A stretch of 64,000 nucleotides of DNA from a bacterium. Lineage in GTDB: Bacteria > UBA10199 > JAIBAG01. Under the pieces are notes generated by a model. It was not told the origin of the DNA. It did no database searches and worked only from the letters and a program-made list of their open reading frames with translations. The stretch lies in contig JAIBAG010000002.1 in assembly GCA_019695305.1 (NCBI GenBank), positions 62,001 through 126,000 of the forward strand, written 5' to 3'. Shown here piece after piece: positions 1 through 64,000 of the stretch. A program made the position numbers and the translations under genes. Each line of letters opens with the position of its first letter. Positions within the stretch are counted from its first letter, which is position 1.

Positions 1-344
1 TTGAGCCTCTTATTTTAGGTTTTCATTTCATTTTGTGCATTTTTTTAATTATCACCATTTTACTGCAAGCCGGTAAAGGGGCCGATATTGGGGCCGCTTT
101 TGGAGCCGGCAGCTCACAAACTTTATTTGGCGCTCGTGGCGCCGCTACTTTTTTATCCAAAATGACGGCTATTGCAGCCATTTTGTTTTTAGTAACTTCT
201 CTTACCTTATCGGGCATTCATAAAAACCGCTCCCTTAACGGTTTAGACATTTCAATGCCCGAAACACCAGCGGCCGATACCAATGCCGCACCCAAGGAAG
301 AACCAAAAGCTAGCGAAACAAAACCCGAGGATAAAAAAGAATAA
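1..344 (+). CDS. secG: Protein translocase subunit SecG (5' end cut off by window edge)
   Basis: SecG is the small membrane subunit of the SecYEG preprotein translocase. The reading frame is open to the left edge (frame of position 3), so the first few codons are outside the window; an internal TTG at 33 is not needed as a start. Visible residues show the first membrane helix, then the family hallmark [15 protein letters not shown] and [14 protein letters not shown], then a second helix ([15 protein letters not shown]). The C-terminal 40 residues are a hydrophilic Pro/Glu/Lys-rich tail, common in SecG. A tRNA-Leu gene begins 11 bases after the stop. Confidence 0.93.
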
Positions 345-355
345 TTTTTTTAAAA

Positions 356-437
356 GCCCAGGTGGTGGAATTGGTATACACGTGCGTTTAAGGGGCGTAT
401 GGGGAAACCCTTGCGGGTTCGAGTCCCGCCCTGGGCA
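356..437 (+). tRNA. tRNA-Leu (anticodon read as AAG; UAA is an alternative register)
   Basis: A cloverleaf can be folded by eye. The acceptor stem GCCCAGG (356-362) pairs perfectly with CCTGGGC (430-436), with A437 as discriminator. The D-arm GTGGAATTGGTATACAC and the T-arm CGGGTTCGAGTCCCG are typical, and the long variable arm (TGGGGAAACCCTTG region) marks class II, Leu. The best five-pair anticodon stem (TGCGT/GCGTA, one T-A, one C-G, one G-C and two G-T) gives loop TTAAGGG, that is anticodon AAG. Shifting by one gives TAA, with a G-G mismatch. CCA is not encoded. Confidence 0.93.
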
Positions 438-443
438 TATGCA

Positions 444-512
444 GGTGGATGGTGGATAGTGAATGGTGGATAGCAAGTCTTTCCATCCACTACCCACCAT
501 CCACCATCCACT
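444..512. repeat. Imperfect inverted repeat between tRNA-Leu and aguB
   Basis: The left arm, about 445-472, is built from GTGGATGGTGGATAGTG-like units. The right arm, about 483-511, is built from the complementary ACCATCCACCATCCAC units. The arms could fold into a long hairpin ending just before the aguB start. It may be a tRNA processing or termination structure or a short dispersed repeat; no T-run follows the right arm. Confidence 0.6.
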
Positions 513-516
513 CTCT

Positions 517-1389
517 ATGACTTCATCCACAGTCACATTAGGCTTAGTACAGATGAATTGCTCGGCAAACCCCGAGGAAAACCTCAATAAGGCCATTATT
601 AATATTGAAAAACTAGCCGATGCCGGATCACAAATTATTGCATTGCAAGAACTCTTTGGCAGCCTTTATTTTTGCCAAGAAAATAAGGACGATTATTTTA
701 AACTCGCCTCCCCTATTCCGGGTAAAGTAAGTGATGCGCTGTCATTAGTGGCTAAAAAGAAAAACATTGTGCTGGTAGCCTCTCTCTACGAAAACGATAA
801 CAATCAGTATTACAACACAGCCGTTATTTTTGATGCCGACGGCACACTTAAAACCAAATATCGCAAGTTGCACATTCCGGACGATTTAAAAAATCATTAT
901 TCCGAACTTTATTATTTTAAACCTGGCAACTTGCCGCTTCAAGCAACGCAAACCAAGTATGGCAAAATTGGTGTGCTTGTCTGCTGGGACCAATGGTATC
1001 CCGAACCGGCCCGTGCCTTGGCCGCAGATGGTGCTCAAATCATTTTTTATCCCACCGCTATCGGCTGGCCTCGCAAAGAACGAGAACAGGCCATTGGAAA
1101 AGCCGAATTTGAGGCCTGGGTTACCATGCAACGCTCGCATGCCATTGCTAACGGCGTTTTTGTAGCCGCCATCAACCGCGTGGGTCATGAAGATAATCTT
1201 AATTTTTGGGGTGGTTCTTTTGTAAGCGGTCCCTTTGGTGTGATTCAGCAACAATTAGGGCATGATGAAGAAGCCAACCTCATGGTTAAAATTGATTTGA
1301 ATGAATCGGATACGGTTAAAAAGGACTGGCCCTTTTTAAATTGCCGTCGTTTCAAATTAAACTCTCCCGGAGTATTTAAAGACTCATGA
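517..1389 (+). CDS. aguB: N-carbamoylputrescine amidase (nitrilase family)
   Basis: Hydrolyses N-carbamoylputrescine to putrescine, CO2 and ammonia, the last step of the agmatine route to putrescine. The carbon-nitrogen hydrolase fold is clear and the catalytic triad is visible: Glu45 (ALQELFG), Lys117 (KYRKLHIP) and Cys156 (GVLVCWDQWYPE). From ATG 517 it has 290 residues, the usual length. An upstream in-frame ATG at 463 would add 18 residues encoded by the inverted repeat, and these have no family counterpart, so ATG 517 was chosen. It overlaps aguA by 4 bases (ATGA), indicating translational coupling. Confidence 0.93.
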   Translation: MTSSTVTLGLVQMNCSANPEENLNKAIINIEKLADAGSQIIALQELFGSLYFCQENKDDYFKLASPIPGKVSDALSLVAKKKNIVLVASLYENDNNQYYNTAVIFDADGTLKTKYRKLHIPDDLKNHYSELYYFKPGNLPLQATQTKYGKIGVLVCWDQWYPEPARALAADGAQIIFYPTAIGWPRKEREQAIGKAEFEAWVTMQRSHAIANGVFVAAINRVGHEDNLNFWGGSFVSGPFGVIQQQLGHDEEANLMVKIDLNESDTVKKDWPFLNCRRFKLNSPGVFKDS

Positions 1390-2429
1390 GCACTCCTGCA
1401 TCCTTAGGCTACCACATGCCCGCCGAATGGGAACTTCATGAAGGAACCTGGATATCGTGGCCCCATAACGAAAACTCATTCCCTGGAAAAATTCATTTCA
1501 TTTCAAAGTTTTGGGTGGCTATTGCTAAAAACTTACATGAACACGAAAACATCCATATAAATGTAAAAGATAAGGAGATGGAAACAAGCATTAAAACCTT
1601 ACTTCAAGCCCAAAATGTGGACATGAATAAAATTTTTCTGCACCCCTTTGAAACCAACGATTGCTGGGCTCGCGATCATGGTCCAATTTTTATTGTTAGA
1701 AACAAGGACAACAAAAGAGAACTGGCGCTCACCGACTGGGAATTTAACATGTGGGGCGGTAAATACCCGCCTTGGGATTTAGATAACCAGATTCCTCAAA
1801 AAATAGCGAAGCTTTACAATATCCCCTCTTTCAGCCCCAAAATTGTGCTGGAAGGTGGATCTATTGATGTAAACGGCGCGGGTTGTTTACTAACCACCAA
1901 AACCTGCCTGTTAAACAAAAACCGTAACCCACACTTAAGCCAGGTTCAAATTGAACAATATTTAAAAGATTATTTGGGTGTAAAAAAGATTTTATGGCTA
2001 GGCGACGGCATTGCTGGTGACGACACCGACGGCCATGTAGACGATATCACGCGCTTTGTAGCCGCCGATACCATAGTGACGGCCATTGAAAACGATCCCA
2101 AAGACGACAACTTTAAACCTCTTCAGAAAAATTTGGAGCTCTTAAAAACATTTACCGATACCGAGGGCAAACCGTTCAAGATTATCACCATCCCCATGCC
2201 CAAGGGCCAATATGAAGGCGACACACGCATGCCGGCCAGCTATCTCAACTTTTATATTGGTAACGGCGCTGTTTTAGTACCTACATTTAACGATCCTAAT
2301 GATCAGGTGGCCTTAGATACTCTTCAAAAGCTCTTCCCAACCCGTAAAATTGTGGGCGTGTATGCTTACGATTTAGTATGGGGTTTTGGGGCTTTTCATT
2401 GCATTACGCAGCAGCAACCAAAACTCTAA
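1386..2429 (+). CDS. aguA: Agmatine deiminase
   Basis: Converts agmatine to N-carbamoylputrescine and ammonia, feeding AguB encoded just upstream. The 347-residue protein matches the peptidyl-arginine-deiminase-like fold of agmatine deiminases. Visible motifs are GYHMPAEWELHEGTWISWP at the N-terminus, NDCWARDHGP (about residues 93-102), GDDTDGHVDDITRF with the catalytic His/Asp, and the catalytic Cys339 in GAFHCITQQQP near the C-terminus. Order and overlap show a two-gene polyamine operon. No ornithine or arginine decarboxylase is visible in the window. Confidence 0.94.
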   Translation: MSTPASLGYHMPAEWELHEGTWISWPHNENSFPGKIHFISKFWVAIAKNLHEHENIHINVKDKEMETSIKTLLQAQNVDMNKIFLHPFETNDCWARDHGPIFIVRNKDNKRELALTDWEFNMWGGKYPPWDLDNQIPQKIAKLYNIPSFSPKIVLEGGSIDVNGAGCLLTTKTCLLNKNRNPHLSQVQIEQYLKDYLGVKKILWLGDGIAGDDTDGHVDDITRFVAADTIVTAIENDPKDDNFKPLQKNLELLKTFTDTEGKPFKIITIPMPKGQYEGDTRMPASYLNFYIGNGAVLVPTFNDPNDQVALDTLQKLFPTRKIVGVYAYDLVWGFGAFHCITQQQPKL

Positions 2430-2464
2430 AAATTCCAATCCAAACTCAACTCTCCCTCACTCTT

Positions 2465-2628
2465 CTTTTTCAGCCATAGTGATTTTTTATTTTTTCTAAA
2501 AGTATACGGTCCACCTCTAAGTCCCCACCCTTCCATCTAAAGTCATTGGGTCAGAACTTGTGGGGACGTAATATAATAGAGACCATTAGACTTTTAGAAA
2601 AAATAAAAAATCACTCTGGCTGAAAAAG
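2465..2628. repeat. Composite hairpin element with 38-base terminal inverted arms
   Basis: Arms 2465-2502 and 2591-2628 are complementary with a single mismatch, AT-rich, and carry T-runs on both strands. The 88-base interior holds a nested inverted pair GTCCCCAC (about 2520-2527) and GTGGGGAC (about 2569-2576). The element fills the gap between the convergent aguA and CPBP genes and ends exactly at the CPBP stop codon. It may serve as a bidirectional terminator or be a non-autonomous palindromic element. An element of similar layout is at 56759-56905. Confidence 0.8.
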
Positions 2629-3270
2629 TTAACGCAAATAAGCCCAATAAGCCCATTGTGCAAACACATTGCATGCCGCATGAAACAAAACAGAGGCCCA
2701 GATGGTTTTTGTTTTTTCAAACAACCACCCAAATAACAAGGAAGGAAAAAAGATAAGAATATGCCACCACTGAATAGTAATAATACTATGAGATAATGCA
2801 AAAATAAGACTGGTAACAGGCAATGCTAAGCCCACAGGAACGCCTATAATAGGGCGCCGCAAGGTAAAAACCCCGTTTAATTTATTTTGCAAAAACCCTC
2901 TAAAAAAGAATTCTTCCGGCAAACCTACCACAATCAATTGATAAAAAATAAACTCACCCAAGCGGGGCACAGCCTTCCCTGTATAGCCATTTCCCAAAAA
3001 ATGCTGGTATCCATGATTAACCACAACAGCAATGGGAAAAATAATAAGAGAAACAATAAAAAACCACTTAAACGCGCTAAAAAGTTTTTTGGTATCCAGC
3101 ACATCATATTGAGAGCGATCCTTATTTTGAAGGGCAATCACCAAAGGGGCGTACAACAAAATAACCGCCGTAAACACGGCTTTATTAGCCACCACAAAAG
3201 AAAGAGGAATAAAATCGAGGGTCTTAATTAAGGCAATAACTACAAACCAGATGAAAACTAATTTTTTCAT
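2629..3270 (-). CDS. CPBP-family intramembrane glutamic protease; candidate myxosortase
   Basis: A 213-residue polytopic membrane protein of the CAAX/CPBP (Rce1-like, ABI) family. The active-site motif is GLPEEFFFRGFLQNKL (EExxxR), followed by the conserved His segments ALSHSIITIQWWH and LFHAACNVFAQW. Members process prenylated proteins or peptides. Some, the myxosortases, are predicted to process Cys-containing C-terminal sorting signals of the MYXO-CTERM type. Here the gene overlaps lgt by 4 bases at the end of an ileS-lspA-lgt operon (lipoprotein maturation), and two proteins with MYXO-CTERM-like Cys tails lie at 13.6-20 kb. Family assignment is firm; the myxosortase role is inference. Confidence 0.85.
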   Translation of the reverse strand: MKKLVFIWFVVIALIKTLDFIPLSFVVANKAVFTAVILLYAPLVIALQNKDRSQYDVLDTKKLFSAFKWFFIVSLIIFPIAVVVNHGYQHFLGNGYTGKAVPRLGEFIFYQLIVVGLPEEFFFRGFLQNKLNGVFTLRRPIIGVPVGLALPVTSLIFALSHSIITIQWWHILIFFPSLLFGWLFEKTKTIWASVLFHAACNVFAQWAYWAYLR

Positions 3271-4046
3271 TGTTGCACATTAAAGCTTTCGGAATGGGTA
3301 TGAATTTTATGATACCGCCTTAGAAGTAACGCCAACATCCCTACAATACTTAAAAAAACAAGACTGGTAATTTGAGATGTAGAAAGCATGCCGTTTAAAT
3401 ACACGCCCCTATCCGTATCGCCACGCAGATATTCAATCAAAAAGCGCATGATGGGGTAAGCTGTGAAAAATACCAACGCCAACCAACCGTCTGTTTTTTT
3501 CCGTTTGTCCACCCAATGCAAAATAAGAAACGTGATAATAGCATTACACATGTCGTAAATTTGAGTAGCATGCAGCGCGATACCTGGAAAATCATGTCCT
3601 GCATCGCTTGCTGGATTATTAAAAACAAGGTGAAGAGGAAAATGTGTGGGCTTTCCATAGCAGCATCCAGCGCCAATACAACCCACGCGTACAAAAAACA
3701 CAATAATGGGACCAGCAAAAGCAATGAGATCAACATACTTAAGAAGTGGCAATTTTTTAAGCTTTACATATATAATGGTAGTAAGCGCCAAACCAATAAA
3801 AACACCATAGCCAACAAAACCACCCTGCCAAAAATAAAAAACACGGATGGGATCCTCCCAATAATAACCTGGGTATTCGAAAAAAATATGAAATAAACGG
3901 GCCCCAATCACACCAAAAATAGTGCCATAAAGTGAAAGGTCGAGAACAGCAATTTGCGAAAGTCCTCTTTTGGGTGCCAGGTAATAAATATAAAAGGTTG
4001 CAGCCAATGAGGCCACCATCACCATAAAAAAGAAAGTGGGGATCAC
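3267..4046 (-). CDS. lgt: Prolipoprotein diacylglyceryl transferase
   Basis: Transfers diacylglycerol from phosphatidylglycerol to the lipobox cysteine of prolipoproteins in the inner membrane. The 259-residue protein has the expected several membrane segments. Conserved stretches include GARLFHIFFEYPGYYWEDP, GGFVGYGVFIGL, the RVGCIGAGCCYGKPTHFP loop that replaces the usual RxGNFxNGE signature region, ALHATQIYDM, and RFLIEYLRGDTDRG. The gene follows lspA by 42 bases and overlaps the CPBP protease gene. The variant Cys-containing signature resembles the shorter second type of Lgt-like enzymes, so substrate range is less certain than the family. Confidence 0.88.
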   Translation of the reverse strand: MIPTFFFMVMVASLAATFYIYYLAPKRGLSQIAVLDLSLYGTIFGVIGARLFHIFFEYPGYYWEDPIRVFYFWQGGFVGYGVFIGLALTTIIYVKLKKLPLLKYVDLIAFAGPIIVFFVRVGCIGAGCCYGKPTHFPLHLVFNNPASDAGHDFPGIALHATQIYDMCNAIITFLILHWVDKRKKTDGWLALVFFTAYPIMRFLIEYLRGDTDRGVYLNGMLSTSQITSLVFLSIVGMLALLLRRYHKIHTHSESFNVQQ

Positions 4047-4088
4047 AACGGTTTTATAATTGATAATGAATGGAAACGTAAATTCTCC

Positions 4089-4610
4089 TTAACTTTTTGA
4101 TCTCACCATTGTGTAAAGAAGCAAAACAACACCGCAACTAATAGCCATGTCGGCAACATTAAAAGCCGGCCATGTAAGATCAAAGAATACATGTTTTCCT
4201 AGTAAAGAGAAAGAGGCAGTTTTATTTTGCCAATGGAAAGATAAAAAATCAACAACCGACCCTCTAAAAATGCGATCGGTTAAATTGCCAATAGCCCCAC
4301 TAAACACCATACCCACAGCTACAATAGACAGTTTATCCGATGATTTAAGCTGCTTTAAAAAAGAATATAAAAAAGCAATGGCCACACCTGAAAGAACATA
4401 AAAGAATATATCTCTTAAATGTGAATCCCAAGCCGCCAAAAAACCAAAAGCCGCCCCCCTATTACGCACATGCACCAAATCAAAATAACCGGGGATGATG
4501 ACTTTTGAAGCTCCAAAAGTAAAATATTTAACAATAAGTGCCTTGGTAATTTGATCGAGAATATAAATGGGAGGAAAAACCAAAAGAATTTTTTTGATTT
4601 TATGGAGCAT
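4089..4610 (-). CDS. lspA: Lipoprotein signal peptidase (signal peptidase II)
   Basis: Cleaves the signal peptide of diacylated prolipoproteins before the lipobox Cys. The 173-residue aspartic membrane protease has four membrane segments. The two catalytic Asp motifs are visible: GNLTDRIFRGSVVDF and FNVADMAISCGV. The N-terminal DQITKALIVKYF and RNRGAAFGFL segments are also typical. The start codon overlaps the ileS stop by one base (TGATG), so it is co-translated with ileS, a common arrangement. Confidence 0.95.
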   Translation of the reverse strand: MLHKIKKILLVFPPIYILDQITKALIVKYFTFGASKVIIPGYFDLVHVRNRGAAFGFLAAWDSHLRDIFFYVLSGVAIAFLYSFLKQLKSSDKLSIVAVGMVFSGAIGNLTDRIFRGSVVDFLSFHWQNKTASFSLLGKHVFFDLTWPAFNVADMAISCGVVLLLYTMVRSKS

Positions 4611-7450
4611 CAGCTCACCGCCTCTTCGCAGCGTTTACATACGGTAGGATGAACACCGGAAGCACCTACATCTGTTTTATAGTTCCAGCAACGCTCACAT
4701 TTCTTACCCTGGGCAGGAACCACCTGAATAACCAGTTGCGGAACATTCTTACTTTCAAATCCAGAAACGGCTTTGGCGTCTTTAATTTCTACTTGAGACA
4801 CGATGAGGATTTGCGTCCAGTCGGCTTCATATTTTTGAATAAACGATAACGTTTCTCCGCCACCACCCAACAACACTTTGGCATCGAGCGGATGTCCAAT
4901 TTCTTTTTTCTTACGAGCTTCTTCCAAGACTTTTAACACTTCATCACGAATACGCCCGATACGTTCCCAACGTTCGGTAATTTCCTTATTTTTCCATTCT
5001 TCATTAATAGCTAACTTATCTACCAAAAAGATACTGCTCGCATCCGTTTTAGTTTTGGGCATAAAACCCCAAATTTCTTCGGAGGTAAATGACAGGATGG
5101 GCGCCATGAGCGGTAACACTAAACGTAGGATATCGTACATGGTGGATTGTGCCGAACGACGCAAGGCACCACCGGCACGATCGCAATAGAGACGATCTTT
5201 TAAAATATCAAGATACAAAGCCGAAAGTTCAACGGTAAAAAACTTATTAAGGCTGTGATGCACAACATGGAATTCGTAGTCGTCATAGGCCTTTTCCATT
5301 TTTTCGGCAACGGTTGCGGCCATCGATAAAGCATAACGGTCAATTTCTTCGCGCTTGGCATATGGAACCAAATCAGTATCGGGATTAAAATCGTACAAAT
5401 TCCCCAACATAAAACGACACGTGTTGCGGATTTTTCGGTACACTTCGGCCAAAACTTTAATGATTTCGTCCGATACACGGATATCGTTTCGATAATCTTC
5501 GGCCGCTACCCACAAACGCAACAGCTCGGCCCCCGTTTCGGATAAGATTTTTTCGGGTGGCACATAATTTTTAGCCGATTTGGAATATTTTTTTCCCTGT
5601 CCATCCACCACAAATCCGTGCGTAAGGCATGTTTTGTACGGGGAACGATCGCGCGTGGCCATAGAGGTAAGAAGCGAAGAATGAAACCAACCTCGATGTT
5701 GATCGGAGCCTTCTAAATACAAATCGGCGGGGGAACTAAGCCCACTAAAGCGTTCCAATACGGCTGCGTGTGTAACACCAGAATCAAACCAAACATCCAA
5801 AATACTTTTTTCTTTTTCAAACTCAACGCTACCACACTCACAAGTAGTACCCTGGGGCAATAACGGGCCAGTTGCGCGCCACCAGGCATCGGCACCTTCT
5901 TTTTCAAACGCCGCTACAATAAAAGCGCCCGATTTTTCGTCTAAATGCACTTTGTGGCATTTTTTACAGGTATGCACCGGAATAGGAACACCCCAAATAC
6001 GCTGGCGCGATAAACACCAATCGGGGCGCGATTCAATCATGCCATAAATACGTTCGCGCCCCCACGAGGGAACCCATTTAATATTGCCGGTAATAGTGCG
6101 TAGTGTTTTTTTGCGTAAATCGTTGTGAGCCAGCGAGCAAAACCATTGTTCGGTAGCGCGAAAAATAACAGGGTTTTTACAACGCCAGCAATGTGGATAT
6201 TTATGCTTGAGCATTTGCCCCGGGGGATTGAGCAAAATTTTTTGTTCGGCCAAATATTTTACAATTTCGTTATTGGCCTTTTTAATAAAAAGACCTTCCC
6301 AACTGCGAATAGCCGGGTCGCGCGCGGTTTCTAGAGAACCTACCATCAGTTTTCCCTGGGCATCTATGGGGCATAAAGTTTCTAAGCCAAACTTTTGACC
6401 AATCACATAATCTTCTTGACCATGACCCGGTGCAATATGCACCACACCAGTGCCTGCTTCGGTGGTTACATGAAAACCTTCCACTACTTTTGAATTGCGT
6501 TTTAAAAAAGGATGAGAGGCTATCAAATCGTGGCTTAAAAGTTCAGTTCCCGAATAAGAAGCCACAATTTCCTGTTTTCCAATAAACTCGATGTCTTTTA
6601 AAAACGTAGTCAGTAAATTTTCGGCTACAATATAATAGTCATCGTCTATTTTAATACTCACGTAACAAATGTCTAAGCCCAACGCCAAACCTAGGTTAGC
6701 CGGCAAGGTCCACGGGGTAGTTGTCCAAATTACAAAATATACATTTTTTCCCGTAAACGATTTGTCTTCATCGTTCAGTTTTTCGGGGTTATTAATTTTA
6801 AATTTTACGTAAATGGAAGGGGACGATAATTCTTCGTACTCTACTTCGGCTTCAGCTAATGCCGTGTTACAGGATGTACACCAGTATACGGGCTTTTTAC
6901 CCTGATACACATAACCCTGACTATACAGTTTTACAAATTCACGGGCAATATCGGCTTCAAATTGGTTAGTGAGGGTTAAATACGGACGGTCCCATTCGGC
7001 AAAAATACCCAGGCGTTTAAACTCATCTTTTTGAAAATTAATAAAACGGTGAGCATAAGTACGGCAAGCCTCGCGGCGCACCAAGGGGTTGTGAACCTGT
7101 TCGGGAGGCAAGTTGGCTTCGGTAAGTTCTTTAACAGCGCCCAATTCAATAGGAAGCCCATGGCAATCCCAGCCCGGAACAAAAGGTGCATAAGCACCGC
7201 TAATATTTTTATATTTGATAATAATATCTTTTAAAACTTTATTAAGAATATGCCCAAAGTGGATGTGCCCGTTGGCATACGGAGGGCCATCATGCAAAAT
7301 AAAACTGGGTTTCTTTTCATTTTTAGCAAGCAGCTTTTTGTAAGTGCCTTCTTTTTCCCAACGCTCCAAAAATTGAGGTTCACGCTTGGGGAGCTCGGCC
7401 TTCATAGGAAAATCGGTTTTAGGAAGATTTAAAGTTGCCTTATAATCCAT
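4610..7450 (-). CDS. ileS: Isoleucine--tRNA ligase
   Basis: Charges tRNA-Ile. The 946-residue class I synthetase has the HIGH motif in HGPPYANGHIHFGH (about residues 55-68), a CP1 editing domain (GTGVVHIAPGHGQEDY), the KMSKS equivalent GKKYSKSAKNYVPP (about residue 620) and a C-terminal zinc finger with CERCWNY...VCKRCEEAVS. It heads the ileS-lspA-lgt-CPBP operon. No T-box leader is evident in the short region between it and the divergent gene at 7614. Confidence 0.97.
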   Translation of the reverse strand: MDYKATLNLPKTDFPMKAELPKREPQFLERWEKEGTYKKLLAKNEKKPSFILHDGPPYANGHIHFGHILNKVLKDIIIKYKNISGAYAPFVPGWDCHGLPIELGAVKELTEANLPPEQVHNPLVRREACRTYAHRFINFQKDEFKRLGIFAEWDRPYLTLTNQFEADIAREFVKLYSQGYVYQGKKPVYWCTSCNTALAEAEVEYEELSSPSIYVKFKINNPEKLNDEDKSFTGKNVYFVIWTTTPWTLPANLGLALGLDICYVSIKIDDDYYIVAENLLTTFLKDIEFIGKQEIVASYSGTELLSHDLIASHPFLKRNSKVVEGFHVTTEAGTGVVHIAPGHGQEDYVIGQKFGLETLCPIDAQGKLMVGSLETARDPAIRSWEGLFIKKANNEIVKYLAEQKILLNPPGQMLKHKYPHCWRCKNPVIFRATEQWFCSLAHNDLRKKTLRTITGNIKWVPSWGRERIYGMIESRPDWCLSRQRIWGVPIPVHTCKKCHKVHLDEKSGAFIVAAFEKEGADAWWRATGPLLPQGTTCECGSVEFEKEKSILDVWFDSGVTHAAVLERFSGLSSPADLYLEGSDQHRGWFHSSLLTSMATRDRSPYKTCLTHGFVVDGQGKKYSKSAKNYVPPEKILSETGAELLRLWVAAEDYRNDIRVSDEIIKVLAEVYRKIRNTCRFMLGNLYDFNPDTDLVPYAKREEIDRYALSMAATVAEKMEKAYDDYEFHVVHHSLNKFFTVELSALYLDILKDRLYCDRAGGALRRSAQSTMYDILRLVLPLMAPILSFTSEEIWGFMPKTKTDASSIFLVDKLAINEEWKNKEITERWERIGRIRDEVLKVLEEARKKKEIGHPLDAKVLLGGGGETLSFIQKYEADWTQILIVSQVEIKDAKAVSGFESKNVPQLVIQVVPAQGKKCERCWNYKTDVGASGVHPTVCKRCEEAVS

Positions 7451-7613
7451 AGGAAACTCACAAAATCATAGTTTATCAATCCTTGTCAAACATTATGATT
7501 TTATTCCTGTTATTGGCGTTTTATCAATTAAGGAAGCAATCCCATTCTTCCCTTTACAAAGCCCCGTGAAGGGGGTAAGTCTTTTCACTGTCTTATTAAA
7601 GAAGGAGGTTCTT
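7451..7613. promoter_or_regulatory. Divergent intergenic region between ileS and zinc-ribbon gene
   Basis: This 163-base gap separates two divergent start codons and must carry promoters for both directions. I see a strong ribosome-binding site AAGGAGG (7602-7608) for the plus-strand gene, but no riboswitch or clear consensus promoter that I could defend. Confidence 0.4.
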
Positions 7614-8312
7614 TTGAAAGATGAATTTATTAAATTGGCCGAGCTGTCCAAGCTTGACGCCGAAATTGTGGAAATTCTCGACATCATCGAAGACACTCCC
7701 CGCCTGATTACCAACTTAAATCAGGAAATTTCTAAAATTGAGAGTCCCATTACCCTGCTTACCAAAGAACTAGACCAGGCCATTACACAAAAAAAAGGAA
7801 ATGATTTTAGCCTTACCGAAAAAAAGGAATGGGTTGCCTCGCGAGAAGCCAAAAGTAAAGAAATTAAAACCAATAAAGAATATCATGCCGCTCTTAAAGA
7901 GGTAAATGACGGCCAACGCCTTATTGCAAAGCTGGAAGAAGAGAACAAAACTTTAGAAGCCATCATTGAAGAAAAAAACCAAAAAATTGCTGCATTAAAA
8001 GAAGAAATCACACAAAAATCAGCGGCTATCCGCGAACAAATTGCCCAACACGAAGCGGCTGTAGCTCAAAGTCGCAGCGAAGCCGATGGCAAAATGAAAA
8101 ACAGGGATGAGTTTGAAAAAAGTATAAGCCCTGTTCTTATTAAAAAATACAAATCTATTTTTCAACGTGTAAAACCTGCCTTATCTTTGGCAGCGCAGGG
8201 TTTGTGCACCGAATGCAACACGCGCATTCCTCCCCAACTTTTTATAGAGCTTCAAAAACCGGATGTTCTTAAATCGTGCCCACAATGTCACCGTATTTTG
8301 TTTTTAGGATAA
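7614..8312 (+). CDS. Coiled-coil protein with C-terminal C4 zinc ribbon
   Basis: A 232-residue protein of the widespread zinc-ribbon/coiled-coil hairpin family (CT398-like, zf-RING_7 type). Residues 1 to about 185 form a long charged antiparallel coiled coil. The C-terminus holds a zinc ribbon with CxxC pairs GLCTECNTRIPP and KSCPQCHRILF. The TTG at 7614 is the best start because AAGGAGG lies 5 bases upstream; an ATG at 7566 would add 16 residues without family support. The function of the family is not settled; an association with nucleic acid or flagellar/secretion components has been suggested for relatives. Confidence 0.85.
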   Translation: MKDEFIKLAELSKLDAEIVEILDIIEDTPRLITNLNQEISKIESPITLLTKELDQAITQKKGNDFSLTEKKEWVASREAKSKEIKTNKEYHAALKEVNDGQRLIAKLEEENKTLEAIIEEKNQKIAALKEEITQKSAAIREQIAQHEAAVAQSRSEADGKMKNRDEFEKSISPVLIKKYKSIFQRVKPALSLAAQGLCTECNTRIPPQLFIELQKPDVLKSCPQCHRILFLG

Positions 8313-8320
8313 AAATGGAA

Positions 8321-9427
8321 CTACAATAACGTTGTAATTTCTTTTAGCTGAGCAGGCGTCCAATTTTCTTTTTCTAATACCGCCATATTTTCTTTTAAAT
8401 GCGCCAACAATTTAATGCCGCTCATCACGCTGGTAATCATTTTTTTAGATTCTACAAACTGCAAAGCTTTTTGCACGGGAGTAAAATTACCCGGTATTTT
8501 TTTAAAAAACGCATCTCCTTTTTGCAACACCTGCGTTTGCAACAAGGGCGAGGATGCCATAACCTGCAATCCTAAATCGTTAGCCAGGGTTAAAGTAGAC
8601 AACATTCTGTCACCTACTTTTTGATTAAGAGAGACGGAGGCCTCGCGCATAGCCAAATTATAAGGCATTTGCAGAGCCTTAAAATGATGATCAGCCCCTC
8701 CCACATCAACAGCTATTTGATATAACTTGTTTAAATTAAGAGCTTCTAAAACAGGGGCTCTAAAACCATTCCAGGTGGCCAATCCATAATACTGAATTTT
8801 TCCTTTATCCACATTTTCTTCCAAAACATGAAAAGCTTTTTCAATTTTTTCATAAAAAACATTTTCGCCCACATGCGGCAGTTGGGTTTCGGGATTATGT
8901 AAATAATAAACATCTACGGTTTCACAATTTAAATTACGGAGACTGGTACTAATTTGGTTATCTATAAAACGTGGGGCTAAAGAATGGCAATTGGCCACAA
9001 TATCATCGGCAGTTAAAATGCCCGGAGTTATAAATTGGTCTTCAATATATTTTTTAAGAGATGGCGCCGGCGCATCTAAAAAGGGAATAAAACCGCCTTT
9101 GGTAGAAATAACCACCTCATCGCGCGCTAGTTTTTTTAATTGAATAAGTTTGGCTAAAACACGCCCAATGGTTTTTTCACTGCGCTGGCAACGATAATTA
9201 ATAGAGGTATCAATAAAATTAATGCCCATCTCTAAGGCTGTTTCAAGAGTTTTGGTATAGAGAGCATCGGTATCGCTGTCGTAGTGGCCCAAATAAGTAC
9301 CAATGGCCATGGCTGGAATAGTCCATTCGCACAAACTGCGCACTTTTTCTTCGTGCATCCACCGTTTTTGGAGACGACGAAAATAACGGCCGGTTCCGTC
9401 TATTGTGGCACCTAAAGGAGGAATCAT
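8321..9427 (-). CDS. Aldo/keto reductase family protein
   Basis: A 368-residue NADPH-dependent oxidoreductase of the aldo/keto reductase superfamily (TIM barrel). The N-terminal part has the substrate/cofactor signature GINFIDTSINYRCQRSEKTIG, where Asp and Tyr of the catalytic tetrad lie, followed by DVYYLHNPE and ASSPLLQ near the C-terminus. It is the last gene of the xseA-to-AKR minus-strand run and starts 13 bases after the RuBisCO-like gene, which suggests the two act on related sugar-derived metabolites. The substrate cannot be told from sequence. Confidence 0.88.
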   Translation of the reverse strand: MIPPLGATIDGTGRYFRRLQKRWMHEEKVRSLCEWTIPAMAIGTYLGHYDSDTDALYTKTLETALEMGINFIDTSINYRCQRSEKTIGRVLAKLIQLKKLARDEVVISTKGGFIPFLDAPAPSLKKYIEDQFITPGILTADDIVANCHSLAPRFIDNQISTSLRNLNCETVDVYYLHNPETQLPHVGENVFYEKIEKAFHVLEENVDKGKIQYYGLATWNGFRAPVLEALNLNKLYQIAVDVGGADHHFKALQMPYNLAMREASVSLNQKVGDRMLSTLTLANDLGLQVMASSPLLQTQVLQKGDAFFKKIPGNFTPVQKALQFVESKKMITSVMSGIKLLAHLKENMAVLEKENWTPAQLKEITTLL

Positions 9428-9439
9428 ATTCTTATTCCC

Positions 9440-10732
9440 TTACTTAAAACTATCGAGAGCTAATTTGAGTTCCGTATTCTGTTCCGAATATTTTTGAAGA
9501 TCAACACCATTTTTTATGGCATTCCAGGCCTGATGAAGTGACATAGCCCCGGCTTTGGGCCCTAACGGATGCCCAAACACACCACGGCCGGCAATAAAAC
9601 CAAAATGAGGATGACCAATTTTTTGATAAACAAGAGGTAAAGTTACGGCCGAATCGCTACCACCAGGCACTGCCAGAGCCGGTTTTATATTGCCCATAGG
9701 CTCCAAACAGGCTTGAACCTGTTCTTGTACACGCCAATCGGGCGCATACATCCGCGGGCCAAAACCCGGGATAACAATAATATCGGCCCCCAGTAAACGT
9801 TGAAGCTTTACAAAAACTTTTCCTTCAATGCCGTAATGCTGAAGGCGTTCAAAAAGAGCAGCTCCAGTAAAATGAGAAAGAATGGGAAGCGATGAGAGTT
9901 GACGCAGCCGCTTTAAGGCCGGCATGCCGGTAAAATAAGAATTTACCATCACACAACCCGCTCCACCCTCTTTGGCTTTTTTATAAAGTTCTTCCATGGC
10001 CTGGGTTTCGTCTGTCACATTCACCACAAACATTTTTGGAATTTTTGTTTCAGATTCTGCCTTACGGCGTAACGTTTCAACAGCTTTTAAACGTGCACTT
10101 AATTCTAAATTGGGAGCATCGGCCAACATTTCATCATCTTTGGCAATATCAAGCCCTCCCACCAAACTTTGGTAGGTAATCTCAGCAAAATCGGCTGCCT
10201 CAAGTCCAATATTGGGTTTAACCACACCAATAAAAAAGGGTCTGTTGTAAACCTGTAAACTTTGTCTTAGCCCGTCAATGCCAAAAGTCGGCCCAGGAAA
10301 GTTTTTTAAGAAGGTTTCTGGAAAATGAATATCGGTAATTTTAAGAACGGGGATAGACGGACAATAAAAAGCCCCCTCGCCTGCAATGGCCGACAATAAA
10401 TTAGGAATGCGCGGTCCAAAATTGATTAAAGGATGATAAACTCTTACCGAACAAACCGTAACAGGACGAGAAGCCTGATATTCGGGATACGAAAAAGAAT
10501 TTTGGGTTTTGATAATTTTAAGATTGGTAAACTTGGCGGCATACTGAGGGCGGTAATCTTCGTTTAAACCAGGACGTTTCCACTGGGCTGTACTTTGCTC
10601 ACTGCAAATTCCGGCACAAGCAAGGTGTGGATCAATTTCGGTTTCAAAAATATAATCGATACCTAAATAATCACTTATCCGATGCTTTTCTGGATTAAAA
10701 ACAAAACCCTCAATGTCGGCTGATTGAACCAT
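9440..10732 (-). CDS. RuBisCO-like protein (form IV type)
   Basis: A 430-residue relative of the RuBisCO large chain. It keeps the metal-site motif GGLDIAKDDE (the carbamylated Lys plus Asp-Glu, near residue 196), VVKPNIGL, a His-containing LSHFTGAALFERL and the C-terminal phosphate loop FIAGRGVFGHPLGPKAGA. It lacks the flexible loop-6 Lys motif (GKMEG-like) needed for CO2 fixation; here the segment reads PGFGPRMYAPDW. It is therefore expected to enolise, isomerise or decarboxylate a phosphosugar-like substrate, as known RuBisCO-like proteins do. It sits 1 base after yjbQ and before an aldo/keto reductase. Confidence 0.9.
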   Translation of the reverse strand: MVQSADIEGFVFNPEKHRISDYLGIDYIFETEIDPHLACAGICSEQSTAQWKRPGLNEDYRPQYAAKFTNLKIIKTQNSFSYPEYQASRPVTVCSVRVYHPLINFGPRIPNLLSAIAGEGAFYCPSIPVLKITDIHFPETFLKNFPGPTFGIDGLRQSLQVYNRPFFIGVVKPNIGLEAADFAEITYQSLVGGLDIAKDDEMLADAPNLELSARLKAVETLRRKAESETKIPKMFVVNVTDETQAMEELYKKAKEGGAGCVMVNSYFTGMPALKRLRQLSSLPILSHFTGAALFERLQHYGIEGKVFVKLQRLLGADIIVIPGFGPRMYAPDWRVQEQVQACLEPMGNIKPALAVPGGSDSAVTLPLVYQKIGHPHFGFIAGRGVFGHPLGPKAGAMSLHQAWNAIKNGVDLQKYSEQNTELKLALDSFK

Positions 10733-10733
10733 A

Positions 10734-11150
10734 TTATATCAGTACGGTTAAATTTACGGTACGCTTCTCCCGTGGCCCGTCTAATTCAATAAAAAAAAGA
10801 CGCTGCCAGGTTCCTAATTCCATTTTTCCGTTTTTAACAATAATGGTTTCGGACGTGTTGATTAGAAAACTGAGTAAATGACTATGGGCATTGGGTCTAT
10901 CATCCACGGCCACTTTATTATGTTCGTAGTTGGCCTTAGAGGGCGCCAGTTTTTCGGCCCAAGCATAAAAATCACGTTCCAAGGCATCACATTGTTCGTT
11001 AATTTTAATACCAGCGGTTGTATGATGACTGGCAACCACCAAAAGGCCGTTTGTAATATTGAGTTCTTTTATTTTTTGAGAAACGGCTTCGGTAATATCC
11101 ATTAACTGGAGAGGTTTTGTGGTAATAAGAGTGATGGAATCTGTAATCAT
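10734..11150 (-). CDS. yjbQ: YjbQ / UPF0047 family protein (secondary thiamine-phosphate synthase type)
   Basis: A 138-residue protein matching the YjbQ family throughout: VASHHTTAGIKINE, NSH-like region DDRPNAHSHLLSFL, and GTWQRLFFIELDGPREKRTV at the C-terminus. Family members are annotated as secondary thiamine-phosphate synthases because some complement thiE loss, though the true role is unsettled. That is of note because thiS, thiO, thiG and thiC but no thiE are in this window. The start overlaps the ispA stop by 4 bases. Confidence 0.9.
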   Translation of the reverse strand: MITDSITLITTKPLQLMDITEAVSQKIKELNITNGLLVVASHHTTAGIKINEQCDALERDFYAWAEKLAPSKANYEHNKVAVDDRPNAHSHLLSFLINTSETIIVKNGKMELGTWQRLFFIELDGPREKRTVNLTVLI

Positions 11151-12034
11151 TTTTTACGCTCAATTATGTAACGTGCCAAAGCCCGCAGCGGTTCGGCTTC
11201 TTCCCCAAAACCTGCCAAACATGAAAGAGCTTCGTCTACTACACGCTTTGCTTCCTTTTTGGCTCCGTCTAGCCCCAATAATTTAGGGTAGGTCATCTTG
11301 TTGTTTTCGGCATCTGAGCCAATATCTTTGCCAATCTCCTCGCCTCCTTCAATATCCAAAATGTCGTCGGCAATTTGAAAAGCAAGTCCAATAGCTTGGC
11401 CATACTGCTCTAGCATTTGAAGGCGTTTTGTATCGGCAGTGATGGCTTTAGCCCCACTGGTGACCGATACGGTAATTAATTGTCCGGTTTTAAGAGAATG
11501 TAATTTTTTGAGCGCATCCAAAGTTAATTCTTTTCCTTCGGCTTGCATATCGAGCACCTGACCACCCACCATACCAACAGAACCCGTAGCCAGCGCAATA
11601 TCGTTGATGATGGGTAAAATACAATCGGCATTAATTTTTCCGTTAAGTTGTGTGAGTACCGAAAAAGCCTGCGCAATAAGTCCATCGCCTGCCAAAATGG
11701 CCGTGGCCTCGCCGTACACCACGTGATTGGTAGGTTTTCCACGACGCAAGCTATCGTCATCCATGGCCGGCAAATCGTCGTGCACCAGCGAAAAGGTATG
11801 AATCATTTCAAGAGCAGCCGCAATAGGAAGAACTTGTTCTGCCTTGCCACCACATGCCTCGGCCGATGCAATAACAAGTAAAGGACGTACACGCTTACCA
11901 CCGGCAAAAAGGCTGTAGCGCATTGATTCATGAATAACCGGTGGAAACGCATTTTTAGCCGGCATATGGGCATCCATATACCCTTCTACCAATTCATTAA
12001 CACGGGCAATGTATTTTAAAAGATCAAAGCTCAT
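11147..12034 (-). CDS. ispA: Polyprenyl (farnesyl/geranylgeranyl-type) diphosphate synthase
   Basis: Elongates isoprenoid diphosphates by condensation of IPP. The 295-residue all-helical protein has the first Asp-rich motif LVHDDLPAMDDDSLRRG and the second FQIADDILDIEG, plus FAGGKRVRPLL and KTGQLI. ATG 12034 was chosen over an upstream frame extension to 12130 because MSFDLLKYIARVNEL aligns with family starts and overlaps the xseB stop as ATGA. xseB-ispA linkage is common. Chain-length specificity is inferred from family resemblance only. Confidence 0.93.
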   Translation of the reverse strand: MSFDLLKYIARVNELVEGYMDAHMPAKNAFPPVIHESMRYSLFAGGKRVRPLLVIASAEACGGKAEQVLPIAAALEMIHTFSLVHDDLPAMDDDSLRRGKPTNHVVYGEATAILAGDGLIAQAFSVLTQLNGKINADCILPIINDIALATGSVGMVGGQVLDMQAEGKELTLDALKKLHSLKTGQLITVSVTSGAKAITADTKRLQMLEQYGQAIGLAFQIADDILDIEGGEEIGKDIGSDAENNKMTYPKLLGLDGAKKEAKRVVDEALSCLAGFGEEAEPLRALARYIIERKK

Positions 12035-12276
12035 TCGGCGTCCAACTCCATATCTTCTGCTATTAAAAGATCTTCTTTTTTCACAATTTTTTCTAATTTT
12101 CCCTTTGCCTCTTCCAGTTTTGATTCGCAAAATTTAACCAAACTCATGCCTTCTTCAAAGTTTTTGAGCATATCATCAAGCTTAAGCTCTCCACCTTCCA
12201 GCTTTTCAATCATACCGCTTAGTTTTTCCATGGCACTTTCAAAACTTAGATTTTTGGATGTTTTGCTCATAGTCAA
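12031..12276 (-). CDS. xseB: Exodeoxyribonuclease VII small subunit
   Basis: Small helical partner of XseA in exonuclease VII, which degrades single-stranded DNA. The 81-residue protein contains the conserved core LSFESAMEKLSGMIEKLEGG and ELKLDDMLKNFEEGMSL. The start may be the second Met (MSKTS), two codons later. It lies 40 bases after xseA and overlaps ispA by 4 bases. Confidence 0.93.
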   Translation of the reverse strand: MTMSKTSKNLSFESAMEKLSGMIEKLEGGELKLDDMLKNFEEGMSLVKFCESKLEEAKGKLEKIVKKEDLLIAEDMELDAE

Positions 12277-12316
12277 TAAGCCAAATAGCGCGTTACAAAG
12301 GGGCGGTCAAGCCGCT

Positions 12317-13522
12317 TTAAGCCAAACGAACCGTCTTTTTGCCGTCTTTTAAATGCACAGTGTATTCGTTTTGTTCTTTAAGACCGGCGGTAGTTTTTAC
12401 CACCTGATTATTGTTGTTATAAATAATAGCATAACCCTTTTCCAGTGGTGCCATGGGCGATAAGCCTAAAAGCTGAGTTTTAGTTTGCATAAATTCCATC
12501 ATTTTAATTTTTAAATAATGGCGGCACACTAAAATCATTTTTTGGGTTTTATTATCTAAATCCAACACATGGTCATCCACAACCTGCAACGGATCTTTTA
12601 AACTCTTTTTATAGTGTTTTAAAGTTTCGGATTCTCTCTCAATAAAAAGCTGCAGCGAACGAATAAGTACAATTTTTATCTCCGTCAAACGCCGAAATAA
12701 GTCTTCTTTAAGAGGCATTACAAGCTCGGCCGCAGCAGAAGGAGTGGGAGCTCGTACATCGGCAGCAAAATCACACAGCGTAAAATCGGTTTCGTGCCCC
12801 ACAGCCGATACAATAGGTTTTTTACAAGCGGCCACAGCGCGCACTAATATTTCTTCGTTAAAAGCCCACAAATCTTCCATAGAACCTCCCCCGCGGCCCA
12901 CAATAAGCACATCAATATCGGGGATTGTATCCATGTGCCCAATAGCCTTAGCAATAGCCTGAGAAGCACCTTCACCCTGAACCGTAACCGGGTACAACAC
13001 AATATCTACATTTGGAAAACGCCGGCGCATCACAGTAACCATATCGTGTACTACAGCTCCCTGTGGCGAAGTAATAAGCCCCACCCGGCGCGGCATAAGC
13101 GGAAGTTCTCTTTTATTACTTTCTTCAAACAAACCTTCGTCGGTTAATTTCTTTTTTAACTGCTCAAAGGCCATCATGAGAGCTCCCAATCCCTTGGGTT
13201 CTACAAAATCAACAACCAGTTGATATTGCCCACGTGGCTCATACACGCTAAGGCGACCATGAAGCGTTACTTCCATACCGTCTTCCAATTCACATCTTTT
13301 ATATTGCTTGGAGTATTTAAAAAAGACGGCCGATACAGAAGCCCCGGCATCTTTCAGTGTAAAATAGGTATGGCCATTGGCCGAAAGTTTGAGATTAGAC
13401 ACTTCACCAGTAACCCATACATCGGTAAAATTATCGGAAAGCAGATTTTTAATATCGCGTGTCAGCTCGGTAACCGACACCACGTTTTTAGGCTCTAAAA
13501 TAGACAGCGTACTGGCAGGCAT
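12317..13522 (-). CDS. xseA: Exodeoxyribonuclease VII large subunit
   Basis: Catalytic subunit of exonuclease VII. The 401-residue protein begins with an OB-fold (VTELTRDIKNLLSDNF, VWVTGEVSNLK, HTYFTLKD) and continues with the catalytic core: PRRVGLITSPQGAVVHD, IVGRGGGSMEDLWAFN and VSAVGHETDFTLCDFAADVRAPTPSAAAE, all diagnostic. A coiled-coil C-terminal part follows, with GYAIIYNNN. It is the first gene of the xseA-xseB-ispA-yjbQ-RLP-AKR run. Confidence 0.96.
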   Translation of the reverse strand: MPASTLSILEPKNVVSVTELTRDIKNLLSDNFTDVWVTGEVSNLKLSANGHTYFTLKDAGASVSAVFFKYSKQYKRCELEDGMEVTLHGRLSVYEPRGQYQLVVDFVEPKGLGALMMAFEQLKKKLTDEGLFEESNKRELPLMPRRVGLITSPQGAVVHDMVTVMRRRFPNVDIVLYPVTVQGEGASQAIAKAIGHMDTIPDIDVLIVGRGGGSMEDLWAFNEEILVRAVAACKKPIVSAVGHETDFTLCDFAADVRAPTPSAAAELVMPLKEDLFRRLTEIKIVLIRSLQLFIERESETLKHYKKSLKDPLQVVDDHVLDLDNKTQKMILVCRHYLKIKMMEFMQTKTQLLGLSPMAPLEKGYAIIYNNNNQVVKTTAGLKEQNEYTVHLKDGKKTVRLA

Positions 13523-13570
13523 GCGCCAAACTTGTCATGCTTAAAATAACTTGGCAATCACTAAAAAATA

Positions 13571-16081
13571 TTAATAGCGCTCTTTACGCAAGCGTAAAAT
13601 AAAGGGAGGAACTAAAGTAACTACAATAAGAACTAAAGGTGATAAATCGGTATGTGCCACAGGTTCAAGGCTGGCTGCACAACCACCCACAAAATTAAGG
13701 CTGGCCACGCTACAAGCACCCGATACGCTGGTTTGATCAAAAACTATTTGATTGTGATCGGGATCGGCTTCACCCTGATCTAAAATATCGCCAATACTGG
13801 GAGTCCAGGTACCACCGGCACCTAAACAATCGGCTTCGTTATCAATAGCGGGAGTAGGCTCTACCGGAGTATCGGGGTTTTCCGAAGGTTCATCTGGTGT
13901 TTCTTCAGTGGTGCATGTAGAGGAGCAACCATCTCCATTTAGCTTATTGCCATCATCGCATTCTTCACCGGTTTCTACCACACTGTTACCACAAACAATT
14001 AAAGTACAATCCTCTTTACAAGAGGCTGTTCCATCACATTCTTCTTCATCTCCTACTACACCATCGCCACATATATTTGGAATTACAGGAACGGGAAAAG
14101 TACAGTTATTTAAGCATTCATCCGTATTATCATCATTACCGTCATCGCAATCTTCCGGCTCTTCTTTAATACCATTTCCACAATCGGGAGCATCGCAAGC
14201 ATCGCCTATATGGTCGCCATCGGCATCTGGAAAGCCCTCATCAACGCCATTAATCCCGTTATCGTCAATACCGTTACAAATTTCAGGATCACAAAAATCA
14301 GGAACTTGATCCTGATCAGCATCGGCACTGTCATTGCCTCCAGCACAAATATCCTGACAATCTTTTACACCATCGCCGTCAGTATCGGGAAAGTTTTCGT
14401 CTATGCCATTAATCCCATTATCATCAATTCCATTGCAAATTTCCACATCCATACAATTGGCAATGCCATCGTGGTCGCTATCGCGAAAACCTTCGTCTAT
14501 GCCTCTAATCCCGTTATCGTCAATACCGTTACAAATTTCGGGATCACAAAAATTGGGCTTTCCATCATGATCGGCATCGGCATGGTCGTCGCCACCTTTG
14601 CAAATATCCAAACAGTTTTTTACCCCGTCGTGATCAGAATCGGGAAAGCCTTCATCTATTTTACCGTCACCATCATTATCAAATCCATCGCATACTTCTA
14701 TATCGGCGCAATCGGCCACTCCGTCGCCGTCGGTATCAGGGAAACCCTCGTCTATGCCATCTATGCCGTTATCATCAATCCCATTACAAGCTTCAGGATC
14801 ACAAAAATCGGGCTTCTGATCATGATCAGCATCTGCATGATCATCACCACCCGCACAAATATCCATGCAATCTTTTACACCATCACCATCACTATCAGGA
14901 AAACCTTCGTCAATCCCATCTATACCGTTATCATCAATTCCATTACAATCTTCCGGATCGCAAAAATCGGGCTTTTGATCATGATCAGCATCTGCATGAT
15001 CATCACCACCCGCACAAATATCTATACAGTCTTTTACACCATCACCATCACTATCAGGAAAATTTTCATCAATACCATTTATACCATTGTCGTCTTTGCC
15101 ATTACATATTTCAGGGTCACAAAAATCAGGCTTGCCGTCGTGATCGGCATCGGCTTTATCATCACCACCCGGGCAAATATCTATGCAATCTTTTACACCA
15201 TCACGGTCGGTATCAGGATAACCTTCATCAACATCACCATCACCATCGTTATCTTTTCCATCGCAAATTTCTCTTTTTTTGCAAGAATTAGAGCATTCAT
15301 CGTTGTTATTGTTGTTTCCATCATCACATTCTTCACCAGGATAATCTCCCACAATACCATTGGGACAAAAGCAAGATAATGGAGCTCCTTCGGCAGGTGT
15401 TCTGTCAATATCAACAATACCGCCATTCCCATCACATTCCTGCCGTGTACATCCATCGGACGAAATGCCTATATCTGTTCCTGCAGAAACAAAGGTTTCT
15501 ACTACACCTAACTCAGGATCACACTCTACAATAACACATTCGGATGGGGGCTGTGTGGGAGTAGAAACATCAACCAGCTGGCAAGGTTCCCAACCGGCAT
15601 CACCAATACACTTTTGTTCCCAGCGGGCACAAACACCTTCAACTGGTGTGGTTCCACCGGTATAATCTTGTGTAACATAGTCGGTACACTCTCTTACCTT
15701 TCCCGGTACACAACCACCACGCGTAGTACATTGATTGGTACAACTGTCTAAATCATTCCTGTTGCCATCGTCACATTCTTCTTTTCGAGGATCTACTCGC
15801 CCATTGCCACATTCTTCTATTTGACAAATAGGATTACAGCCATCACCAATAGCATTGTTACCATCATCACATTCTTCAAAACTTTGTTTGGTACCGTCAC
15901 CGCAGGAAGGGCGGCAATTAGAGGGGCAACCATCACCGTCAATATTGTTACCATCATCACATTCTTCACCGACATCAAGATGGCCGTCACCGCACACACC
16001 GGCATAAGAGACTTGAGCCGTAAAGCAAATAGCCATGAAAACGCATGCATACAGAATGAAGTTAACAACTTTCATATTCAC
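13571..16081 (-). CDS. Secreted Cys-rich and Asp-rich repeat protein with GGCAAS C-terminal sorting-like tail
   Basis: An 836-residue surface protein. Residues 1-28 form a signal peptide ending VSYA. Next come DUF4215/Myxococcus Cys repeats (CGDG...EECDDGNN..GDGC) to about 130 and an unassigned Cys-rich part. Eight MopE/thrombospondin-3-like Asp-rich units follow, with CNGIDDNGIDGIDEGFPD, DGDGVKDC and DADHDQKPDFCDPE (about 53 residues each, two shortened to 32). Further Cys repeats come next, then a tail (ADCLGAGGTWTPSIG to FVGGCAAS), a membrane helix and RKERY. The repeats suggest Ca or Cu binding and disulfides, and the tail suggests processing at Cys. A sigma-28-like promoter lies at 16138-16164. 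Confidence 0.85.
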   Translation of the reverse strand: MNMKVVNFILYACVFMAICFTAQVSYAGVCGDGHLDVGEECDDGNNIDGDGCPSNCRPSCGDGTKQSFEECDDGNNAIGDGCNPICQIEECGNGRVDPRKEECDDGNRNDLDSCTNQCTTRGGCVPGKVRECTDYVTQDYTGGTTPVEGVCARWEQKCIGDAGWEPCQLVDVSTPTQPPSECVIVECDPELGVVETFVSAGTDIGISSDGCTRQECDGNGGIVDIDRTPAEGAPLSCFCPNGIVGDYPGEECDDGNNNNNDECSNSCKKREICDGKDNDGDGDVDEGYPDTDRDGVKDCIDICPGGDDKADADHDGKPDFCDPEICNGKDDNGINGIDENFPDSDGDGVKDCIDICAGGDDHADADHDQKPDFCDPEDCNGIDDNGIDGIDEGFPDSDGDGVKDCMDICAGGDDHADADHDQKPDFCDPEACNGIDDNGIDGIDEGFPDTDGDGVADCADIEVCDGFDNDGDGKIDEGFPDSDHDGVKNCLDICKGGDDHADADHDGKPNFCDPEICNGIDDNGIRGIDEGFRDSDHDGIANCMDVEICNGIDDNGINGIDENFPDTDGDGVKDCQDICAGGNDSADADQDQVPDFCDPEICNGIDDNGINGVDEGFPDADGDHIGDACDAPDCGNGIKEEPEDCDDGNDDNTDECLNNCTFPVPVIPNICGDGVVGDEEECDGTASCKEDCTLIVCGNSVVETGEECDDGNKLNGDGCSSTCTTEETPDEPSENPDTPVEPTPAIDNEADCLGAGGTWTPSIGDILDQGEADPDHNQIVFDQTSVSGACSVASLNFVGGCAASLEPVAHTDLSPLVLIVVTLVPPFILRLRKERY

Positions 16082-16137
16082 ATTTTTGCGAAAATTTTAA
16101 AAAGCATGCCCAGCTTTTTTTAATGCTTTATGCTGTT

Positions 16138-16164
16138 TTATCGGTGATGAAAAGAAAAAGTTGC
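16138..16164 (-). promoter_or_regulatory. Sigma-28-like promoter for the 836-residue repeat protein
   Basis: Read on the minus strand: GCAACTTT (16164-16157), 11 bases, ACCGATAA (16145-16138). This gives a leader of about 50 bases to the start at 16081. It resembles the FliA consensus TAAAGTTT-N11-GCCGATAA and recurs five more times in this window. Confidence 0.7.
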
Positions 16165-16179
16165 GTGAATTTACTGTGA

Positions 16180-16214
16180 ATACTTTAAATAGGGCGAAGC
16201 TCTCTTTAAAGTAT
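16180..16214 (-). terminator. Hairpin after the 1267-residue repeat-protein gene
   Basis: ATACTTTAAA (16180-16189) and TTTAAAGTAT (16205-16214) form a ten-base perfect stem, and the loop can fold again (GGGC/GCTC). It lies 33 bases after the stop of the upstream gene on the minus strand. There is no T-run, so it may stabilise the 3' end rather than terminate. Confidence 0.45.
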
Positions 16215-16246
16215 AAAATATTATGTAATTACAAATAGTTAAGTCT

Positions 16247-19200
16247 TCAGTGCCGTCTTATTGTAACTCTCAGGAAAATAATAGGAACAAAACCTAAAGC
16301 AATCACTATCAAAAACCAGAGTGGAATTGCTTGAAACGTACCTATTGGTACAATACTCGCCGCACAACCACCCACAAATTTAGCTTCGGCTCTATGGCAA
16401 ACACCAGCGCTTGCATCCCCTTCAAGAACAACACTATTGTCGGTTAAATCTTCCTTACCTTCTTCAATAATTTGACCAATTGATGGTTTCCAAGTACCAC
16501 CAACAGCAATGCAATCATTTTCACTCTCTACACCGGGTACAGGTTCAAGCTTACACACCGAGGAGCAACCATCACCATTTTGATTATTACCATCATCGCA
16601 TTCTTCATTGAGTTCGGCATTAATATCACCATCACCACATTTTTCTTCACATTCAGGGATAGTATCGTCATCTGCAGGATCTTCTATAGGTGTTCCTACA
16701 CAATTGCCAGACGCACAAGAAAAAGTAGTACAGTTATCGTTTGAACCACATGCTGTTCCATCGGCCACGGGCGTTGTGATAATCCCTTCACTCGCCACAC
16801 ACGATGTTGTCACACACGTATTATCCGAAGCGGGAATTTCGATGGGAGATCCCACACATTCACTGGTGGCATTGCACGCATAGGCTTGGCATTTGTCGGG
16901 GCCTTCACAAGCCGTTCCCTGGGATGCAGGCCGTATAGAACAGGCCGACCACGAATGATCATCACGACAAATACGTTGCGTTACTTCGCACACCTCAAGC
17001 ATCGCACCTGGCAACTTACAACCTTCTATAGTTTCTGGCACATCACATTCAAATTGACAGGCGTCACACCCGTCTCCACTAATATCATTCCCATCATCGC
17101 ATTCTTCGGCCACAATATCATCAGCTGGAGTGAATTTTGATCCCAAATCTTCTTTTTCTACAATACCGTTTCCACAAACAGGTCGTGGATCACAGGCATC
17201 GCCTAAGCCATCACCATCTGTATCCTTTTGCAAATCGTTTTCAACCTTGGGGCAATTATCACATTCATCTCCCCAACCATCACTATCGGTATCAACAAAA
17301 GTTTCATCAGACTTACCATCTCCATTATCATCAAGCCCGTTGCATTTTTCTAAATCACATTTATTGGGGATCCCATCGCCATCAGCATCTTTGGTATCAT
17401 CCCCACCGGCACAAATATCGATACAATCTTTAAAACCATCGCCATCGGTATCTGGAAATCCCTCGTCCACACCGTTGTATCCATTATCATCTATGCCATT
17501 ACATATTTCTCGATCACAAAAATTGGAGATACCATCGCCATCGGCATCGCGAAAACCACCATTAGTTACAGGATCTTCGTCTACCAATCCATCCCCGTCA
17601 TTATCCTCACCATCACATTCTTCCACATCACAAACATCTCCTACATGATCTCCATCCACGTCTGCCTGGCCTAGATTTACTATTGATGGACAATTATCAC
17701 AAGCATCACCCCAATGATCACCGTCCGAATCACCGCCTGAACCTTCATCATAAATTCCATCTCCGTCATCATCCAGACCATTACAGGGATCTTCAGAAAG
17801 ACAGTTTGCATCACAACCATCACCCGAAACCAAATTGCCATCGTCACATTGTTCATGACCTATCCAAAGATGCCCATCACCACAACGAGCAATAGAACAT
17901 GATACACACGCATCCATAGGGTCTTGATTTCCATCATCGCAACCTTCATGACCACTCCATACAGCACCATCCCCGCATACAGCCTGTTTGCAGGCCACAC
18001 AGTTATCGGTTACAATTGTATTACCATCATCACATTGTTCTATATCGGCAGGATCAGTGGGACTTGCTACAGTTTGCACAACCCCATCACCACACACATT
18101 AAACTGACAGGTCGATTTGCAAAAATTATGATTATCGGTATCGCCATCATCACATTCATCTACCCAACCCGCTCTGCCATAAATACCATTAATGCGGGAA
18201 TCGCCGCAAAACTCACGTTTACAACTGGCCGAACAACCATCACCATCTAAGTTTCCTCCATCATCACACTCATCTAAAACGCCCGTTGTTCCATCAATAT
18301 TCACAACACCATCGTCGCAACGTTCTAAAATACAAGTAGAAGAACAACCATCACCATTTATATTATTGCCATCATCGCATTCATCTACCCAAGCGCTTTC
18401 ACCATAAATGCCGTTTACCACTCCATCGCCACAAAATTCCTTTTTACAAAGAGAGTCGCAACCATCATTATCGTCAAGATTACCATCATCGCATACTTCA
18501 TCAGCTTCTTTATCGCCATTGCCACAATCTTCAATAACTATCCTTAAGGCATTTGTAACATCATAGTACTCATTAGATTCAAAATTTCCCAATGCCAACA
18601 ATCGGTTTTCAGAATCTAAGATAGAACCCACTACGTAGTCACCACCACCCTGGGGATTAAAATCTTGGGATACAAGACCCCGATAAAAAGCACCCCCCTC
18701 TTTAGGAACACCTAGCGAATCAGTAGCGGCAACAAAAATATGCCCTTCCATATAGGGAGCTCCAGGTAAATATCCATCTTCCACGTATTGACTCCCCAAC
18801 ACCATAAAATTGCCGGAAGCATCAATCCAAAGATTGTTTAAAGACACATAATTATCAAAATTTGTAACAAGTATAGGGAGATTAATAAGAAGAAAGCCTG
18901 AGTGTGCAAATGAAGTATCAAGCGTTCCATCAGCACGAAGTGCACCCAAAAAAAACTTTTGATAAGTAGCCGTCTGATTATAAACGGGGTCTGGATCTGT
19001 TCCAGCTACAATCCATCGATGATCACTAGATTCTTTAAATTTAACGGTAGGCTTTACAGGATATGGAGCTTGCCATAACACGGCAGACCTAGGGACTCCA
19101 CCAATAACTGACGAACCAAAAGTAGTATCTAAGTGGCCATCTGAATTAAGTTGAAAAATAAGAACATCTCTTTCTCCGTCAAAAGTCGTCAGTAATCTTA

Positions 19201-20050
19201 TTTTTCCATTGGCTCCATCCCTCATATCTGACACCACAGCTTGAGAAGCAAGAGCAGGATAAAGCTGTGGTAAAATACTATCTAAAAACACAAACCCATC
19301 CGGCGATCCATTTAAATCGTAATCTTCTCCAAAATTTGAATCCAATCCGCCAAGAGAATTTAATTTTAATAAAATTTGTCGGGTAGGGAATACTGCCGTG
19401 CCGTTAGATTCAACCCATCCCAAATATAATTGGCCTCCACTTTCAGTAGACAAAGCTGCTGTTAATGAATGTGCATTAAGTGTTACCAAAGAGCCGCCCT
19501 GAGGAAATCGAATGGTTACTTTTTTAATATTTAACGTATCTTGGACAGTATCATAGCGCACGCGGTAAAACTGCTCGGCACCAGTAAAACCAAATACCCC
19601 TGTTATTTCAATAAAGTCAGGATTAAGAAGATTTTGTAAAAGAGGACCAGGTTCAGAACGCAGGGAAATTAGCGAATAATCGCTTATTGGAGGCACATTT
19701 AGAATTGTATCAATCTCTATTTGTCGATAAAAATTGTGCCTGTAAAAGTTTAAATCTGGGGCACCACTTTCCAAAACATGCGCCAAGTAGATAAATTCCT
19801 TTGAGTCATAAGATTGCCCCACAATCCAAGCTCCATCTAGATTGTCGGATAAAATTGAGTAATTAACACCTGCGGGATCTTGTCCAATTGGAGGCTGGTA
19901 AACAAAATCAAAGATATATTCAGCCCGGCCAGAAGTTCCAAAACTTAAATCTAAATCTCCCGATGCCGCATACGCTTGTGAGAAGCTGAAAGTGAATAAA
20001 AATATAAAGGGGATAAATAAAAGATGAAAACGATTTAAAAAATAACGCAT
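16247..20050 (-). CDS. Secreted delta-60 / Cys-rich repeat protein with GGCAAS C-terminal sorting-like tail
   Basis: A 1267-residue surface protein. A signal peptide (about 1-29, ending QAYA) is followed by about 470 residues with delta-60 repeats (GDLDLSFGTSGRAEY, GGLDSNFGEDYD, GHLDTTFGSS, GTLDTSFAHSG), probably a beta-propeller. DUF4215-type Cys repeats (CGDGVVNGIYG..DECDDGNNINGDGC) fill about 500-740, then MopE-like and thrombospondin-3-like Asp-rich repeats to about 970, then more Cys-rich segments. The last 75 residues match those of the 836-residue neighbour: GGTWKPSIG, FVGGCAAS, one membrane helix, TIRRH. The same sorting fate is inferred. It has its own sigma-28-like promoter upstream. 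Confidence 0.85.
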   Translation of the reverse strand: MRYFLNRFHLLFIPFIFLFTFSFSQAYAASGDLDLSFGTSGRAEYIFDFVYQPPIGQDPAGVNYSILSDNLDGAWIVGQSYDSKEFIYLAHVLESGAPDLNFYRHNFYRQIEIDTILNVPPISDYSLISLRSEPGPLLQNLLNPDFIEITGVFGFTGAEQFYRVRYDTVQDTLNIKKVTIRFPQGGSLVTLNAHSLTAALSTESGGQLYLGWVESNGTAVFPTRQILLKLNSLGGLDSNFGEDYDLNGSPDGFVFLDSILPQLYPALASQAVVSDMRDGANGKIRLLTTFDGERDVLIFQLNSDGHLDTTFGSSVIGGVPRSAVLWQAPYPVKPTVKFKESSDHRWIVAGTDPDPVYNQTATYQKFFLGALRADGTLDTSFAHSGFLLINLPILVTNFDNYVSLNNLWIDASGNFMVLGSQYVEDGYLPGAPYMEGHIFVAATDSLGVPKEGGAFYRGLVSQDFNPQGGGDYVVGSILDSENRLLALGNFESNEYYDVTNALRIVIEDCGNGDKEADEVCDDGNLDDNDGCDSLCKKEFCGDGVVNGIYGESAWVDECDDGNNINGDGCSSTCILERCDDGVVNIDGTTGVLDECDDGGNLDGDGCSASCKREFCGDSRINGIYGRAGWVDECDDGDTDNHNFCKSTCQFNVCGDGVVQTVASPTDPADIEQCDDGNTIVTDNCVACKQAVCGDGAVWSGHEGCDDGNQDPMDACVSCSIARCGDGHLWIGHEQCDDGNLVSGDGCDANCLSEDPCNGLDDDGDGIYDEGSGGDSDGDHWGDACDNCPSIVNLGQADVDGDHVGDVCDVEECDGEDNDGDGLVDEDPVTNGGFRDADGDGISNFCDREICNGIDDNGYNGVDEGFPDTDGDGFKDCIDICAGGDDTKDADGDGIPNKCDLEKCNGLDDNGDGKSDETFVDTDSDGWGDECDNCPKVENDLQKDTDGDGLGDACDPRPVCGNGIVEKEDLGSKFTPADDIVAEECDDGNDISGDGCDACQFECDVPETIEGCKLPGAMLEVCEVTQRICRDDHSWSACSIRPASQGTACEGPDKCQAYACNATSECVGSPIEIPASDNTCVTTSCVASEGIITTPVADGTACGSNDNCTTFSCASGNCVGTPIEDPADDDTIPECEEKCGDGDINAELNEECDDGNNQNGDGCSSVCKLEPVPGVESENDCIAVGGTWKPSIGQIIEEGKEDLTDNSVVLEGDASAGVCHRAEAKFVGGCAASIVPIGTFQAIPLWFLIVIALGFVPIIFLRVTIRRH

Positions 20051-20114
20051 AGAAAGGACCTCGTCTTAAGTGTCCTTTCCCTAATTTTTGCCCAAATACT
20101 TGTTCTTACTTTAA

Positions 20115-20142
20115 TTATCGGCAAACTAAACAATAAAGTTGC
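20115..20142 (-). promoter_or_regulatory. Sigma-28-like promoter for the 1267-residue repeat protein
   Basis: Read on the minus strand: GCAACTTT (20142-20135), 12 bases, GCCGATAA (20122-20115), the last a perfect FliA -10 match. The leader to the start at 20050 is about 58 bases. The spacer is one base longer than in most of the other copies. Confidence 0.72.
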
Positions 20143-20197
20143 GTAAAAAGAAATTAAATAAAATAAAGTAAAATCATATACTTAAATAAATTTTTAC

Positions 20198-21901
20198 TTA
20201 CGGCACTCGTGGATCACGTACTGTTTCGCGTTCTTTGCGATCCCTTTCCAGTACATCGGTTGCTGTTTCGCTTGCACGCCTTACAACATCAAGCGCTTTA
20301 CGATCCTCAATTAAACGAGAAGCAAGGCTCACCAATTCTGTTTGTACCAAAGCATCTAACGACGTGGTATTGCCTAATAAAACAGCATCCAGGGTTTTAA
20401 GCACCGCATTGGCTTCTGCATCACTCAGTAATCCGCTTTCAGGATGAAAAACTTGTTCTGCCTGACCAAGCATTTGCAATAAAAAGTCATCGGGAGTTAC
20501 AGCCAAGCTCCGGCGCAAAGCTAAATATTGGGCCGCAGATGTTTGTCCTTCGGTAGCAATATGCCGCATGCGAAATAGGTCTTCTAACGATCTAGGATAT
20601 GCACTTTCGGGACTTACTGTAAAAACAGCGGGAGGATCAACATTATCGGCCGTCCCGCCAAACTCAATTCTTCCTCGTGGCTGAGGTTCAGCATCTGCAC
20701 GCTGCGGCCTCAGCTTGGCCAATTCCCTACTCACCAAACCTCGTGCCGATTTTTTTATCTCCTCTGTTAAACCGTCTGTTGTGGCAAAATTATCGTACCA
20801 CTCTTGAAGCTCGGCCTCACTCGTACAAGCATTGAGAGCTGTTAATTCTCGTTGCATGTACTTCAAAGCCTCCATTAAGGTCGCTGCATCTGCTTTGTGA
20901 AAAACATCAAATCTTCCTTCATTCTCATTTAAAAAACTTATTAAATTAGAAAGGGCTGAGATAATATTTTGTAAAGAATGAGACGCTCCAATACTCAAGG
21001 CAAAATCAGTTAAACGAGTTCTTAAATCGTATGCATTAAAAACAAGAGGAGCGGCCAAATCAATTTTACCTTTTATCCACTGACCAATACCATGTGCCGC
21101 AGCATCTTTCATTTGCGCCATGCTGGGCTCACCCTGCATAACACGCGATTGTTCTTCTATTTCAGCAAAATCGGAATCATCCATACCAAAACTAATATCA
21201 CCCGCCCGCCATTCTGCCTCTAAGGGATCTGCACTGTAATCCAAAATCGTATAGCGGCCACTCACAGGATCTTGTTCCAGGTAATATAAAGAATAACGTT
21301 TACTCAAATCTCTCACCAAACCACCACCCGGAGTCTGTTTAAAAGACTCAGAATCACACACAATATTAAAAACGTCCTCTTTACTGATCATCCCGCTATC
21401 GGCCAAATAACCTAAAATGCTGGCAAGCTCGCTTACAAAACGCTCAAAACCATCTTGAGTTCTGTCTTCAAAACTTTCTAAATTGGCATTGGGTGTATTG
21501 GCCGGCAATAAATATACCTGCCAATTCCCATCGCGATATTCCACACCGGATACACGCGCCCCTGTGGCCGGCAAAAATCTTAACAGTGTTGCCATTTGTT
21601 TGCTTGTTAAAGGACCGGTAATATCTCGCAATAAAAGAGGAAGGGTATAAGAAGTGGATGATCTCAAGGCGCCGGGTTTAAGGGGTACAGCTGTATATAA
21701 ATAATCGGCACCAATTTGATGAAGACTGGGATTCGGGTTTAAAAAAAGCGCGTCGGCAACAGCACGAACATCATCTTCGTTTTGAGCTGCTGTTAAGGCA
21801 GATAAAGCATCCCGAGCCATATCGGCCTGAGCTTGTGGCAACGACGGAATAATGGCCCATAATTGGGAACTTAAATGTTCAGATAATTCAATGCCCGGCA
21901 T
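20198..21901 (-). CDS. Unknown 567-residue protein with the shared C-terminal module (family member 1)
   Basis: Residues 1-430 match no family I recognise; they look soluble, mixed helix and strand, with no signal peptide or membrane segment. Residues about 433-567 are the module found at the end of five other proteins encoded here: YPRSLEDLFRM, AAQYLALRRSLAV, a segment around SDAEANAVLKTLDAVL, then a charged tail (RDRKERETVRDPRVP). It begins MPGIE, similar to the next gene (MPGIT). It has its own sigma-28-like promoter at 21943-21969 and a GGGAAAG ribosome site. Its 433-residue head is proposed to be cargo or effector and the tail a targeting or docking unit; that is inference. Confidence 0.8.
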   Translation of the reverse strand: MPGIELSEHLSSQLWAIIPSLPQAQADMARDALSALTAAQNEDDVRAVADALFLNPNPSLHQIGADYLYTAVPLKPGALRSSTSYTLPLLLRDITGPLTSKQMATLLRFLPATGARVSGVEYRDGNWQVYLLPANTPNANLESFEDRTQDGFERFVSELASILGYLADSGMISKEDVFNIVCDSESFKQTPGGGLVRDLSKRYSLYYLEQDPVSGRYTILDYSADPLEAEWRAGDISFGMDDSDFAEIEEQSRVMQGEPSMAQMKDAAAHGIGQWIKGKIDLAAPLVFNAYDLRTRLTDFALSIGASHSLQNIISALSNLISFLNENEGRFDVFHKADAATLMEALKYMQRELTALNACTSEAELQEWYDNFATTDGLTEEIKKSARGLVSRELAKLRPQRADAEPQPRGRIEFGGTADNVDPPAVFTVSPESAYPRSLEDLFRMRHIATEGQTSAAQYLALRRSLAVTPDDFLLQMLGQAEQVFHPESGLLSDAEANAVLKTLDAVLLGNTTSLDALVQTELVSLASRLIEDRKALDVVRRASETATDVLERDRKERETVRDPRVP

Positions 21902-21942
21902 ACTTTCCCTATTCTAACTCCCAGCCCTGGGAGGATAGGGGA

Positions 21943-21969
21943 TTATCGGATTAGCATCAAAAAAGTTGC
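21943..21969 (-). promoter_or_regulatory. Sigma-28-like promoter for the 567-residue family member
   Basis: Read on the minus strand: GCAACTTT (21969-21962), 11 bases, TCCGATAA (21950-21943), with about 35 bases of leader to the start at 21901. It is in the 82-base gap after the alanine dehydrogenase-like gene, so the last gene of the run can be expressed on its own. Confidence 0.7.
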
Positions 21970-21983
21970 GTGATTTTATATAT

Positions 21984-24107
21984 TTATTTTCTCTCTACTA
22001 AATCTCTTTCTACCCTATCAATTTCTTCCTCGGCACGTAATAAGGCTTCAGCTTTAGCGGCAGTTACCTTTGCTTCTTCAGCAGCCCGACGACGCGCATA
22101 ATCAACAACAAGCTGCTCTAAAGCCTGAGCACGAATATCGTCAATATCGGTGGATAAAACTAAAGCCTGGTCTCTATCCAAAACAGAACCCAACACCTCA
22201 AAAACCAGCGAGGCTTCGTCCACACCTAGTTGCGTAGAACCCAAAGCATCTCTAACGGCTTTCGATAAATCGGTAACCAGCTTATAATCTACAAATGTCC
22301 CTCGAGCAGCCACATCTCTTAATAGCGCCCGGTAACGTTCGTAATCATTTGGATAGTCACCGTCTGAATAATAAACTTTGTCGTAAATATCTTTCAATCG
22401 CGATGATTCAGGGGCTGGTACGGGGGCCGGCTTTACTGTAACATCCGTATTGGCGGGCGCAGCATCAAAAAGCGCATCTACAGCTTTTGGTTTTAAACCT
22501 AAACCAGGAACTATACCCAATAAAACTCGCGCTAACTCAATGTTTGGAGCTTCTGCAGGAGTATCCCACACAAAACCACGCCAACTCATTTGCTTTTCTT
22601 TGGCATCCTCTACATTATCGGCAACAACATCCAGTAATGCAGCATTATCGGATACAGCCAAAATATACAAAGGAATCGCAAAGTCGGTTGAAAATACCGT
22701 GCGGGCATCCAAATAATCGGCCATGTTCACCGAAAGATCGTAACGGCCAGTGGCTTGTTCTAGCGCTTCATAAAGACGAATTGGATCTTCGTATAAACGC
22801 TCCAAAATTTCTTGCGCGTCTGGGTTTGCATAAAAAGCAGCCAGCACCGGTTTTAAGTCATTCCAAATAATCCCATCAAATAACGGATGACTTTGAGCCA
22901 AAGCCAGCGTACGGTCTGCAGCGCGCTGGGCATCGGGAGTTAACGAAATGGCAGGTGCGGGTGCTGGGGCATCAACAACAACAGAAGGAACAAACGGTAC
23001 CACGGGCTCACCAATAGAACTGCCTACGGCAGGATCAACCAAATTACCGTCATACACACTTAAGCCTTTTAATAAACCGGCATCGGCAGCCACGGCTTCT
23101 TGCCAACCGGCCGCTAATGCTAAACCGTACTCAAGCGTACTATTGTTAAGAGCAAGGGTTGATGTTTGCGCTACCGAACCGGGCATGTTGGCAACAGAAT
23201 AAATAATAACACCATGGGTTGTTGTATAAACGGGATCGGAATGTGTTGTGGCACGCGCCCCTTCCATAGCCCCACCTTGATCAATCGCCACATCTACCAC
23301 CACACTGCCTGGTGCCATGCGCGCAACAGCATCTTGAGTAATAAGCTGAGGCGCTTTAGCTCCATGGATATACACCGAACCAATTACCGCATCGGAAGCC
23401 GCCACAAGATCATCCAGATTAACCGAAGCATCAAGCACACGAGCAATGGGGCGATTAAAGAAATTATTAAGGTAGCGAACACGCGCAGGGCTTACATCTA
23501 AAATAGTCACATCGGCGCCCATACCCACCGCTTTTTGTGCAGCGGCCAAACCCACAGCACCACCACCTACAATGAGCACCTTGGCAGGATTGGTTCCAGG
23601 AACGCCACCCATGGCAATCCCTTTACCTCCGGCCGGAGCTGTTAAATAGTAAGCTGCTTTATCAGCCGCTAAAACACCGGCCACAATGCTCATAGGAGCC
23701 AGTAATGGCGTGCGACCATTGCCGTCTTTTACGGTTTCGTAAGCAACAGCGGTTACACCAAAACGCATGAGATCGCGAGTTAAAGCGGGGCCGCTGGCCA
23801 AATGTAAATAGGTGTATAAAAGTTTTCCACGTCCGTATTGTTCGAGATATTTTAAATCGTCACCGTAAGGCTCTTTCACCTTAATGTACATATCGGCGCC
23901 TTTAAAAACTTCTTCGGCTGTTGCCACAACGGTAGCACCCGCTTCGCGATATTCATCGTCGGTAAAACCGCTTTTTATACCCGCGCCGCTTTGCACCAAC
24001 ACCGTATTGCCTGCCGCTACATAAGCCGCTACCGCCTCCGGCGTTAAGCCCACACGACTTTCGTTATTTTTAACCTCTGTTGGTACCCCAATAGTAATCC
24101 CTGGCAT
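21984..24107 (-). CDS. Alanine dehydrogenase fused to a helical region and the shared C-terminal module (family member 2)
   Basis: Residues 1 to about 372 are a complete NAD-dependent alanine dehydrogenase (pyruvate/ammonia to L-alanine). Visible are GVPTEVKNNESRVGLTPE, the substrate Lys in VKEPYGDD, the catalytic His in YTYLHLA, GGGAVGLAAAQKA for NAD, and VDVAIDQGG followed by NMPGSVAQTSTLALNN. Key residues look intact, so activity is plausible. Residues about 390-565 are unknown and helical. Residues about 569-707 are the shared module (RLKDIYDKV, NDYERYRALLRDVAA, EASLVFEVLGSVL, E/R-rich tail). Free-standing Ald is about 370 residues, so the added 335 residues are unusual. An AGGAG site precedes ATG 24107. 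Confidence 0.88.
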   Translation of the reverse strand: MPGITIGVPTEVKNNESRVGLTPEAVAAYVAAGNTVLVQSGAGIKSGFTDDEYREAGATVVATAEEVFKGADMYIKVKEPYGDDLKYLEQYGRGKLLYTYLHLASGPALTRDLMRFGVTAVAYETVKDGNGRTPLLAPMSIVAGVLAADKAAYYLTAPAGGKGIAMGGVPGTNPAKVLIVGGGAVGLAAAQKAVGMGADVTILDVSPARVRYLNNFFNRPIARVLDASVNLDDLVAASDAVIGSVYIHGAKAPQLITQDAVARMAPGSVVVDVAIDQGGAMEGARATTHSDPVYTTTHGVIIYSVANMPGSVAQTSTLALNNSTLEYGLALAAGWQEAVAADAGLLKGLSVYDGNLVDPAVGSSIGEPVVPFVPSVVVDAPAPAPAISLTPDAQRAADRTLALAQSHPLFDGIIWNDLKPVLAAFYANPDAQEILERLYEDPIRLYEALEQATGRYDLSVNMADYLDARTVFSTDFAIPLYILAVSDNAALLDVVADNVEDAKEKQMSWRGFVWDTPAEAPNIELARVLLGIVPGLGLKPKAVDALFDAAPANTDVTVKPAPVPAPESSRLKDIYDKVYYSDGDYPNDYERYRALLRDVAARGTFVDYKLVTDLSKAVRDALGSTQLGVDEASLVFEVLGSVLDRDQALVLSTDIDDIRAQALEQLVVDYARRRAAEEAKVTAAKAEALLRAEEEIDRVERDLVERK

Positions 24108-24203
24108 AGTATCTCCTAGTTTTTTACGTTTGTTTTTGCGATTTAAATTCTGCCCAGAACTTTTCGCGCTATTAAATTACAAGCCAACTGTCAAGGCTGG
24201 CTT

Positions 24204-27200
24204 TTACTTTACTTCCAACGGTCTCCTGTCCCTCTCTTCTTCTCTAACCTCCGCGGCACGTGCTTCTTCGGCCATAAGCATCAATCTTTCCGCCGCTTTT
24301 CTTTCTTCACTGACGCGTACAGCTAAACCGGCAAGTGCCAAAAGACCCCTTTCACTCACTTTATCATGCCATTCTTTTAAATCTTGAGTATCGGCTTTTA
24401 AACCGGCATCCACAGTAGCTAAAATAAGTTTGGCTTCTGTATCTCCAACAAGAGTGGATCGCAAATAAAGCCGAACCGTATCCGCTATTGTATTCACTCT
24501 GTTTAATAAAACCTCATCGCCTCTTACTGCTAAAGCACGCCTTAAAGCCAGATAACGTTCATACTCCGGCGTATTTCTATCCACTTTCACACCCAACTCT
24601 TCATACAAATCAGCTAACGAACCGGGACCTATTTTTGCGGCTTCAACAGGGGTGGGCACTACCACTTCTCCATCTGCACCTCTTTCCACCCCGCCTCCTC
24701 CCCCTCCGGATGGGGGCGGAGAAGGTTTTTCCTCAAACGCTCTCAGGATGGCCGGTAAAATAACAGCATCCATCACATCTGCATGCCAGCGAACAGTATG
24801 CGACCCATCCACTTTTAAATCGGTCACGTGCTGATAAACTTCTCTTGCCCCATTCACCACATCATCATTTCCAGTCCAATGATCGTTGGAAGCATGAATT
24901 ACCAACACCGGCGTGGGTGACAGATGACCATCATCGGCCAAAGCATGCGAATAAAGATAAGCATCGGCTACAGTAGCGCTGGTGTTGCCTAGTTGATAAT
25001 TAACCGTAAACCCTCTAGCCATCCAGTCTTGAGGCTGGTACGGAATAAAACGCATGAAATCGATGGGAGTATCTGTGCCCGGCACAATAATACTGCGGCT
25101 GATTCTTCTAAAATAATCACGTGATACTCCCGGCGGCAAATTTTCGGGAAGTAATTTTTTGCTGTATTCACTTAAACGCAACGCAGGAGCCAATAAACAA
25201 ATGGCCTTAAACGCCTTGGGATGCAACTGTGATAAAAGCGTTAACAGCAAACCGCCGCGCGAGTAGGCATAACCCACCAAAGGCAAATCTTTTAAACGAG
25301 CATCTTGTTGAATGTAGAGCAACACACGGGATAAATCGTGAACCGTACTCCCGGCCGAATCCATGTAGCCACCCACACCCAGAGGTTTCCCCGAAAAACC
25401 GTCTCCTCGTACATCGGCCGCCACTACCGTATAACCTTCGGCCACAAAGCGATCTATTTCCTGATTATACATGGCCACTGTTTCGTAACCACCCGGCACC
25501 AGCATCACTACACCGCGCGAAAATCCTGTTGGTTGATGCACTTCGGTATAAATATTGATGGGATTCCCTTGCACATCGGGAGCACCTTCTAAATTTAAAA
25601 AACTTACACGATGCGCTTCTGTATTCATTTGAAGGGAGCGCAAAAAAGAAAAACGCATCAAATCGTCATCCACCGGTAATTCTGCAGAAGCCCAAGCCAT
25701 AAAGGGATTCCACTGTGTATAGGCTTGGTCAAAAACCTCCTGCGTGGCTTCTGCATTACCGCTCACTTCACGGTAATAATCCAAAAAACCGGCCTGTCTT
25801 TTTTCAATTTGCTGACGGTTTAAATCTCTAAAATAAATTTCATCGGCAAGCGTAGGAAAAGGATTTTGAACTTTTCTATCAAAATCAACCTCAATGGGCC
25901 TTAACTCTGCATCTACTGTATTGTCGGCCTGCGCATTTGGCGAACGCCTCATAAAAACATCGTACCAAAACGCTAATTTTTCAATCATCTCGGAAGCACT
26001 GATCTGTCCTTTATAAAAACCAAAAAGCTGGGGCATCACACGTGCCAATACTTGAGGGTCATTCAACATCATGGAGCGATTTTCTTTTATATATACAAAA
26101 TCACTTGCACCCAACGCTTTTTCCACCACCGCTTTTACTTCTTTCCATTTACCGTCCAAAAAGCCATCAAGCGTTTCAAGTCTTAAAGCATCAAGGCTTG
26201 ATGCCTCTTTCCACGAAGCTCCGTCGCTCATGAGCAATGCTCTTATTTCGTTGCGCCCGGTGGAGGTTTGAATAAGCTCGTTTAAAAGAGCAATATGAAA
26301 ACCGCTATTTTCTTGTATGCGCAAGGCGGTGCGCCACAAGGTGATACCGCGATAAAAATCGAGATCATCCAATATCCAGCCTTTTAACGCATAGGCCCTG
26401 TCCATGGTGCTTTGATCAATATTGCTGCCCGATACACTGAGCACCACACGCTGCCCCTGCATATTGCCAATAGCCCCATTCATCATAGCGGCTACGGCAC
26501 TGGCACCGGCGCCTTCAATTTGACGCGCGCGGCTTTCGCCGTTTGCGGTGTACCAGGGCTGGCTATCCATCAGCACCAAGGCTTCGGCCACTTCATCGTT
26601 GGTGACAATAGCTGCTTCGGCTCCTATTTGCATGGCCTGGTTAAATGTATACACACCCGGGTTAGGAACTGCCGTGCCATCGGCAAAATTACGGTCTTCG
26701 GCCATTTCAAATTCTTCGGGCCACACATCCAGCCGGCCTAAACTTAGCGAACGCTCAAACACAGGAGCTTTGTCGTCGTTAACACCCACTACGCGCACAT
26801 CGGGATTAATAGATGTTAAATACGTGCCGTCACCGGCTAGCTTCCCACCGCCGCCAAACGGCACCACATACACAAAAGCACCTTGTATCAGTGACGGCTC
26901 CTGCGCCAGTAATTCCATGGCATCAGTCCCTTGCCCCACACTGGTTAGAGGATGATCGTAAGTGGGAACCAGTAATGGTTTTACCTCGCTCCATTGTGGA
27001 ACGGTATCGCCAGGATACAAAATAACCGGTTGATCTTCGGCAGTGGCTCTATCAATACGAGCCTGCGTTTCATCCCAGGTGCCAGGATTGTAAGGTAAAT
27101 ATAAAATAGGTTTCCCTTTGGCATTAATAAGAGCCAGTTGTGATGCAACACCGTCAGTTGCCATGGCCTGAGCTGTTTCAAACGCTTCGGGAAAACCGTG

Positions 27201-28166
27201 TCCGGCCAACAGTACAATGGCACCGTTAGCGGCACAGGCCTCAATTTTTTTACGTTGGGTTTGGGGATCGTTGGGTAATACTAAAAGAGCCGATTGATAG
27301 CCCAATAAATTGGAAGCGCGAATAACACCCTGAGCATGATTACCATGGCTAGCAGCCACCACCGGTGTTTCGGCAGGCACCACTTCTTCCCACAGGCGCA
27401 TGTAATCCATAAAATTAAAGGCGCCGCGCACCTTAAAGCTGCGCTGATTTTGCAAACCTTCATCTTTTACATAAACAGTTTGCGCCCCAATCCACTGTGC
27501 CAGCCACGGCGACTGGACTACCGGGGTAATAATAGCCGGCGCTTCGGCCGATCCACCAGTTTGCCCGCGCACACTGCTCCAGGCAAAAAGCTGGGCATCG
27601 CGGCTAAAATCGGCGGGTGGTTTTTCGGCTGGAGGGCGTGTATCAAAGCGGCTTTTTAAATAGAGCAATTCCAAACGCGACACCATATTGATGTCGTCGG
27701 CATCAACCAAATCAAAAATTTCGTTTGCTACAACATCTGATGGATCACCACGACCCTTGACATAATAAATACGCATCTGCGTTGTTTGGTGATTGCCTTC
27801 GTTATCAACAAGAGTGGTAGAAAAAGAATCTTCATATCCAATAAATTTATCGCCAAAAATATTAATCCGTTCACGCACAAAGGCATCGGGATCATCGGTA
27901 AGCTTAATGGTTTGTATACGATGAGCTTCATCAACAATGTAAATGCTGTATGTGCTTTTATTTAAAACAGGATACGGGCTTTGAAGCTCTAAGTTGGGAT
28001 TTTGCCCGCTAACGGGCACACGTCCGGCATACACATCGCTTAAGCCGTACAAAAAAACAGGATTATAAAATCCGTTTTCACGAGGCAGGCTTTGTGTGGG
28101 ATGCTCCCAAAAGTTGGGCGATACTCCGCGTGGAGGAGTGCCCAGTGCTACACCATCTTTGCCCAT
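24204..28166 (-). CDS. Threonine dehydratase-like plus alpha/beta hydrolase fusion with the shared C-terminal module (family member 3)
   Basis: A 1320-residue fusion. Residues 1 to about 200 are unknown. About 205-560 is a fold-type II PLP enzyme like threonine dehydratase: RSFKVRGAFNF with the PLP Lys, ASHGNHAQGV, and the phosphate loop PFGGGGKLAG. About 560-850 is helical and unassigned. About 870-1150 is an alpha/beta hydrolase: VMLVPGGYETVAMY, VVAADVRGDGFSG, nucleophile segment VGYAYSRGGLLL (AxSxG rather than GxSxG), ASNDHW and GSHTV for the acid and base. A Pro/Gly linker precedes the module (SLADLYEELGV, EYERYLALRRALAV, EAKLILATVDA, E/R-rich tail). No signal peptide. I know of no such enzyme fusion. 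Confidence 0.85.
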   Translation of the reverse strand: MGKDGVALGTPPRGVSPNFWEHPTQSLPRENGFYNPVFLYGLSDVYAGRVPVSGQNPNLELQSPYPVLNKSTYSIYIVDEAHRIQTIKLTDDPDAFVRERINIFGDKFIGYEDSFSTTLVDNEGNHQTTQMRIYYVKGRGDPSDVVANEIFDLVDADDINMVSRLELLYLKSRFDTRPPAEKPPADFSRDAQLFAWSSVRGQTGGSAEAPAIITPVVQSPWLAQWIGAQTVYVKDEGLQNQRSFKVRGAFNFMDYMRLWEEVVPAETPVVAASHGNHAQGVIRASNLLGYQSALLVLPNDPQTQRKKIEACAANGAIVLLAGHGFPEAFETAQAMATDGVASQLALINAKGKPILYLPYNPGTWDETQARIDRATAEDQPVILYPGDTVPQWSEVKPLLVPTYDHPLTSVGQGTDAMELLAQEPSLIQGAFVYVVPFGGGGKLAGDGTYLTSINPDVRVVGVNDDKAPVFERSLSLGRLDVWPEEFEMAEDRNFADGTAVPNPGVYTFNQAMQIGAEAAIVTNDEVAEALVLMDSQPWYTANGESRARQIEGAGASAVAAMMNGAIGNMQGQRVVLSVSGSNIDQSTMDRAYALKGWILDDLDFYRGITLWRTALRIQENSGFHIALLNELIQTSTGRNEIRALLMSDGASWKEASSLDALRLETLDGFLDGKWKEVKAVVEKALGASDFVYIKENRSMMLNDPQVLARVMPQLFGFYKGQISASEMIEKLAFWYDVFMRRSPNAQADNTVDAELRPIEVDFDRKVQNPFPTLADEIYFRDLNRQQIEKRQAGFLDYYREVSGNAEATQEVFDQAYTQWNPFMAWASAELPVDDDLMRFSFLRSLQMNTEAHRVSFLNLEGAPDVQGNPINIYTEVHQPTGFSRGVVMLVPGGYETVAMYNQEIDRFVAEGYTVVAADVRGDGFSGKPLGVGGYMDSAGSTVHDLSRVLLYIQQDARLKDLPLVGYAYSRGGLLLTLLSQLHPKAFKAICLLAPALRLSEYSKKLLPENLPPGVSRDYFRRISRSIIVPGTDTPIDFMRFIPYQPQDWMARGFTVNYQLGNTSATVADAYLYSHALADDGHLSPTPVLVIHASNDHWTGNDDVVNGAREVYQHVTDLKVDGSHTVRWHADVMDAVILPAILRAFEEKPSPPPSGGGGGGVERGADGEVVVPTPVEAAKIGPGSLADLYEELGVKVDRNTPEYERYLALRRALAVRGDEVLLNRVNTIADTVRLYLRSTLVGDTEAKLILATVDAGLKADTQDLKEWHDKVSERGLLALAGLAVRVSEERKAAERLMLMAEEARAAEVREEERDRRPLEVK

Positions 28167-28238
28167 TTTGCCCTTTAAAAGACTGCCCCAGAAAGAATGT
28201 GACCCCTAATAAACTAATACAAAACTGTCAAAATAAAA

Positions 28239-31200
28239 TTAGCGTGCCTCTCTTAACAACTCGCGTTCCCGCTCACTTGTTTCTTCATCTCTTTGCTCAA
28301 TTTCTCTGGCTTCTTCCTGTGCCAGACGTGCTTCGTCCATTTGAACTCGCTTTACACGCAAGCTTTCCACGGTTTGAGCTAACGCTATTAAGCTAGCGCC
28401 TCTCATTTTTTGCTCTAAATCGGCTAAATCATCGGGTTTATCGGCTACTAGCGCTTCCAAACTTCTTAACACAACTTCAATTTCGGCATTGCCCAGAGTT
28501 CTCGATCGCATATAAAAGCGTACCGATAAACTTAAACTATCGACCAAGCGATTTTCTTCTGCAGTACCACTTACCGCCAGCGCCCGTCTAAAAGACATAT
28601 AACGCTCATAAGGATTAGAAAACTCATGTAACTGGTTTTCCTCATACACACGCACCAGAGACGAGGTTGTACCGCTTCCACCCGAAGTATTGCCGCCAGA
28701 AGATGGAGTTTGATAAGCAATAACAGCCGCCGGTGCAGCAGGTGCTAGAGCCGCAACAGACACTCTCCCTCCAGACGGCGGATCACGATCGGGGTCGTTA
28801 TCGTCATCGGGAGTAATGGTTCTAAAAAGTTCCACCACCTCTGCAGGGGCCAGCACACGGGCTTCGGCCGACACCGGACGTTCATCGGGAGGCATGTTAA
28901 GCCCCAGCTTTTTTAAAACTTTTGGATTAAGAGCGGCTTCAATTTGAAAAGTATCCTGAATGGTTTTACCCAAATAACTTAAAAGCTCGGTGGTGGTGGA
29001 AACTTTAAACATACCGCTTGCCACCGAAAGCGTCACTTCCAGGTTATACATGGTGGTGGTTATTTGCTCTGGGGTAAGAACTCCTCCTTCGGCTTGAAGA
29101 CGTTCAAAATAACCCTGCGCACGACTAAGCCAAAATTGTAAAACCATCAAACGCCGTGTTACCTCGTAATAATTGCCTCTATCCGAATTGATTTGGGCCA
29201 ACAGAGTTACAATTTTATCAAAACCATGGGTAAAAAAATTGTCGGGTAACGTTTTTCCGCGACTTAACCCAGCTCGCGAAAGCTCCACATTCGTTTTCAT
29301 TTCCAAAACAGCACCCTGAAAACGCTCCACCCATTCATCGGGTAAGCCCCAAACCGCATCAAGCCCGTCTGCAGCTTCAACAGTACGGGTTTCTTCGGGC
29401 GGAATAACAGGGTCTTGCCCTTGGTAGCCCGCCAAGGCCAAATAAAAAAGAGGATCCAGCGTCAAACCTGCACGACCGGAAAAATCATCCAAACGGGGAG
29501 CGCCCTGCCGGCCTTCCTGTGCACGATCGCCCTTCCATTTTTCGGGATAAACAGTGTCTCTAAAACTCTCAAAATCCATATCATTGACCTGAAAATCAAC
29601 ATAGGCACGCGCAATTACTTTATCAATATAACCATCACGCGGGTTACGCGTTCCCTGCGCGGGCGTTACGGTGCCATCGGCATTCTTAATTTGACCACTC
29701 ACAATATCGCCAATTAATTGTTTTAAGGCCCCCACACGTCGTGCAGGGAATTCCTGGGTAAGAATAGCCCGGTAACGAGCACGAATGGCGAGCATTCCTT
29801 TGAAATCTTCGGGTGAACACATGGTGATATCCATCCGTAAACCATCCGGTGATCTTAAGTGATCTACCGAAATACCTTCTTCTGCCAAAATGCGCACAAT
29901 AATTTCTTCGGATGCCGCAATCATTTCCAGTATGGCCTGGGTTAACTCGCGATTTAATGCAGCAAGAGTATGTTGATTGATATCGGCGTCGCTTAAATCA
30001 AGCACCCGGTCCATGAAATAACTTCCCAGGTAATAGGTAAGAAAATTTTTATTGGCGCCGCCCGCCATAAGATAGGCTGCCATTTCGTAACTTTGCACAA
30101 ACTCCACATCGTTAATCAGCGAACCATTTGTCCACAAAGCTCTTCCATTGTCTCCCACCTGTGCCGGCGTATACACATGCTTCATGGCCTCCAACGCCTC
30201 GGCCGATTCACCGGCAAAAGTCATCCACACGGGCTTACCCGCCAAAATATCGGGCGCACTAAAATAACCGCCTTCCACCACCAAGGCACGGGCCAAATCG
30301 GGATATCCAGCTTGTACCAGATATTCGTGCGCCACCAAATACGGGATGCGCCCCTGCAAATCGTAAGCTTTGGCAGGCGTTGCCAGCGCTTTTGTGTGGG
30401 GGGCAATAATGCGCAAAAAATCGGGATCGGCCAAAGTACTTACCAGCTCACTGGCTTTGGTATTCACATAAATAACTTCTGCCGGATGTTCTGCCAAATA
30501 TGCATTTCTCTGAGCATCGTTTACAAAATAAATACCACGTCCAACCTGGTTAAGTGGAGTAGCACCAAAAGCTCCAATTAAAGTTCCCTCGTTGTTGGCT
30601 TCCCACACAGGGGCTAGTCTTCGGGATGATGCAGTCACTCTAAAATCTAAAGGGAGCTCTCCCAAATCCATAAGGCGTCTGGCATAATGCAATTGGGCCA
30701 CCATGGCGCCACCACCAATAGAAAACGCATGATTGGAGGCACTGTTGTTAGGCTCGTAACGTCGCAAAATAGTGGATACCGGATCAAAATACTGAAAACC
30801 TGCTGTAACCGGTGCAGAGATTGAAGCTTTTAGTGCAACTTGACGCATTTGACTCACAAGTAAATCGAGCTTATCAAAAATTTGCGTTCTTTGGTTATCG
30901 GCAATACGAACAGACGACAAGGTATTAAAGCGTACCCGCACTTTTTCTAAAAATTCACCCAAACTTAAATCACCGGAATCGGCAGAAATATCTACCAGTG
31001 CTGTATATAAGGCTTTAAACTCGGGATTACTTTCTAACAAGGCAGTAATCCCTTCTTGAACTTTTCTGGTATCCCACACTCCGCTTACCAAGCCAGAAAC
31101 ATTTCCATGCACCACATCGTTTACAGTTCCACCGTTAAAAAGCAAAACGCGTGGCTCTTCCATGGGGTCACCATGAATGACAACAGAAAAACTTACATCA

Positions 31201-31652
31201 CTAAACGTGGCCGACAGCGTTTGTAATTGTTCTAGTACAGATTGATTAGGACCTAATGTATTAAAATTATATTGGTCTACTTCAAAATTTAAAACACGTC
31301 CTGAAGAACTCGCATCGTTAACACGCGCCCCAATAAAGTCGGCCAGCTTTTGCCAGCTGTGAATACCCGTACCTATAGTGGCATAATATTTTTCACCAAA
31401 TTCGTTGACGCGCATTTGATAAACATCACCTAAATTAGAATAGGCAATACCGTTTGCGCCAAACGAGGTTACAACTAAATGCGAGGGAAAAGCTTCGGGA
31501 TAGCTAGGAGGAACATACTCATCTTCAACCGGTAGAATAAGCCCAGGACGCCCTTCGTCTGGTGGAGATGCAGTCGGAGTAAGCGGATCTCCAACATCTG
31601 AAACAGGTCCACCGGAAGTAACAGAACCAATTGGAGGAGGATTGCCCGGCAT
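28239..31652 (-). CDS. Unknown 1137-residue protein with the shared C-terminal module (family member 4)
   Basis: Residues 1 to about 960 resemble no family I can name; no signal peptide, no clear membrane helix, composition of a soluble mixed-fold protein (for example GFQYFDPVSTILRRYEPN, SIGGGAMVAQLHYARRLMD, AYDLQGRIPYLVAHEY). A linker DDDNDPDRDPPSGGRV is close to one in the 478-residue member (DDDTDPSRPGGGRV), which suggests shared ancestry beyond the module. The module is at about 1000-1137: NPYERYMSFRRALAV, SVRFYMRSRTLGNAEIEVVL, LEALV, then a tail ending ERERELLREAR. It starts one base after the 2265-residue gene ends, with an AGGAAGG site, so the two are coupled. Confidence 0.82.
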   Translation of the reverse strand: MPGNPPPIGSVTSGGPVSDVGDPLTPTASPPDEGRPGLILPVEDEYVPPSYPEAFPSHLVVTSFGANGIAYSNLGDVYQMRVNEFGEKYYATIGTGIHSWQKLADFIGARVNDASSSGRVLNFEVDQYNFNTLGPNQSVLEQLQTLSATFSDVSFSVVIHGDPMEEPRVLLFNGGTVNDVVHGNVSGLVSGVWDTRKVQEGITALLESNPEFKALYTALVDISADSGDLSLGEFLEKVRVRFNTLSSVRIADNQRTQIFDKLDLLVSQMRQVALKASISAPVTAGFQYFDPVSTILRRYEPNNSASNHAFSIGGGAMVAQLHYARRLMDLGELPLDFRVTASSRRLAPVWEANNEGTLIGAFGATPLNQVGRGIYFVNDAQRNAYLAEHPAEVIYVNTKASELVSTLADPDFLRIIAPHTKALATPAKAYDLQGRIPYLVAHEYLVQAGYPDLARALVVEGGYFSAPDILAGKPVWMTFAGESAEALEAMKHVYTPAQVGDNGRALWTNGSLINDVEFVQSYEMAAYLMAGGANKNFLTYYLGSYFMDRVLDLSDADINQHTLAALNRELTQAILEMIAASEEIIVRILAEEGISVDHLRSPDGLRMDITMCSPEDFKGMLAIRARYRAILTQEFPARRVGALKQLIGDIVSGQIKNADGTVTPAQGTRNPRDGYIDKVIARAYVDFQVNDMDFESFRDTVYPEKWKGDRAQEGRQGAPRLDDFSGRAGLTLDPLFYLALAGYQGQDPVIPPEETRTVEAADGLDAVWGLPDEWVERFQGAVLEMKTNVELSRAGLSRGKTLPDNFFTHGFDKIVTLLAQINSDRGNYYEVTRRLMVLQFWLSRAQGYFERLQAEGGVLTPEQITTTMYNLEVTLSVASGMFKVSTTTELLSYLGKTIQDTFQIEAALNPKVLKKLGLNMPPDERPVSAEARVLAPAEVVELFRTITPDDDNDPDRDPPSGGRVSVAALAPAAPAAVIAYQTPSSGGNTSGGSGTTSSLVRVYEENQLHEFSNPYERYMSFRRALAVSGTAEENRLVDSLSLSVRFYMRSRTLGNAEIEVVLRSLEALVADKPDDLADLEQKMRGASLIALAQTVESLRVKRVQMDEARLAQEEAREIEQRDEETSERERELLREAR

Positions 31653-31653
31653 A

Positions 31654-34600
31654 TTACCTTCCTCTTACTTCTCTTAATCGTTCTTCTTCACGCGTTTCAC
31701 GATCACGCAGTTCTTCCAAACGGTCGCGGGCTTGTGCAATACGCGTTTCTAATTCTTGCTTCTTAACAGCATCTGTAACACTTTCAACAAGCACACCCAT
31801 AAAATGAATTTGAGCTAATAATTCCACTTCACGGGTACCATAAATCTGCTCATCCGCCAAAACACGATCGGTAACTTTAAGAAGCAAACGGGCTTCTTCA
31901 TTACCAACCGTAGAAGCACTACGACTAGCACAAATAAGCCTTACAATAGGATCTAATACAGGTGTAATGCTATAAGGGTCGCTTACCGCCAATGCCCTTC
32001 TGATGGCCAGGTAACGCTCATAGTCATTCGCATAACTCTCAGGGGTTATTTTCAAAACACGGTACAGATCATCAAGTGACCGTATATCTGTAAAAGAAAC
32101 ACGCGCCGTAGGCGTGGGACTGCTAACAGCGGCAGCTCTTGCTGCCGCTAGATCTACTACTGCAGCACCCCCTTCAGAAGGAGAAAGAGGCGTAAGATCA
32201 CTTTCATTCAAATCATCGGGCCCATTGGGAGAATCGGGACCAGAAACCAAAGGAGCTACTCTCATAGCCCCCAAATCGGCCATATCACGATTGTTATCGG
32301 CAAAAATAGTGAGCTCTCCAATATTATTATTGGTAAACGTAGAAGGACGCACACCATCCGTCATTAAGCTACGACCATCCGGAAGAGCATCCACATCAAC
32401 AGGTGTTACCACGTAATGAACTTCAGCGGGTCGCATGCCCATGGGTTTATCGGGCTTAGAACCAATTTTATGTCCCCCTCTTTTAATGTTACGCTCCATT
32501 TCATAAGCGCCCGTACCACGCAAAGCCCGCGCGCCTTGCATGGCAGCAACCGATTTACCAAATCCTGGAAGTTCCATGCCGGTAGTACGTTCTACATCCA
32601 GCAAATCACCGGGATTAACAATGGCATCTAAACTTAATTCGGAAGGAACAGCCATAGTGGCCGCGCCATAAATGAGCGTATCTTGTCCACCGGCCCGGAG
32701 GAGCGGACCCGTACTCACACCCCGCGTCATCACATCAATCACACTGCCCGTAATGGGAGCCTGTTCACGCGTATTGGGCATAGGACTACCAATTAAAGAA
32801 ACTCCAGCACCAATTCCAGGAGGCATTTTTTCACCCAAATCGAGTTTGGCCATGAGAGGACGATGCGGTTTGCGAGCCACTTCGGGACCATAATCACCCC
32901 ACCAACCGGTGTTATGGCTGGAATTTGAAAAACTTAACGTACCCGGCAACGCCTCTTGGGGCGTACGATCTAAAAAGCGGTAATGATGATAGCGAGTGCT
33001 AGTTTCAAGCCCCCAACGCCCCACGGGTTCGGCAATGACATCGGCAGGTAAACCTTGCTCTAACATCCACACGCCTTCTGTTACAACAGGCGCCACAAAT
33101 TCGCCAATATAACGTCCAAAAGTATCGCGTGCCCGCTCACGATGTGTGTTGGCATTGTATGTGGGCGTCAGCTTTTCGGTAAAAGCCGTCATCATGTAAC
33201 TTAAAGGTGCCGATAAATTCCAAGTAGGATCCATACCCTGCCGTGCTTGCTGCGCTCCCACCACCAAATTAGTGGTGGCTAAGGCCACCTGTTCCAATTT
33301 TCTGTTGTAAGTAATCAAATGGCCCGGATGAGGATTGGTACCTTCAATGAGTTGAGGATTGGCCACATTGTCGATATGAGAAAGCTGAAAAGCCTGATGC
33401 TGTTCTAACTCTGTCATGGCTTTATCCCAGGCTCTTTGCCCTTTTATATAACGCGTGATACCAAATTCCATCGACTGTTCCTGAGAGCTTAATGAAGCTC
33501 GTAATGTTGCAGCCTGGGCTGTTAAAGACGTTATTCTATCGGCATGCTGATTTGTTTTGGTGGCTTTGTCGGTCGCTTTCAGCTCTTCAATTTCAAGTAC
33601 AATACCGGCTAATTCTGTAACACGAGCCACACCGTTTTTAATGCCAGCGTCTTTCAATTGTGCATCCATGTCGGCCACATAACCATCGGCCACCATCTTT
33701 AACGCTTGTGCCTCCTGGGTGAATAAGTCATAAACGGTTTCAGCTTTCCAACGCCTATAATCAATATAATCGGCAACATTCCCCTCACGACGTTCTCTTT
33801 CGGCAAACGCCCAAGTTCTTCTTTCGGTTTGATAACGGGCATGCGCGTCTAAAACGCTTTCCATACCAGTCATAGAACTCGCCGCTTCACCCACATACCG
33901 TATAGCAGCAGGAACCAAACGCAAACCCGCTTCACCAGTAAATAACGCCACCGCTTCGGTAATAAGAGCACCCCGTAAGCGTTCTTGCGTGAGTCTCATG
34001 TCGTAGGTAGGATTGGCCGGTAAACTTAAGCTAAAGGAATGATAATCGGTATAAGCATTTTCATAACGCGCATAATTACTTTTTGATTCGGGATGATCAT
34101 TTCCATATTGTTCAACTATTGCATGCAATTCATCGGCGGGATGTTTTAGTAAAAAATCCTGAGCACCATACAAAGCCATTAAATTTACCTGAAGGCTGCG
34201 TGCATTACCGGGCACGTCTAACAACGCCCTTACAGCACTTACATACTGCTGTCTTAATTCCAAATTATCACTGCCTCTGTCTTCTTGTAATTGGGTATGC
34301 AAGGTCAAAATACCTATAACTTCAGACGTACGTCCAAAAGTGTTTGTTAAAACATATTCCAAATAATGATGAGGAATAGCGTAACCCACCTCGGCACGAT
34401 CGAAATAACTAAACGTTTCGTGCGAGGCTGCCAAACCCGACACTTGGGAATACTGCTCGTAGGCTTTTTGCACATCAAAACGCGCAGCCTCAAGTTGTGC
34501 TGTAGAAGCGCCCTCCGCAACCAACGACCCCAACTTTGCCTCGGCAGCAAGCAAATCTTGCCAGCGTGCGTTTTGTTCTTCATTTCCGTTTACAGGGCCC

Positions 34601-37600
34601 GTAGTAATCCACACGCTCTCGCGTGCATCACGCACAACGGCATAGCTTGTATCATCCAGCACCACACCCGCTTCTTTGGCTTGATCTACAGTTTGTTGAT
34701 ATAACGCTGTGTAGGTATCACGCGCTTCACGAACAGGAGCGTCATCCAAAGCAACATCGCTTGTGTTAAATTTTAAAGCTTTATCTGCGCCCTCCACCAG
34801 GGCATTTAAATAATAGAGGGTATATTGTGTAAAACGAGCCACAGCATCAGCCCCTGCGGGGCCGTACAATTCTGCAATACGGGCCTTTAAGACTTCGGGA
34901 ACTTCTTCAAAATGATAATTATTGGCAATAGCACTTAAGGTTTCTACCACCACAGCCTTATCTACCTCGGGCAACTGATAGCGCGGATTACGCGAAACCG
35001 AATCTACCGCTTCAGCAATGGCCCCACGTGTGAGAGAAAAAGGTTGATTGCCTAACGCACGCGAAAGAGAACCCAAAAAACGAGCCACGCGGTATTTTAA
35101 ACCCTGGCCAAATCGTTCTCTTAATCCGGCATCGTTTTGGTAGGTATAGCCGCCCAAAAGTGCAAACAGCTTTTTAACCAGTTCCCATTTTGCCCCCACA
35201 TATTCCAGAGCGTAACGCATTCTTTCCTGAGGCGTATACATGGACGCTTCAAGAGGTGCCGTAGGAATGGCCGGATGAATTTTACCCAGCACGCCTTGAA
35301 AAACACGCAAAGGTCGCGATACTGGTTTTTTTGCTTCTTGGGGATTACGCGAAACCGGTTGGCGTGGTTGAAGCACCTCGCTACCTTGGCTTGCTACCGT
35401 TTGTATTTGTTCACTGTCTTGAGGACTAAGACGTATTCCTAAATCTTGCCAGGCCACTCTTAAATCTTCGGTTAATACCGCTACCGCTTCATCTCTATTC
35501 ATGCCGGTATAATTTGTAATAGGGAGAGGCTCACCAACTTGTACCGTTACGGTTTGCTGTGTACCAATTCTTAAATCCACACCTGTTCCGGTAACCTTGC
35601 CAATACCTTCCAAATGAACAGGCACAACATCTAGCCCCGCATCTACAGCAAGCCAGGCTCCACCTTTTTTAAGAGGTTCCTGAATACCATCTTGGCGGGC
35701 ACCCCTTGCGTCTTTAGAATCTTTGCGCGCGCGCGTTCCCGGAAAAAAATGAATAAGACTGGGAGCACCAGGCCTAGCCAGCATTTCGGCGGTACGCTCT
35801 AAACGAGCAATAGACCCTTTGGTATCACCACGGTTAAGAGGCACAAAATAAGGCGAATAACGTAGCCCCACACCAAAGGTGTAACGCGCAATGGGATTAC
35901 GCATCATTTCTTCTTTATACGTAATACCTGCAATTTGACCTTTGCCTAAAAGAAGACCTATAAGAATATGATATTCGGAAGGACTTTTATGATCGGGAGC
36001 AAAAAGTTGATTTTGGTCGCCGGCAATATTGTCCCAGCCCTTCACAACAACTTGTGTTTGTTGTTCCACAAGAGAAAGCGCAAACCAAACACCCAATAAA
36101 CGATGAGCATCATCTAAACGACCGGCATCTACTAAAGCTTTAAACTCGGGTCCATAATCCACAAATATTTTCATCGATTTTAAAAGCGCTTTAAAAGACA
36201 CCGATGATTTATCCATCCCAAAGCCTTTAGGTGTAATAACCAGCGATCCCTCTGCATCAAAACGGATATCCAAAATATCGTGCAAATCGGGCAACTCACC
36301 CGGTTTAATTTTAATTAAATTATCGGGAGGCGATAAATTTTGGTAAATTTGTTCTATACGGGGGTCGTAGGCTGCTGCATTGGCCGGCACCAGATGCGGC
36401 GGAGTTATCCCCGCTACCTCTACTTTGCAATTCTCTACATTAGAAAGAGCTGTAGCCACAATCCCGTGGGCTTCTTCTAGAACAGCCTGATAACGTCCGC
36501 TTGTAGTTAATGCTCTTTCAATATCTCCCTTGGCATGAATAATATCCACCACAGGTCGCGTGTACCCATCGTACATACGCCAACTTGAATGCTCTATGGG
36601 CGCTTCTTCGGCAACCAACTCGCTTTTGGTTTCTTTTTCATCAATCAGCTCGCCAAAAACATTGCCGCCCGATAAATCAACAATCACAGGTTTACCGGTT
36701 TGGGCGTATTTATCTTTAACCATCTTCACCACACGCATCAAAAAAACAGGATCGTAATCGTATTCACCCAAAATAATACCACCCATGCCTCCACCCAAAA
36801 CGTAATCCACAACCTTGCCTTTGGTATCATCAATTAATACTCTATTGGCCTCGGCAGCATACGATTTAGAACCCAGCACACGGTCACCACGCGAAGGGGT
36901 GGTAAGGCTACGAGCCACGCGTACTCTTTCTTCGGGAGTAAGCTGGCTAAAATCGTAGCCTACAGCCTGAAAACGCTCTAAAGCTGCCAATTCACGCTGG
37001 GCCAAGCTTACATAAGTTACATTGTTGCCAAATGAATCTACTTCGGCTGTTGTAACATTTGGATCGGCTTGAGTTCGTAAAAACAAAACCAACCTTAAGG
37101 CCGCAAGACGCGGATCATTGGCAAAATCTTTAAGTCTGTCGGCAACTGTATGGCTGGCAAAATGAATAGCAGCTTGATCGCGAAGCGTTAACGCCAGGTA
37201 ACTAATAATGAGCTTACGCAAACGCACATGTTCGGGGCCCCAGATAAAACGGGGCATGGTATAATCGTAAAGGGTTTTATCCAAATCGGTACGGATATCA
37301 TCAGCCGTAAGCCCTTCAATAGTGAGTGTTTCACTCCAAATTTTCCAAATTTCTGCATCAAGAAGTGCACTATCACCTTCATCTAAATTACTCCAAAACT
37401 GAGGCACAATACTTCTTACAAATTCTAAAACCTGCGTTCTATTGCCTACATCTACCTGAGGGAAATGAGGTGTTGCTTGTCCAATGGGGCTTGTAGCGCG
37501 CTCTTCAAAAACCCCACTCTGCCAAACAGCCAAAAACTCGGATGCCGCCCGGCGATTAGGACGACTGCCAAAGGCCTCAATATAATAAAACAGATCTTCA

Positions 37601-38451
37601 ACGCGTTTTCTATCTTCGGGGTTAGTTTCTAAATAACCCACCAAATCGGCATCGGTAGGCTGAGCCTCCATCACACCGCGTAAGCGGCCAATATCTTCCG
37701 CCACCTGGGCTCGTGCAGCCGGATGCTGACGACCCGATTTTTCATATTCAAAATTCACCTTGCTGGTAGCCACCATATTTTGCTCGGGCATTTCATCAAA
37801 AACCTGAATGGCATTTTGCAACACAATATTTAAACGATTGGCCACCGTTTCAGTTTCGGGAGCAATTTGTGCGGGCCACCAGTCGGTTACTCTTGCTCCC
37901 CATCGACCACGCAAAGAGGCCAAGCGATCGGGCAAATAATAACTGGCTGTAGACGTCAAAGACGCTGCCAAATAAGCCGGGCCATAAATAAACGCATCTA
38001 CCGCATCCGAAAGCGGCCTACCCGCTGCTACGCGTAATCCGCGTATAAGCCCCAGATTGGGTTTATCAATATCTTTTAAAACAGAATTTAAGTCATCATG
38101 AGTAACGCCTCCTTGCACCTGCGCAAGTAAAGCCTGAGAACTATCATCTGTTATAGAAACACCCGTTAATTTAAAAAGGGTAAGAAGAGCCAAAGAAGAA
38201 GTTTGAGGAGCAATGTGTAAATAATGATCGGGTCTATTATTGCCAGCTTGAGCGGCTTTCCATAAATCACCGGCATCTACTTCGGTATCATACCCTGTTT
38301 CACCAGCAATACGGGCTGCCATATGAAATGTGCTGTCTTTGAGGACGGGATCGAGAGTACTAACCTCTTGTCCTAAAAGCTCGGCAAGAGCGTTGCCCCA
38401 TTGCTGATAATTGAGCGCCCATGGATGCGCTTTATCCGTAGAGTTTGACAT
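31654..38451 (-). CDS. Giant 2265-residue protein with degenerate PlsC-like acyltransferase segment and the shared C-terminal module (family member 5)
   Basis: The largest gene here. Residues 1 to about 540 are helical and unknown; about 545-620 contains YVLGGGMGGIILGEYDYD. About 800-1000 resembles a glycerolipid acyltransferase (PlsC type): APDHKSPSEY in place of NHxxxxD, FVPLNRGDTKGS, FFPGTRARKDSK in place of FPEGTRS, and LKKGGAWLAVDAGLDVVPVHL. Motifs are altered at key positions, so catalysis is uncertain. About 1050-2060 is long, helical and unassigned. The module fills about 2120-2265 (SLDDLYRVLKI, NDYERYLAIRRALAV, GNEEARLLLKVTD, RETREEERLREVRGR). It has its own sigma-28-like promoter and no signal peptide. 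Confidence 0.83.
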   Translation of the reverse strand: MSNSTDKAHPWALNYQQWGNALAELLGQEVSTLDPVLKDSTFHMAARIAGETGYDTEVDAGDLWKAAQAGNNRPDHYLHIAPQTSSLALLTLFKLTGVSITDDSSQALLAQVQGGVTHDDLNSVLKDIDKPNLGLIRGLRVAAGRPLSDAVDAFIYGPAYLAASLTSTASYYLPDRLASLRGRWGARVTDWWPAQIAPETETVANRLNIVLQNAIQVFDEMPEQNMVATSKVNFEYEKSGRQHPAARAQVAEDIGRLRGVMEAQPTDADLVGYLETNPEDRKRVEDLFYYIEAFGSRPNRRAASEFLAVWQSGVFEERATSPIGQATPHFPQVDVGNRTQVLEFVRSIVPQFWSNLDEGDSALLDAEIWKIWSETLTIEGLTADDIRTDLDKTLYDYTMPRFIWGPEHVRLRKLIISYLALTLRDQAAIHFASHTVADRLKDFANDPRLAALRLVLFLRTQADPNVTTAEVDSFGNNVTYVSLAQRELAALERFQAVGYDFSQLTPEERVRVARSLTTPSRGDRVLGSKSYAAEANRVLIDDTKGKVVDYVLGGGMGGIILGEYDYDPVFLMRVVKMVKDKYAQTGKPVIVDLSGGNVFGELIDEKETKSELVAEEAPIEHSSWRMYDGYTRPVVDIIHAKGDIERALTTSGRYQAVLEEAHGIVATALSNVENCKVEVAGITPPHLVPANAAAYDPRIEQIYQNLSPPDNLIKIKPGELPDLHDILDIRFDAEGSLVITPKGFGMDKSSVSFKALLKSMKIFVDYGPEFKALVDAGRLDDAHRLLGVWFALSLVEQQTQVVVKGWDNIAGDQNQLFAPDHKSPSEYHILIGLLLGKGQIAGITYKEEMMRNPIARYTFGVGLRYSPYFVPLNRGDTKGSIARLERTAEMLARPGAPSLIHFFPGTRARKDSKDARGARQDGIQEPLKKGGAWLAVDAGLDVVPVHLEGIGKVTGTGVDLRIGTQQTVTVQVGEPLPITNYTGMNRDEAVAVLTEDLRVAWQDLGIRLSPQDSEQIQTVASQGSEVLQPRQPVSRNPQEAKKPVSRPLRVFQGVLGKIHPAIPTAPLEASMYTPQERMRYALEYVGAKWELVKKLFALLGGYTYQNDAGLRERFGQGLKYRVARFLGSLSRALGNQPFSLTRGAIAEAVDSVSRNPRYQLPEVDKAVVVETLSAIANNYHFEEVPEVLKARIAELYGPAGADAVARFTQYTLYYLNALVEGADKALKFNTSDVALDDAPVREARDTYTALYQQTVDQAKEAGVVLDDTSYAVVRDARESVWITTGPVNGNEEQNARWQDLLAAEAKLGSLVAEGASTAQLEAARFDVQKAYEQYSQVSGLAASHETFSYFDRAEVGYAIPHHYLEYVLTNTFGRTSEVIGILTLHTQLQEDRGSDNLELRQQYVSAVRALLDVPGNARSLQVNLMALYGAQDFLLKHPADELHAIVEQYGNDHPESKSNYARYENAYTDYHSFSLSLPANPTYDMRLTQERLRGALITEAVALFTGEAGLRLVPAAIRYVGEAASSMTGMESVLDAHARYQTERRTWAFAERERREGNVADYIDYRRWKAETVYDLFTQEAQALKMVADGYVADMDAQLKDAGIKNGVARVTELAGIVLEIEELKATDKATKTNQHADRITSLTAQAATLRASLSSQEQSMEFGITRYIKGQRAWDKAMTELEQHQAFQLSHIDNVANPQLIEGTNPHPGHLITYNRKLEQVALATTNLVVGAQQARQGMDPTWNLSAPLSYMMTAFTEKLTPTYNANTHRERARDTFGRYIGEFVAPVVTEGVWMLEQGLPADVIAEPVGRWGLETSTRYHHYRFLDRTPQEALPGTLSFSNSSHNTGWWGDYGPEVARKPHRPLMAKLDLGEKMPPGIGAGVSLIGSPMPNTREQAPITGSVIDVMTRGVSTGPLLRAGGQDTLIYGAATMAVPSELSLDAIVNPGDLLDVERTTGMELPGFGKSVAAMQGARALRGTGAYEMERNIKRGGHKIGSKPDKPMGMRPAEVHYVVTPVDVDALPDGRSLMTDGVRPSTFTNNNIGELTIFADNNRDMADLGAMRVAPLVSGPDSPNGPDDLNESDLTPLSPSEGGAAVVDLAAARAAAVSSPTPTARVSFTDIRSLDDLYRVLKITPESYANDYERYLAIRRALAVSDPYSITPVLDPIVRLICASRSASTVGNEEARLLLKVTDRVLADEQIYGTREVELLAQIHFMGVLVESVTDAVKKQELETRIAQARDRLEELRDRETREEERLREVRGR

Positions 38452-38556
38452 AGAAAATTTCTGTGTGAGTTAAATGCCGTAAAAAACTCACAAAGGTTCT
38501 TAAAAAGATATTTGTAAATAAAATGCCCAAACAACAATGCTAGTCGTTCTGATTAT

Positions 38557-38583
38557 TTATCGGAGGGTTTACTAAAAAGTTGC
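38557..38583 (-). promoter_or_regulatory. Sigma-28-like promoter for the 2265-residue gene and the genes after it
   Basis: Read on the minus strand: GCAACTTT (38583-38576), 11 bases, TCCGATAA (38564-38557). The leader to the start at 38451 is long, about 100 bases, with no clear ribosome site next to the ATG. It probably drives this gene and the tightly linked 1137-residue gene, perhaps also the next two. Confidence 0.7.
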
Positions 38584-38621
38584 TAGTTTCGACAAGATTT
38601 TTTCACAAGAATGTCACATAC

Positions 38622-40058
38622 TTACGGGGCTACCCGTAAACGTTCTTCTACCCTATCTCTTTCGACTTCACGGGCCGCCTCTTCTGTAGCCCTTAAAGCC
38701 GCTTCTCGGGCTTCTTCCAGCTCTCGGAGCGTTTGCCTAAAAGCAACCACTCTTTGGGTAACCCTTTCCAACACAACAGGATTTACTTGGGATAAGTTTT
38801 TTAATGGATCGTCATTGTCACGCAATAAAGCATCTAAAGAACCCAATACTAGACTAGCTTCTGTTTCTCCAAAACTTGTAGGCCGCGCCGCAAAACGTAC
38901 CGAGGCACTAACGGTAGAAACAAGTTGATAAAAATTATCGCCACGTACCGCCACAGCACGCATAAGGGCCTGATAGCGATCGTAGTCCGTATCGTACGTT
39001 TGCGGTTTAACACCTAACTCACGGTATAAATCATCCAGCGATTGCGGACGCGCCAAGTCTGTAGGGCCATCAGCTTGAGGTCCGGCTGCAATTTCAGAAG
39101 CACGATCATCTACTCCTTCTTCAGCAATAACCTCTGGGCGTGCTACTCTTCCACCGCCCGGGCGGGAGGGATCGGTATCGTCATCCTTAATGTTTTTTAC
39201 CCAAGTATTTTGAGCACTTTCAATAAAACCTTGTTCGGTTAAAAACAAAATTGTTTCTTGTACATTTTTTGCGTACTCTAGGGTTCCATCATACACAACC
39301 AACAACCGGCCCTCTTTAACTTGCACCTTAACAACTCGGCACCCAGCTATTTGCGGCGTAAAATGATTGAAAAAATAATAAAGCGCTTCTGTATCCATGC
39401 TGCCGCGATAAGCACTACCTGTAGCCAGCATGGGATGGTTGTAATATAATCCGCTGGAAGGACTTCTTAAACCGGTTAAATAGATACGACCACGTTCTAA
39501 CCCCTGTAAAAACAAACTAACGTGATAACTTGTTTGCTTTGAACCTAGTAGCGTGAGCAAACCTGTTAAAACAGAGCTGGTACGGGCAATACGATAAAAA
39601 CCAACAGCATCCGACTGGTAGGCGTACTGGTTTTCTTCGGCCAAATTATGCAAGTCTACCGAAGCTTGATGCAAACGCAGCAAAGCTAAAGGATCAAGAG
39701 CTGCTGCTTCGGCACCGTGAGCCTGTAAAAAAGAATCCACAGATTGCGCATAGCTTTCAATAACCTCTGTTAAAAAGCTGTACTTTCCATAAACATAAGA
39801 CCTGTCGGTTCCTTCTTCAAAAGCGCGCACTTCAAACGTGCGCTCTTCTCCCTCTGGCATATTAACCAACAAATGCTGTCTTATTCTGGCCGCCGGCTCA
39901 ACACCCTCACTTAATAACGCCCATTGATGCCGCGCCATCTCAACCAACACGGGATCCACACTATCAGGAGTCCAACCTTCGGGCACATCATCGGTATGAC
40001 TCGTGACATAGTGATAAACATACTGCAACTCGGCAGGAGATAAAGTAACGCTCGGCAT
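38622..40058 (-). CDS. Unknown 478-residue protein with the shared C-terminal module (family member 6)
   Basis: Residues 1 to about 310 are unrecognised: soluble, helix-rich then strand-rich (CRVVKVQVKEGRLLVVYDG). A low-complexity linker (DDDTDPSRPGGGRVARPE) is shared in form with the 1137-residue member. The module at about 335-478 is the cleanest example: SLDDLYRELGV, DTDYDRYQALMRAVAV, SVRFAARPTSFGETEASLVLGSLDALL as two blocks, then an E/R-rich tail ending EERLRVAP. It opens MPSVT, like the MPGI starts of other members. It is first in the six-gene run; its promoter does not show the sigma-28-like motif. An AAAGGA site precedes ATG 40058. Confidence 0.8.
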   Translation of the reverse strand: MPSVTLSPAELQYVYHYVTSHTDDVPEGWTPDSVDPVLVEMARHQWALLSEGVEPAARIRQHLLVNMPEGEERTFEVRAFEEGTDRSYVYGKYSFLTEVIESYAQSVDSFLQAHGAEAAALDPLALLRLHQASVDLHNLAEENQYAYQSDAVGFYRIARTSSVLTGLLTLLGSKQTSYHVSLFLQGLERGRIYLTGLRSPSSGLYYNHPMLATGSAYRGSMDTEALYYFFNHFTPQIAGCRVVKVQVKEGRLLVVYDGTLEYAKNVQETILFLTEQGFIESAQNTWVKNIKDDDTDPSRPGGGRVARPEVIAEEGVDDRASEIAAGPQADGPTDLARPQSLDDLYRELGVKPQTYDTDYDRYQALMRAVAVRGDNFYQLVSTVSASVRFAARPTSFGETEASLVLGSLDALLRDNDDPLKNLSQVNPVVLERVTQRVVAFRQTLRELEEAREAALRATEEAAREVERDRVEERLRVAP

Positions 40059-40212
40059 AACAATCCTTTCGGAAAAATTTTAAATTTTTATGATTTAACC
40101 TTCGACTTGACCCCTTTGCCCAGAAATGAAGGTAGGTGGGCTATAGTTCAAATAAGGTAAAAACGTCAAGGGGGTTTAGAGAAAGAGAGGGTAGAGAAAA
40201 TAATTTGGGAGC

Positions 40213-40337
40213 ACCTCTAAAAACCATGGTTTTGCCCATCTGTCATCCTGAACGTAGTGAAGGATCTCAAGTAATTTCAACGGGATTCTTCGCTTTGCTC
40301 AGAATGACATCCTCTAAAAAAAGGAGTTTTTAGAGGT
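40213..40337. repeat. Palindromic intergenic repeat
   Basis: Outer arms ACCTCTAAAAAC (40213-40224) and its exact complement (40326-40337) enclose an inner imperfect pair TGTCATCCTGAA / CTCAGAATGACA, with the segment GTAGTGAAGGATCT. A third copy of CCTCTAAAAA is at 40311-40320. The inner part resembles a short repeat seen between genes in many environmental bacterial genomes. The rest of 40059-40341 shows no gene. Confidence 0.75.
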
Positions 40338-40341
40338 CCCC

Positions 40342-40752
40342 TTAAGAAAAAACTTTAATTTTGGCTTCACTACAGGCCTTTATTAATGCTTTATCTTTGG
40401 TGGCCAGAGCACAATCCATATGATGAGCCAGCTCCAAGTAACTGGCATCATAAAAAGTGAGTAGGTGTTTGCGGGCAAAAGCCAGAATATCGTCCAGGCG
40501 ATGCTCTACCTGAAGGGTATCCACCGTAAAAGGATACATTTTTAAGGTGCGAATAAATTGATTGGAATGAGCCGACTTCATTCTTTTTTTTCTTTCGGCC
40601 ACCACCAAAACATTACTTATTTCAAACCACCATAAAACAGGAACAACCAGTTCGTAACGGGTTATTTCATTTAAAATTTTATCGGCTTCTTCAGATATCT
40701 CGTCTTCAAAACACCACGACATGGCAATGGAACAATCGATAACAAGCTTCAT
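40342..40752 (-). CDS. PIN-domain ribonuclease toxin (VapC-like)
   Basis: A 136-residue PIN-domain protein. The acidic residues expected for the metal-dependent RNase site are visible: Asp in LVIDCSIAMSW, Glu near DEISEEADKIL, and Asp in TFYDASYLELA and ALATKDKALI. The start overlaps the preceding antitoxin-like gene by 4 bases, the classic antitoxin-toxin layout. The likely role is RNA cleavage under stress, held in check by the partner. The RNA target is unknown. Confidence 0.87.
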   Translation of the reverse strand: MKLVIDCSIAMSWCFEDEISEEADKILNEITRYELVVPVLWWFEISNVLVVAERKKRMKSAHSNQFIRTLKMYPFTVDTLQVEHRLDDILAFARKHLLTFYDASYLELAHHMDCALATKDKALIKACSEAKIKVFS

Positions 40753-40988
40753 CGACGGCCTTCGTTTATCAGTTTTTTAAGACTGAAGCCTTTAAGCTTG
40801 TTTTTTTGACGGAGGGATTTTAGTTTTTGAATCATGGGGCTAAAGTCCCCGTTTTCTTGACCTCGGGGAGGAACCAGCATAGCCACAGGCTGTCCATGCT
40901 TGGTAATAGTAATCACCTCTCCTTTAGCCACTTTTTTAAGAAGCCCAGGAAGATTAGTCTTAGCGTCATATGTTCCGATGTAAACCAT
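40749..40988 (-). CDS. Phd/YefM-type antitoxin (VapB-like)
   Basis: A 79-residue protein with the Phd/YefM N-terminal DNA-binding fold: YDAKTNLPGLLKKVAKGE and ITKHGQPVAMLVPP. The C-terminal basic helix (LRQKNKLKGFSLKKLINEGRR) would be the toxin-binding part. It precedes and overlaps the PIN toxin gene. Autorepression is likely; a direct repeat CTAGTCTTAAT/CTAGTCTAAAT just upstream may be its operator. Confidence 0.87.
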   Translation of the reverse strand: MVYIGTYDAKTNLPGLLKKVAKGEVITITKHGQPVAMLVPPRGQENGDFSPMIQKLKSLRQKNKLKGFSLKKLINEGRR

Positions 40989-40989
40989 A

Positions 40990-41015
40990 ATTCTAGTCTT
41001 AATCTAGTCTAAATT
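40990..41015 (-). promoter_or_regulatory. Possible operator of the toxin-antitoxin operon
   Basis: CTAGTCTTAAT (40993-41003) is directly followed by CTAGTCTAAAT (41004-41014), an 11-base direct repeat immediately before the antitoxin start. Its position suits autoregulation; this is inferred from sequence and location only. Confidence 0.4.
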
Positions 41016-41041
41016 ATTAAGAGGCATTTGTCTATGCTTAT

Positions 41042-42481
41042 TTAAAGAGCAGGCATCACCCAGCCGCCAAAGCGACGCTCCAGCTCTTGGGCTACCGCAA
41101 TGGTAATATGATCGTTACCCGGGCTAGAAACCACCTGAACACCCAGCGGCAAGCCTTGCGGATTAAGGCCCAGCGGCACCTGGGTAACGGGAAATTCAAG
41201 TGTGTTAAAAATGGCCATAAAGGCCCAGTGAAACGTGCGCCACAAGGGTTCATAATGACTGGGGGCCGGCACCGAATAGGAAGGGAACAAAATAATACCG
41301 TCTGGTCCCAGCATGCGCATGAGTTTTTCTTTTAAATTTTTTCCCAGCTTCACATGATTCTCCACGCGTTTTTCAGAAAACGCCGAAATACTTTCTAAAA
41401 GAGGCAACACAATGGCCGGAAGTGTGTGATGCGACATGCGAAACATCCATTTAAAAAATTCTTTAAATGGTTTAATGGCCACACCACCACCCAGCATTTT
41501 AATGGTGGGCTCTCCTTTTGCTGCCGCCATAAACGACGACCAAATATCGAGGCTCTTTTTGAATTCAAATACCTGATGCTCTTCTACACTGGCCCCCAAA
41601 AGCGACAAGTGACGCGCCACCTTGTTTTGCACACCCAGCAAATCGTCACTCACCTTAATACTGCCGTCGCCGTGAATGTTAAATACTTTCAAATCCGAAA
41701 TTTTTACTTTGTTGGGGTTAACCAATTTAAAAGTTTCACAACAGGAATCACGCTCATCGGGGCCGGCCATAATTTTAAGCATGGGCCATAAATCTTCACT
41801 TTTACGAGCCATAGGACCTGTTACCAAACAACGGCCAATACCCGATGCCACCGGTGGGAAATGGCCTGTATTAGGCACTAAACCACCTGTGGGTTTGTGT
41901 CCAAAAATACCGTTAAAAAAAGCAGGAAGCCTGATGGAACCGGCTAAGTCCGACGCCACACCTAAAGGAGAACCACCAGCACCAATAATAGCACCCTCGC
42001 CGCCCGACGAACCACCCACCGTACGCTTGGTGTTGTAAGGATTATTGGTCATCCCGTACACTCTATTGTTGGTTTCTACCCACAGACAAATTTCGGAGGT
42101 ATTGGTTACTCCCACAACAATGCCACCCGCCTTTTTCATACGGGTTACCGTTGTGGAATCTTCACTTGCTTTTACATCTTTGCGATACACAGTACCGGCG
42201 GTATTGGGCATGCCGTCTACGGCAAAACATTCTTTCACGGTAAAGGGGACTCCATGATAGGACCCCAGTTTCTTTTTGGCTTTTACGGCGCGATCGGCCG
42301 CCTTTGCTTCGGATAACGCTTCATCGTAACGTTTACCTACTACGGCGTTTATTTTTCCGTTAACCGCTTCAATATGCTCTATATGAGTTTTTACACAATC
42401 AACAGACGACACAACACCATTGCGGATTAGCTCCGCCATTTGCAAACCCGATAATTGAAGAAGTTCTTTGCCCCTCAACAT
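41042..42481 (-). CDS. Amidase (amidase signature family, FAAH/GatA-like)
   Basis: A 479-residue amide hydrolase with the Ser-cis-Ser-Lys triad: Lys in GVPFTVKECFAVDGMPNT, the first Ser in the loop GGSSGGEGAIIG and the nucleophile in ASDLAGSIRLPAFFNG. The C-terminal part (PLGLNPQGLPLGVQVV, ERRFGGWVMP) matches stand-alone amidases and fatty-acid-amide-hydrolase relatives rather than GatA of the tRNA amidotransferase, and no gatB or gatC is adjacent. It follows mlaF by 10 bases. The substrate is unknown. Confidence 0.88.
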   Translation of the reverse strand: MLRGKELLQLSGLQMAELIRNGVVSSVDCVKTHIEHIEAVNGKINAVVGKRYDEALSEAKAADRAVKAKKKLGSYHGVPFTVKECFAVDGMPNTAGTVYRKDVKASEDSTTVTRMKKAGGIVVGVTNTSEICLWVETNNRVYGMTNNPYNTKRTVGGSSGGEGAIIGAGGSPLGVASDLAGSIRLPAFFNGIFGHKPTGGLVPNTGHFPPVASGIGRCLVTGPMARKSEDLWPMLKIMAGPDERDSCCETFKLVNPNKVKISDLKVFNIHGDGSIKVSDDLLGVQNKVARHLSLLGASVEEHQVFEFKKSLDIWSSFMAAAKGEPTIKMLGGGVAIKPFKEFFKWMFRMSHHTLPAIVLPLLESISAFSEKRVENHVKLGKNLKEKLMRMLGPDGIILFPSYSVPAPSHYEPLWRTFHWAFMAIFNTLEFPVTQVPLGLNPQGLPLGVQVVSSPGNDHITIAVAQELERRFGGWVMPAL

Positions 42482-42491
42482 TCACTCCCTT

Positions 42492-43232
42492 TTACATTTC
42501 ATTGCCCAAAGCCCTGCCTTCCAAAAAGTTTTTCACAAAGGCATGATTTGAATTTCTAAAAGTATTTTCATCGCCCTCTAACAGCACTTTTCCCTCGTAT
42601 AACATGGCTACTTTATCGGCAATTTTAAACGTAGCTTCAATATCGTGAGAAATAACCACCGAGGTAATACCCAATGTTTTTTGAGTATTTAAAATAAGCT
42701 GATCAATGGCATCGGTCATGATGGGGTCTAAACCTGTTGTAGGTTCATCATATAATAAAATTTGCGGCAAGAGTGCAATGGCGCGTGCCAAGCCCACACG
42801 CTTACGCATACCACCCGAAAGTTCACTCGGTAATTTGTGGTCTATATTTTTAAGCCCCACCAATTCTAAAACTTCATGCACACGGTTTTTAATTTTATTT
42901 TCGGTAAAATTGGAATGCTCACGCAAGGGAAAGGCCACATTTTCAAAAACATTCATCGAATCAAACAACGCCGCATTTTGAAAAAGCATCCCAAATTTTT
43001 TACGGATGTCGGATAAGGCATAGTCATCAAGTTTTGGCACCGAAATACCGTCTACAACTACATCGCCACCATCGGGCTTTACCAAACCCATCATGTGTTT
43101 TAAGAGCACACTTTTCCCCTCGCCGCTTCTTCCAATAATAACGGTAATTTTTCCTTTGGGAATCACAAGATCCACGCCTTTTAGCACGGCTTGAGGCCCA
43201 AATGATTTTTGGATGTTTTTTAATTCAATCAT
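42492..43232 (-). CDS. mlaF: ABC transporter ATP-binding protein, MlaF type
   Basis: A 246-residue ATPase of the MCE/Mla phospholipid transport system between the two membranes. Walker A is GRSGEGKSVLLKHMMGL, the ABC signature LSGGMRKRVGLARAI, and Walker B ILLYDEPTTGLDPIM. The arrangement of signature and downstream VVISHDIEATFKIAD is typical of MlaF. The gene follows mlaE but is separated by a 93-base palindromic repeat. No MCE-domain mlaD is present in this cluster. Confidence 0.92.
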   Translation of the reverse strand: MIELKNIQKSFGPQAVLKGVDLVIPKGKITVIIGRSGEGKSVLLKHMMGLVKPDGGDVVVDGISVPKLDDYALSDIRKKFGMLFQNAALFDSMNVFENVAFPLREHSNFTENKIKNRVHEVLELVGLKNIDHKLPSELSGGMRKRVGLARAIALLPQILLYDEPTTGLDPIMTDAIDQLILNTQKTLGITSVVISHDIEATFKIADKVAMLYEGKVLLEGDENTFRNSNHAFVKNFLEGRALGNEM

Positions 43233-43240
43233 GCTGCGTT

Positions 43241-43333
43241 GTAACCCCCTCCCGTCCTCCCCCTTAACCTAAGGGGGAGGGGCTAAGAAAGTCCCCCTCA
43301 CTTAAATTAAGGGAGGGGACAGGGGTGGGTTAC
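43241..43333. repeat. Dispersed GC-rich palindromic repeat, copy A
   Basis: It starts GTAACCCCCTCCC and ends GGGGTGGGTTAC, with an internal hairpin CCCCCTTAACCTAAGGGGG. A related copy in inverse orientation is at 58135-58249. It lies inside the alr-mlaE-mlaF gene run and touches the mlaE stop codon. It may be a miniature mobile element or a hairpin that tunes transcript stability within the operon. Confidence 0.75.
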
Positions 43334-44112
43334 TAATTTTTAAAAATTTCCAAAATCCACTGCGTTAAAAAATAATCCACCACTAATATAGTAACCGATG
43401 CATACACCACCGCACGCGTAGTAGCCTTACCCACTCCTTCGGCACCACCTTTGGTTTTATAACCTTGGTAACAACTAATCATGGCCATTAAAAAACCAAA
43501 AATAACGGCTTTTACTAATCCACCATACACATCATCCAATTCTACATAGTGCTCGGTTTTAGCAATAAACGGCCCTTCGGGAATATCCAGCAACCCCACT
43601 CCCACAAAATACGATCCCATATACCCCACAAAATTAAAAACCACGGTGAGTAACGGCGCCATAATCATACTGGCCACAACGCGTGGAACAACAAGATAGT
43701 GATAAGGATTAACCGCCATGCTTTCTAGCGCGTCAATTTGCTCGGTTACGCGCATGGTTCCCAATTCGGCAGCCATAGACGAACCCATGCGGGCAATCAT
43801 CATAAGGGCTGTAAACACGGGGGCAATTTCGCGCGTGAGTGATAAACCCACGGTAGAACCCACCATAGTTTCGGCATTAAATAAACGAAAGGCATAACCG
43901 GTTTGAAGTGCAAACACGGCTCCTGTAAAAAGGCTAACAAGTAAAATAATAGGCGTAGAATCAACACCAATAGTGTTGAACTGGCGCAAAAAAAGAGGGA
44001 GGCGAAAAGGTTTTTTGTGAACCCAGGCAAAAAAGTTTTTGGCAAACCCGGTAAAAGTACCCAGCTCGGCAGCCAAGTTCCACAACACTAGTTTTAGGCT
44101 TTCAAGATGCAT
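43333..44112 (-). CDS. mlaE: ABC transporter permease, MlaE type
   Basis: A 259-residue inner-membrane permease of the Mla/MCE lipid transport family. Motifs include SLFTGAVFALQTGYAF, GSTVGLSLTREIAPVFTALMMIARMGSSMAAELGTMRVTEQIDALE (family hallmark, read in parts), NPYHYLVVPRVVA and GVGKATTRAVV. ATG 44112 overlaps the alr stop by one base (TGATG) and was preferred to an upstream start at 44157 inside alr. Five or so membrane helices are visible. Confidence 0.92.
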   Translation of the reverse strand: MHLESLKLVLWNLAAELGTFTGFAKNFFAWVHKKPFRLPLFLRQFNTIGVDSTPIILLVSLFTGAVFALQTGYAFRLFNAETMVGSTVGLSLTREIAPVFTALMMIARMGSSMAAELGTMRVTEQIDALESMAVNPYHYLVVPRVVASMIMAPLLTVVFNFVGYMGSYFVGVGLLDIPEGPFIAKTEHYVELDDVYGGLVKAVIFGFLMAMISCYQGYKTKGGAEGVGKATTRAVVYASVTILVVDYFLTQWILEIFKN

Positions 44113-45239
44113 CACATCCCCAAATAAATTCTTGGCACGCGAGATGATATCCCGCAAAATATTTCGTAAGAAATTGTTTCGGCCCAGGCCGCAATTTCTT
44201 CGGCTCTAATCCATTCGTTTCCTTGCTTGCCCATCAACACCACTTCATCCCCTATTTTTACTCCTGGCACATCGGTAACATCGGCCATACACAAATCCAT
44301 ACACACTCGTCCAACAAGCGGTACACGTTTACCCGCTATTAATACACAAGCTTTATTAGAAGCAAGCCGTGGATAACCATCGGCATAACCTATGGGCAAT
44401 ACCGCAATAAGACTCTCACGCGCGGTAGTAAAAGTGGCGCCATAGCTAATACCATGACCCGCAGGCATATTTTTAAGACTTAAAATTTTTGTTTTAAGTG
44501 TCATCACCGGTTTAAGTGCGGCTTTATCACGCATACTGGCATTAGGATAAGCCCCATAAAGCATAATACCAGGACGCGCTAACTCGTAACTTTCTATAGG
44601 GCGCGTTAACAGAGCCGCCGAATTGGCAATATGATACACGGGCACATCAAGCCCTTTTTCTTTAAGAATATTTTGAAGGCGTGAAAAAAGCAGGTATTGC
44701 CTGTCGGTGGGCTCGCTATTATCTTCATCGGCTCGTGCTAAATGCGTGAGAACGGCATCTACGGTAATGGCACTGTTCTTTTTAAGAGTCTCTACCATTT
44801 CTTCTACCTGCGATGGCAAAAAACCCAAACGACCCATGCCCGTGTCTATTTTTAAATGCACGGCCATTTTTTTACTACTTTGTTTTAAAAAAGCGCCTAA
44901 ACGAACAATATCATCCATTTGATGTAAAACCGGTTTAAGACGAAATTCATTAAATTCGTTAAGCGACTCGCTGAGCAAGCCATTTAAAATAACAATTTCA
45001 CCCTGAATACCCGAGTTTCTAAGCTCCATTCCTTCTTCCAGAGTGGCAACTCCCAAAAGAGTAACCCCCTGGGCTTTAAGCGCCCTAGCGCACATTACCG
45101 CCCCATGCCCATAAGCATTAGCCTTCACGATGCCCATAATTTTGGTGTGAGAACCCGTTTTTTCTATGGCAATTTTCACATTGTCGCGAAGAGCGGTTAA
45201 GTTGATTTCAGCAAGGGTAGGACGAAAGTGTATAGACAT
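44112..45239 (-). CDS. alr: Alanine racemase
   Basis: PLP-dependent racemase that makes D-alanine for peptidoglycan. The N-terminal RPTLAEINLTALRDN and PLP-Lys motif MGIVKANAYGHGA are clear, followed by HLKIDTGMGRLGF, ARPGIMLYGAYP and the C-terminal catalytic Tyr region PAGHGISYGATF, then VGRVCMDLCMADVTD. From ATG 45239 it has 375 residues; a longer form from TTG 45278 has no family support. It heads a run with mlaE, mlaF and the amidase gene. It also lies in the same genome region as an alanine dehydrogenase fusion, but no direct link is shown. Confidence 0.94.
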   Translation of the reverse strand: MSIHFRPTLAEINLTALRDNVKIAIEKTGSHTKIMGIVKANAYGHGAVMCARALKAQGVTLLGVATLEEGMELRNSGIQGEIVILNGLLSESLNEFNEFRLKPVLHQMDDIVRLGAFLKQSSKKMAVHLKIDTGMGRLGFLPSQVEEMVETLKKNSAITVDAVLTHLARADEDNSEPTDRQYLLFSRLQNILKEKGLDVPVYHIANSAALLTRPIESYELARPGIMLYGAYPNASMRDKAALKPVMTLKTKILSLKNMPAGHGISYGATFTTARESLIAVLPIGYADGYPRLASNKACVLIAGKRVPLVGRVCMDLCMADVTDVPGVKIGDEVVLMGKQGNEWIRAEEIAAWAETISYEIFCGISSRVPRIYLGM

Positions 45240-45290
45240 TATCCTTGCGTTTATAGGTTGTTTTCCGTTATCTGACAACTATTCGTTTAT

Positions 45291-46049
45291 ATGACAAATT
45301 CTATCCATTTTATTGGTCACGCCTCGGTATTGGCTAAATTGGGCGGCCAAAATTTTTACATTGATACTAATTTTTCTACCAAACTATTGGGTGTATCTAA
45401 GCGCCAAATTCCTGTGGGTATTGATTTAAGTAATTTGCCTCAACCCACAGCTCTACTGGTAACACACGCCCATTACGATCACCTCGATTTACCTTCGTAT
45501 AAATATTTTTCACAAAATATTCCTATTATATGCCCAGAAGGCTTAGGCAGCCTTATTTCCAAATTTTTGCACAACCCTGTTACCGAACTTAAATCCGGCA
45601 GCACGCACACTTTTGGTGATGTTAGCATTCATGCCGTTCCTACCAAACATTATGGTTTTAGGTTATCGGGCCTTACTTACAGAAATTGTTTGGGCTATGT
45701 CCTGGAACATAAAAATCATACAATCTATCATCCCGGCGATACAGCCTACGGCCCTCATTTTAAGGAAATTGGCCAAAAATTTAAAATTGATACGGCTTGT
45801 CTGCCTATTGGTGCTTATCGCCCTTTGTGGATCATGAAAAACCGCCACATGGGACCCGAAGATGCTTTGCAGGCTTTTGATGACCTGCAAGCCAAAGCCA
45901 TGATCCCTATTCATTGGGGCAGTTTTAAACTGGCATTGGATGGGCTTAACGAATCGCTCGAAATTCTTAAAACCAAAATCAGCGGCACTCCCATGGCTTC
46001 CAAAATAAAAATCTTAAATGCCGGAGAAAAACACCCGCTAAATAGTTAG
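45291..46049 (+). CDS. MBL-fold metal-dependent hydrolase (UPF0173/NAPE-PLD-like)
   Basis: A 252-residue metallo-beta-lactamase fold protein. The metal-binding motif THAHYDHLD is visible, with HIGHASVLAKLGGQNFYIDT at the N-terminus, YHPGDTAYGPHF and IPIHWGSFKLAL later, matching the branch that includes UPF0173 and NAPE-phospholipase D-like proteins. The substrate is unknown. It is divergent from alr, with a 51-base gap, and its 3' end overlaps the convergent TumA-like gene by 12 bases. Confidence 0.88.
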   Translation: MTNSIHFIGHASVLAKLGGQNFYIDTNFSTKLLGVSKRQIPVGIDLSNLPQPTALLVTHAHYDHLDLPSYKYFSQNIPIICPEGLGSLISKFLHNPVTELKSGSTHTFGDVSIHAVPTKHYGFRLSGLTYRNCLGYVLEHKNHTIYHPGDTAYGPHFKEIGQKFKIDTACLPIGAYRPLWIMKNRHMGPEDALQAFDDLQAKAMIPIHWGSFKLALDGLNESLEILKTKISGTPMASKIKILNAGEKHPLNS

Positions 46050-46406
46050 TTCAAACGTAATTTGATCATACAGTAAAACGGGTTTTTTTTGGCCTCTCGC
46101 ACCTTTAGTCTCTTCCATTTCTACAAGCCCTATTTGCGATAAAAAATTAAGATCATCCGCTACGTTTTTAATGTCTTTTTTTAACCCTTTGGCCACCTGA
46201 TAAATAGAATGCGGTTTATCTGTTTTAATATAATGCAATAGCTTAAGCCTTTCGGGCGTCAGTATTTTACGCATAGCTTCCATATCTTCAAAATAAACAC
46301 CTTCTTGCGGTTTTACTTTTTTTCCGGCCTGAATTTTCTTTAAAACATCCGCAACATTTTTAAGACTGTCTTTTAACGAACGAATTTTAAATTTTTTCAC
46401 TTTCAT
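46038..46406 (-). CDS. HTH antitoxin-like protein (TumA / HVO_A0114-type)
   Basis: A 122-residue protein with a winged-helix DNA-binding region (LTPERLKLLHYIKTDKPHSIYQVAKGL, then LNFLSQIGLVEME) and a helical N-terminal third. Such proteins are typically encoded next to DUF6516/TumE toxins, as here, where it overlaps the toxin-like gene by 20 bases. It would neutralise the toxin and probably repress the operon. The assignment rests on the pair and the fold rather than on an exact family match. Confidence 0.75.
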   Translation of the reverse strand: MKVKKFKIRSLKDSLKNVADVLKKIQAGKKVKPQEGVYFEDMEAMRKILTPERLKLLHYIKTDKPHSIYQVAKGLKKDIKNVADDLNFLSQIGLVEMEETKGARGQKKPVLLYDQITFELTI

Positions 46407-46680
46407 TTTTTATCCTTTCTACATCTTGCTCAAAATCTTTAATCAACTCATCAATACTCTTAAAAGCATATTGTCTTTCCTCGTATCCATAATGCACATG
46501 TGGACCTTTAGGAAAATGATTATCATATCCAACAAGTACCTTCCCATTTTTTACATAAAAAAATGAATATCGAAATCCAAAAGGGTACTGGATAGATACT
46601 GGGATTTTCCATACTTTCATCTCGGTAATGGAACCGTCTTTATAAATGTTTTTGTCACGTAATATCGATATTGCTTTCAT
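46387..46680 (-). CDS. TumE-like toxin (DUF6516 family)
   Basis: A 97-residue protein from ATG 46680 (an ATG at 46701 would add 7 residues). The pattern YSFFYVKNGKVLVGYDNHFPKGPHVH followed by FKSIDELIKDFEQDVE fits the DUF6516 family, for which TumE is the named toxin. The His-rich segment GPHVHYG may be functionally important. The gene order toxin then HTH antitoxin is the one described for TumE/TumA. Family recall, not a search, supports this. Confidence 0.72.
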   Translation of the reverse strand: MKAISILRDKNIYKDGSITEMKVWKIPVSIQYPFGFRYSFFYVKNGKVLVGYDNHFPKGPHVHYGYEERQYAFKSIDELIKDFEQDVERIKNESEKI

Positions 46681-46870
46681 ATATAGGGTATCATAGGCCA
46701 AACATCAAGCCAAGACCCCTTTTTACAAAGCAAGGAGCATGCCAAAATTAAATAACTGATTTTTATAGGATTATTTTTTAAATTAAAATACAGAGTCTCA
46801 TTTTCGGACTGCCACAATCTCAAAATCGGACTCCCTTGACATCGAGGCCCAATAGGAGTTAGCAAGGGTC

Positions 46871-47071
46871 ATGGATATTGTGGTGAATGGTAACCATCAA
46901 AAAGTAGAACATGGTACTAGCCTTTTAGCGCTACTGGAACACTTACAGGTAAACCATTCCAATATTGCAATAGCCATTAACGAAAATATTGTTCCAAAAT
47001 CGGAATATACAACTAAATTATTAAACCATGACGATAAGATTGAAATTATCCGTCCTGTGGGGGGAGGCTAA
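46871..47071 (+). CDS. thiS: Sulfur carrier protein ThiS
   Basis: A 66-residue ubiquitin-like sulfur carrier for thiazole synthesis. It has the MDIVVNGNHQKV start, TSLLALLEHL, VAINE-like AIAINENIVPKS and ends in the required Gly-Gly (RPVGGG). It is followed 2 bases later by thiO and then thiG, a thiazole-forming operon. No adenylating ThiF is in the window. Confidence 0.93.
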   Translation: MDIVVNGNHQKVEHGTSLLALLEHLQVNHSNIAIAINENIVPKSEYTTKLLNHDDKIEIIRPVGGG

Positions 47072-47073
47072 GT

Positions 47074-48192
47074 ATGAGTAACCCCATTGTTGTTATTGGC
47101 GGTGGCGTTATTGGCTTATCTATTGCCCATCATTTGGCCTTTAGACACCAAGATGTTCTTGTTGTTGAAAAAAATACCTGTGGCAGCGGTGCATCGCTTA
47201 AAGCAGCCGGGATGATTACGCCTGCATCGGAAGTGGTATTTGGTGAAGAAAAACTGCTCAATCTTTTCATAGAAAGTCACAAACGCTACCCCGGTTTTGT
47301 TAAAAAACTCCAAACCCTTTCCGATTTATCGGTAGATTTTATTGCCAACGGTTCTCTTACCGTAGCACTCGATCAGGATGATTTAAAAGAAATGAACCGG
47401 ATTTTTGAATTTCACAAAAAACTGGGATTGCCGGCCGAAAAATTATCTAAAAAACAATTATTGCAGATGGAGTCTTATCTTACGTCCGATTGTGTAGAAG
47501 CCCTTTATAGTAATAACGAGTATTGTATTGATAACCGCAAATTGGTTAATGCTTTGGTACGCGCCATTAAAGTACAGGGCGGAAAAATTTTGGAAAATAC
47601 CCACGTTACTTCTATCGCTCGCGAAAAAAACGGTGAGTATATTCTCCATAACACCAGTACTCCTATTAAGGCTTCGCAAGTAGTGCTGGCCAGTGGTGTA
47701 GAAACATATCCATCCAGCGAACTTACTAAAAATATACCGGCCCTGCGCCCTGTAAAAGGCCAGGCTCTGGAATTAAAAACGGTGCTGGACCATCCCATTA
47801 CACGCCCTATCCGCACCATTCATCGTTTTCCCATGTATTTGGTGCCCCGAAGCGACAATCGTTTAATTTTAGGCGCCACCAAAGAAGAAATGGGCTTTGA
47901 TGCCCGGGTTACCGCGGGGGCCATGCTAGAACTTATTTATGCTGCCTCGCGTACGCTGCCCATGGTAGAAGAAATGGAAGTATTAAGCAGCTGGGCTGGT
48001 CATCGTGCGGCTTTTCGTGATCATGCCCCCGTGTTAGGCCCCATTGACGATGAAAATTTTGTACTGGCCTTGGGTTTTTACCGTCACGGCATTATGCTCA
48101 CCCCTCTTATTGGAGAAATTATTGCCGATTACTTAACCGAAAGAAAATATTCTCCCTTTATGGATGAATGGGGGATGGGCCGTTTTAAATGA
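47074..48192 (+). CDS. thiO: Glycine oxidase ThiO (FAD-dependent)
   Basis: A 372-residue flavoprotein of the DAO family that oxidises glycine to the imine used by ThiG, without oxygen-independent ThiH. The dinucleotide motif [17 protein letters not shown] is at the N-terminus; [14 protein letters not shown] follows the adenine site; [11 protein letters not shown] and [18 protein letters not shown] are typical of Thi[22 protein letters not shown] is the C-terminal FAD contact. It overlaps thiG by 4 bases (ATGA). The use of ThiO suggests an aerobic lifestyle. Confidence 0.93.
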
Positions 48193-48968
48193 ACGATTTA
48201 CTCACCATAGCCGGAAAAAGTTTTTCTTCTAGATTGCTGCTGGGCACCGCCTCCTATCCCAATTTAGATATACTGACACGTGCCATAGAAGCATCCGCCA
48301 CACAAATTTGTACAGTTGCCATCCGTCGCATTAATTTAGCTGAAACAGGTGATGAAGGTTTGATCAAATTATTAGTCGATAAAAAGCTGCATCTTTTACC
48401 CAACACTGCCGGCTGCTATACAGCCCGCGAAGCCGTGCTCACCGCCAAACTCGCGCGTGAAGCTTTAAACACCAACTGGATTAAACTAGAAGTGATTGGC
48501 GATAAATATTCGCTCTATCCCGATACCCAGGAACTGTTAAAGGCTACCGAAGAATTGGTGAAAGACGGGTTTGTGGTGTTGCCCTACACTACGGATGACC
48601 CGGTAGTGGCTAAAAAATTATGCGATGCGGGAGCGGCTGCTGTAATGCCCTTAGGAGCTCCCATTGGCAGTGGGCGTGGCATTGTTAATCCTATCAATAT
48701 TGAGCTTATTAAAAAACAAAGCAGCGTGCCGGTTATTTTAGATGCCGGCATTGGATCGGCCTCGCACGCAGCTTTAGCCATGGAATTAGGCTGTGATGCC
48801 GTGCTTTTAAACACCGCCGTTGCGAACGCTCAAAACCCGGTATTGATGGCTGGGGCTATGAAAGATGCGGTTAATGCCGGCAGAGCCTGCTTTTTAGCCG
48901 GGGCTATCCCACAAAAAAAGATGGCCACCCCTTCCAGCCCCACCAAGGGAAAAATAAACTGGTCTTAA
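48189..48968 (+). CDS. thiG: Thiazole synthase
   Basis: Makes the thiamine thiazole phosphate from DXP, the ThiS thiocarboxylate and dehydroglycine. The 259-residue TIM barrel shows [35 protein letters not shown], the Schiff-base Lys in [32 protein letters not shown] and [25 protein letters not shown], read in short parts. It is the last gene of the thiS-thiO-thiG operon. Confidence 0.95.
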
Positions 48969-48987
48969 AAATTCTATAAAAAATCAC

Positions 48988-49014
48988 GCAACTTTTTTCT
49001 TGAACAGCCGATAT
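48988..49014 (+). promoter_or_regulatory. Sigma-28-like promoter for the 150-residue beta-rich protein
   Basis: GCAACTTT (48988-48995), 11 bases, GCCGATAT (49007-49014). The leader to ATG 49055 is about 35 bases. It is in the gap between thiG and thiC, so the orphan gene has its own promoter. Confidence 0.72.
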
Positions 49015-49054
49015 TAATTATGCTGACTGATCAGCTTATTTATAAGGAGTTGTT

Positions 49055-49507
49055 ATGACATGGTTTTTAGGCGGCGCAGGCCCTATTACTGGAGTATCAA
49101 TACCATTAAATGGAGAGGCTCCCAAACTTACTTTTGGGGTTGATGCTAGACTCACTTATCCTTTAGAGCTCCGTAACGGTCATCATATTCAGTTTACTCT
49201 TCAAGCCGAACCAACAGCACTAATCCCTACTACCGCTAGCCCTGTTCAAGGCGCATTTCCTGTACGTGTGGGCGCCGAGTATGCATGGCCTACACCCGCA
49301 GCCAATTCTCATGCGGGCGTAAGTCTTTTGGCTGGTCCTTCATGGCATACTGCTGGTGGCCCACCCGTTGCTGATATAAAAACAGAAGGTCACTATAGTA
49401 CACATTTGTTTTATGGAGGACCAACAGTCACAGTAAGTGCCCACACGGGGAATTCTTCCGTACCTGCAGCCATAAGCGCAGGAGCAGGCTGGCTGTTTCA
49501 ATTTTAA
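49055..49507 (+). CDS. Unknown 150-residue beta-rich protein
   Basis: No family recognised. The protein is dense in Gly, Pro, Thr and alternating hydrophobic/polar stretches (LTFGVDARLTYPLELRNG, HIQFTLQAEPTALIP, PVRVGAEYAWP, HAGVSLLAGP) that suggest amphipathic beta strands, and it ends in an aromatic residue (GAGWLFQF), as outer-membrane barrels do. But it has no signal peptide. A strong AAGGAG site (49044-49049) precedes the ATG. A sigma-28-like promoter and the lack of pathway relation to the thiamine genes on either side mark it as an insertion belonging to the regulon of the 16-40 kb genes. Confidence 0.78.
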   Translation: MTWFLGGAGPITGVSIPLNGEAPKLTFGVDARLTYPLELRNGHHIQFTLQAEPTALIPTTASPVQGAFPVRVGAEYAWPTPAANSHAGVSLLAGPSWHTAGGPPVADIKTEGHYSTHLFYGGPTVTVSAHTGNSSVPAAISAGAGWLFQF

Positions 49508-49576
49508 GGAATCGCTTTAAAGCCATAAATCCAATTATTGACTCCCTATTCATTCCATGATTTAGAAAACCACTAA

Positions 49577-50917
<1,341 letters not shown>

Positions 50918-50924
50918 CAAAAAA

Positions 50925-51167
50925 ATGATTTACCTCTTTTACAGAGTCCCGCACGAGCATCTTTGCATGATTAAATTTTTAATCGAGGCCTATGAAAATT
51001 TAATGGATATTTCGACGGTAGAAAACTATCCCACCGATTCTAAAATTCAAATTAGAGTGGCGTCGGACTTTTTAAACGATTGTCTGGATATTTTAGCCGA
51101 TATGGAAAAACGTTTTCCCATGACACGCCTAGATGACAATCAAACCGTGTCGCAGGGTAATTATTAG
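50925..51167 (+). CDS. DUF4911 family small protein
   Basis: An 80-residue protein starting MIYLFYRVPHEHLCMIKFLIEAYEN, ending near KRFPMTRLDDN, that fits the small DUF4911 family. ATG 50925 is more plausible than the TTG at 50907, which overlaps thiC. Family members are short, of unknown function and common in delta-type genomes; the mix of beta strand and helix suggests a small ferredoxin-like fold. It ends 4 bases into the convergent NlpC/P60-like gene. Confidence 0.75.
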   Translation: MIYLFYRVPHEHLCMIKFLIEAYENLMDISTVENYPTDSKIQIRVASDFLNDCLDILADMEKRFPMTRLDDNQTVSQGNY

Positions 51168-51892
51168 TCATCCACCAACTGCGGCAATCTTAAAATAACA
51201 TAAGGCTGATTGGCCCAATAACCACTGTCATAGCTGGCAAGGGCCGGCCCCGTGCTTGTTTGCGATCCATAAAAAGTTTTAGCATCCGGATCATCAATAA
51301 TCCCTACATGTGATGGAAATAATATAACATCTCCTGGCAACACTTCTTCAGAACGATCTACTCTTACAAAACCCTGCGCTACCCAACCCTTCTCACCTAC
51401 CTTAGTATTCACATATTGAGCATCTGGGGGTAACGCATTACTTTCGCCAAGCACTCTAAACACAAAATGCGAACAATCAATGCCGCGTTTATTTTCTGAA
51501 TCGTATTTTAATCCCAAACCCACAATACGCTTGCACGAATCTAAAATATTTTCTCGAATACCGTCTTCCTCATTTATATTTCCTGTATCGTCTACCACCT
51601 CTTCCTGAGTAATTTCGGAGTCTAATAAAGAAACAGAATCAGCCTGCGAGGGTGTTGCTTGTGGTACGTCGGGAATAACAGAAGAAACAGGATTTCCAAA
51701 AAGCTTACTCGCAAACGAACACGAGCCCGTTGTTTTAGGTACAAACAAATAAGCCGCCCCCAAAGCGTACGATGTAGAACTCTGAATAAATTCCTTTTCG
51801 CTTTCCGGAAGAAACGGATCACCAGCAGGAGTCTCAGAGGGGCCAGATTGTGGGCGCACGTAGACCATAGGGCCTAAAAATGCAAGCCTCAT
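51164..51892 (-). CDS. NlpC/P60-like cysteine peptidase
   Basis: A 242-residue protein whose C-terminal half is an NlpC/P60-type fold: catalytic Cys in RGIDCSHFVFRVLG, His in ILFPSHVGIIDDP, and LPGDVILF between. Such enzymes cut peptidoglycan peptides. The N-terminal 110 residues are unknown, rich in Ser/Thr/Pro/Glu, and contain no normal signal peptide (MRLAFLGPMVYVRPQSG), which is odd for a wall hydrolase. It is divergent from the 1130-residue orphan, which could hint at a shared export or effector role, but its promoter lacks the sigma-28-like motif. Confidence 0.8.
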   Translation of the reverse strand: MRLAFLGPMVYVRPQSGPSETPAGDPFLPESEKEFIQSSTSYALGAAYLFVPKTTGSCSFASKLFGNPVSSVIPDVPQATPSQADSVSLLDSEITQEEVVDDTGNINEEDGIRENILDSCKRIVGLGLKYDSENKRGIDCSHFVFRVLGESNALPPDAQYVNTKVGEKGWVAQGFVRVDRSEEVLPGDVILFPSHVGIIDDPDAKTFYGSQTSTGPALASYDSGYWANQPYVILRLPQLVDD

Positions 51893-52037
51893 GCCATATA
51901 AATACCTTGAAATTATTATATTTTTTTATATTTTAGGCACAATTTTGGTGAGTAAAACCCTCAAGCTGTGGATTAACCCCTACAACATAAAATAAGCATA
52001 TAAATCAGGCTTTAAGCTCTTATTTTAAAAAAATAGC

Positions 52038-52065
52038 ACAACTTTTAGACTGGTCTGGTCGATAA
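52038..52065 (+). promoter_or_regulatory. Sigma-28-like promoter for the 1130-residue orphan
   Basis: ACAACTTT (52038-52045), 12 bases, GTCGATAA (52058-52065): one change from the consensus in each half. The leader to ATG 52086 would be only about 14 bases, with a weak ribosome site. Confidence 0.62.
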
Positions 52066-52085
52066 TAAAACCGGATGGACAACTT

Positions 52086-55000
52086 ATGACAACATCATTA
52101 TCATACTCCGACTTAAATCTTCCTCAAAACCTTGAAATGCTCAGCTACGATGAGTTTCAAAATTGGCTTTTAGATCCTTTTTCCAACAGCACCCAACTGG
52201 GCATGCGCGAACAATTTGAACTTACCCAGGCCATTCAACATGCCTTTTCGGGTTACATGATTGGAAGACCCAGCCCTGAAGAATTTATGGCTGTGCTCGC
52301 TACTATCCCGGGTTTTCAAAAAACATCGTTAGGCAGTGGCACGTGGATGAATTTATCGCACTACACAGATCATCTTGCCCCTACCCCTAGTTTCACAAGC
52401 CCACAGGTTGAGTCACGCTATAGGCAAGAAGCGCAACGTACAGAACAAGCAGACATTCAGCAACAACCACAAATAGCCTTTAACCGTCTCAAAGATTTAG
52501 CACTCACTCAATTAACGGCAGGTAAAGCAGATTTTGAAAGCAAGCTATCCCCTCAAAAAGGAGTTAGCCCAATTACCGTCCATTTATTTGCAGCTTTTTT
52601 AAGAGGTTATTTTTCAAATAACCCCATGCAAAGCTACCACAATATTGAAGCCATTCTTAACGCCTACAATTTACCGGGCAGTGGCATCCAACGCATGCAG
52701 GTAATATTAGAAACACAAAATGCTTTAAGACAAGCTCTTCATACTTTAAATCCGGATCAAAGAAAAATTCTGAAAGAATTTATGGGAGATGTTTCCGAAA
52801 CGTTAACACCTCAGGAAATTGCACTAGCACCTGTTGAAACCGATCTCTCTGGTATTGTGCTTGATTTATTAAACGATAATTTACCTATTCGCGCAAACCT
52901 GGCACAGTTTGAAAACAGTTCTCATAACCAAGATATAATTAGACCCCTCTTTATTCGTGCAAAATCACAAATTGAAGAAACCATACAAAGCGTAGAAAGT
53001 TTTACCGATCCACATTATCTATACGATGTTCTATGTTTTTTTGAATCTACCCCAGGACGCGCTCGTGCTTTAGAAACATTAGGATTAAGCGAAAACGATT
53101 TAACTTTAGCCAAAGAGAGTGAGGAAAAACCCCATAACATGTCGGCTAGTACCTGGACTTTAGCCAGGCTAATTACACAACGGGCTAGCAATGTTCAAAA
53201 TTTATACTATTTATGCGTGGGTGCCAGAATGGTTGTATCTTTAGCAGCAGCCTATGCTTTAGCACCGGCCTATGGCGTTGCTTTTGCCGTAGGCGGAGGA
53301 CTGGTTCAGTGGGGTTTAGAAGCACGCGATGCAGCCGCCCAACGCCAAATGCAAGAAGCGCTATATTATTCTGGTGGCGAAGCAAACGGCTTAACATCGT
53401 TAGAGAGCGTGGAAAGCAGGCGTGGTTATGAAACCGGTACTCACATAGCAGGCCTTACATCCACAGCAGCCGGCATGGTAGGAGCTGGAATTGTTTATAA
53501 AGATCCTGGTTTGATAATACCCGCCATTAAAGAAGCCACTCAATCGGGTATTGAAGGCGGTATAACGGCCGTTGCCGATCCCCGCGTGTGGGCAACAGAA
53601 AATCCGGAACGAAATATTGCAGAACGTGCAGCGCTGGCGGCTGCCATGGGTGCCGGGGGTGCACTATTGGGCCGTAGTTTAAGACGCGCCATAGAAACAA
53701 GTGCAACAGCTCGCGTGGCACGTGTTCCCGCTTTAGAAAATCATCTTCCCGGCCTGCCCGCCAGTAAACTGATTGAATTGGAAGAATTAGCCCAGGCAAA
53801 TCCTCATACAGAAATTTCTATTCTAAAAACAACTCATCATGATGGCAGCATCACATATGAATTAAGACCAGGAAAAAAAGACGAAACTTCTTCTACCACA
53901 TTTGGTGACAATGAAGATGCCGGTGGCATCGACGAGTTTTTTGGAACCGAATTTATAGGCCATGTGCAACCTGGCCAAAGTATGCCATCGGTTATAGATT
54001 TTAAAATTTTTATCGCCCGTGCCTTAAATGAAGCAGAGCGTAAAAATGAAAGTCAAAGTTTTACGCACACAGTGTTATCACGCAACAACCAAGGCCAATG
54101 GACTAGTCAAAAATTTACCATCACAGCAAATCAAAATGGTAATGTAGAATTAAATAACTACGGCAACAGTGTACTTAATAATTCTTTTGAACAAGCGCTG
54201 AATGAGGTAGTACCAAATGATGCAGGTCGTATGGCTGCCTCTCCCGATAACCCTGAAAACGGGACTGGCCGCAATTTAGAACCTACTCTTCCGGATGATG
54301 CAACACCACAAGGCTCAAGCGCGCGACCAAATAGAATTATCGGCATATTGAGAGTTAGTGGTGGCACTTATAGAAAGGGTCAAGACGTTAAAGTATTTTT
54401 AAATGATAAATGGGAAACCATGCACATCATGGGACATAATAGAGATGCACAAACTGTTTTATTAAGACCTACAAACGATGATGCAGTGAGCGGGAAAGAT
54501 CTTACAGTACCGGAAAATATTTTTAGTTCATGGCAAAAAGGTGATCCAGAAATTTTTGCTGTACCCCCACCAAGGAATGCACCAGCAGGCGCATTAAGTG
54601 CACCTCCCCCGGCAATAACACCGCCAAAGCCTAGAGAGCGTTGGGTAGCGATACCTCACGCAGCAGCACCAGAGCCTGTTGTTCCCGCTGCACTAGCAGA
54701 TAAAAGACCAACAAGAATAAGAGTAAGAACGCCCTCATCAGAAATCTCAAGTAGCGCAACAAATACAGCAGCACCTCCTACCACATCCGTAGACTTAAAC
54801 AAAAAAAGGATATGGACTCAAGATGAGCTTAGAGCCTTGTCAGAAAAAGATGCTATAACAGATCCAACACCTACGCGGATATTTTCTAAAGAACAATTAG
54901 ATGCTGCGAGAGCCGCTGCTGCATCCTCGGACACCGAAGACACTTTACCTGCTGGTAATACTTCGGATCATGCTGGCATTTGGCGAATAGATGATCTCAG

Positions 55001-55478
55001 GAGATGGGCTGAAGAAGGAATAGCTCCAGATACTGCTGCAGGAGCTAGAGTTGCAAGACCTAGCCGTGAATCCGATACTGCAAACTCAGTCAACACAGGT
55101 TTTACACCAAGCGAAATAATAGTGACTACCGCAGTTGGCTCCGCCATGGGGGCAGCAGCAGTAGCAGGCAGTGCAGCGGGCTATTACACCTACCAAAGTT
55201 GGCAAAATGAAGAGACAACTCAAATAAACGAATTCATCGAGTTCTATAAACCAGGTAAGGTTGTATCAATTAAGCTCGATCCTGCACAGAATACATTACA
55301 AAGCGGGTGGGTAATACTTGGAATTCAAAGCGAACAACAAATAATATTGGTAGGTCAATTAATTGAAAGCCAAGAAGCTCCTGAAAATGCAACAGTGACA
55401 ACAATAGGCAACAAAAAGTACTACACATTTTACCTTGATAGGAATCAGGTTTTTGTGATGGCTGATGACATTCAATAG
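52086..55478 (+). CDS. Unknown 1130-residue protein with hydrophobic segments
   Basis: No family recognised. Residues 1 to about 360 are soluble and helical. About 375-410 (ARMVVSLAAAYALAPAYGV, AVGGGLVQWG) and about 445-545 (STAAGMVGAGIV, AALAAAMGAGGALLG) are Gly/Ala-rich hydrophobic parts. A beta-type region (NRIIGILRVSGGTYRKGQDV) is near 750. A Pro/Ala-rich linker follows, then three short copies of a pattern IWxxDELRALxE (RIWTQDELRAL, RIFSKEQLDAA, GIWRIDDLRRW). A final hydrophobic hairpin (VGSAMGAAAVAGSAAGYYT) is at about 1010. No signal peptide. The layout resembles large translocated or toxin-like proteins, but that is only impression. Sigma-28-like promoter. Confidence 0.78.
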   Translation: MTTSLSYSDLNLPQNLEMLSYDEFQNWLLDPFSNSTQLGMREQFELTQAIQHAFSGYMIGRPSPEEFMAVLATIPGFQKTSLGSGTWMNLSHYTDHLAPTPSFTSPQVESRYRQEAQRTEQADIQQQPQIAFNRLKDLALTQLTAGKADFESKLSPQKGVSPITVHLFAAFLRGYFSNNPMQSYHNIEAILNAYNLPGSGIQRMQVILETQNALRQALHTLNPDQRKILKEFMGDVSETLTPQEIALAPVETDLSGIVLDLLNDNLPIRANLAQFENSSHNQDIIRPLFIRAKSQIEETIQSVESFTDPHYLYDVLCFFESTPGRARALETLGLSENDLTLAKESEEKPHNMSASTWTLARLITQRASNVQNLYYLCVGARMVVSLAAAYALAPAYGVAFAVGGGLVQWGLEARDAAAQRQMQEALYYSGGEANGLTSLESVESRRGYETGTHIAGLTSTAAGMVGAGIVYKDPGLIIPAIKEATQSGIEGGITAVADPRVWATENPERNIAERAALAAAMGAGGALLGRSLRRAIETSATARVARVPALENHLPGLPASKLIELEELAQANPHTEISILKTTHHDGSITYELRPGKKDETSSTTFGDNEDAGGIDEFFGTEFIGHVQPGQSMPSVIDFKIFIARALNEAERKNESQSFTHTVLSRNNQGQWTSQKFTITANQNGNVELNNYGNSVLNNSFEQALNEVVPNDAGRMAASPDNPENGTGRNLEPTLPDDATPQGSSARPNRIIGILRVSGGTYRKGQDVKVFLNDKWETMHIMGHNRDAQTVLLRPTNDDAVSGKDLTVPENIFSSWQKGDPEIFAVPPPRNAPAGALSAPPPAITPPKPRERWVAIPHAAAPEPVVPAALADKRPTRIRVRTPSSEISSSATNTAAPPTTSVDLNKKRIWTQDELRALSEKDAITDPTPTRIFSKEQLDAARAAAASSDTEDTLPAGNTSDHAGIWRIDDLRRWAEEGIAPDTAAGARVARPSRESDTANSVNTGFTPSEIIVTTAVGSAMGAAAVAGSAAGYYTYQSWQNEETTQINEFIEFYKPGKVVSIKLDPAQNTLQSGWVILGIQSEQQIILVGQLIESQEAPENATVTTIGNKKYYTFYLDRNQVFVMADDIQ

Positions 55479-55480
55479 GC

Positions 55481-55502
55481 AGGTAAATTACCTGCGGGTC
55501 GT
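55481..55502. terminator. Hairpin between convergent genes
   Basis: GCAGGTAA and TTACCTGC form a short perfect palindrome about 5 bases past the stop of the 1130-residue gene and before the convergent enoyl-CoA hydratase-like gene. There is no T-run, so termination is uncertain. Confidence 0.4.
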
Positions 55503-55516
55503 CAACGCTTAACAGG

Positions 55517-56188
55517 CTACAGACCTGCACGCGCTATCAAATCCCTTTTTAACCCCTGTTTAATAGCCCAATACGTGGCTCTATTTTTACCGGCCAACAC
55601 AGTGGCCATCTCCATGGTTTTTCCCCACAGTTCCGCTTCAGGAAAAGCACCGTCCACAATTTGTTTTGCGGCCGCTTCACCACCACCAATGCGCCGCCCG
55701 GTGTAGGCTAAATCGTTAAGCGCTTGTTTGTTGGGCAAAAGCTGAATGATACCCTGCATCACATCGGTAAACGGAATATTAATATCCACTTCGGGGAAAC
55801 AAAAAAATCCTTTATCGGAACGCATGAATTTAAAATCGAATCCACACGAGAGTATAGCCCCGCCACCAAAAGCATGGCCGCTGATATTGGCAATGGTGGG
55901 CACACGGAGAGTAGCCCATTTATACAGCATTTTATCGATGAGCGGTTTAAACGTGTTGATATAATCCCCAGGCTGCGTCATGAGCCATTCTAGATTAATA
56001 CCATTACACCAAAATTTGGGATCGGAACTTGTAAGCACCACACAGGTATCATCGCTACTTTTTTCAATTTCTTCCAAAACAGCAATGTGCTCGCGCAACA
56101 CGGCATCGGTAAAGGTATTGGCGGTTTTGCCATCGTTCATGGTAACAACAGTAACTTTTCCTTCTTTGGTAACGTTTAAGACAGACAT
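55517..56188 (-). CDS. Enoyl-CoA hydratase/isomerase family protein
   Basis: A 223-residue crotonase-fold protein. It shows the oxyanion-hole segments NGINLEWLM and ISGHAFGGGAILSCGFDFKFM, and FCFPEVDINIPF. Its short length and NMNDG-like start fit the enoyl-CoA delta-isomerase branch better than a hydratase, which normally has two conserved Glu; here only one candidate (PEVDI) is evident. It probably acts in fatty-acid oxidation. It is monocistronic; the 56328 gene ends at a strong terminator upstream. Confidence 0.87.
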   Translation of the reverse strand: MSVLNVTKEGKVTVVTMNDGKTANTFTDAVLREHIAVLEEIEKSSDDTCVVLTSSDPKFWCNGINLEWLMTQPGDYINTFKPLIDKMLYKWATLRVPTIANISGHAFGGGAILSCGFDFKFMRSDKGFFCFPEVDINIPFTDVMQGIIQLLPNKQALNDLAYTGRRIGGGEAAAKQIVDGAFPEAELWGKTMEMATVLAGKNRATYWAIKQGLKRDLIARAGL

Positions 56189-56254
56189 GCAACTCTCCTA
56201 TTTAAGTTTTGATTTTTTTATCTGATTTAGACGGAATGTCAAACGCGAATAAAA

Positions 56255-56284
56255 TGAAAAAGGGCGTTCTTTTGGAACGCCCTT
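56255..56284 (-). terminator. Rho-independent terminator of the 60-residue gene
   Basis: On the minus strand GGGCGTTC (56282-56275), a 5-base loop and GAACGCCC (56269-56262) form an eight-base stem followed by a T-run. It lies 44 bases after the stop of the small gene at 56328. Confidence 0.88.
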
Positions 56285-56327
56285 CTTCTCTTAAGGAGAT
56301 ACAACAAAAATTTTACGGGTAAAGATT

Positions 56328-56510
56328 TTACCCGTCGTTAGCGGCCTTGGTATGCTGCACCATGATGGCAATATCGTTGGTTAAGGTGCGCTGGTTTTGG
56401 CCCATGAGGCTGTTAAAAAATTCTACAATCTGGTCTTCGGTACGTTGGGTTTTTACAAAGTTACGGATCACGCGGATGGTTTCGATCCAATTTTCAACAG
56501 TTTCATTCAT
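56328..56510 (-). CDS. Small 60-residue helical protein of unknown function
   Basis: I do not recognise this protein. It is all-helical in appearance (ENWIETIRVIRNFVKTQRTED, read as two helices), without signal or membrane segment. Support comes from the AAGGGGATTGC ribosome-site region before ATG 56510 and the strong terminator right after, which make it look like an independent expressed unit. Confidence 0.65.
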   Translation of the reverse strand: MNETVENWIETIRVIRNFVKTQRTEDQIVEFFNSLMGQNQRTLTNDIAIMVQHTKAANDG

Positions 56511-56758
56511 GCAATCCCCTTCCCTTTTTAAAGCCTTCCTCCCTCTCTATTACAAGTTACGTGCCACACCCTCATTCGAGGGTTTATTATTTAAATATTT
56601 GATTTTTAATGATTTTTTTAAACGCAGCGCGTAAGGTTCACACGGAGATGGTAAAGAATGACGTCAAAGAATTGTCCTAGGGGAAAAAAGATTCTCTTCA
56701 AAATGAAAGGCTAAAACATCCAATCTCAAAAATAAGCCAGCAAAAGCACCAGGCCTAT
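56511..56758. other. Non-coding stretch before the composite hairpin
   Basis: The 416-base gap between the 60-residue gene and rlmN holds the composite hairpin at 56759-56905. The remaining 248 bases are AT-rich and must include the small gene's promoter. I see no gene or RNA fold in them that I would defend. Confidence 0.5.
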
Positions 56759-56905
56759 GGTGTTTCTTTTTAAATTTTTTAAAAATGTGCGACCTGCCTT
56801 AAAAGGGCTTACCCCCCACCACCCAAAGGACTTTCTTTCAGAAACGGTAAGCCCGTCATCTCATAGATAGTCTCCACATTTTTAAAAAATTTAAAAAGAA
56901 ACACC
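56759..56905. repeat. Composite hairpin element with 31-base terminal inverted arms
   Basis: Arms 56759-56789 and 56875-56905 are perfectly complementary and AT-rich. The 85-base interior holds a nested pair GGGCTTACC / GGTAAGCCC. Layout and interior length match the element at 2465-2628 (38-base arms, 88-base interior, nested GTCCCCAC pair), though the arm sequences differ. It lies just after the rlmN stop codon, as the other lies just after the CPBP gene. Confidence 0.8.
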
Positions 56906-56926
56906 GGAGGGCGGTCTAGCAAAACT

Positions 56927-58093
56927 CTAAACCAGTTCGGAGGGAGCAGGCTGATACCCACTATCGGGTTTAATGAATTCGGCTTTATTGGTGGCGAGCT
57001 GCCCGCAAGCCCCCAAAATATCACGACCACGCGAGCGACGTATATTAGCCACAAATCCTTTATCAAGCAGAATTTTCTGAAATTTAAAAATCCAGGCATC
57101 GGGCGGGCGTTTAAAGGGTGAATCGGGCGATTCGTTAAAAGGGATAAGGTTAATTTTGGCCTTCATTTCGCCCAAAAGTTTAACAAGCCTCTTTGCATCA
57201 TCCAGCGAATCGTTCACTCCATGCAACATCACATATTCAAAAGTAATACGGTTACGTTTGGGTAACGTCATGCGCTTACAAGCACCCAAGAGATCTTTAA
57301 TGGGAAACTTTTTATTGATGGGCATGATGGCATCTCTCACTTCATCAGTCGTCGCATTAAGCGAAATAGCCAGTTTTACCGGTGTGGCATCACCAAATTT
57401 TTCAATCTGAGGCGCGATTCCCGAGGTAGAAACCGTAATATGCTGACGTGAAAAATTATAGCAATCTTGGTCGAGAAGAATCTCGAGAGAAGCATAAAGA
57501 TTTTTAGTATTAGCCAGCGGCTCGCCCATGCCCATAAAAACCAAATTGGTAATACGTTTATCGGCACCCACATCACGCGCCACAGCACCCACCTGATCAA
57601 CAATTTCAAAAATACTTAAGTTGCGCTTTAAACCCATCTGGGCGGTTAAACAAAATTTACAATCCATGGCGCATCCCACTTGAGACGACACACACAGCGT
57701 ATTGCGTCCTTCGGAGGGGATAAAAACCGATTCCACGGTAGAACCATCGGTCATTTCCAGCAAATATTTGCGGGTTCCATCGGATGATTGCTGATAAGTC
57801 ATTACCGGTATGCGTGGGATCTCAAAGTTTTCTTTTAAAAGATCACGTACTTCTTTTTTAATGTTGGTCATCTCATCAAAAGAAGCCACCTGCTTTTGAT
57901 AAAGCCATTTTTTTACTTGGAGCGCCCGATATCCTTCAAGCCCAAGCTCTTTAAATTTCTCTGTCAGCTCCGGAAGGCTTAAGGCCTTTATGTTTATCTT
58001 TATAGGGGCTCGCGTCGCCCCCTCCACCGGCAAAGCCGACTGGAGCCTCCCCTTCAACGCCCCTTTGGGGCTTGTTAAATTAGTTTTTTCCAC
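56927..58093 (-). CDS. rlmN: 23S rRNA (adenine-C2)-methyltransferase RlmN (also tRNA)
   Basis: Radical-SAM methyltransferase that methylates C2 of A2503 in 23S rRNA and of A37 in some tRNAs. The 388-residue protein has the cluster motif GCAMDCKFCLT (CxxxCxxC), the GEPLANTKN and VNL/ISLNATTDEVRDAIMP motifs and the acceptor Cys near the C-terminus (DILGACGQL). The N-terminal extension (SPKGALKGRLQSALPVEGATR) is encoded by a GC-rich palindromic stretch and looks like a repeat inserted in frame, or the true start is downstream. The gene is followed by the composite hairpin. Confidence 0.95.
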   Translation of the reverse strand: MEKTNLTSPKGALKGRLQSALPVEGATRAPIKINIKALSLPELTEKFKELGLEGYRALQVKKWLYQKQVASFDEMTNIKKEVRDLLKENFEIPRIPVMTYQQSSDGTRKYLLEMTDGSTVESVFIPSEGRNTLCVSSQVGCAMDCKFCLTAQMGLKRNLSIFEIVDQVGAVARDVGADKRITNLVFMGMGEPLANTKNLYASLEILLDQDCYNFSRQHITVSTSGIAPQIEKFGDATPVKLAISLNATTDEVRDAIMPINKKFPIKDLLGACKRMTLPKRNRITFEYVMLHGVNDSLDDAKRLVKLLGEMKAKINLIPFNESPDSPFKRPPDAWIFKFQKILLDKGFVANIRRSRGRDILGACGQLATNKAEFIKPDSGYQPAPSELV

Positions 58094-58134
58094 AAGACGG
58101 GCACCATAGCCAATATATGAGGGGTTTGTAAAGA

Positions 58135-58249
58135 GTAACCCACCCCTTTCCCCTCCCTTAACCTACCCCAAAGGGGCCACTTCGAGGAGGGAGGGGAACT
58201 TACTTAGCCCCTCCCCCTTAGATTAAGGGGGAGGACGGGAGGGGGTTAC
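58135..58249. repeat. Dispersed GC-rich palindromic repeat, copy B
   Basis: It starts GTAACCCACCCC and ends GGGGGTTAC. It is the inverse-orientation relative of the copy at 43241-43333, with a longer middle (CCCCAAAGGGGCC). It lies between the divergent rlmN and CPXCG genes. Confidence 0.75.
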
Positions 58250-58313
58250 TCACCCGGATTCGTAACCTGTGGATTTTTGTTGATTTTTAGTAGGTATCGT
58301 TGTTTCTGAAACC

Positions 58314-58496
58314 ATGAACGAAGAACTATTCGTCCAATGCCCTTATTGTTGGGAATCTTTTGCTGTTGAACCCGAAGCAGTGGATGGCGTTGTGGAGTAT
58401 GTGGAAGATTGCCATGTATGCTGCAACCCCATTGTGATCACTATTCGTTATTCCGAAAATGGGAGCGAAGTGACCGCCACCCGCGAGAATGATTAA
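58314..58496 (+). CDS. CPXCG motif Cys-rich small protein
   Basis: A 60-residue protein of the CPXCG family: Cys9-Pro-Tyr-Cys12 (here CPYC, Gly replaced by Trp) and Cys33-x-x-Cys36, probably a zinc knuckle. Function unknown in the family. It slightly overlaps or abuts the nuclease gene and may be co-transcribed. Confidence 0.82.
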   Translation: MNEELFVQCPYCWESFAVEPEAVDGVVEYVEDCHVCCNPIVITIRYSENGSEVTATREND

Positions 58497-58500
58497 TACC

Positions 58501-59019
58501 ATGAAAGGACTTATGCGTTTTATTTTTATCTGTTTATTACTTGTGAGTTTTAATGTGCAAGCAGCCGACTGGAAAAATTTTAAATATACCGTTTACCGCG
58601 TAAGCGACGGCGACACCATTACCGCCACCGATGGCAATGTACGCTTTAATGTGCGTATTGCAGGCATGGACGCCCCGGAAAAAGCCCAGCAATATGGCAA
58701 AGTGGCTTCCATGAAAATGAGGGAACTGTTAGATAATAAGGAAATTCAAATAGAACCCGTAGCCAGTGGGCGCGACATGTATGGCCGTGTTTTAGCAAAA
58801 GTGTATGTAAATGGAAAGGAAGTGGCTTTAAATTTAATTGAAGAAGGCTATGCCACCTACTACCGCCCCAAGTGTGAGGATTATCCGGCAAACGATAAAA
58901 ATTACGATTACGACCCCAGGCCCTATGTAGAGGCCGAAAAAAAGGCGCGCGCCAATAAACTAAATTTTTGGAGCGTAAAAGGCCCTCTCCCATGCGAATT
59001 TAGAAAAAGTAAAAAATAA
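58501..59019 (+). CDS. Thermonuclease-family secreted nuclease (SNase-like)
   Basis: A 172-residue secreted nuclease. A signal peptide MKGLMRFIFICLLLVSFNVQA is followed by the SNase fold: VSDGDTITATDG, VRIAGMDAPE with the catalytic Arg and Asp, Glu nearby (PEKAQQYG), and the second catalytic Arg in GRDMYGRVLAKVYV. ATG 58501 fits the signal peptide better than the ATG at 58489 that overlaps the previous gene. Release of DNA-derived nutrients is likely; Sec then possibly type II secretion is inferred from the adjacent gsp genes. Confidence 0.88.
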   Translation: MKGLMRFIFICLLLVSFNVQAADWKNFKYTVYRVSDGDTITATDGNVRFNVRIAGMDAPEKAQQYGKVASMKMRELLDNKEIQIEPVASGRDMYGRVLAKVYVNGKEVALNLIEEGYATYYRPKCEDYPANDKNYDYDPRPYVEAEKKARANKLNFWSVKGPLPCEFRKSKK

Positions 59020-59020
59020 G

Positions 59021-60184
59021 TTATTCTTCAGCATCGGCATCGCTGGGCACATCTTCGGTTGGGGGTGGTTCTAGAGGTTCTTCATGCACCACCGGAGGCG
59101 GGATTTCTCCGTTAGTATTGGAAGGCTTGTTGCGTACCCTAAACGATGGAGCTGGCATAGCAGGTTTTTCAACAGTCTCTTCCGGCGGCGGTGGTGGTGC
59201 CGTTTTGGTAGGAACCGTAGGTGGTGGCAAAGGCTCTTCTTCTTCAACCGGTCCCGAATTACCGCCAGCCATACCTGTTAAATCGAATGTACCAATCAAA
59301 ACGCGTGGTCGCGACAAACTTCCCGAAATATTAAGAGGATAAGAACCATCTTCCAATTTTTGTTTATCTATCAAAACTGCTATAGGAAAAGCCGACTTTA
59401 CCTTTTCAGAAAAATTAAAATTACCCGATACATTAGCTCTCATAAGCGTTGGTTTTTTATTAAGCATAAGTCGCCCTTTTAAATCGAGCATCACATCGGG
59501 TCCGGGAATTTTAAACGATTCAATTTCTAATTTCCCTTTAGCCATATTCATTTTTAAAACAACGTCTTGAGCATCCGCTAAAGACAAATCGGGAAAATCT
59601 AAATCAAAACCAGGCATAGGAGTAATTTTAAAGGGAGTAGCTGTAAGCTTTTTAATTTTTAAATCAATTTTACCTTCATTTTTATTAATTTGATCGGCAT
59701 ACAAATCGAGATCAATACTGCCGTTTAACGTACCTTCTACACCAGTACCCAAATACTTTTTAAGAATGAGCATTTCACCCAAAGGAAAATTTGAAATTTT
59801 TACATCCAGTTCACTTTCCGTTTTAGAAGCCGTAATATCGCCTTCAAGAGAGCCCTTTTTTGATCCCCCTACAAAAGAAGCCTCTAGCCTGCCAGTCAAA
59901 AGCGGAAAATAATGAATCCCCACTTTTAATTCATCAAAACCTACTATCACTACATCGGCACCTTTTTCTTCGGTGTGCACCTGAAAATTAGTAAATTTTG
60001 TTTTAAAAATTATACCCGGGGCAATTTTTTCAACTGTAATACGGTATTTACCGCCCGACTGTTGTTCTACACGGGTGAGCAGGTTTTGAATAATAGGTTC
60101 AAAGGGAAAGTATAAAAATAAAAATAAAAAAAAGAAAAAAATACCGGCAACAATGTTGAGTGTCCACACAACAAGCTTATTCAC
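59021..60184 (-). CDS. gspN: Type II secretion system protein GspN (AsmA-like)
   Basis: A 387-residue bitopic protein: an N-terminal helix (VVWTLNIVAGIFFFFLFLFLYFPF, read in part), then a long periplasmic beta-rich region, then a Pro/Glu-rich tail. It matches the GspN/AsmA-like component found with gspK-L-M in delta-type systems. GTG 60184 was chosen because AAGGAG lies 6 bases upstream (60191-60196) and the longer ATG at 60208 lacks a site. The start overlaps gspM by 8 bases. Confidence 0.85.
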   Translation of the reverse strand: MNKLVVWTLNIVAGIFFFFLFLFLYFPFEPIIQNLLTRVEQQSGGKYRITVEKIAPGIIFKTKFTNFQVHTEEKGADVVIVGFDELKVGIHYFPLLTGRLEASFVGGSKKGSLEGDITASKTESELDVKISNFPLGEMLILKKYLGTGVEGTLNGSIDLDLYADQINKNEGKIDLKIKKLTATPFKITPMPGFDLDFPDLSLADAQDVVLKMNMAKGKLEIESFKIPGPDVMLDLKGRLMLNKKPTLMRANVSGNFNFSEKVKSAFPIAVLIDKQKLEDGSYPLNISGSLSRPRVLIGTFDLTGMAGGNSGPVEEEEPLPPPTVPTKTAPPPPPEETVEKPAMPAPSFRVRNKPSNTNGEIPPPVVHEEPLEPPPTEDVPSDADAEE

Positions 60185-60773
60185 CGGTTTCTCCTTCTTT
60201 GGGAACAATAGAGGTAATTTGAAAACGCGCCATAATTTCGTCGCGCTTACGATAATCGGTGGAGATTTCCATTTTTTTAACTAATACAGCCGACTTAGAA
60301 TTAGACTCTAACGCATACAAAAATGAAACAAGCTGATCTAAACTAACTTTTGACAATACCCCTTCAACTCCCTCCTCATCAAAATAATCACCGGTATCAA
60401 TAGGAAGAGGCGTCAATTTTTGCATATTGTCCTTAAGCCCAGCCTCGTTAGCCATCGACTCTACAATAGTAACCAGAGAACCACCTCTTTTTGACTTTGA
60501 AATTTCATCTTTAAGGACTGCCAGCTCTTCCTTTACATGCTGGTACTCATTCATTTTTTCCATCAAACCAACCTGATTTTTTTTATCTTTATTATATTTG
60601 GTTTCAAGTTTAGAAATTTTTGATGAGGCACAAGTTACCGGCAAAACCAGTAAAATAAGGCATAAAAAGGCAATCCCAATAATAACAAAAATCTGCTCAC
60701 GCTCTTCTAAATTTAAAAAGCTATTGTACAGATCATCGGTTTTAAAGCGCTCTAACAGCGAATATTTGGCCAT
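60177..60773 (-). CDS. gspM: Type II secretion system protein GspM
   Basis: A 198-residue inner-membrane protein with one helix near residues 28-50 (VIIGIAFLCLILLVLPV), a coiled coil, and a small ferredoxin-like periplasmic domain. Order after gspL and before gspN supports the assignment. It touches gspL (TGA/ATG overlap of one base). GspM anchors GspL in the assembly platform. Confidence 0.86.
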   Translation of the reverse strand: MAKYSLLERFKTDDLYNSFLNLEEREQIFVIIGIAFLCLILLVLPVTCASSKISKLETKYNKDKKNQVGLMEKMNEYQHVKEELAVLKDEISKSKRGGSLVTIVESMANEAGLKDNMQKLTPLPIDTGDYFDEEGVEGVLSKVSLDQLVSFLYALESNSKSAVLVKKMEISTDYRKRDEIMARFQITSIVPKEGETGE

Positions 60774-62440
60774 TATTCTTCGTCTCCTTTTTGGGCCGTC
60801 TTTTTGCCTTCAGGTTCAGTTTTAGGAGTTGGGGGTTCTTCTCCCACCTTAATATCCATAGAAAGAGAAAAACGTATTTCATCGCGCAAACCCTTTTCAA
60901 CCCGGATAGTTGATATATTGGCAAATAATGAAGACGTTGCTAACAGTTCTTTCATTTTATCTACAGCTTCAAACGATACTGTACGCCCTTCAAGCCGCAC
61001 CTGATTATCGATAATATTGAATTTATCAACATCAATGGCCACATCTTCCTTGGGAGGAAATTTAGAGGACACTTCAAGTAAAATTTCTAACGGTGAAGGT
61101 CCTTCTTTAAGAGCACGTATGGCTTCAAGCTGAGGTTTTAACTCGTTTACACGGCCATTCACAATAGTAAGAAGTTTAGCAACATCACTTTTTTCCTGTC
61201 CTTTTAATTCTTTGGGTAAAAGTTTGATAGCAGCCTTCACAAGAGATGCATTCATAGTTTGAGTACGCGATTGCCAGGTGTAATACGAAAAACCAAAATA
61301 AAAAGCGCCCAACAGAAACAAAACAAAAACCCACACGCCCAATTGCTTAATTTCGCCACCTAATGCTTTAATATCCTTTTTATAAGAAAATTCACCGGTG
61401 CGATAATTAATGGTTGCACCGCGAATTGGATAAATAACACGTAAACTTTGGGCTAACGATAACGGGATAATATCTTTCACTTCGTCTGCATGCGATAGCT
61501 TGTGTGAAACATACTCAAGAGAATCGAGCGTAGTAACATTCATGCGCAAGGCCGATGAAAGCACATCCACCAAACCCGGCAATTTAGACCCACCACCGCA
61601 TAAATACAAACCACCCCATTCTCGTTTGGGGTATACCTGGCCAAAACCCAAATAGGTTTGACGAATGGCAACTATAAGCTCTTCGGCTACTTTTTGGCAC
61701 AACAGCGATATCTGATCGAGTTCATCTTCTCTATTAGATACCTTGCCGCGATCCATTTTTAAACTCTCGGCTTTATCCTGATTCAGACGAAACGCTTTTT
61801 GAATAGCCCGTGTAAAGTTTAACCCGCCAATGGTAATAGTGCGCGCATAGGCCAGTTTATTACCATCCATAATGCATATATTCGTTTTTTTATGGCCAAT
61901 ATCCACCATGGCATACAGGGTATTATCGGGAACCATGGCGGCATTGGCAATAAACGACAAATCAACCATATCAACCCCTACATATTTGGGGTCGAGCCCT
62001 GCAATTTGAAACATGTCTAAAAATTTTACAAAACGAACACGAGGCACATAAGTACACAATACAGTGGAGCGCCCGTTTTGGGACGATAACATATGGTAAT
62101 CCACCATTAAATCTTCCATGGGTAAAGGCACATAGCTTTCCAACTCAAACTCTAGGGTTTGTTCAATTTTTTTGGCATTTGTAAAAGGAAGTTCAATAAT
62201 GCGCGTAGAAACCAGATGAGCTGGAAGACTGGCCGAAATTACATCGGTGGTAAATTCGTTTTTTTCAAAAATATGACGTAGACCGGCACTAACTGCTTCT
62301 TCATACGTTAGGCGGTTATTTTGCTGATTGATCACATGCTCCACAAAACGCACCACTTCAAACTCACCCTTTTGGCGCGTAACCTCACAAACTTTTATTG
62401 AATGGGAACCAATATCGATGCCAACAATGTTTTGAGCCAT
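60773..62440 (-). CDS. gspL: Type II secretion system protein GspL (PilM-like)
   Basis: A 555-residue assembly-platform protein. Residues 1 to about 340 are an actin-like PilM fold (VGIDIGSHSIKVCEV, MVDIGHKKTNICIMDG, LYLCGGGSKLPGLVDVL). A membrane helix lies at about 370-392, and the C-terminal periplasmic part is PilN-like (FNIIDNQVRLEGRTVSFEAVDKM). The fused PilM-PilN arrangement is GspL. It would recruit the ATPase GspE. Confidence 0.9.
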   Translation of the reverse strand: MAQNIVGIDIGSHSIKVCEVTRQKGEFEVVRFVEHVINQQNNRLTYEEAVSAGLRHIFEKNEFTTDVISASLPAHLVSTRIIELPFTNAKKIEQTLEFELESYVPLPMEDLMVDYHMLSSQNGRSTVLCTYVPRVRFVKFLDMFQIAGLDPKYVGVDMVDLSFIANAAMVPDNTLYAMVDIGHKKTNICIMDGNKLAYARTITIGGLNFTRAIQKAFRLNQDKAESLKMDRGKVSNREDELDQISLLCQKVAEELIVAIRQTYLGFGQVYPKREWGGLYLCGGGSKLPGLVDVLSSALRMNVTTLDSLEYVSHKLSHADEVKDIIPLSLAQSLRVIYPIRGATINYRTGEFSYKKDIKALGGEIKQLGVWVFVLFLLGAFYFGFSYYTWQSRTQTMNASLVKAAIKLLPKELKGQEKSDVAKLLTIVNGRVNELKPQLEAIRALKEGPSPLEILLEVSSKFPPKEDVAIDVDKFNIIDNQVRLEGRTVSFEAVDKMKELLATSSLFANISTIRVEKGLRDEIRFSLSMDIKVGEEPPTPKTEPEGKKTAQKGDEE

Positions 62441-62469
62441 GAATAATCCTATATATACAAAAAATAACA

Positions 62470-62520
62470 GCTATTGGATAGCTAAGAAATAGATAATAGG
62501 CGTTCTATTTCTTTAAAAAA
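62470..62520 (-). promoter_or_regulatory. Hairpin between gspK and gspL
   Basis: In the 80-base gap between the two genes, AGAAATAGA and TCTATTTCT form a nine-base stem with a loop of about ten bases. Its place inside the gsp operon suggests 3'-end stabilisation of the upstream message rather than full termination. Confidence 0.4.
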
Positions 62521-63915
62521 TCACCTCAGCCGATAATACAACATAGGCCATTTATACGGGTTAGCCCCGTCGTTTTTTATAACACTTTCAATGGTTACTT
62601 CCGTATCCCCTACACGACCGTGCGCCTTTACCGTAAAAACCTTGTTGTCGGTTGTAATCAGGTTTTTGAACTGCAAATCACAACCGGGAATATTACCCGC
62701 AGCAGATGTAGATTTTTTAGGCTTTTGTTCCTCACCAGGAGTTTCAGTTTCGGAAGGAGGCTCAATCACCTCGCCCGTATCCGTTGATGTATCCGATAAT
62801 CCCAAATCCTGATTTAAGGCTGTTGCCATAGCCGCGGTATCGGGACATTCCGCTAATATTTTGGTTACAAGGGCCTCCATACGCACATCATCAGCCTCCA
62901 TAGGCTGAGTGCAGCCGGCATTAGAGGTAAAATAGGTAATTAGCGCTTTCATATCGTCTTCCTTGGTGTCTGATATACACACATTCATTTTATCGGACCC
63001 GGAGTATATGGTAAGAAGTGGCGCCAGCTTTTTGTAAATACTATCGGTCATGCCGGCTACTAAGCGAATTTCGGATAAACTCAAATATTTTGCATTTTTA
63101 ACCGGGTAAGATACTCCACGATACAAATTATCTTCGTTACCGCGTTGAACATTATCAAATTCGTTTATAGCATTATTCACATCCACCCAATCGGCCAGGG
63201 CATTTACTAAATCGATACGTTCTTCATCGTCCTTAAAATCGTCCTTAAAAGTTTCCTGCTTTAAAATGTTAAGTAACAGTTTCTTTTTAAAATCATAATT
63301 TTTACTTGCTGTTTCAAGCCCTGAAAAGCGGTTTAAGTCAAATTTTGTAGATTCCTCCGAAATTTCAATAGAAAAATCGCCATCAAAATCTAAAAATTCA
63401 CCGGCCTTTTCCTTATCAAAACCGTTTGCCATATTTTGATCCATTAAGGAATTATCCATGCCTTTTTCAAGCATACTTTTATCTGCATCTTCATCGGGCT
63501 TTTCGGTAACAGGCAAAGCTTTTTCCTCTTCAGAATCTCCACCTTCTTTAGTAGCTTCACTTCCCTCACCTGTACCACCATTTAAAAAAATGGCCCTTAA
63601 AGCCTCGGTAGAAATAGGGTATTGTTTGTAAAATGGCTGTATGTTTTGGCCTTTTAAATACTCCTTATATTTCTCAGCTTTTTTTTCACCTTCTCGTTGC
63701 ATGAGTAAAACAATTTTAGAAAACTGAAAAGCCGATTGAGCCATGTAGTAGGCTTGTAATCTTTCTTTACCGTTTACTGCCAATTGGTAATCAATATCTG
63801 TTTTGTAGGCGAGCTCAACTACGGCTGTGGCCAGCACCGCAATACTAGACAAAACAAGCAGTAGGGCTACCCCACGCTGATTGTGATGTTTTAAGATTTT
63901 TTTTAAACGTTTCAT
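62521..63915 (-). CDS. gspK: Type II secretion minor pseudopilin GspK
   Basis: A 464-residue minor pseudopilin that caps the pseudopilus tip. The prepilin peptidase site is QRG|VALLLVLSSIAVLA, with Gly just before the hydrophobic helix. The large size, insertion-rich central domain (EGSEATKEGGDSEEEKALP low-complexity) and SAM-like repeats (IDLVNALADWVDVNNAINEFD) fit GspK. The start overlaps the preceding gene by 1 base (TAATG). Confidence 0.9.
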   Translation of the reverse strand: MKRLKKILKHHNQRGVALLLVLSSIAVLATAVVELAYKTDIDYQLAVNGKERLQAYYMAQSAFQFSKIVLLMQREGEKKAEKYKEYLKGQNIQPFYKQYPISTEALRAIFLNGGTGEGSEATKEGGDSEEEKALPVTEKPDEDADKSMLEKGMDNSLMDQNMANGFDKEKAGEFLDFDGDFSIEISEESTKFDLNRFSGLETASKNYDFKKKLLLNILKQETFKDDFKDDEERIDLVNALADWVDVNNAINEFDNVQRGNEDNLYRGVSYPVKNAKYLSLSEIRLVAGMTDSIYKKLAPLLTIYSGSDKMNVCISDTKEDDMKALITYFTSNAGCTQPMEADDVRMEALVTKILAECPDTAAMATALNQDLGLSDTSTDTGEVIEPPSETETPGEEQKPKKSTSAAGNIPGCDLQFKNLITTDNKVFTVKAHGRVGDTEVTIESVIKNDGANPYKWPMLYYRLR

Positions 63916-64000
63916 TAAAAAGATATAGCCGCGTTAAAATTATTGATAAGAGCAATTGTTTTATAATCAAATTCTTTGCTATCATTACCATCTGCCTCCG
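63915..64000 (-). CDS. 3' end of a gene upstream of gspK, probably gspJ
   Basis: An open frame from the window edge gives 27 residues ending NNFNAAISF and a stop overlapping the gspK ATG by one base. The usual gsp order (I-J-K-L-M-N) makes it probably gspJ, but the visible residues carry no diagnostic motif. Confidence 0.55.
   Translation of the reverse strand, partial: EADGNDSKEFDYKTIALINNFNAAISF

Follow-up and report, generated by a model that had tools for sequence, protein, structure and literature searches.

Organization of the Locus

The stretch of DNA analysed here (the window, 64,000 nucleotides) carries on its minus strand a gene cluster in the order ileS-lspA-lgt2-mrt. The upstream member, ileS (4610..7450, 946 aa), was assigned from its open reading frame and from relatives in which a homologue adjoins lspA. 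It is followed by lspA (4089..4610), the sole gene for signal peptidase II in the genome (PF01252, Peptidase_A8, 130.5 bits with a cut-off of 25; TIGR00077, 104.8 against 73.95 bits). Then come lgt2 (3267..4046), a diverged second Lgt paralogue in the class that adjoins mrt (PF01790, 162.7 bits, cut-off 24.9), and mrt itself (2629..3270), whose 213-aa product is assigned from the Mrt_core profile, its catalytic residues, its place in a tree and its structural model as a myxosortase-family CPBP intramembrane glutamic protease. The junction of ileS and lspA reads TGATG, and the stop codon of lgt2 lies over the start codon of mrt in a 4-bp overlap (ATGA). Thus, the CPBP gene does overlap lgt in line with lspA, as the initial annotation had described. 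The best mrt start shares this 4-bp overlap with the lgt2 stop at 14 of 27 loci.

The start of lgt2 lacks an ATG. A Shine-Dalgarno-like AAGGAG lies a few bases 5′ of an in-frame ACG (4077-4079, minus strand), and this ACG (4079-4077) aligns with the methionine of relatives; ACG is used here as a rare start codon, or else the sequence has an error at this place. It may be the true start of lgt2, whereas the GTG at 4046, which the ORF finder had picked, probably is not.

Just downstream of mrt, on the opposite strand (463-2429, plus), a nitrilase-like and an agmatine deiminase-like gene overlap by 4 bases. These names were given by sequence reading, and homologues also adjoin mrt in one other genome of the collection (G003, locus L014). 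Elsewhere in the window, two adjacent and very long open reading frames of 1137 and 2265 aa (28239-38451, minus) have no Pfam match.

The Protease and Its Family

In Pfam, the product of 2629-3270 is Rce1-like (65.7 bits, cut-off 22.4). It also exceeds the cut-off of the NCBIfam profile Mrt_core NF040914 (117.9 bits against 100; 119 in the genome scan), a cut-off that was reached in none of 14 control genomes. The catalytic residues of CPBP proteases are found as E119/E120/R124, F157/H161 and H197/N201, corresponding to the motifs EExxxR, FxxxH and HxxxN. P118, E119, E120, R124, F157, H161 and H197 are invariant in 24 relatives, and N201 is kept in at least 90% of them. The predicted structure (pLDDT 95.4) has SpdC and MmRce1 as its closest solved folds.

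A tree of 66 proteins places the Mrt proteins of the class in a single clade (97*) nested in the myxosortases. The 18 generic CPBPs, one of them the other CPBP of this genome, all fall outside the myxosortases. The initial annotation had named a grouping with bacteriocin-immunity or housekeeping CPBP proteins as the result that would refute a candidate myxosortase, and the tree does not group the protein with housekeeping CPBPs. Three myxosortase families, MrtX, MrtC and MrtP, were reportedly named and defined in a 2024 paper. Mrt nests in the myxosortases and yet belongs to none of these three equivalogs (MrtX, 110.4 bits against a cut-off of 180; MrtC, 120.5 against 195; MrtP, 149.6 against 250). 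Judged from its sequence, with the Mrt_core score, the catalytic residues, the tree and the scores below the three cut-offs taken together, Mrt is a member of the myxosortase family, in an unnamed subgroup.

Conservation of the Gene Order

The class was sampled with 46 genomes, the genome of the window being G000. In 39 of them, the block lspA-lgt2-mrt stands uninterrupted on a single contig, with mrt running past the contig end in two of the 39. In the remaining seven, either a contig break interrupts the block or the entire block is absent, lspA included. It is split at contig ends in G025 and G026, the contig stops after lgt2 in G031, and a fragment of mrt opens a contig in G040. G001, G023 and G038 have no mrt, lgt2 or lspA, and G023 and G038 have no lgt of any kind. 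Since lspA is missing too, and in two cases every lgt, these three absences point to assembly gaps. Tail-bearing genomes without this CPBP family, which the initial annotation had named as a refutation, were thus seen only where the assembly lacks the entire block. None of the 46 genomes has mrt separate from lgt2. Such a conserved gene order across the class indicates that the lspA-lgt-CPBP arrangement is not due to chance. In about two dozen class genomes, lgt1 lies immediately upstream, mostly as lgt1-ileS-lspA-lgt2-mrt, and lspA is single-copy in 41 of the 42 class genomes possessing it.

Outside the class, neither lgt nor lspA was seen in the flanking sequence examined at 74 mrt loci (mostly of Myxococcota; 58 of the 74 loci span at least 10 kb), and no Lgt2 orthologue adjoins mrtX in M. 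xanthus.

Lgt2 as a Second, Altered Lgt

The initial annotation had taken the neighbour of the protease simply as a Cys-specific lipid transferase. It is indeed a PF01790 Lgt, but the diverged second paralogue and not the housekeeping copy. Complete class genomes have a canonical lgt1 (about 188-223 Pfam bits), located elsewhere or further upstream, together with the diverged lgt2 (about 148-175 bits), and it is always lgt2, not lgt1, that stands beside mrt. Two lgt genes occur throughout the class, versus 4 of 45 Mrt-negative relatives; a published survey counted two in about 1,300 of 12,956 genomes (PMC13251419). When a canonical Lgt is defined by PF01790 together with R143 and R239 (E. coli Lgt numbering, as for all Lgt positions here), the Lgt2 of the window passes. 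It stays below the NCBIfam equivalog cut-offs (TIGR00544, 91.6 bits against 118.9; NF000778, 138.4 against 334). Its model matches the Lgt structure 5azb with a TM score of 0.73.

The divergence is concentrated at defined positions. E. coli Lgt is inactive when Y26, F102, H103 or G142 is altered or when G138 becomes I or V; Y26F, H103Y and G142V each have this effect, and the HGGL site was put forward as the place where the peptide substrate binds (PMC4728403). In a later study, arm-2, H103 and the head domain were credited with substrate specificity (PMC13251419). The Lgt2 of the window has F26, G102, Y103, V105, I138 and V142, and is thus without the Y26, the G142 and the HGG site that E. 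coli Lgt needs. Among 41 Lgt2 sequences, F26 is found in 35, F100 in 39, S or G at position 102 in all, and A or V at 105 in 37; G138 is replaced in all 41 and G142 in 35, while position 103 is Y, W, I, L or F. The 39 Lgt1 sequences keep Y26, F102, G105, G138 and G142 in essentially all cases. Counted over these five cavity and peptide-site positions (26, 102, 105, 138 and 142), 32 of the 41 Lgt2 proteins have five changes and three have four, against none in all 39 Lgt1 and at most three in the Lgts of Mrt-negative genomes (n = 44). Position 103 is mostly Y in Lgt1 as well, so that a change there is not special to Lgt2. R143, R239, E243 and R246 are intact in 41 of 41 Lgt2 proteins. The residue pattern suggests an enzyme in which the chemistry would have been kept and the peptide site rebuilt.

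Lgt2 is monophyletic (41 sequences, support 1.0) with a long stem. In the trees it groups with Lgts of Polyangia, Kofleriaceae and Oligoflexales (0.995 in FastTree; 94 by SH-aLRT in a subset). This placement does not favour a simple recent duplication of Lgt1 as the source of Lgt2, but a single clade of Lgt1 and Lgt2 is not rejected by the AU test (p 0.077).

Several other Lgt families were considered. A third lgt (family f14, about 245-253 bits) lies near tailed proteins in some genomes; its neighbour is a large unrelated gene and its canonical residues are all intact, and it was set aside. The cavity signature is not universal to Mrt-bearing genomes, since it is strong only at one locus (L262, genome G080) and partial at another (L244, genome G094) and in one myxobacterial paralogue, and some Mrt-bearing genomes have a canonical Lgt only. 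The Lgts at L262 and L244, which belong to an unrelated branch, share S102, A/V105 and V/I142 with Lgt2, perhaps by convergence. A second diverged Lgt family in Myxococcota has F26, S102, D151 and D243 (L267, from the M. xanthus genome, L268-L271, L274 and L275; L286 in the class), and is another candidate for the missing MYXO-CTERM acyltransferase. The sole Lgt of genome G078 resembles this family; that genome has no Mrt_core protein and has one Cys-tailed protein (L310, L373). Finally, a third and very divergent PF01790 protein, changed in the HGGL region, occurs in a few class genomes (L123 on contig C18 of G000, L283, L284 and L285).

Cys-Tailed Proteins and Type II Secretion Genes

Two Cys-tailed proteins, anticipated in the initial annotation, are encoded on the minus strand of the window and are candidate substrates. 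One has 1267 aa (16247..20050) and the tail FVGGCAASIVPIGTFQAIPLWFLIVIALGFVPIIFLRVTIRRH, and the other has 836 aa (13571..16081) and the tail FVGGCAASLEPVAHTDLSPLVLIVVTLVPPFILRLRKERY. Both have an N-terminal signal-like segment and myxo_disulf_rpt/DUF4215 repeats, and both end with FVGGCAAS, a hydrophobic segment and a basic end. The GGCAAS tail is thus real on these two proteins, but it is a local form and does not serve as a general tail. As a tail, GGCAA(S) was found in only three proteins, the two of the window in their own genome and one in 18 relatives, other matches being due to chance. The general feature is GGxC followed by a helix and RR, with the Cys invariant. At least six tailed proteins are encoded in the genome: the two in the window, one at C10:77275, a tandem pair at C1:319971 and C1:322225, and, where a contig ends, an incomplete one (C22:100). 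At positions 1-4339 of locus L320 (contig C1), two paralogous tailed proteins, each of about 700 aa, are encoded side by side and have near-identical tails, GSGSSCSL...RKRMS and RKKIS.

With TIGR03901 (MYXO-CTERM, cut-off 20 bits), the two window tails are not among the matches listed at E<=1, and the best score in the genome is 19.1 bits (on C22). The same profile recovers genuine Cys tails at the C-terminus in many genomes of the class, with 11 of 46 above the cut-off and 17-18 matches at E<=1 in two genomes. A class tail profile (A2) matches in 46 of 46 genomes at E<=1 and in 37 at E<1e-3, a count to be read knowing that the profile was built partly from the same genomes and that its weak matches may be plain helix plus RR. 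Outside the class, 53 genomes of different genera were compared. Taking Mrt-bearing as at least 80 bits and judging tails by reading, a C-terminal Cys tail is present in 7 of 8 genomes with Mrt versus 1 of 45 that lack it (Fisher p 4e-7, with no correction for descent). At the official Mrt_core cut-off, the same 53 genomes give 6 of 7 versus 2 of 46 (p 8e-6).

Type II secretion genes are also present in the window, again as had been read from the sequence. GspK (62521..63915, minus) exceeds its cut-off (PF21687, 41.4 bits against 26.2). Beside it are a GspL-like protein of the PilM_2 fold (60773..62440, minus), which is PilM/GspL-like (PF11104, 112 bits, above its cut-off) with a weak T2SSL match below the cut-off, and a GspM-like protein (60177..60773, minus) just below its cut-off (PF04612, 26.4 bits against 27.8).

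A Possible C-Terminal Lipid-Anchoring Pathway

Cleavage of MYXO-CTERM by the MrtX of M. xanthus depends on the Cys, and the authors of that study proposed a model in which Sec export is followed by lipidation of the Cys by an Lgt-like enzyme, cleavage by MrtX and export by the type II secretion system (PMC11980579). The MYXO-CTERM acyltransferase was not identified; Lgt was the leading candidate, with the topology of the substrate as a difficulty (PMC11980579). The operon of the class fits this scheme at each step. We consider it rather probable that ileS-lspA-lgt2-mrt provides the inner-membrane components of a pathway for C-terminal lipid anchoring, in which Lgt2 lipidates the tail Cys and Mrt then cuts. 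The Cys-tailed proteins would be carried across the inner membrane by Sec, with their C-terminal helix still holding them there. Lgt2, as a specialised Lgt paralogue, would add a diacylglyceryl group or a similar lipid to the tail Cys, Mrt would cut the tail after this lipidation, and the processed protein would be exported, with the type II secretion system as a possible route. LspA and Lgt1 would keep serving ordinary N-terminal lipoproteins. The data show the identities of the genes, their conserved coupling, a second lgt across the class, the tails and the changes in the active site; from these we infer that Lgt2 acts on the tail, which lipid it adds, in what order the steps follow and by what route export takes place. 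Lgt2 is singled out as the lipidating enzyme because of its operon coupling, the separate canonical Lgt and the active-site changes. The single lipid-anchor pathway suggested in the initial annotation gains from the class-wide second Lgt beside mrt, with the lipidation of the tail Cys and the cleavage of the tail here still as predictions. The more specific claim is that Lgt2 would be a transferase dedicated to C-terminal lipoproteins, the first of its kind, which keeps the phosphatidylglycerol chemistry, has its peptide site rebuilt for a Cys on a C-terminal helix of opposite topology, and works as a pair with the myxosortase whose gene follows its own. On this claim we stand evenly divided.

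The gene order ties Lgt2 to LspA as well as to Mrt, and Lgt2 could therefore serve N-terminal lipoproteins. Mrt would then still be the tail protease, but the tail Cys would be lipidated by general Lgt activity (Lgt1 or both copies), Lgt2 would act on a subset of N-terminal lipoproteins, and mrt would sit in the operon as a fellow envelope lipoprotein gene. The sole lspA lies in the same operon, lgt1-ileS is often just upstream, and MrtX is functional in E. coli, a host with an ordinary Lgt only (PMC11980579). In addition, one lgt only was seen in three Mrt-bearing genomes outside the class (G055, G089 and G094). From these genomes, and from M. xanthus with its mrtX lacking an adjoining Lgt2 orthologue, it follows that a dedicated Lgt is not needed everywhere; it would be a lineage specialisation. 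However, general lipidation leaves unexplained why the second and not the canonical copy overlaps with mrt throughout the class, and why residues on which ordinary Lgt depends are missing from Lgt2 alone. We regard it as rather unlikely.

Those losses can also be read differently. Since Y26F, H103Y and G142V kill E. coli Lgt, the activity of Lgt2 could be lost or changed, and Lgt2 might not perform the phosphatidylglycerol reaction on Cys at all but use another lipid donor, act as a lipid chaperone, or attach a lipid at the new C-terminus after cleavage. Such a role would agree with the replacements at 26, 138 and 142 and the varied position 103, changes of the kind that inactivate the E. coli enzyme (PMC4728403), but it is improbable given the invariant R143, R239, E243 and R246, the fold close to 5azb, and the Y at 103 that is usual in Lgt1 too. 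That the CPBP gene encodes a general housekeeping protease with no link to tails, for example clearing signal peptides left by LspA, is suggested by the adjacent lspA and by how common CPBP proteins are, another being present in this genome, yet it is hardly credible for a protein that passes Mrt_core, nests in the myxosortases and tracks Cys tails outside the class.

Relation to Known Systems and Significance

The proposed pathway, with Lgt2 acting before Mrt, resembles the MrtX/MYXO-CTERM system of M. xanthus (PMC11980579; NF040914, NF040593/NF040594/NF040674) in the CPBP glutamic protease core, the tail of Cys, helix and Arg-rich end, the repeat-rich secreted proteins that bear the tails, and the type II secretion genes in the genome. 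It differs in that the class Mrt scores below the MrtX, MrtC and MrtP cut-offs and is encoded in an lspA-lgt2 operon. Lgt2 shares with Lgt (5azb; PF01790) the fold, R143/R239/E243/R246 and a single-domain membrane architecture; unlike Lgt, it has Y26, F102, G105, G138 and G142 mostly replaced, scores below the equivalog cut-offs, always lies beside mrt and is not classed as a canonical Lgt. The fold of Mrt and its EExxxR, FxxxH and HxxxN motifs recall the CAAX protease Rce1 (MmRce1, 4cad), which acts after another enzyme has lipidated a C-terminal Cys, as is proposed for Mrt. However, the match to MmRce1 has a TM score of 0.59 and 13% identity, and the substrate of Mrt would be a periplasm-side tail and not a cytoplasmic CAAX box. 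Rhombosortase/GlyGly-CTERM (PMC3237569) likewise combines a tripartite C-terminal signal, an intramembrane protease and type II export, but rhombosortase is a rhomboid serine protease and GlyGly takes the place of the Cys motif.

The gene order of the class points to Lgt2 as a testable candidate for the lipid-attaching step that is still missing from surface anchoring of the myxobacterial type. Lgt2 and Mrt would make a concrete enzyme pair, with Lgt1 as a paired control and defined residues for swapping. If the proposed pathway is true, there are bacteria in which an Lgt evolved for the purpose lipidates proteins at their C-terminus, and myxosortase-type sorting would extend to a deep uncultured class.
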